Source: a virus. From it: a stretch of DNA of 21,492 nt. Location: the IMG/VR virus record IMGVR_UViG_3300021197_001352, positions 1 to 21,492 of that record; one strand, given 5' to 3'. Within the stretch, counting starts at the first letter, position 1. The number at the start of each line of letters is the position of its first letter. Made by a program: the position numbers and the translations under genes. Below, one piece after another: positions 1 through 21,492 of this stretch. The notes under the pieces are model-generated. The model searched no databases, was not told the origin of the DNA, and was given only the letters and a program-made list of their open reading frames with translations.

Positions 1-152
1 CAATAAATGATTGATTATCAACTGATTAAGTAGTTAAGATATTGATAATACCTAGTATTATGTAGTAAATAGATTAGTGTAGACTATATACAACTCTTAC
101 TTAAATACGCAATAGTTGTGTTTTTTTGTATCACAATTAAAAAAAAAGAGCA
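1..152. other. AT-rich intergenic stretch, no gene seen
   Basis: Every frame on both strands is broken by frequent stops, and no start is followed by more than a few codons. The stretch is strongly AT-rich. It holds one plus-strand hairpin with a T run (90-127) and the 3' end of a minus-strand terminator (138-163). This suggests that transcripts from both sides end here, with rightward transcription arriving from beyond the window start. Confidence 0.6.
90..127 (+). terminator. Candidate rho-independent terminator, plus strand
   Basis: ACAACT at 90-95 pairs with AGTTGT at 114-119, leaving an 18-base loop, and a run of seven T follows at 121-127. The stem is short and AT-rich, so the call rests mainly on the T run and on its position facing the minus-strand terminator. 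It would end a rightward transcript coming from outside the window. Confidence 0.45.
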
Positions 153-163
153 TTATAGCTCTT
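138..163 (-). terminator. Rho-independent terminator after the 36-residue membrane protein
   Basis: On the minus strand AAGAGC and GCTCTT form a 6 bp stem (146-151 with 158-163) around a 6-base loop, followed directly by a run of nine T (139-147 read in reverse). The stop codon of the 153-263 gene lies inside the hairpin, so the gene ends within its own terminator. Confidence 0.7.
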
Positions 164-263
164 CTTTTACTTTCATTATTATGTCTTGTCTTATTTCTTT
201 AACGAAAATAAACACTCCAAGGCCAACAATAAGATAGATTGGGAATAAGATTAGATCTTTCAT
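153..263 (-). CDS. Tiny single-pass membrane protein (36 aa), unknown function
   Basis: The minus-strand ATG at 263-261 opens a 36-codon frame that ends with TAA at 155-153. The translation begins MKDLILFPIYLIVGLGVFIF. Residues 4-20 are a continuous hydrophobic stretch ending at VKE, typical of one membrane span, and the last 16 residues are a charged tail. It lies downstream of a second small membrane gene (324-482) in the same direction and stops inside a terminator hairpin. The hydrophobic N-terminus, charged C-terminus and tight terminator support a real gene despite its size. Phage proteins of this shape can be holin-like or envelope-modifying factors, but nothing here decides the role. 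No promoter was recognised just before it, so it probably depends on read-through from the 52-residue gene. Confidence 0.5.
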   Translation of the reverse strand: MKDLILFPIYLIVGLGVFIFVKEIRQDIIMKVKEEL

Positions 264-298
264 AGTTTTATGTATTGGTTAGTTATTTAGATAATAGT

Positions 299-321
299 AA
301 AAAAAAGAGCCCGAAGGCTCT
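299..321 (-). terminator. Rho-independent terminator with UUCG tetraloop
   Basis: On the minus strand AGAGCC-TTCG-GGCTCT gives a 6 bp stem closed by the extra-stable C(UUCG)G tetraloop (306-321), followed at once by a T run (299-305 in reverse). It sits two bases past the stop of the 52-residue gene. This is a textbook terminator and strong evidence that the leftward transcript is real. Confidence 0.85.
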
Positions 322-323
322 AT

Positions 324-482
324 TTATTTCTTGTACTGTTCTAATACTGTGTCTATCTTGTTATCTACCGTAGGTGATATACGCTTAATAATAAGATAAG
401 CAACATATAAGCCGAAGGCGAATGCGAATGCTTTTAAGAAGATTAGTAAAGTAAGTAATAGGATTTGGAATACAATGTTCAT
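324..482 (-). CDS. Small membrane protein (52 aa), unknown function
   Basis: The minus-strand ATG at 482-480 opens a 52-codon frame that ends with TAA at 326-324. The translation starts MNIVFQILLLTLLIFLKAFA and continues hydrophobic to about residue 32. A charged tail of about 20 residues (KRISPTVDNKIDTVLEQYKK) follows. The long hydrophobic part could be one long span or a short hairpin around Lys17. A UUCG-loop terminator follows the stop immediately, and the 36-residue membrane gene comes next. The pair is transcribed away from the virion genes. Holin, pinholin, antiholin or superinfection-exclusion roles would all fit the shape, and none is shown by sequence. The gene is real with good confidence because of the terminator. 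Confidence 0.6.
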   Translation of the reverse strand: MNIVFQILLLTLLIFLKAFAFAFGLYVAYLIIKRISPTVDNKIDTVLEQYKK

Positions 483-671
483 AGCTGTGTATGTTTTGAT
501 TAATATTATGTAGATATGAGTAATGTGCTTGGATTTAATCCTGTTTCAAAAACAAAGGGTGGGTGGTCAAAGTTTTGAAAAGGGGAAGGGGGATTTAAGC
601 ACAAAGTATCCCTCCCTCTAAAATATAAATAATTTTTTTTATATCTTTGTATAAATTTAAAATATAATATT
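483..671. promoter_or_regulatory. Divergent control region between the leftward membrane genes and the rightward virion operon
   Basis: This is the only divergent gap in the window. From left to right it holds a G-rich tract (557-592), a possible hairpin of GGGAT (590-594) with ATCCC (608-612), and a C-rich CCCTCCC (610-616). A very AT-rich promoter zone (620-671) completes it. Read on the minus strand, 602-608 gives TACTTTG, which is one base short of the TAnnTTTG spacing, so the leftward promoter is only weakly supported. A 20-codon frame at 516-578 is possible but unproven. Confidence 0.5.
642..649 (+). promoter_or_regulatory. Bacteroidota-type -7 box for the rightward operon
   Basis: TATCTTTG matches TAnnTTTG, the -7 element of the Bacteroidota primary sigma factor. 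It lies 22 bases before the ATG at 672, and the predicted start of transcription is near 653. The same octamer, TATCTTTG, recurs before the scaffold gene at 6657-6664. No convincing -33 TTTG is visible. Confidence 0.55.
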
Positions 672-1514
672 ATGCCACATCAATCAGGACACGGATCAGG
701 AGGAACCCAAGTACCAGCAACAAAAGCAATTGAAGCAGGAGCTAGTTCAGGTGCAACTGGCCTTACTAACTTAGGCAGTATATCTACAGTAAGTAATGTA
801 AGAAACTATTCTAACATGCATGGCTATGGTGGGGTGGGTACAGGTAGTTATGATTTTAACACATTGAGTGATCTAACGGGGTCAGGAGGTGGTGGAGGTT
901 ATGACGAATCTCTTGAATTAGATTCAGGTATTCCTTTAACTAAGCGTAATCCTATGTTAAGAAAGAATGTTGTTGGGTATCATTCTGGGGGTAGGGTTAA
1001 TCCTTATAAGTATAATTACGGGGGTAAACGCCCAAGATACGCTCAAGGAGGGGTGACTCCACAGCAAGAAGCTAATGATGGAGCTATGTGGGCTAATATG
1101 GCAGCTAGGTTAGGTCAGAAGAATGCTGACATAGCACTATTACAAACGCAGAAGATTGTTCAAGGCAACGGGAAGGGTAATCCTTACCAAATGCCAGATC
1201 AAAGAAATATGATGCCTAATGCTAAATACAACAATGGTGGTCAAGTAGGAATGGCAAATCAAAATATGACTATGGATAACCTAGTGTCAGACGCATACAA
1301 AGAAATGTTTCCTCCTATGGCTCAATACGGAATGAAAAGAAAATATCAAGAAGGTGGTAATTATCCTCACGACATGTATCACCCAGAAACAGGATACAAA
1401 ATAGTAGCAAAAGATGAGGCTATGCATACTAAATTAGCTGATCAAGGGTTTGGCCATACGCCAAAAGCTGCATACGGCATGAAAAGAAAGTACACTCAGG
1501 GCGGAAGGTTTTAA
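672..1514 (+). CDS. Gly-rich phage protein with six YxxGG motifs
   Basis: This 280-residue basic, Gly/Tyr/Met-rich protein has no fold I can name. The N-terminus (1-80) is low complexity, with a run of five glycines near 72-76. Six copies of a short motif, Y-x-x-G-G usually preceded by K or R, lie at 102-107, 113-118, 122-127, 185-190, 224-229 and 273-278. The last is two residues from the C-terminus. The last two copies are extended to YGMKRKYxxGG. Between them, residues 232-264 (DMYHPETGYK... to GFGHTPK) look like a small folded segment that I associate with minor phage proteins. The gene is first in the rightward operon, directly behind a promoter, and its stop overlaps the next start (TAATG). 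A packaged or capsid-associated role is possible, but this is inference. Confidence 0.75.
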   Translation: MPHQSGHGSGGTQVPATKAIEAGASSGATGLTNLGSISTVSNVRNYSNMHGYGGVGTGSYDFNTLSDLTGSGGGGGYDESLELDSGIPLTKRNPMLRKNVVGYHSGGRVNPYKYNYGGKRPRYAQGGVTPQQEANDGAMWANMAARLGQKNADIALLQTQKIVQGNGKGNPYQMPDQRNMMPNAKYNNGGQVGMANQNMTMDNLVSDAYKEMFPPMAQYGMKRKYQEGGNYPHDMYHPETGYKIVAKDEAMHTKLADQGFGHTPKAAYGMKRKYTQGGRF

Positions 1515-1786
1515 TGCGAGAGTTGGGAGAAGACATAGGGAGAATATACAAAGAAAATGATTACTTTTATTTAGAGAAGGTTTTTGGTACATTAGGTGAG
1601 TTAATAAAAGAAGAGCCTTCTATTAAGTCTAGGTCCAGAAAAAATGGGTTTAAGATTATTAAATCATCTTGGTCTATGCATAAGAATCCAAACTACGTTA
1701 TAGAATACATAATGAATGACGGAAATATTCCAAGTGGCTTTAGAGTTAGGTTTACATATAAAATGAAACTAGAATATATTAAGTAA
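1514..1786 (+). CDS. Hypothetical protein (90 aa)
   Basis: I do not recognise this gene. The 90-residue product is basic and appears soluble, with no hydrophobic span. A charged, probably helical N-terminal third (about residues 1-33, ending LGELIKEEP) is followed by a Lys/Arg/Ser-rich stretch (37-52) and a C-terminal half of alternating polar and hydrophobic residues (YVIEYIMND, FRVRFTYKMKL) that suggests beta strands. Both ends are fused to neighbours by TAATG overlaps (1512-1516 and 1784-1788). It is therefore almost certainly translated by coupling with the genes on either side. Its place between the first operon gene and the packaging genes suggests a head or packaging accessory role, without direct evidence. 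Confidence 0.7.
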   Translation: MRELGEDIGRIYKENDYFYLEKVFGTLGELIKEEPSIKSRSRKNGFKIIKSSWSMHKNPNYVIEYIMNDGNIPSGFRVRFTYKMKLEYIK

Positions 1787-2319
1787 TGTACTTATTAAAG
1801 CTAAACAAGAAGGGGGATGTTTATAGAGATGACGATGGAGTGACGGCTGTGCCTGAGTTTATGACCATACTCAAGAAGGAAAAATTCGGGCCTGCGGCCC
1901 TCAAGTGGGTTGCCCTAGTCTGCGACTATGAAAGCCCATACAGACATTATAATGAATCTGAAAGAAAAAAGGCCGTGTCAAAAGATTTATATGATACGTA
2001 TAAATGGAAAGGCATGGAAGACCCATCTCTTTTAGCGGCATGCCAAAAATATAATGAATTACAGTTTGATCCCTTAGACGAGCAGTTGATAGCATTTAAC
2101 AATAAGATCAATCAGTTTACTAACCTTATAGATAATATGCATCTTGATGAAGAAAATGCTGAGTTACTACAAAAGCTTATGATTGGTGTAGAGAAGGTGC
2201 TAAAGACTAGGCAGGCTATTTTAGATTCTATTGAGCGTAGGGGAGAAAGACAGAAAATACAAGGGGATAAAGGCTTAAGCTTCTTAGAAAGAAGAAAAGA
2301 AATGAAACAAAATGGCTGA
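1786..2319 (+). CDS. Conserved-looking phage protein upstream of TerL; candidate small packaging factor
   Basis: The product is 177 residues, mostly helical and charged. The N-terminal half has a distinctive patch, VALVCDYESPYRHYNESERKK (residues about 42-62). I associate this patch (a hydrophobic helix, then D-x-x-SPY, then x-x-R) with small proteins next to terminase genes in Bacteroidota phages. The C-terminal half (about 95-150) is a long amphipathic helix region (LDEQLIAFNNKINQFTNLIDN), a likely coiled coil or oligomerisation arm, followed by a very basic tail. No separate small terminase is otherwise visible, and this gene lies one small gene before TerL. A TerS-like role is therefore possible but unproven. 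It starts at a TAATG overlap and ends in an 8-base overlap (ATGGCTGA) with the next gene. Confidence 0.7.
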   Translation: MYLLKLNKKGDVYRDDDGVTAVPEFMTILKKEKFGPAALKWVALVCDYESPYRHYNESERKKAVSKDLYDTYKWKGMEDPSLLAACQKYNELQFDPLDEQLIAFNNKINQFTNLIDNMHLDEENAELLQKLMIGVEKVLKTRQAILDSIERRGERQKIQGDKGLSFLERRKEMKQNG

Positions 2320-2530
2320 TAAGAAAAAATATGATTTAGAATACCTTTATATGAGGTATAAAAAGTTTTATAAGAAAGGTGAAATGAAAAAAGCTAAGGA
2401 ATATAATAGCTTAGCCGTTCAGTATCATCAAGTTAATTTAGCAGATAGATTCCATAAGTATTTAGATAATAAAGAAAAGAAAGACGGTCCTTTTGGGCTA
2501 GGAAAAACTAGAAGGTTAAGGTATGGCTAA
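2312..2530 (+). CDS. Small basic protein (72 aa) immediately before TerL, unknown function
   Basis: The 72-residue, Lys/Tyr-rich and probably helical product (MADKKKYDLEYLYMRYKKFY at the start) is strongly basic along its length and ends GKTRRLRYG. There is no membrane span. It overlaps the preceding gene by 8 bases (ATGGCTGA) and TerL by 8 bases (ATGGCTAA). The two near-identical junctions point to strict translational coupling. A nucleic-acid-binding or TerL-partner role would fit its charge and position, but I recognise no family. Confidence 0.7.
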   Translation: MADKKKYDLEYLYMRYKKFYKKGEMKKAKEYNSLAVQYHQVNLADRFHKYLDNKEKKDGPFGLGKTRRLRYG

Positions 2531-4340
2531 AATAAAGTTTGACCCTCAAAGATATCGTCCTATTCCTAACTCAGGACATCCAGACTTAAATCCAGACTCT
2601 GTAGCGTATCAAGAATATTGGGCGCAAGAACAAGAAAGGTGTATAAATGGTTTTAAACCAAAAGGCATGCCTAAAATATCTGGTAAATATTATTTCTACC
2701 TTAATTACTATATGATATTAGGTAATGACGGTACATCAGGTAATCGTAAGAATTTAATACATCCCTGGTACAGATCTATGGATAATGAGTATTTTAATAC
2801 CTTTGAAAGATGTAAAGAAGAAAATAAAGGCATGATAGTTATTAAAGCCAGAGATAAAGGGTTTTCTTATATGAATTCTGGTATGGTTGCTCATGAGTAT
2901 ACATTCTTTCCTTTTAATGATGTGGGGGTTGCAGCAGGACTACAAGCTACAGCAGACGCATTTTTTGATAAGACCAAAAAAGGTCTTAACGGTATACACC
3001 CAAACTTTAAACACTCTGTACTAAAAGATACGTCAGACATAATGAGGTCTGGATATAAGCAAAAAAACAGGGACGGTAAATGGCAGGTAGGAGGTTATCA
3101 GTCTACTGTTATTTGTAGAACCATGGATAATCCAGAGGTATTTAAAGGAGAGCGTTTATCTTTAATGATATTTGAAGAGGCAGGGGAATTTAAAAGATTA
3201 AAGAATGCATATATGTCATCTAAAGCATGTTTCATGGATGGGGATATTCAATTTGGAGTTCCTGTTATTGGAGGTACGGGGGGTGATATATCTAAGTCTT
3301 CAAAAGATTTTATGGATATGTATTACAGTCATACCGCCTATAACTTAGAGCCAATGTTTATTCCTGCGTCAAAAGCATATTACGGATTCTTTGATATTGA
3401 ATCAGGCGTAGAAGATGAAAAGGGTGCTAATGAGAAGCTTATAGAAGATAGAGAGGTTATACAAAAATCTGGAGACAATGAGGCGTACAACTTACATATA
3501 CAAAACTACCCCCTTACCGTAGAAGAGGCTTTCCTTAACACACATTCAGCAAGATTTGATATAGCTCTTCTTAATGCTCAAAGATCAAGGATACTTTCTA
3601 GTAAGGATAACAGAAGTCAGATACAAAGCGGATACTTAGATTGGCAAGTTGGTAAAGAAGATCCTACGGTTACGTGGAGGCCACACCCTTCTGGCCCGTA
3701 TAAAATATTAGCACATCCAGAGCCAGATTTTAAAAATTTAGATATAGGGGGTATTGATAGTTACGATCAGGATCAAGCTGGAGCGTCAGATTCTTTGGGT
3801 AGTGCGATAATTTATCGTAGATTTGCAAATACTAATATGCCAAGCGATTATGTAGTTGCTGAGTATACAGAAAGACCAAAGAAAAAAGAAGATTTTTGGG
3901 ACGGATGTTTGAAGTTAGCTGTTTATTATAATTCTAAAATGTTAGTAGAGTACACTAAGATAGGTATTTTAGATTACTTTAAAAGAATGAATGCTTTAAA
4001 ATATTTGAAAGAAAAACCAGAGTCTGCTCATAATCCTGGGACTAAGACAAGGAACAGATATGGCGTTCATATGAATAAACAAGTTAAAGCCCTATTAGAA
4101 GATTTGATTGATGATCATCTAAGAGAGCATGTACAAGACATGTGGTTTATTGATCTTATTGATGAGTTGGCTAATTATGGATTACAAAACACAGACAGGG
4201 CTATGGCTTTTGGTTTATGCTTGATTCATAATATAGATAATTATAGAATGAAGGCGACAAATAAAGACGAAGAAATAAAAGATATAGGATTAAAATATTA
4301 TAAAAGGAGTCATAATGGCACTCCAATGCAAATAAACTAA
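2523..4340 (+). CDS. terL: Terminase large subunit (ATPase and nuclease)
   Basis: This is the DNA-packaging motor: it docks on the portal, pumps DNA with ATP and cuts the concatemer. The 605-residue protein shows both expected domains. In the ATPase half, a deviant Walker A (VIKARDKGFSY, about 106-116) is followed by a Walker B with catalytic acid pair (LSLMIFEEA, 212-220). A Gly-rich coupling stretch (IGGTGGD, 249-255) comes next. The RNase H-like nuclease half has the expected acidic residues: Asp412 in GGIDSYDQD, Glu476 in MLVEYTK and Asp558 in NTDRAM. The start is the ATG that overlaps the stop of the preceding small gene. The portal gene follows after three bases. The family call is secure; crAss-like affinity is inferred from order and motif style. 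Confidence 0.93.
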   Translation: MAKIKFDPQRYRPIPNSGHPDLNPDSVAYQEYWAQEQERCINGFKPKGMPKISGKYYFYLNYYMILGNDGTSGNRKNLIHPWYRSMDNEYFNTFERCKEENKGMIVIKARDKGFSYMNSGMVAHEYTFFPFNDVGVAAGLQATADAFFDKTKKGLNGIHPNFKHSVLKDTSDIMRSGYKQKNRDGKWQVGGYQSTVICRTMDNPEVFKGERLSLMIFEEAGEFKRLKNAYMSSKACFMDGDIQFGVPVIGGTGGDISKSSKDFMDMYYSHTAYNLEPMFIPASKAYYGFFDIESGVEDEKGANEKLIEDREVIQKSGDNEAYNLHIQNYPLTVEEAFLNTHSARFDIALLNAQRSRILSSKDNRSQIQSGYLDWQVGKEDPTVTWRPHPSGPYKILAHPEPDFKNLDIGGIDSYDQDQAGASDSLGSAIIYRRFANTNMPSDYVVAEYTERPKKKEDFWDGCLKLAVYYNSKMLVEYTKIGILDYFKRMNALKYLKEKPESAHNPGTKTRNRYGVHMNKQVKALLEDLIDDHLREHVQDMWFIDLIDELANYGLQNTDRAMAFGLCLIHNIDNYRMKATNKDEEIKDIGLKYYKRSHNGTPMQIN

Positions 4341-4343
4341 ATT

Positions 4344-6647
4344 ATGGAAAAAACTTACACAACAATGCCTTCAATGGTAATTTCAGAAAAAGAAAAAAAT
4401 GATGAATGGTGTTTATCAGTACTAGAAGCCATTACAAGCTATATGAGTGTTTCTGAAGGTCACTATGCTAATTCTAGAGTTAGTGATATAAAAAATTACC
4501 AAATTTATAACGGGGTTTTAAATCAATCAGATTATAAATATATTACAGAGCAGTACGGCCTTGCCTATCCAGCTCGTCTAGTAAACTACCCTATCATTAC
4601 CCCAAAAATTGACTTGCTTGTAGGTGAAGAAATTAGAAGACCTATTGATATGAAAGTATCTACAGTAAACAAAGAGGCTGTGGTAAGAAAATACGACCAT
4701 AAAATATCTTTAGTTATGAAATCTTTATTAGATGATTTTCATAAAGAAGTTAAAGAGTCTATGGATATTGATATAAGACAGCAGGGTGATGGTATGCCTG
4801 TGCCTGAAGATATTGAAACGTATATGAAGTATAACTATCGCGAAATGGTTGAAGAAACTGCTCAAGATGGGTTAGAGTATATAATGAATAGATATAATCT
4901 TAAAGATGTATTTAAAGAAGGGTTTAGAGATTTACTAATAACCTCTAAAGAGTTTTTTAAAGTAGGTATTGTTAACGGTGATCCTCACGCTAGAAGAATA
5001 GATCCTAGATCTATTATTTATGACACATCTATACATTCTGATTATTTAGATGATGCCCAATGGGTGGGAGAAGAAAGATGGCTTTCTGTTAACGAAATAA
5101 ATGATGAATTTAAAGACTCTCTTACAAAAGAACATTTGTTAGAGTTGGATAAAATGAGAAATATTTACAACGGGGGAGATCACGATTATAATGACAATTT
5201 TAGCTGGATAGAGTCTGGACATGGAAAAGAAACTAGAATTAGAGTTGTTACTGCTGAATGGAAATCCTTAAGAGCTTTAAAATTTAAGGTGTCTAAAAAT
5301 AAATATGACGAAAACAGACCTTTTAGGAAATTAGTTAAAGATACTTATAAGAAAAGAAAAGGAGAAACAATAGAAACTAAATGGGTGGATGATGTTTGGG
5401 AGTCTACATATATAGGTGGTAAAATACTTGTAGGGGCTCAAAGAAGAAGTAATCAAGTTAGATCTATAGACGATCCAGGTAAAACTCCATTATCTTATGT
5501 TGGCTGTATAAAAGGGAATACTACAGGAAACCCTGTATCCTTAGTTGGTTTATTAGATAATATTCAAATGCTTTATAATATTGTAGTTTACCAAATTGAA
5601 TTAGCTATGGCTCGTTCTGGTGGTAAAGCTGTAGTGTATGATGTATCTCAATTGCCTACTAATTTAGGTATGGATATGCAAACTGTATTGTATCATTTAA
5701 AAACAGATGGTATTATTCCTATTAACTCAAAAGACGAAGGTAGTCAAATGAGTAGTTTTAATCAATTTCAGCAAATTGACTTTACATTATCTCAATCTGT
5801 TCAGCAATTAATAAACCTTAAAATGATGTTAGAGGAAATGGCTGGTAATATTTCTGGAGTAACAAGACAAAGAGAAGGGGCTGTAGGGCAGTATGAAATG
5901 GTAGGCAACGTGCAAAGATCTGTAGTTCAGTCAGCAACTATTACAGAAAGTTGGTTTTATTCTCATGCAGAAACTAAACAAAAAGTATTAGAACGTTTAT
6001 GTAATTTAATGAAAGTTGCTTGGGCTGAAGGTAAAAAAGCTGGAATGATATTAGGAGATGGCGCTTATAAATTCCTTAGTGTTATGCCAGATATTGCTCT
6101 ACAAGATTTCGGTATTTACGTAGGTGATAGCGGTAAAGATGATTCTATGAAGCAGGTAGTACAGCAAATGGCTCAAGCATCATTACAGTCTGGAAGTATT
6201 GACTTACTAGGTGTTATTAAAGTTATGAAAGCCGATACTATGACAGAAGCGGAAAAAGTGTTAGAACAAGGAATGGATGAAATGAAAAAACAACAACAAG
6301 CCACTATGGAGCAGCAAATGCAAGCTCAACAGGCTGCCGCACAACAAGAGCAACAGAAGTTTGAGCAAGAAGCTCAGTTGAAACAAATGGACAATGAAGC
6401 TAAAATGAAAATAGCAGAAATGAATAATCAAACTAAAATGCAAATTGCAGAAATGCAAGCAGATACAAGTAGGGATATTAATGATGCTAACCAAATTAAT
6501 GATAAAACTAATAAAGCTGCTGATATGTATATATCAGAAGAAGATAAAGATAAAGAATCAAAAGATAAAAAAGATGCTGGTGCGTTAAAAAGAAGCAGTA
6601 CAACGTCATCTGAAGAGCAGTTAATGAAGGCCGCTCAGAAAATATAA
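4344..6647 (+). CDS. Portal protein
   Basis: The portal is the dodecameric ring at one capsid vertex that admits and releases DNA. This 767-residue protein sits directly after TerL, and its length fits crAss-like portals. The N-terminal part carries the typical stretch VNYPIITPKIDLLVGEEIRRP (about 80-100). The core (about 150-620) includes the conserved-looking GKTPLSYVGCIKGNTTGNPVS region and the long helices IDFTLSQSVQQLINLKMMLEEMAGN and TRQREGAVGQYEMVGNVQRS. From about residue 645 a Gln-rich coiled-coil tail begins, with two 11-residue repeats (KMKIAEMNNQT and KMQIAEMQADT), then a Lys/Asp-rich end. This tail is probably the barrel region that projects into the capsid. The call is strong by position and architecture. 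Confidence 0.88.
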   Translation: MEKTYTTMPSMVISEKEKNDEWCLSVLEAITSYMSVSEGHYANSRVSDIKNYQIYNGVLNQSDYKYITEQYGLAYPARLVNYPIITPKIDLLVGEEIRRPIDMKVSTVNKEAVVRKYDHKISLVMKSLLDDFHKEVKESMDIDIRQQGDGMPVPEDIETYMKYNYREMVEETAQDGLEYIMNRYNLKDVFKEGFRDLLITSKEFFKVGIVNGDPHARRIDPRSIIYDTSIHSDYLDDAQWVGEERWLSVNEINDEFKDSLTKEHLLELDKMRNIYNGGDHDYNDNFSWIESGHGKETRIRVVTAEWKSLRALKFKVSKNKYDENRPFRKLVKDTYKKRKGETIETKWVDDVWESTYIGGKILVGAQRRSNQVRSIDDPGKTPLSYVGCIKGNTTGNPVSLVGLLDNIQMLYNIVVYQIELAMARSGGKAVVYDVSQLPTNLGMDMQTVLYHLKTDGIIPINSKDEGSQMSSFNQFQQIDFTLSQSVQQLINLKMMLEEMAGNISGVTRQREGAVGQYEMVGNVQRSVVQSATITESWFYSHAETKQKVLERLCNLMKVAWAEGKKAGMILGDGAYKFLSVMPDIALQDFGIYVGDSGKDDSMKQVVQQMAQASLQSGSIDLLGVIKVMKADTMTEAEKVLEQGMDEMKKQQQATMEQQMQAQQAAAQQEQQKFEQEAQLKQMDNEAKMKIAEMNNQTKMQIAEMQADTSRDINDANQINDKTNKAADMYISEEDKDKESKDKKDAGALKRSSTTSSEEQLMKAAQKI

Positions 6648-6656
6648 TATTTTTTG

Positions 6657-6664
6657 TATCTTTG
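6657..6664 (+). promoter_or_regulatory. Bacteroidota-type -7 box before the capsid genes
   Basis: TATCTTTG matches TAnnTTTG and is followed by CA. It lies in the only gap between portal and scaffold, 31 bases before the scaffold ATG. The predicted transcript start is about 6668, at the first base of ACAGGGA. It would give the scaffold, capsid and accessory genes their own high-level transcript. No clear -33 box is seen. Confidence 0.65.
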
Positions 6665-6676
6665 CAAACAGGGAAA

Positions 6677-6694
6677 TAATTAAAAAAAAGAAAA
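6677..6694 (+). repeat. Leader repeat, copy A (A-rich initiation region of the scaffold gene)
   Basis: TAATTAAAAAAAAGAAAA is identical to 10087-10104, and both copies end one base or less before an ATG. ACAGGGA precedes both copies (6668-6674 here). The A-rich tract takes the place of a Shine-Dalgarno site. Confidence 0.8.
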
Positions 6695-6695
6695 C

Positions 6696-7682
6696 ATGTC
6701 AAAAGAAGAATCAAAATTAGTTGATGAGGTTATAGATAACCCATCAGGAGAAGAAAAAATTGCAGAAGGTGAGTTTAACCCATTAGCATTTGTAGATGAT
6801 GTATACGGATCTGATACAAAAGACAGCTCAGAGGATACTGGAGATGTATCTAAAGAAGATGAAGATGGGTGGTCATGGGAAGAAGACCAAAAAGCAAAAG
6901 AGTCAGAAGAAGTTGTAGAAGAAGAGGAGGAGTATGATTGGGAGAATACTACCAATGAGTCCACTGAAGAATCTACAGAAGAAGAAAAATTAAATTGGGA
7001 AAAAGTTGGTAAAGAATTAGGTATAGAAATTAATTCTAAAGAAGATCTTGTTAATGCCATGAACTCTATACAAAAAGAGTCTAAGCCTGCTCAGGAAGAC
7101 AACCAAATATCTCAATTAAGAGGGTATCTTAAATTAAGCGATAGAGATTTAGTTGCTGAAGAGTTAAGACATGATGGTATTGAGGAGCACGAATTAGAAG
7201 AGTCTATTGATAAATTAGAAGACTCAGGAATGCTTAAGATGAAAGCTAAGAGCGTTAGGCGAGTGTTAAATCAAGCTATTGATCAACACAATGACAGGAC
7301 AAAAAAAGAAAGAGCTAATGCAGAAATTCAGAAAAAAGAATCTGTTGCAAAAGCAAAAGAAGGATTAAAAACTCAGATTAAAGAAATGAATGAGTTTATG
7401 GGAGGAAAAGTTACAAAGAAACAGAAGGAGGAAATATATCGTTTTGCTACAGGTGATATGATGAATGAAATATGGAAAGATCACGCCAATGTTGCGGATG
7501 TTGCTATGTTTATGTTGTATCGCGAGCAAATAGAGAAAATTCTTCGTTCTCAAGGATTGGCAGACGGCAAAGCCGCTATTATGGATAGTATAGTCTCCCC
7601 AAGCCTTAACACTGGAAAAAATAAATCTAACTTCAAAGTGGAGTCAGGTACGTTTGATCCAAAAGCGTTCATGGGCGAGTAG
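6696..7682 (+). CDS. Capsid scaffold-like protein
   Basis: The gene lies between portal and major capsid protein, the usual scaffold position. The 328-residue product has scaffold composition. The first about 110 residues are extremely acidic (runs of Glu and Asp such as EEVVEEEEEYDWEN), and the middle (about 115-275) is charged and helical. The end is a short basic and aromatic segment (KSNFKVESGTFDPKAFMGE) of the kind that contacts coat protein. No protease domain is visible, so self-cleavage is not indicated. Transcription likely starts at the promoter 31 bases upstream, and translation starts behind an A-rich leader. The stop is TAG. Scaffold function is inferred from position and composition. 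Confidence 0.75.
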   Translation: MSKEESKLVDEVIDNPSGEEKIAEGEFNPLAFVDDVYGSDTKDSSEDTGDVSKEDEDGWSWEEDQKAKESEEVVEEEEEYDWENTTNESTEESTEEEKLNWEKVGKELGIEINSKEDLVNAMNSIQKESKPAQEDNQISQLRGYLKLSDRDLVAEELRHDGIEEHELEESIDKLEDSGMLKMKAKSVRRVLNQAIDQHNDRTKKERANAEIQKKESVAKAKEGLKTQIKEMNEFMGGKVTKKQKEEIYRFATGDMMNEIWKDHANVADVAMFMLYREQIEKILRSQGLADGKAAIMDSIVSPSLNTGKNKSNFKVESGTFDPKAFMGE

Positions 7683-7769
7683 GTCTAATTAAGTAAGTCA
7701 AAGACTACTAGGTTGAAAGTTAATTGAGCAAAAATAAAAAATGTTTAATTAATAAAAAAATTTAAAAAA
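7683..7769 (+). promoter_or_regulatory. Leader of the major capsid gene
   Basis: This 87-base gap has no TAnnTTTG box and no U-tract hairpin, so the capsid gene is probably read from the promoter at 6657-6664. The last 30 bases are almost all A and T and end in TTTAAAAAAATGG, the A-rich initiation context used in this genome. Only a weak 4 bp hairpin (AGTC-AAA-GACT, 7696-7706) is seen. Confidence 0.5.
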
Positions 7770-9281
7770 ATGGCAACAACAAGTACGGGTACGTATGGAA
7801 GAGGAACAACTGCTGCGAATGCACTTAACGCAAATTTGTTACAACATCCAGAAATTGCTAAAACTTTAATATCTCTTTACCCAAGATATTCTATGACATA
7901 TCTTCTTGAAAAAACTAGAAGACATGCTGCTGAAAAAGTTTTAGGAGACAGTTCTTACGAATGGAAAGTAATGAACAGACTAAGTAGAAAATGTTTAATT
8001 GATGTAGCTGGTACGCCTACTGTAGGTGACGGTTCTCCTGCGGCTGGTGAAGGCGCTGTAGCTGGAGATTTAATGGCAGGATTCAAATTTGAAAACACTT
8101 CAGGTGGAGGTGTTGAAGATTATTTTAATTTATATGATGTAGTTCGTTTCCCTTCTGGGGCAACTGGATTAGTTGTAGCTGGGCCTGCTTCAAACGCTTA
8201 TTCTATTGAGCCTATCACAGCTATCACTGCTGCTGACAATACTGTTGGAAATGTAGTTGGTAGAATTGGTTCTGCATTCCCTGCTGGGTCTTCAGGAGCT
8301 GATGTAGGTGAGAATCACGCTTATCCAGATACTTACAAGAATTGGATGACAATCAACAGAAAGAAATGTACAATCACTGGTAAAGATGCCACTGATGTTT
8401 CTTGGGTTGAAAACAATGGTCAAAAATTATGGTACTTCACTAAAGAGAATCATATGATGGACCAATTTATGTATGAGCAAGAGTTACAAAGATGGTACGG
8501 ACAAACATCTGTAGTTACTGCTGCAACTAATTACTCTGCAACTAATGTTGATATTATAGGTGATATTGCTGCTGGTGAATATGCTGATGGTACTGCAAGA
8601 GCTGCTGTGTCTACTACAGGCGGAGCATTTACAATTGGTGATGGTGTTTTAGCACAGATTGACGGTTCTAATCAAGCTACATATGCTGCTGGAACATTAA
8701 CTGAAGATATTATTACTGAGTTTATTGGTAAGATCTCTTTAAATGCACAAAATGCTGAAGGTAACGAATGGGTTGTTTTCACTGGTACTGAAGGGCGTAT
8801 TGCGTTCCACAGAGCTATGAAAGATTTAATCGTTGCTCCTTCTGGTGCGATGACTGGAGGTTCTATGAAAGATATCAAGGCTGGTTCTGATGTATCTTTA
8901 GGTGGAAACTTTACATCTTACCATGCATTAGGAAACAAGATCACTATCGCTTACTGTCCAGTATTTGATGATGCTCATGTTCACGGTGCTTCAGGTGGTA
9001 CTAATTCATTTGGTGATACTAGATTAAAAGAATCTATGAAGATGGTGTTTATGGATTTTGGTACAACTTCTAGCGTTGCTAACGTAGAGTTAATCACTAA
9101 AGGTGCTGCTGGAATTAATCGTTCATTAGTTAAGAAATATGTTGGAGGTATGGTAAACCCTTACGATACTAAAGGTATGTTAGCTGCTAATGGTGATGAC
9201 AGATTCCAATGTCACGCATTATCTGAGTCAGGAATTGTTGTTAGAAACCCACTTTCTTGTGGAGTTCTTTCTGCTGCCTAA
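7770..9281 (+). CDS. Major capsid protein (HK97-fold candidate)
   Basis: This is the main shell protein. Its 503 residues and its position after portal and scaffold match the major capsid protein of crAss-like and related Bacteroidota podoviruses. The N-terminal region (about 1-80) has the helical LQHPEIAKTLISLYPRYSMTYLLEKTRR and WKVMNRLSRK segments. The middle (about 85-300) is Gly/Ala/Thr-rich and may hold surface insertions. The C-terminal part has KYVGGMVNPYDTKGM and the end SESGIVVRNPLSCGVLSAA, a pattern I recall from crAss-like capsid proteins. No N-terminal delta domain or protease site is obvious, which agrees with the separate scaffold gene. A stable hairpin follows the stop. HK97 fold is established for tailed phages in general and is inferred here. 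Confidence 0.9.
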   Translation: MATTSTGTYGRGTTAANALNANLLQHPEIAKTLISLYPRYSMTYLLEKTRRHAAEKVLGDSSYEWKVMNRLSRKCLIDVAGTPTVGDGSPAAGEGAVAGDLMAGFKFENTSGGGVEDYFNLYDVVRFPSGATGLVVAGPASNAYSIEPITAITAADNTVGNVVGRIGSAFPAGSSGADVGENHAYPDTYKNWMTINRKKCTITGKDATDVSWVENNGQKLWYFTKENHMMDQFMYEQELQRWYGQTSVVTAATNYSATNVDIIGDIAAGEYADGTARAAVSTTGGAFTIGDGVLAQIDGSNQATYAAGTLTEDIITEFIGKISLNAQNAEGNEWVVFTGTEGRIAFHRAMKDLIVAPSGAMTGGSMKDIKAGSDVSLGGNFTSYHALGNKITIAYCPVFDDAHVHGASGGTNSFGDTRLKESMKMVFMDFGTTSSVANVELITKGAAGINRSLVKKYVGGMVNPYDTKGMLAANGDDRFQCHALSESGIVVRNPLSCGVLSAA

Positions 9282-9303
9282 TTCACAATATTAATTTGAT
9301 AGG

Positions 9304-9321
9304 GGGAGGCTTCGGCCTCCC
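9304..9321 (+). other. GC-rich UUCG hairpin after the capsid gene, without a U-tract
   Basis: GGGAGGC-TTCG-GCCTCCC is a perfect 7 bp stem with the very stable C(UUCG)G loop, 22 bases past the capsid stop. No T run follows; the sequence continues AATATCGCC. It is therefore more likely an mRNA-stabilising or processing hairpin than an efficient intrinsic terminator. Partial termination cannot be excluded. Confidence 0.75.
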
Positions 9322-9348
9322 AATATCGCCTAAAAAAAATATAAAAAA

Positions 9349-9801
9349 ATGGCAAATTATTTAGATTTATCAGGAAAGTCTTCTGAGCAAGGTCAAGGCA
9401 GACTTCCAAAATTAAGAGGTCAAATTGCTCCAACAAGCACATTAACATCAGATACGACATTATATGATTATAATAGTGGTACTACTTATTTTTGTGACGG
9501 TTCAAGCGCAATTGACATAACACTACCTACTGTAAAAGCAGGATTGAATTTTAAATTTATTGCAACAGATACAACTGCTGATATAGATATTATTCAAGCT
9601 TCCTCTACAGAAGATTTTATCGGATTCATATTAGATGGTGCTGGCACAAAAGATTCTGCTGTAAGTGGTGATACAAAAATTATTTTTGATACAAGTGGTG
9701 GTTCATCTGCTGGTGACTGGGTATGCTTATCTTGTGATGGAACAAATTGGTATGTTCAAGGAGCATGTAGTTCTGCTGCTGACTTAGTTTTTGGATCGTA
9801 A
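9349..9801 (+). CDS. Capsid accessory protein (decoration or head-fibre type)
   Basis: The 150-residue product has alternating beta-strand patterns (TLYDYNSGTTYFCDG, AIDITLPTVKAGLNFKFIATDTT, GDWVCLSCDGTNWYVQGAC). Small all-beta proteins with this 'ITLP..k.GL.fkFI.tDT' and 'DGTNWYV.G' style are common just behind capsid genes in marine phages. They are presumed to decorate the shell or begin head fibres. The first 25 residues are polar and probably flexible (SGKSSEQGQGRLPKLRG). The gene is isolated between two GC-rich hairpins and starts behind an A-rich leader (AAAAAAATGG) with no Shine-Dalgarno site. The role is inferred from position and fold pattern. Confidence 0.75.
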   Translation: MANYLDLSGKSSEQGQGRLPKLRGQIAPTSTLTSDTTLYDYNSGTTYFCDGSSAIDITLPTVKAGLNFKFIATDTTADIDIIQASSTEDFIGFILDGAGTKDSAVSGDTKIIFDTSGGSSAGDWVCLSCDGTNWYVQGACSSAADLVFGS

Positions 9802-9817
9802 TTAATTATTGGAAGAC

Positions 9818-9837
9818 GGAGGGGCTTAGTCCCCTCC
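9818..9837 (+). other. GC-rich hairpin after the accessory gene, without a U-tract
   Basis: GGAGGGG at 9818-9824 pairs perfectly with CCCCTCC at 9831-9837 around a 6-base loop (CTTAGT). It is followed by AAATTCC rather than T residues. It mirrors the hairpin at 9304-9321, so the accessory gene has a stable stem on each side. It also lies just before the promoter-like box of the next gene. Confidence 0.75.
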
Positions 9838-9845
9838 AAATTCCT

Positions 9846-9853
9846 TATATTTG
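9846..9853 (+). promoter_or_regulatory. Promoter-like -7 box abutting an ATG
   Basis: TATATTTG matches TAnnTTTG and is followed by CAAG and then ATG at 9858. With the usual spacing, transcription would begin at or beside the start codon and give a leaderless mRNA. No clear -33 element is seen, and the stem of the upstream hairpin overlaps where it would be. Confidence 0.45.
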
Positions 9854-9857
9854 CAAG

Positions 9858-10076
9858 ATGAAAACAAGATTAGTAGTAAGAGACGGTAAGGTTGTTGAAA
9901 TCAAGTTAGATGAATTGCAAGAGAGTAAAAGTAACATATTAATAAAAGAAGGATCAAAACTTAATTGGGGAGATAAAAACTATCAAGAAACTAGAATCTC
10001 TACTAATGAAAAAGGGCAAAGAAGAATATTTAAAGAGACTACAAAAAAGTCAAAATATTATATAAACAAAAAATAA
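9858..10076 (+). CDS. Hypothetical protein (72 aa)
   Basis: I do not recognise this gene. The 72-residue product begins with a strand-turn-strand pattern (MKTRLVVRDGKVVEIKL), has a mixed middle and ends very basic (KGQRRIFKETTKKSKYYINKK). There is no hydrophobic span. The start is the only ATG close behind the -7-like box, and there is no A-rich leader, unlike its neighbours. It lies between the capsid accessory gene and the start of the neck genes. The following gene has a duplicated leader that begins at this gene's stop (TAACAGGGA). Confidence 0.6.
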   Translation: MKTRLVVRDGKVVEIKLDELQESKSNILIKEGSKLNWGDKNYQETRISTNEKGQRRIFKETTKKSKYYINKK

Positions 10077-10086
10077 CAGGGAGTAT

Positions 10087-10104
10087 TAATTAAAAAAAAG
10101 AAAA
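10087..10104 (+). repeat. Leader repeat, copy B (A-rich initiation region of the 254-residue gene)
   Basis: TAATTAAAAAAAAGAAAA is identical to 6677-6694, with ACAGGGA at 10076-10082 upstream, as in copy A. Here no promoter box precedes ACAGGGA, so a shared translational role is more likely than a shared transcription start. Confidence 0.8.
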
Positions 10105-10869
10105 ATGGCACACCTAATTTATGTAAAATCAAAACAACCGAAGAAGTTCAGCTACTGTAAGTTCGGTACTTACACAAAAAAAAATGGAAAGAAATCTGTA
10201 TTATTAAACCCAGACGATCTTCCTGTAGATGGATGGGAGATGTACGATCCATTAACTACATTAGATATTGACAATCAGTATGACAAAAGAATTTACGATT
10301 TTCTTTTAGAACATCCCTTTATGACAAGCGGTAATACATTTGAAATGATTGACACTAAAGCTAATATAGAAAAGCAGGCTGCTGACATACTAGAGTCTGC
10401 TGAGGCTGTTCAGATTGCTACTGCAATAAAAGATAATGAGCTTGCCGACTTACGAAGATTGTTTGGTATTGGAGAGGATTTTGAAGATAAAATTGTTAAG
10501 GCTAAGCTAATACAAATGGCTGGAAGGTCTCCTGCAAGATTTTTAGAAATTTATAATGATGCAGATAAAAGTTATAAAGTATTTTTAAAAAATGCATTAG
10601 CTAAAAAAGTTATTCAGAAAGTAAACGATGTATGGAAGCACGGTAATTATACATTAGGTATTTCTGATGGACACGCTATTCAGTGGCTGAAAGAAAATCC
10701 AGACATCTATGCTACAATGAAGAATCAGGTTAGAAATGGGATTAAGAAAACTGAAGAAGTTAAAACTAATACATCTGACATGGTAGCTAGTGCTGGTATT
10801 CAAGATTTAGAAAGAAAGATAGAATCTGATAATAAAGGAAAATGGTTTGATAGATCTAAAAAGAAATAG
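10105..10869 (+). CDS. Hypothetical virion-block protein (254 aa)
   Basis: The 254-residue product has a short beta-type N-terminus (HLIYVKSKQPKKFSYCKFGTYTK). A segment with YDKRIYDFLLEHPFMTSGNTFEMID (about 59-83) follows. A long helical region (about 84-180) carries repeated Ala/Leu/Asp patterns such as AADILESAEAVQIATAIKDNELADLRRLFGIG and KAKLIQMAGRSPARFLEIYND. The end is basic (NKGKWFDRSKKK). I have an impression of this layout in other Bacteroidota phage structural blocks, without a known function. The gene lies between capsid and connector genes, begins behind the duplicated leader and is followed after three bases by the adaptor-like gene. A virion, internal or neck role is inferred from position only. 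Confidence 0.65.
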   Translation: MAHLIYVKSKQPKKFSYCKFGTYTKKNGKKSVLLNPDDLPVDGWEMYDPLTTLDIDNQYDKRIYDFLLEHPFMTSGNTFEMIDTKANIEKQAADILESAEAVQIATAIKDNELADLRRLFGIGEDFEDKIVKAKLIQMAGRSPARFLEIYNDADKSYKVFLKNALAKKVIQKVNDVWKHGNYTLGISDGHAIQWLKENPDIYATMKNQVRNGIKKTEEVKTNTSDMVASAGIQDLERKIESDNKGKWFDRSKKK

Positions 10870-10872
10870 TAA

Positions 10873-11676
10873 ATGAATTTAGCTGAGGCATATGATATGA
10901 TGGACTTACTCTTAGATGAGTCAAATGCTCCGTATTTTACAAATGAAGAAAAAGATAAATTCTTAAATCTAGCTATATCTGATTTTATTAATGGGCATTA
11001 TCAAAAGATGACGGCTGATGAAGATTCTAGAAGAGCATTGTCTGGCTGTATTGACTGGAATGAATTTAGTATTTCTAAAGCAGTAATAATTGCTGGTACT
11101 GCTATTTATAGTAATAGTTATCCAGCATTATCAGAGGTGTATGATGAGACAACAGTATCAGACATTCCAGCTTCAGGAATATTTAACGCTACTAACGTTA
11201 AAGGTTATTTTGCATATGGAAATCAATATGTATTACCAAAGCAACATTTATATGTATTGTCTATAGGGTTAGGCTTTTACAATAAAGAAGAGGTTATAAA
11301 TCCTAGTACTGGAGAAGTCTATTCAGGGGTTACAGAAGATGATATAATTTTTGGCCCTACTGTTAATGCAGAAAACAAATCTACTAGAGAATATTATGAA
11401 AATGCTCGCTCTAATGATCCTTTTAATAAAGCTAGTAAAGAAGCTCCAGCCTGGTCTTATATAGAAAATAGAATTGTAATCAACGGTGGTGGTAGCTCTA
11501 TAAGACAGATAAACATGCAAACCGTATTATTACCTACAGTAGACGAGGCATTTTCTGCAAGTACTTATGATAGTTCAACAGCTCCAGCACGACTAACATT
11601 TGCAGAGCATTATCAAAAACAAATAATACAAAGCGCTATTATTAAAATGTCGTCACATATAGATCTTCATAATTAA
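10873..11676 (+). CDS. Head-tail adaptor / ring protein candidate
   Basis: The 267-residue product starts with NLAEAYDMMDLLLDESNAPYFTNEEKDKFLNLAISDFINGHYQKM, a helix-turn-helix-like entry. It resembles the N-terminus of podoviral connector proteins of the P22 gp4 / T7 gp11 type, where a bundle packs under the portal. The middle (about 90-215) is beta-rich and probably projects outward. The end returns to helix (FAEHYQKQIIQSAIIKMSSHI), as adaptors do. It follows the 254-residue gene after three bases. A structured gap with a terminator and promoter-like boxes follows. The adaptor role is inferred from position and architecture; it could equally be one of the neck rings described in crAss-like virions. 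Confidence 0.6.
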   Translation: MNLAEAYDMMDLLLDESNAPYFTNEEKDKFLNLAISDFINGHYQKMTADEDSRRALSGCIDWNEFSISKAVIIAGTAIYSNSYPALSEVYDETTVSDIPASGIFNATNVKGYFAYGNQYVLPKQHLYVLSIGLGFYNKEEVINPSTGEVYSGVTEDDIIFGPTVNAENKSTREYYENARSNDPFNKASKEAPAWSYIENRIVINGGGSSIRQINMQTVLLPTVDEAFSASTYDSSTAPARLTFAEHYQKQIIQSAIIKMSSHIDLHN

Positions 11677-11699
11677 GATATATAATATTGAAATATAAA

Positions 11700-11739
11700 A
11701 CGCATTACACTGTAAAAGGATTTCTTTTGCTCCCTGCGT
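11700..11739 (+). other. Nested RNA hairpin in the neck-gene gap
   Basis: ACGCA (11700-11704) pairs with TGCGT (11735-11739), and inside it AAAAG (11714-11718) pairs with CTTTT (11724-11728). The stems are short, and there is no U-tract right after. It sits directly before the terminator hairpin at 11741-11781. Confidence 0.4.
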
Positions 11740-11740
11740 C

Positions 11741-11781
11741 AAAAATAGGTTGACACTAGAAATAGTTGATGCCTATTTTTG
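11741..11781 (+). terminator. Candidate rho-independent terminator
   Basis: AAAAATAGG (11741-11749) pairs perfectly with CCTATTTTT (11772-11780). The 22-base loop contains a small ACTA-GAAA-TAGT hairpin. The 3' arm itself supplies the T run, so the element could work on either strand. It separates the 10873-11676 gene from the next neck gene. Confidence 0.55.
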
Positions 11782-11808
11782 TTTAATGGATAATTTTGAC
11801 TAATTTTG
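11774..11808 (+). promoter_or_regulatory. Three TAnnTTTG boxes before the 363-residue neck gene
   Basis: TATTTTTG (11774-11781), TAATTTTG (11791-11798) and TAATTTTG (11801-11808) all fit the Bacteroidota -7 element. The last two are a tandem repeat with a 10-base period. The nearest one predicts a transcript start near 11812, 18 bases before the ATG at 11830. A TTG at 11750-11752 lies 21 bases before the first box and could serve as its -33 element. Confidence 0.5.
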
Positions 11809-11829
11809 TAAACATCTAAATACTCTATA

Positions 11830-12921
11830 ATGATAACTTTAAACGAAATAGCTTATAACATTAAAAACATTGCATATGGAGGATCTACTTCTACAGAAAA
11901 TAGTATTAGTTTAAAGCAAATAAAACATTGGATACATTATCATAGAGCAAAACTTATTGCAGATAACATTGATAAAGGTATTACAAACAATCAAGCGCTA
12001 TATCAAAGCATGAGACTTTCTGCTAGAAACTCAACATCTAGCTCTATTAAAAACTTTTATGATACATGGGATGCTAAAGATATAGATGCGTCTTTATCAG
12101 CCCCTAATCTTTTAGATGCGAATGGTCTTCCTATACCTTTTTTGGCAGATATGCCTAAAAATATAGCAGGTGATAGATTAAATGGAGAATGGTTAGTGCA
12201 TTCAAGTGTAACAACAGGAGAAAGTGGCTGGGCTGATGGTCAACAAAGAAGTTTTTATGGAGAAGAGATATCTTCCTCACAACTTAGAGGTGATTTTAGA
12301 AATTTTGGATCACATAACTTTTGGACACCAAGGCCGCTCCAATTAAAAGATAATCAGGGAATTGTCTCGGTATCTGTTGAAAGATATGTTTATTTTCCTG
12401 ATGATCCTGGGACACCTGATGATAATGAGCAGATAGGTTCTTATGCAAAAAAATCAATAAGATTGTACAGGAAAGAATACAATAGTTTTGATCACTTTAA
12501 TAAATTTACAGATAACAATACACCATATTACACGCAAGAAACAGCAAAAATAGACAGAGAGAGTAATGGCAATGAAAATTATATAAGCCTTAGACAACTA
12601 CAGGTATCTCCTAATTATCATGGAGGATTAAGTACACCAGCTAATAAAAAAGTATTTTGGAAATATAGAGGAGGTGCAACTATGATACTGGAAAATCCTA
12701 AAGAGATTGATATGATGTATGGCTTTTGGTTCGAAACTGAAACGAAATGGGATGACAACACAACCCCTTATCCTATTCCTATGGAGTGGGTGAGTGATTT
12801 AGTCCAAAGAGTTATACAGGTGGAAATGCAAGCTGAATTAAAAACTACTCCAGATATAATAACAGATGGTTTAGACGATAACTTAAAACGACAAAGCGGT
12901 GGGGCACAAGTACAAAGATAA
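11830..12921 (+). CDS. Neck / ring protein candidate (363 aa)
   Basis: The 363-residue product opens with ITLNEIAYNIKNIAYGG, then LKQIKHWIHYHRAKLIADNIDKG. This is the N-terminal helical pattern I associate with crAss-like ring or tail-connector proteins. A largely beta middle (about 110-280) follows, with KKVFWKYRGGATMILENP. The C-terminal helix region (PIPMEWVSDLVQRVIQVEMQAELKTTPDIITDGLDDN, about 315-352) completes a podoviral connector layout. The gene likely has its own promoter in the upstream gap. Its last 23 bases overlap the next gene, which starts at GTG. The exact place in the neck cannot be read from sequence. Confidence 0.65.
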   Translation: MITLNEIAYNIKNIAYGGSTSTENSISLKQIKHWIHYHRAKLIADNIDKGITNNQALYQSMRLSARNSTSSSIKNFYDTWDAKDIDASLSAPNLLDANGLPIPFLADMPKNIAGDRLNGEWLVHSSVTTGESGWADGQQRSFYGEEISSSQLRGDFRNFGSHNFWTPRPLQLKDNQGIVSVSVERYVYFPDDPGTPDDNEQIGSYAKKSIRLYRKEYNSFDHFNKFTDNNTPYYTQETAKIDRESNGNENYISLRQLQVSPNYHGGLSTPANKKVFWKYRGGATMILENPKEIDMMYGFWFETETKWDDNTTPYPIPMEWVSDLVQRVIQVEMQAELKTTPDIITDGLDDNLKRQSGGAQVQR

Positions 12922-13291
12922 GTATACATCAATAAAAGATATTTACAAGCTTGTTAAATTAATGATGACAAGAGATATAGATTATTCTTTATATTATAAT
13001 ATTATTAAAAAGTATTTTGAAATACTAATAAGAGATGTAGTAGATAGAGATCGTAGGGTTTATTTACCAAACTCAATGGGATATGTTTATCTTGATGAAA
13101 GACCTCATAAAAGAGCCTTTCATGTTAGAGTTGATAATGAGGCGACTAAAAAAGAAGGTAAAACAATAACAAAACAAATACCTATTCTAGATGATTTTTA
13201 CAAAAAGATTGTTTGGGTGGGACCAGAAACATATAAATATTGTAAGTTTATGCCTCTAAGGTATTTCAGAAATAAAATAAATAAAAATTAA
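12899..13291 (+). CDS. Small conserved-type virion-block protein; distant HU/IHF-like candidate
   Basis: The frame is open from a TAA at 12884-12886, and the first usable start is GTG at 12899, which reads into the previous gene for 23 bases. An ATG at 12961 is possible but would remove the helix YKDKYTSIKDIYKLVKL. The 130-residue product is basic (end RYFRNKINKN). It has a helical half (about 8-50) and then RRVYLPNSMGYVYLDERPHKRAF, a strand-Gly-strand pattern after helices. That layout loosely recalls HU/IHF proteins, and IHF-like genes have been reported in the virion block of crAss-like phages. The resemblance is weak and the HU motif proper is not visible. A structural connector role is the alternative. 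Confidence 0.6.
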   Translation: MGHKYKDKYTSIKDIYKLVKLMMTRDIDYSLYYNIIKKYFEILIRDVVDRDRRVYLPNSMGYVYLDERPHKRAFHVRVDNEATKKEGKTITKQIPILDDFYKKIVWVGPETYKYCKFMPLRYFRNKINKN

Positions 13292-13294
13292 AAA

Positions 13295-13762
13295 ATGGCA
13301 ACAACTGTAAACGCATCTACACTTACTGTAAAAATAACAGAAACTCTATCTTTAGGTACTGACGCTTCTGGAACAGCAGATAATATATCATTTGCACAAG
13401 AAAACTCCCACATTATATCAACGGCTATTTTAAATGCATCAAAAAGAATAATTGAGCTTGAGAGTACTGCACTAACAGAAATAGTTACTTTCCATGCTAG
13501 TTTAAACGCTGGAGGTCAATTTAAAAGAGGAGATGTTAAATACATTAGAATAACTAATCTTGATGATTCAGCTGTTCTTAAAGTGGGGTTAATAGGGGAT
13601 AGTAGTGGGGCTTTCCAGTCAGTGGCAGCAAACACATCTATTATATTTACAGGTACTGAGTTAGAAGTAAACGCTACATTTAGTTCTTTTGCTAATGCAG
13701 ATTCAATCAAAGTAATAGGAGTAGCACAACAACAGGTAGAGGTTTTTGTAGCAACTACATAA
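13295..13762 (+). CDS. Small beta-rich virion protein (155 aa)
   Basis: The 155-residue Thr/Ser/Ala-rich product shows regular strand patterns: STLTVKITETLSL at the start, then FHASLNAGGQFKRGDVKYIRITNLDDSAVLKVGLI in the middle. SSFANADSIKVIGVAQQQVEVFVATT forms the end. The 'G.FKRGDVKYIRITNLD' stretch is a type I recall from small structural proteins in marine phages. No signal peptide or membrane span is present. The start is ATG behind AAAAAATGG, three bases after the previous stop. It lies between two neck genes, so it is probably a minor tail or neck component. Function beyond that is not readable. Confidence 0.65.
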   Translation: MATTVNASTLTVKITETLSLGTDASGTADNISFAQENSHIISTAILNASKRIIELESTALTEIVTFHASLNAGGQFKRGDVKYIRITNLDDSAVLKVGLIGDSSGAFQSVAANTSIIFTGTELEVNATFSSFANADSIKVIGVAQQQVEVFVATT

Positions 13763-13772
13763 AAAATATATT

Positions 13773-15230
13773 ATGCATGTAAACATAGATAGAGTTTTTA
13801 CAACTGTAGCTAGAAATTTAGGACTAGGAGACTTTTCTAATCAGATAAATAACTGGATAGAGTGGGCTTATGAGGCTGAAAAACTTATTGGCAGTATTAG
13901 TACGTTTGTACAAAAAGAAGCTGTGTACAATGCAGATGGAGCTAAAGCTACAGGAACAATAACATTTACAGATGTACCTGTATCTGGAGATTCTATTACA
14001 TTAAATGGTGTTAAATTATATTTTAGAAACTCTGCAGATCTTGGTCAAGCTAAATCGCCTAACGAAATAGAAATAGGGCAAAATTTTGTAACAACTTTAG
14101 ATAATGCAACAGCTCAATATGGCTTAATACAAAGTCTAAAAGGAGGAATAGGAGGCGGTGGCACCACAGGAACATATACTAATTCAGCAATATATAGCTA
14201 TCCAGAAGCTTTAAATGTTGCTGATTATTCTATTAGTTTATCTACAGGAGATGATATGATTACTGATGGTGATTTTTCTAGTTCAAGTGCTTGGTCTGTA
14301 GGAACTAATTGGACGATTGGAAGTGGGGTTGCTACGCATGCTTCTGGAACTTCTGGCTATTTACGACAAAATGGTTTAACATTTGTAGAGGGAGAGACGT
14401 ATTCAATCACATTTGATATTTCATCTTGGACTGGAGGGTCTTTACTGTTAGGAAATCATTTACCTGACACCACTGGTGGTAATGATGATAATTTAACATT
14501 AACAACTGGAGCTACTACTGGAGACACTATTACAAGATATTGGAAACAAGGTCCAACAAACACAAATCAATTAAGCCTATGGGGAAGTACAGTTTTTGAT
14601 GGTACTATAGACAATATTGTAGTTAAAAAAGTTAATAGTGAAGATTTAACTATAACTTCAAAAGAAATAGGTAATAAAGGAAATGAATATACATTAGCTT
14701 CAGATAATGCAAATGCTAAAGTTAGTGCATTAAGTTTAACTGGAGGTAAAAATCTATACAGGAATCAGCAATTAAGATTGCCAGACGATAATGTTAAAAT
14801 GCTGGCTGTTAGAGATAATAATAATTATGAACTAAGAAAAACATCGTCTGTACATACTGGTAAATTAGGAGACGAAGCATTAAGATATTATGTGCAAGGC
14901 AATAGACTTAATATTGCTAATACAGGATCTACAGAGATGACAATAGTTTATTTAGCATATCCTACAGATTTAAGAGGATGGCCAATGATAAAGGAGGGTC
15001 ATGAAACAGCAGTTGCTCAATATATAATGTGGCAAATGAAATTAATAGAATTCTATAATGGTGAAATAGCTCAATATATAGTAAAAGAACTTGAAAAAAG
15101 ATGGTACTTCTTATGTGGTAAAACTAGAGGTGATGATGGCATGCCAACATCTGAAGAGTTAAAACAAATAGGTAATATATGGAACACTATGCTGCCTATT
15201 AAAAATAATAGAGGTCTTATAGATTTATAA
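13773..15230 (+). CDS. Neck / tail ring protein with a doubly nested beta-domain insertion
   Basis: This 485-residue protein appears to have three layers. The outer scaffold is residues 1-57 (helical, VNIDRVFTTVARNLGLGDFSNQI) plus about 328-485. The latter ends with a pattern typical of podoviral ring proteins (VYLAYPTDLRGWPMIKEGHETAVAQYIMW and then KELEKRWYFLCG). Inserted into it is a beta domain, residues about 58-157 and 288-327, beginning GTITFTDVPVSGDSITLNGVKLYF. It resumes with EDLTITSKEIGNKGNEYTLAS and ends SALSLTGG. Inserted into that domain is a carbohydrate-binding-module-like jelly roll, about 161-287 (MITDGDFSSSSAWSVGTNW to DGTIDNIVVKKV). The inner layer could bind host-surface glycans. 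The stump gene follows after one base. The ring role is inferred; the nesting is read directly. Confidence 0.7.
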   Translation: MHVNIDRVFTTVARNLGLGDFSNQINNWIEWAYEAEKLIGSISTFVQKEAVYNADGAKATGTITFTDVPVSGDSITLNGVKLYFRNSADLGQAKSPNEIEIGQNFVTTLDNATAQYGLIQSLKGGIGGGGTTGTYTNSAIYSYPEALNVADYSISLSTGDDMITDGDFSSSSAWSVGTNWTIGSGVATHASGTSGYLRQNGLTFVEGETYSITFDISSWTGGSLLLGNHLPDTTGGNDDNLTLTTGATTGDTITRYWKQGPTNTNQLSLWGSTVFDGTIDNIVVKKVNSEDLTITSKEIGNKGNEYTLASDNANAKVSALSLTGGKNLYRNQQLRLPDDNVKMLAVRDNNNYELRKTSSVHTGKLGDEALRYYVQGNRLNIANTGSTEMTIVYLAYPTDLRGWPMIKEGHETAVAQYIMWQMKLIEFYNGEIAQYIVKELEKRWYFLCGKTRGDDGMPTSEELKQIGNIWNTMLPIKNNRGLIDL

Positions 15231-15231
15231 A

Positions 15232-18200
15232 ATGGCAGAAGAAAAAAAGAATAAACCATCATCATCACAGGGAGGTCAACAGCCTCAAAAAGCAAACTAT
15301 ACAGTACCACAAGGATTTACTCACGGTATGGTTAGTGATCCTGATCCTAGGTTTCAATTAGAGGGAAGTTATAGTGATGCTTTAAATATTAGATTGACTA
15401 ACGATAAGGGTGATAGCTTTACTGTTGAAAACATAGAGGGCAATAGCCAGTTTATTGATTTAGGTGAGCTTCAAAAACAGCTTAACACACAAGACAAAGG
15501 TATATTAGGTAAAACAACAACTGGGAATTCTACTGTATTCTCTGAGATATACTGGGACCCAACTAATCATGATGTTAATGGAGAGGAGGTTGGAAATAAT
15601 TATCCTGCCGCAGGAGCGTATCCTTTTACAGATTTAGGGGCAGGATATGGAGGAGGGCCTTATATAGATTTAAGTAATAGAGCAAGTATAGTTGGCTATA
15701 CATCCTATGCTGATACTATATTTTTAATTATAGTTGCTAGATTTGAATGGGCTAATGATGACGGCAATATGGTTCAAGAGGTTGCAAATAGAACGATTTT
15801 TCTTTCTATTATATTTAATGACGAATTAGAAGTGACTGAAGTAATTGATCATGCTGTTTGCTATAGCAACGAAGGAGGAAATTATCCTGATTTAAATATG
15901 GATATAGATAATCAGTGTAGAGTTGAGCATATGGTTGAAAATAGTTGTATATCTAGAGTTTACTGGACAGATAATAAAAATCAACTAAGAACAATTAATT
16001 TAGGGGCAGGAGGGAAAAACGTCTTAAGTAAAGAAGAATTAGACATTACACCTTTAATGTCACCATCTCAACCAACATTAAAATCAACTACACACGGATC
16101 CTTACCTGTAGGTGTATACCAATATTCATTTAAATATGTTTCTGCTAATGGAGGTGAAACAACATTCTCTCCTTTAAGTAATTTATATCATGCTTCAGAT
16201 CAATCATTTAGCTCAACACTAACTTATGGTGGAGGGCCTCCTGGTAAAATAGGGGTGCAAGGATTTACTATAACTGTAGCTGACTTAGATCAAGACTTTA
16301 AATTTGTAGAGCTTTATGCTTTAATGTATGAGCAGCAAAACTTACCCCCTAGAGTCAGTCTAGTTGCTAAAAAAGGAATTGAAGGAAGGTCTTCTGTAGA
16401 TTTTTCACATACAACATGGTTTAATCAAATAGAGGGTGGTTTAGAGGATGTTTTAATAGAATCTAACACGTGGGACGTTTGCAAAGATATTGCAATTAAA
16501 GATAATATTTTATTTGCAGCAAATCTTAAGTCTAAAAAGAATTGGATATCAGAAAAAGAATGGAACGTTAAGGTTGCTAGACATAGAATTTTTGATGGCG
16601 AAGGAATCCTAACAACAAATGACTCTGCTATAAATCATTATAAAGACGGATCATTAATACCTCATACTGGTATGCAGGACAGAAATGGATATGATGTTAA
16701 GCATGGAAGATTACTACAACCATCAGAACATGAAGAATGTGCATTTGACGGTACAATTAACACACCAATGTGGACTACTTTATTAGAAAATCAAAGACAT
16801 TCTTCAACCTCCGCATCTTCAAATAGTGAAACAAAAACCAGAACAGGTAGAATTAAACAAAGATTAGAATACAGATACTTATCCGATTTAATGACACCAG
16901 GAGGGGAGTCTTTTAATTATGGAGATAATACATCTGGAGGCTGTAGGGTTACATTTGGAGTTAAAGAAAGGGCTGCTGATCAAACACAGAACACAAGTAC
17001 ATCTCCATATATTTCAGCAACAATACCTGGAGAAGAGATGCAAACAGATTTTGCTGGTTCTATAGCATATAATCCAAATGGTCAACCAGAAACTAAATTT
17101 AAAACATCAATGTCTTTAGGTGGTTCTATGGATCCTCATGCTGCTGGAGATAAAAGAGGATATCAAAGAGGTGATGTTTATAGATTTGGAGTTCAGACAT
17201 ATGATTTAACAGGTGCTCCTGGAAATGTTTTATGGATAGGAGATATACAGACACCAGAACAACATGATGTGTTAAGAATGATTGATGTAAATCAAAGTGA
17301 CTACTCGCCAGTAAGGCCAACTGTAACTAGCGTACCTAGCTCCTATAGCAGTCTAATAGATACGAAAAATATAGTAAGACATAAAAACATAATGGACTAT
17401 AGATTGTCTTATGTTTATGGGCACAATATACCTAAAGTAGATGTAGAATGGTTTAGTGCTAGAATAGGAGAAAGTACTCAAAATTTAGACGCTTATATAA
17501 GACACGATGGAACACAAGATAGTAACCTTCCTAATAATGGGGCGAGTTATAGAACGCCAACAGATCAAGGGTTAAGAAAAGCAGTTCCTGACTATTTACA
17601 CACAGACACTCATGATGACACTCATTATTTAATGGATTTATATGTTAATTTTGAATTTATTATACCTAGAGATGTTGCTTCTAAAATATCTGGATTTAGA
17701 GTTGTTAGGGCGGAAAGAAAAGAAGATGATAGAAGGGTGGTTCAACAAGGTCTGTTAAACCAGACTATGCAGTACGGTACAGCTGACGGAGATTTAGAAG
17801 TTGGTTACGATACTAATAAATTTTCAGCAGCTGACAACGCTTCTTTTGGAGACGAACCTGTGTTTGTAAATGCTTTTAATAAACAAGACCCAACAAAAGT
17901 AGAGCAGCCAGAATTTAATACATATCTTAATGGATATTTAGGGTTAGCAGAAAATTCTAACTTAGCATACTATAATCACTTATCAACAGATGGAGTTTTA
18001 ACATCAGGAAATATTACTGGTCCAATAGGTAGTTGGCCAGAAACCGAGGATTCAAAAAGACACCAAACAGGAGGAAATGGACCTGGTTCTGGTCATGGGT
18101 ATTGGGGAGACCCTGGATCTGGAGGTGGTCCTACATTATCACATTATGCAGGACCTGGAGCCTATGGTAAACACAGAAGACATTCTTCATATTTTGGAAC

Positions 18201-21200
18201 GTACCCTAAATATTATAGCGGTTATGCTGATGGAAAACAAAGCGAATGGGGTAATAATCATATAAGCAGTAGTATATATACATTAGATTCTCCAGACAGT
18301 GCTTTTGGTATTAGACCATATCAATATAGAGAAGGAGACTTTTTAAGAATAGATAGCTCTTTAAAGCTGACTGATAAAGATAGATATACAGACAGTCCGC
18401 AGACATGGGGTACAGGTAAATCATTTAAATTTTACAGTCACTGTAGAAATAATGCTAATTTTGCGTCTTTAGATCCCCATGGAACAGGTACAAGAGCATC
18501 TCAACTAATTTGGGAACCATTATCATTTAATAAAACAGACATAGATTCAATTTCGTTTTGCACAAAAAGACATATAGACGAAGATTATAGTGTTTTAATT
18601 GGTAAATACTATTGTTATGATCCTTATTTTGGTATTGGTATGGAAATTGATGGTGGTATGTTTGCTGCTATGGGATATGTTGGGTCTGGAGGTATTAGGC
18701 CTAAATGTGATTTTGGGTGGTCTTTACCTCTTACTGCTGCAAAAGAAATAGGAGATGGGGAGATTGTATCATCTTCTTTTTTCCAAAAATCAAAAAGGGT
18801 AGATGATGGTCAAGTTTACGGATTCTCAAATAATACTTTAGGGTATTATAAATCAGTATGGGAAACGAATAATTCTACTCATGGAGGTTTTTCTGCTTTT
18901 GGAGCAGTAACACTTGGGACTAAATCTATTGCCGCAATAAGAGACTACTCAACAGCAACAGGAGGTAATGATGCTACTACTTGGAATACAGATAATGAAT
19001 CTAATGCGGATGATTTTACATATGATACTGTGTCTACAATGCAAATGGGACTAAGGACAATTTTATTAGAAGTAGATAATTATGCGGCTACAGCAAAAAG
19101 AACTGGAGATTCTACTGGTGAAGGGTCTTACTTTAACAACAATATAATTAATAGGCCTGGTCATAGATATCATTCGTGGTTTGCTCCTGTAAATTTAAGT
19201 GCTATATATGAAGGCGGTAGTTGGTTAACATATTATTTAACTGGATCTGGAGGTGGATCATATTCTCATCAACCATCTAGTACCAATAATTTTAATTCAT
19301 ACACTGAAGTTATACATAGTAGTGCTTTATTGACTAATTATAATGGTAATTATAGAACATCAATAGATGTAACTAAAGATAGTGTATTGTATAAATATGG
19401 AAGCTATAGAAGATCACTTATTCCTTTTAAATATTTATGCTCAATAGTTAGGCGTGTTGTACCATATGGTGGTTACGGAAAAGAAGCTATTGAATCAACA
19501 AGATATATTCCTTGTGGAAACTTTCATGCTGTAGATGATAGAGGATATGGTGGCTCAACAGACCCCACTCAACCAATAGCTCATGTAAGTCAAGTCTTTG
19601 GAGGAGATACATTCGTAAACCTGTACTCTCACCAAAAAACATCATCCCCATATATGAAGAAATCTGCTTCAAGATGGCAAGTGTTTCCTGTAGAGTCTTA
19701 TGTTAATACAGATATGAGAAGTGGACTTACATTAAATAGTGGGGACACCGAAATAGGTAAAGATATAAATCAACCTCCTTTTAGTAATAGTTGGTTATAT
19801 AATCCTGTATTTTCTCAAGAGAATAATATTAAGTCAGGATTAATGATTGATGAAAATGTAACTTGTGAAGCTTTAGACCTACCTTATGAAATCGCTTACT
19901 CTAATACAAAAATATCTGGAGATCCAGAGGATGCGTTTAGACAATTTCCTATTAATCAATTTCACGACATGGAGGCTAAATACGGTGAGATTAATAGAAT
20001 AGTAAACTTTAAGAACGAGATATATGTATTGCAAGACAAAGGATTTGCTAAGCTTTTGGTAAACCCTATTTCTATGCTTAAAGATGAAACAGGAAATTCC
20101 TTATATACAGGGACAGGAGAAACTGTTGAAAACCATATATACATATCTACTAAACACGGAACAACACATAGATTTAGTGTTGCTGCTAGTGAGCATGCTT
20201 TATATTTTGCAGATAGTAATTATGGTAGATTGTTTAAATACGATACAGAAAAATTAGTATCTTTAGGAGATTCTTTTGGACAAAGAAACTATCTTAGAGA
20301 AATAATGAAAGAGTGGAAAAGTGTAGCTACAACTGACGATGCTGGTGTAATGAGGAAAGATGTTAAAGGCGATCTAGATAATATCAAAAAGAATGGAAGA
20401 AATTATGTTGGTGATAATCCTTTAAAATTTGTAGGAATTACATCTATATTTGATCATGAAAATAAAGAATTATTAGTAACATTTCATAATAGTAAATTTT
20501 TAACTGGATATGATAGAAATCATTTTGCTAACCCTTATAGTCATCACAGTATGGGGGCAACCGTAAATGGTCAGCAAATGGGTATATCGGAAACCCTTGT
20601 ATTTAATGAAGGTATAAATGCCTTTACTTCAAGATATAGTGTAGCACCCCCTTCTTGGATTGCTGGGGGGTCTGGATCATTCTTAGTTACTCCAGAAAAT
20701 GAAATAGCTGTTAGATCTATAATGAATATAAGGTCAGACTCTACGGCTTATGATAATTTGCCTTACAATATATATGGGTCTTATGATAGTCATTATTACA
20801 AACAATATAGATCAAATCCATTAAGTTTATGGCTATGGAATAAACATAAAGACGGTCTTAAAACTAATTTCTTTGGTAAGATGGATGATGCCCGTAGATA
20901 TGTTGAGGATACTTCAAACTTTGCTTTAGTTTCGCCTATAGATGGTACTGTAAACAGAAGTGTAGTAACAGTTTACGAAGGAAGTAAGCCTTATGCTGAA
21001 GAAAGTTATATTGAAAAAGTTATTAGTGAAATGCCTCAATTATCTAAAGTATACGATAATGTAAAAATACCTATAGTTAGCGATAATGAATTTTCATCAT
21101 TAGAATTTAATTCCGAAAACAGCTCCCACAAAACAAATATAAACTATAGGTGGAATTTTGAAGACACTCACCATGGCTGGTTATGGGATGCTGGAGGAAG

Positions 21201-21420
21201 TAATTATGTAGAGCCAATTATTAATTCTGTTACATCAACAAATGAATCTACAGTAATTGTTTCAGGTATTGTGCATCCAACTGACCCAGACGATGGTAAA
21301 TACTTTTTCTTTACAGTTCCTGAATGGGATTCTTTAGCTGGAAATACATCTTGGAGTAATAATATATTTAATGTAAAACAATATAGAGATGGGATTTTAA
21401 TATGGCAAGGAGATGTGTAA
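15232..21420 (+). CDS. Giant tail stump / muzzle-type protein (2062 aa)
   Basis: The 2062-residue protein is the largest in the window and last in the virion block. That is the position of the stump or muzzle protein that closes the short tail in crAss-like phages. After a polar start (1-25), residues 26-75 hold a characteristic GFTHGMVSDPDPRFQLEGSYSDALNIR and IEGN pattern. The central part is beta-rich with a Gly/His-rich stretch (about 946-988, including GHGYWGDPGSGGG). The C-terminal third has INQFHDMEAKYGEINRIVNFKNEIYVLQDKG (about 1573-1603) and YFADSNYGRLFKYD, which look like beta-propeller blades and are typical of such proteins. It has no signal peptide or membrane span. It starts one base after the neck gene stop, in TTATAAAATGG. 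The identification is good; the exact oligomeric role is inferred. Confidence 0.8.
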   Translation: MAEEKKNKPSSSQGGQQPQKANYTVPQGFTHGMVSDPDPRFQLEGSYSDALNIRLTNDKGDSFTVENIEGNSQFIDLGELQKQLNTQDKGILGKTTTGNSTVFSEIYWDPTNHDVNGEEVGNNYPAAGAYPFTDLGAGYGGGPYIDLSNRASIVGYTSYADTIFLIIVARFEWANDDGNMVQEVANRTIFLSIIFNDELEVTEVIDHAVCYSNEGGNYPDLNMDIDNQCRVEHMVENSCISRVYWTDNKNQLRTINLGAGGKNVLSKEELDITPLMSPSQPTLKSTTHGSLPVGVYQYSFKYVSANGGETTFSPLSNLYHASDQSFSSTLTYGGGPPGKIGVQGFTITVADLDQDFKFVELYALMYEQQNLPPRVSLVAKKGIEGRSSVDFSHTTWFNQIEGGLEDVLIESNTWDVCKDIAIKDNILFAANLKSKKNWISEKEWNVKVARHRIFDGEGILTTNDSAINHYKDGSLIPHTGMQDRNGYDVKHGRLLQPSEHEECAFDGTINTPMWTTLLENQRHSSTSASSNSETKTRTGRIKQRLEYRYLSDLMTPGGESFNYGDNTSGGCRVTFGVKERAADQTQNTSTSPYISATIPGEEMQTDFAGSIAYNPNGQPETKFKTSMSLGGSMDPHAAGDKRGYQRGDVYRFGVQTYDLTGAPGNVLWIGDIQTPEQHDVLRMIDVNQSDYSPVRPTVTSVPSSYSSLIDTKNIVRHKNIMDYRLSYVYGHNIPKVDVEWFSARIGESTQNLDAYIRHDGTQDSNLPNNGASYRTPTDQGLRKAVPDYLHTDTHDDTHYLMDLYVNFEFIIPRDVASKISGFRVVRAERKEDDRRVVQQGLLNQTMQYGTADGDLEVGYDTNKFSAADNASFGDEPVFVNAFNKQDPTKVEQPEFNTYLNGYLGLAENSNLAYYNHLSTDGVLTSGNITGPIGSWPETEDSKRHQTGGNGPGSGHGYWGDPGSGGGPTLSHYAGPGAYGKHRRHSSYFGTYPKYYSGYADGKQSEWGNNHISSSIYTLDSPDSAFGIRPYQYREGDFLRIDSSLKLTDKDRYTDSPQTWGTGKSFKFYSHCRNNANFASLDPHGTGTRASQLIWEPLSFNKTDIDSISFCTKRHIDEDYSVLIGKYYCYDPYFGIGMEIDGGMFAAMGYVGSGGIRPKCDFGWSLPLTAAKEIGDGEIVSSSFFQKSKRVDDGQVYGFSNNTLGYYKSVWETNNSTHGGFSAFGAVTLGTKSIAAIRDYSTATGGNDATTWNTDNESNADDFTYDTVSTMQMGLRTILLEVDNYAATAKRTGDSTGEGSYFNNNIINRPGHRYHSWFAPVNLSAIYEGGSWLTYYLTGSGGGSYSHQPSSTNNFNSYTEVIHSSALLTNYNGNYRTSIDVTKDSVLYKYGSYRRSLIPFKYLCSIVRRVVPYGGYGKEAIESTRYIPCGNFHAVDDRGYGGSTDPTQPIAHVSQVFGGDTFVNLYSHQKTSSPYMKKSASRWQVFPVESYVNTDMRSGLTLNSGDTEIGKDINQPPFSNSWLYNPVFSQENNIKSGLMIDENVTCEALDLPYEIAYSNTKISGDPEDAFRQFPINQFHDMEAKYGEINRIVNFKNEIYVLQDKGFAKLLVNPISMLKDETGNSLYTGTGETVENHIYISTKHGTTHRFSVAASEHALYFADSNYGRLFKYDTEKLVSLGDSFGQRNYLREIMKEWKSVATTDDAGVMRKDVKGDLDNIKKNGRNYVGDNPLKFVGITSIFDHENKELLVTFHNSKFLTGYDRNHFANPYSHHSMGATVNGQQMGISETLVFNEGINAFTSRYSVAPPSWIAGGSGSFLVTPENEIAVRSIMNIRSDSTAYDNLPYNIYGSYDSHYYKQYRSNPLSLWLWNKHKDGLKTNFFGKMDDARRYVEDTSNFALVSPIDGTVNRSVVTVYEGSKPYAEESYIEKVISEMPQLSKVYDNVKIPIVSDNEFSSLEFNSENSSHKTNINYRWNFEDTHHGWLWDAGGSNYVEPIINSVTSTNESTVIVSGIVHPTDPDDGKYFFFTVPEWDSLAGNTSWSNNIFNVKQYRDGILIWQGDV

Positions 21421-21492
21421 GCTTGGGATACTGCAAATGGTGTGCACGGTAGGAGGGTGTCGGGACCGGCTGCTGATCAAGGGGGGATAGGG
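21421..21492. other. GC-rich window end, unlike the rest
   Basis: Of these 72 bases 44 are G or C, in a window that is otherwise clearly AT-rich, and G runs are frequent. A short frame starting at ATG 21402 inside the stump gene reads MARRCVSLGYCKWCAR and stops at TAG 21450-21452. The stump frame also stays open past its TAA to the last base. The stretch may be an assembly or sequencing artefact at a contig end, or the start of different DNA. No feature can be assigned with confidence. Confidence 0.5.

Follow-up and report, generated by a model that had tools for sequence, protein, structure and literature searches.

A 485-residue ORF in the stretch of viral DNA analysed here (21,492 nucleotides, IMG/VR virus record IMGVR_UViG_3300021197_001352, henceforth the window) is ring protein 1 (R1) of a crass-like podovirus (Table 1). 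Sequence profile analysis recovered a significant match to the Pfam family CrAss_Ring_1 (PF24228; 77.1 bits against a cut-off of 27, E=1.9e-21), which covers residues 342-477, and a phmmer search recovered gp43 of PhiCrAss001 (PDB 7qog_B; E=7.8e-4). The top Foldseek matches of the R1 model were to the same protein (7qoi/7qog; E=5.2e-5, with the C-terminal half of the model being of low confidence), by which the protein is predicted to possess the three conserved helices and the ring beta-sandwich of the R1 fold. Directly downstream lies the gene for the muzzle protein, reproducing the order of PhiCrAss001, in which gp43 (ring protein 1) is followed by gp44 (muzzle) (PMC10172136), and this neighbor fixes the ORF as R1. 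Pfam searches also identified in the window a major capsid protein (Crass_capsid) and a ring protein 2 (R2; CrAss_Ring_2). In PhiCrAss001 R1 is the portal-side neck ring, and together with R2 it makes the docking surface for the fibre hubs (PMC10172136). The hosts of crass-like phages are, as far as known, Bacteroidota (PMC10136315).

Two neighbors of R1 are of note in their own right. The R2 protein (11830-12921), which scores just over the CrAss_Ring_2 cut-off (27.4 versus 27), has 363 aa against 225 aa in PhiCrAss001 gp40 and may hold an insertion of its own. Directly upstream of R1, at the place taken by the HU/IHF-like gp42 in PhiCrAss001, is a gene for a 155-aa protein (13295-13762), for which no family match was recovered in Pfam or PHROG.

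Table 1. Features of the R1 locus, in coordinates of the window
Feature	Position	Strand	Evidence
R1 ring protein (neck ring nearest portal), 485 aa	13773..15230	+	Pfam, phmmer, Foldseek, muzzle neighbor
R1 core, N-terminal part, residues 1-59 (two helices, first strand)	13773..13949	+	alignment to bare R1 proteins
Level-1 beta domain, first half, residues 60-157	13950..14243	+	missing from bare R1; joined to second half in L008-type R1
Level-2 inner module, predicted CBM-type jelly roll, residues 158-290	14244..14642	+	cleanly missing in L008; separate model; Foldseek
Level-1 beta domain, second half, residues 291-334, LTITSKEIGNKGNEYTLAS...LTGGK	14643..14774	+	alignment of empty-slot relatives
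R1 core, C-terminal part, residues 335-485 (rest of ring beta-sandwich, three helices)	14775..15227	+	Pfam, gp43 alignment
Segment recently exchanged with L003 lineage (nearly whole knob), 772 bp	13940..14711	+	identity contrast, log-likelihood gain
Muzzle (tail-tip) protein	15232..21420	+	PHROG 28748 virion structural protein, E=4.2e-54

PhiCrAss001 gp43 resembles the window's R1 in its CrAss_Ring_1 region, its helices, its ring beta-sandwich and its place before the muzzle gene, but it has 236 aa and is devoid of either insertion. Annotated R1 genes of known crass-like phages encode 213-236 aa, and unlike the 485 aa of the window the versions of cr116_1, cr111_1 and cr126_1 have only 213-233 aa as annotated; at the sensitivity used, no level-1 insertion was found in known GenBank crass-like phages. 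A scan of viral contigs, started with the window R1 protein and continued with a profile, gathered relatives that fall into three length classes. The bare R1 proteins (27 full-length homologues of ~199-243 aa) are gp43-like, with residue ~59 joined directly to residue ~335. In a further 31 full-length proteins (~354-383 aa) the beta domain, amounting to roughly 130-158 aa, is added without the inner module. The third class, comprising seven proteins of ~485-515 aa including that of the window, contains a further 130-150 aa inside the beta domain; as the relatives were collected with short peptide patterns, these 7 of 38 do not give an unbiased frequency.

The architecture is laid bare by contig L008, which is colinear with the window (DNA identity of 91.4% over window positions 7774-14227 and of 91.1% over 14649-18235) and in which the 421 bp at 14228-14648 of the window are replaced by 28 bp, a net difference of 393 bp by which exactly the inner module is missing. 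Since only the inner module is absent from L008, residues 60-157 and 291-334 constitute one domain that is split by residues 158-290. This beta domain is in turn inserted in the R1 ring protein, as seen from the junction of residues ~59 and ~335 in the 27 bare homologues and gp43, a point missed in the original prediction. That prediction, made prior to any database search, had described a 485-residue neck protein with two beta halves enclosing a jelly-roll module; the neck assignment is corroborated by the CrAss_Ring_1 match and by 7qoi/7qog, and the two halves, the inner module and the two-level nest were recovered with small shifts of their boundaries (to ~60-157, ~291-334 and ~158-290). 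It had also raised the question of whether the insert is variable among homologous neck proteins, and alignment yielded 31 without and seven with slot content; neither of the outcomes that it had named as contrary, a single continuous domain or a segment common to all relatives, was encountered. A tree inferred from the core columns alone places the rows bearing the beta domain on one side of a well-supported branch and scatters those bearing the module among them, with 5 changes by parsimony, at least 2 of which are forced by well-supported branches.

Two trivial explanations of the nest can be dismissed on these data. The long strands 150-163 and 277-296, which connect both domains in the model, might suggest that residues 58-327 form one continuous composite domain split only in appearance; however, L008 and 30 other relatives have the beta domain without the module, which is moreover predicted to fold alone, and these natural empty sites rule this out, leaving it next to no probability. 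The derivation of the window from a metagenome would allow for an assembly or chimera artefact, but L002 (54.8 kb) and L003, which are independent contigs, have the same module in the same slot, and L004-L007 have other ones there; on account of these independent contigs an artefact is ruled out, its likelihood being vanishingly small. The full-length R1 model, which places helices at residues 5-16 and 25-39 in the N-terminal part of the core, is weak (pLDDT 66, pTM 0.52, mostly <60 in the C-terminal half), and hence the relative placing of the domains in it cannot be relied on. Foldseek matches to Vip3, Cry and enteropeptidase were not taken as homology, as they are alignments of >250 columns to this low-confidence model.

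The content of the slot differs considerably between relatives. The window, L002 and L003 share one common module (71-97% identity), and that of L004 is a distant relative of the window's (35%), which scores over the Pfam cut-offs for both CBM_4_9 (30.2 versus 25.9) and DUF642 (36.9 versus 27). The slot module of L007 can be aligned over only the first ~60 residues and has a sub-threshold match to CBM_4_9, while those of L005 and L006 are barely alignable to the window's. A search of 22 records with a profile of the module matched six, namely the window, L002, L003, L004, L007 and L010; the R1 slot of L010 is empty, and the match sits in its muzzle. In that muzzle protein (L183) the match lies near the C-terminus (E=1.8e-6), apparently inside another beta domain. 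Judging by these alignments, the R1 site is a slot for differing modules rather than the site of a single insertion.

When modelled alone on 49 aligned relatives, the inner module was predicted to adopt a nine-strand beta-sandwich (pLDDT 87, pTM 0.81), and Foldseek matched it best to CBM16 (E=4.1e-6, TM-score about 0.62), followed by a hyaluronan-binding module (E=1.3e-5) and a porphyran-binding CBM (E=1.8e-5), with further matches to CBM4 and CBM29. The inner jelly roll of the carbohydrate-binding type that had been proposed is thus supported as a predicted fold, and on this model the window's module has the jelly-roll topology expected of a CBM. Eph receptor ligand-binding domains, which bind proteins, are also among the matches. 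At the sequence level the window's module has no match to any Pfam family, CBM_4_9 and the other CBM families included, and its CBM assignment accordingly derives from its fold and from the sibling module in the same slot of L004, and not from its own sequence. The structurally closest CBMs (CBM16, CBM4 and porphyran-binding modules; 2zew/2zex, 1gui and 8xmz) share the jelly roll with Foldseek E-values of 4e-6 to 2.5e-4 and TM-scores of 0.5-0.65, but are only about 14-17% identical to it. PDB profile searches by sequence with the module recovered nothing credible, and its PHROG match is to PHROG 30593, a family of unknown function. Its relatives conserve two stretches: one, of the type NGxFxxDxxWTKGTGWxIGSGVA, close to the beginning of the module, and another, FxGxIDNxxVK, at its end.

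Such relatives occur widely across viral contigs, and where the protein carrying them can be named it is a tail fibre, a J-type or a minor tail protein. Other carriers include the protein L109, which has four laminin-G lectin domains, and a crass-muzzle-like protein (L025) with a sub-threshold match to PF25729. Sequence relatives also constitute C-terminal modules of the tail fibre J proteins of the Rhodobacter phages RC1, RS1 and RcapMu (33% identity over 123 aa, E=3e-7, for RC1), although these lie near the fibre C-terminus and are not nested in a neck ring. A stand-alone version of 141 aa is encoded by Edwardsiella phage vB_EpM_ZHS (ZHS_9; L100:3450-3875), between the minor capsid and head-fibre genes.

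The level-1 domain has a comparably broad distribution, in this case across tail tube (Phage_tube_2), tail sheath (DUF3383) and large tail proteins (PHROG 376); for instance, the DUF3383/PHROG-205 tail sheath protein L245 contains a domain related to it in sequence. Going by such relatives it is a promiscuous phage domain. No Pfam model names it at its cut-off, the only matches being sub-threshold ones to tail-sheath and DUF2460 models (PF17481, the phage tail sheath beta-sandwich, at 11.5-12.4 bits against a cut-off of 31.4), and no solved relative was found. A PHROG 376 tail protein (L243:815-4549) has two tandem domains of this type. A 307-aa protein (L234:2004-2924), whose N-terminal part belongs to PHROG 394 (tail protein), has a level-1 relative near its middle, and its layout seems to resemble a neck ring protein, possibly representing an independent insertion of the same domain.

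There is an alternative view of the knob, by which we mean the level-1 domain and the module that it encloses. The level-1 domain in particular, but also the knob as a whole, might be a collar or hub docking element for virion proteins such as the fibre hubs or the capsid vertex, with the inner module acting as a protein-binding jelly roll. R1 and R2 do form the interface at which fibre hubs dock in PhiCrAss001 (PMC10172136), all 38 full-length clade members examined keep the level-1 domain, which is also present in tube, sheath and large tail proteins, and protein-binding Eph receptor domains are among the jelly rolls of the inner module's shape. However, a part needed for docking should be kept, and yet the inner module is missing in 31 of the 38 and is swapped for dissimilar modules, while its relatives reside mostly in tail-fibre and minor tail proteins wherever the carrier can be named. 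We therefore consider docking to be an unlikely function for the knob.

Comparison with L003 brought to light a recent exchange. The window and L003 are 98.8% identical inside the segment 13940-14711 and 76.1% identical outside it, and the log-likelihood gain for this segment is 128.8, as against at most 6.5 in 20 permutations. The converse pattern is observed between L003 and L005, which are 88% identical outside the exchanged segment and 59% inside it. The R1 gene of L003 (IMGVR_UViG_3300006810_000700, 6001-7497) is itself a recombinant, being L005-like outside and window-like over the knob. Synonymous divergence (dS) between the window and L003 is 0.014 for the first half of the beta domain and 0.022 for the module, but reaches 0.65 and 1.18 for the two parts of the core. 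The contrasts in identity and dS indicate that almost all of the level-1 domain was exchanged together with the module inside it, showing that the knob moved recently between the window and L003 lineages. Further, the inner module changes faster than the ring, with window-L002 dN/dS being about 0.37 in the module versus about 0.04 in the C-terminal core.

The elevated dN/dS of the module, along with its occurrence in 7 of the 38 relatives and the widely varying content of the slot, might alternatively be taken as signs of near-neutral decoration, in which a promiscuous virion domain comes and goes by drift in a loop that tolerates it, with no host-linked function. Against this, the dN/dS of the module is still <1 and its reading frame is kept, the slot modules look like CBM folds and not like random sequence, and the knob has been exchanged between lineages recently as one unit; such drift is accordingly quite improbable as an explanation.

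The R1 of the window, which has a CBM-type module variably present among close relatives, is reminiscent of certain other phage neck and ring proteins. In the lactococcal 936 phages CBMs occur in the Dit, the major tail protein and the neck passage structure (NPS), and GFP fusions of two of these bind host cells (Hayes et al. 2019, PMC6669499). As in the evolved Dits and NPS of these phages, a ring or neck protein of the virion has gained a CBM-type module that is variably present and exchanged. However, the 936 proteins are Dit and NPS fibre proteins from other phage and host groups, whereas the protein in the window is a CrAss_Ring_1 protein, and, unlike the 936 CBMs, its module sits within an inserted domain that is itself lodged in the portal-proximal ring. 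In Klebsiella phage KP32 the ring protein TTPA gp31, which acts on capsule, has at residues 57-99 a beta element for which a lectin-like nature has been proposed (PMC5440376); here too a neck ring protein of a podovirus has gained a beta element, close to the point of the level-1 insertion in the window, but this element is a small beta-sheet without a separate jelly-roll module or an exchange slot, and the enzymatic activity claimed for TTPA has no counterpart suggested for the window's R1. Domain shuffling has also been documented for neck passage proteins (PMC10684548). In light of these precedents (PMC6669499, PMC5440376), the description of a glycan-binding module on a phage neck as unusual in the original prediction holds only in part; no paper on insertions in crass ring proteins was found in the open-access literature searched, within which a CBM-type module in the crass ring family and in a swap slot appears to be new.

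Taken together, these observations favor the interpretation, to which we assign a probability of roughly 0.6, that the window encodes an 'evolved' R1 ring bearing on the neck an outward, exchangeable glycan-binding slot that gives a reversible grip. To the ring identity, the nest with its three natural states, the predicted jelly-roll fold of the module, the varied slot modules and the recent exchange, this interpretation adds, as the part that we infer, outward display, glycan binding and a role in adsorption. At level 1, a hairpin in the ring beta-sandwich of the dodecameric R1 ring would have received the beta domain, and a hairpin tip of this domain would then have served as the slot at which CBM-type jelly rolls were inserted, lost and exchanged (level 2). 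Up to twelve knobs per virion would thereby be arrayed around the neck, beside the collar at which the tail-fibre hubs of PhiCrAss001 dock. The one ground for placing them on the outside is that of space: twelve knobs of ~30 kDa, with a volume of >400,000 cubic angstroms as estimated from general protein density, would hardly fit in the ring channel and should therefore project outward. There the knobs might bind surface glycans such as capsule, O-antigen or exopolysaccharide, weakly and multivalently, providing, at a distance from the tail tip as the original prediction had suggested, a first and reversible grip after which the fibres and the muzzle could engage. Speaking against the glycan-binding part are the lack of a Pfam CBM match for the window's module and the fact that jelly rolls of the same shape also bind proteins. 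The absence of the slot module from 31 of 38 relatives implies that it is dispensable.

More tentatively, and with rather less than an even chance of being correct, the slot on the portal-proximal neck ring could be a dedicated exchange site, formed by a mobile domain whose CBM-type modules move as cassettes, which would make the neck a second, independently evolving determinant of the surface glycans gripped by environmental crass-like phages. The locus offers a nested domain insertion of which every intermediate state still exists in nature, in an otherwise strongly conserved ring, and natural pairs ready for comparison, namely the window versus L008 and L003 versus L005. Should the knob prove to bind glycans, adsorption of crass-like phages would involve an element other than the fibres and the muzzle, and the neck ring ought then to be considered when hosts are predicted for these viruses, most of which are uncultured.
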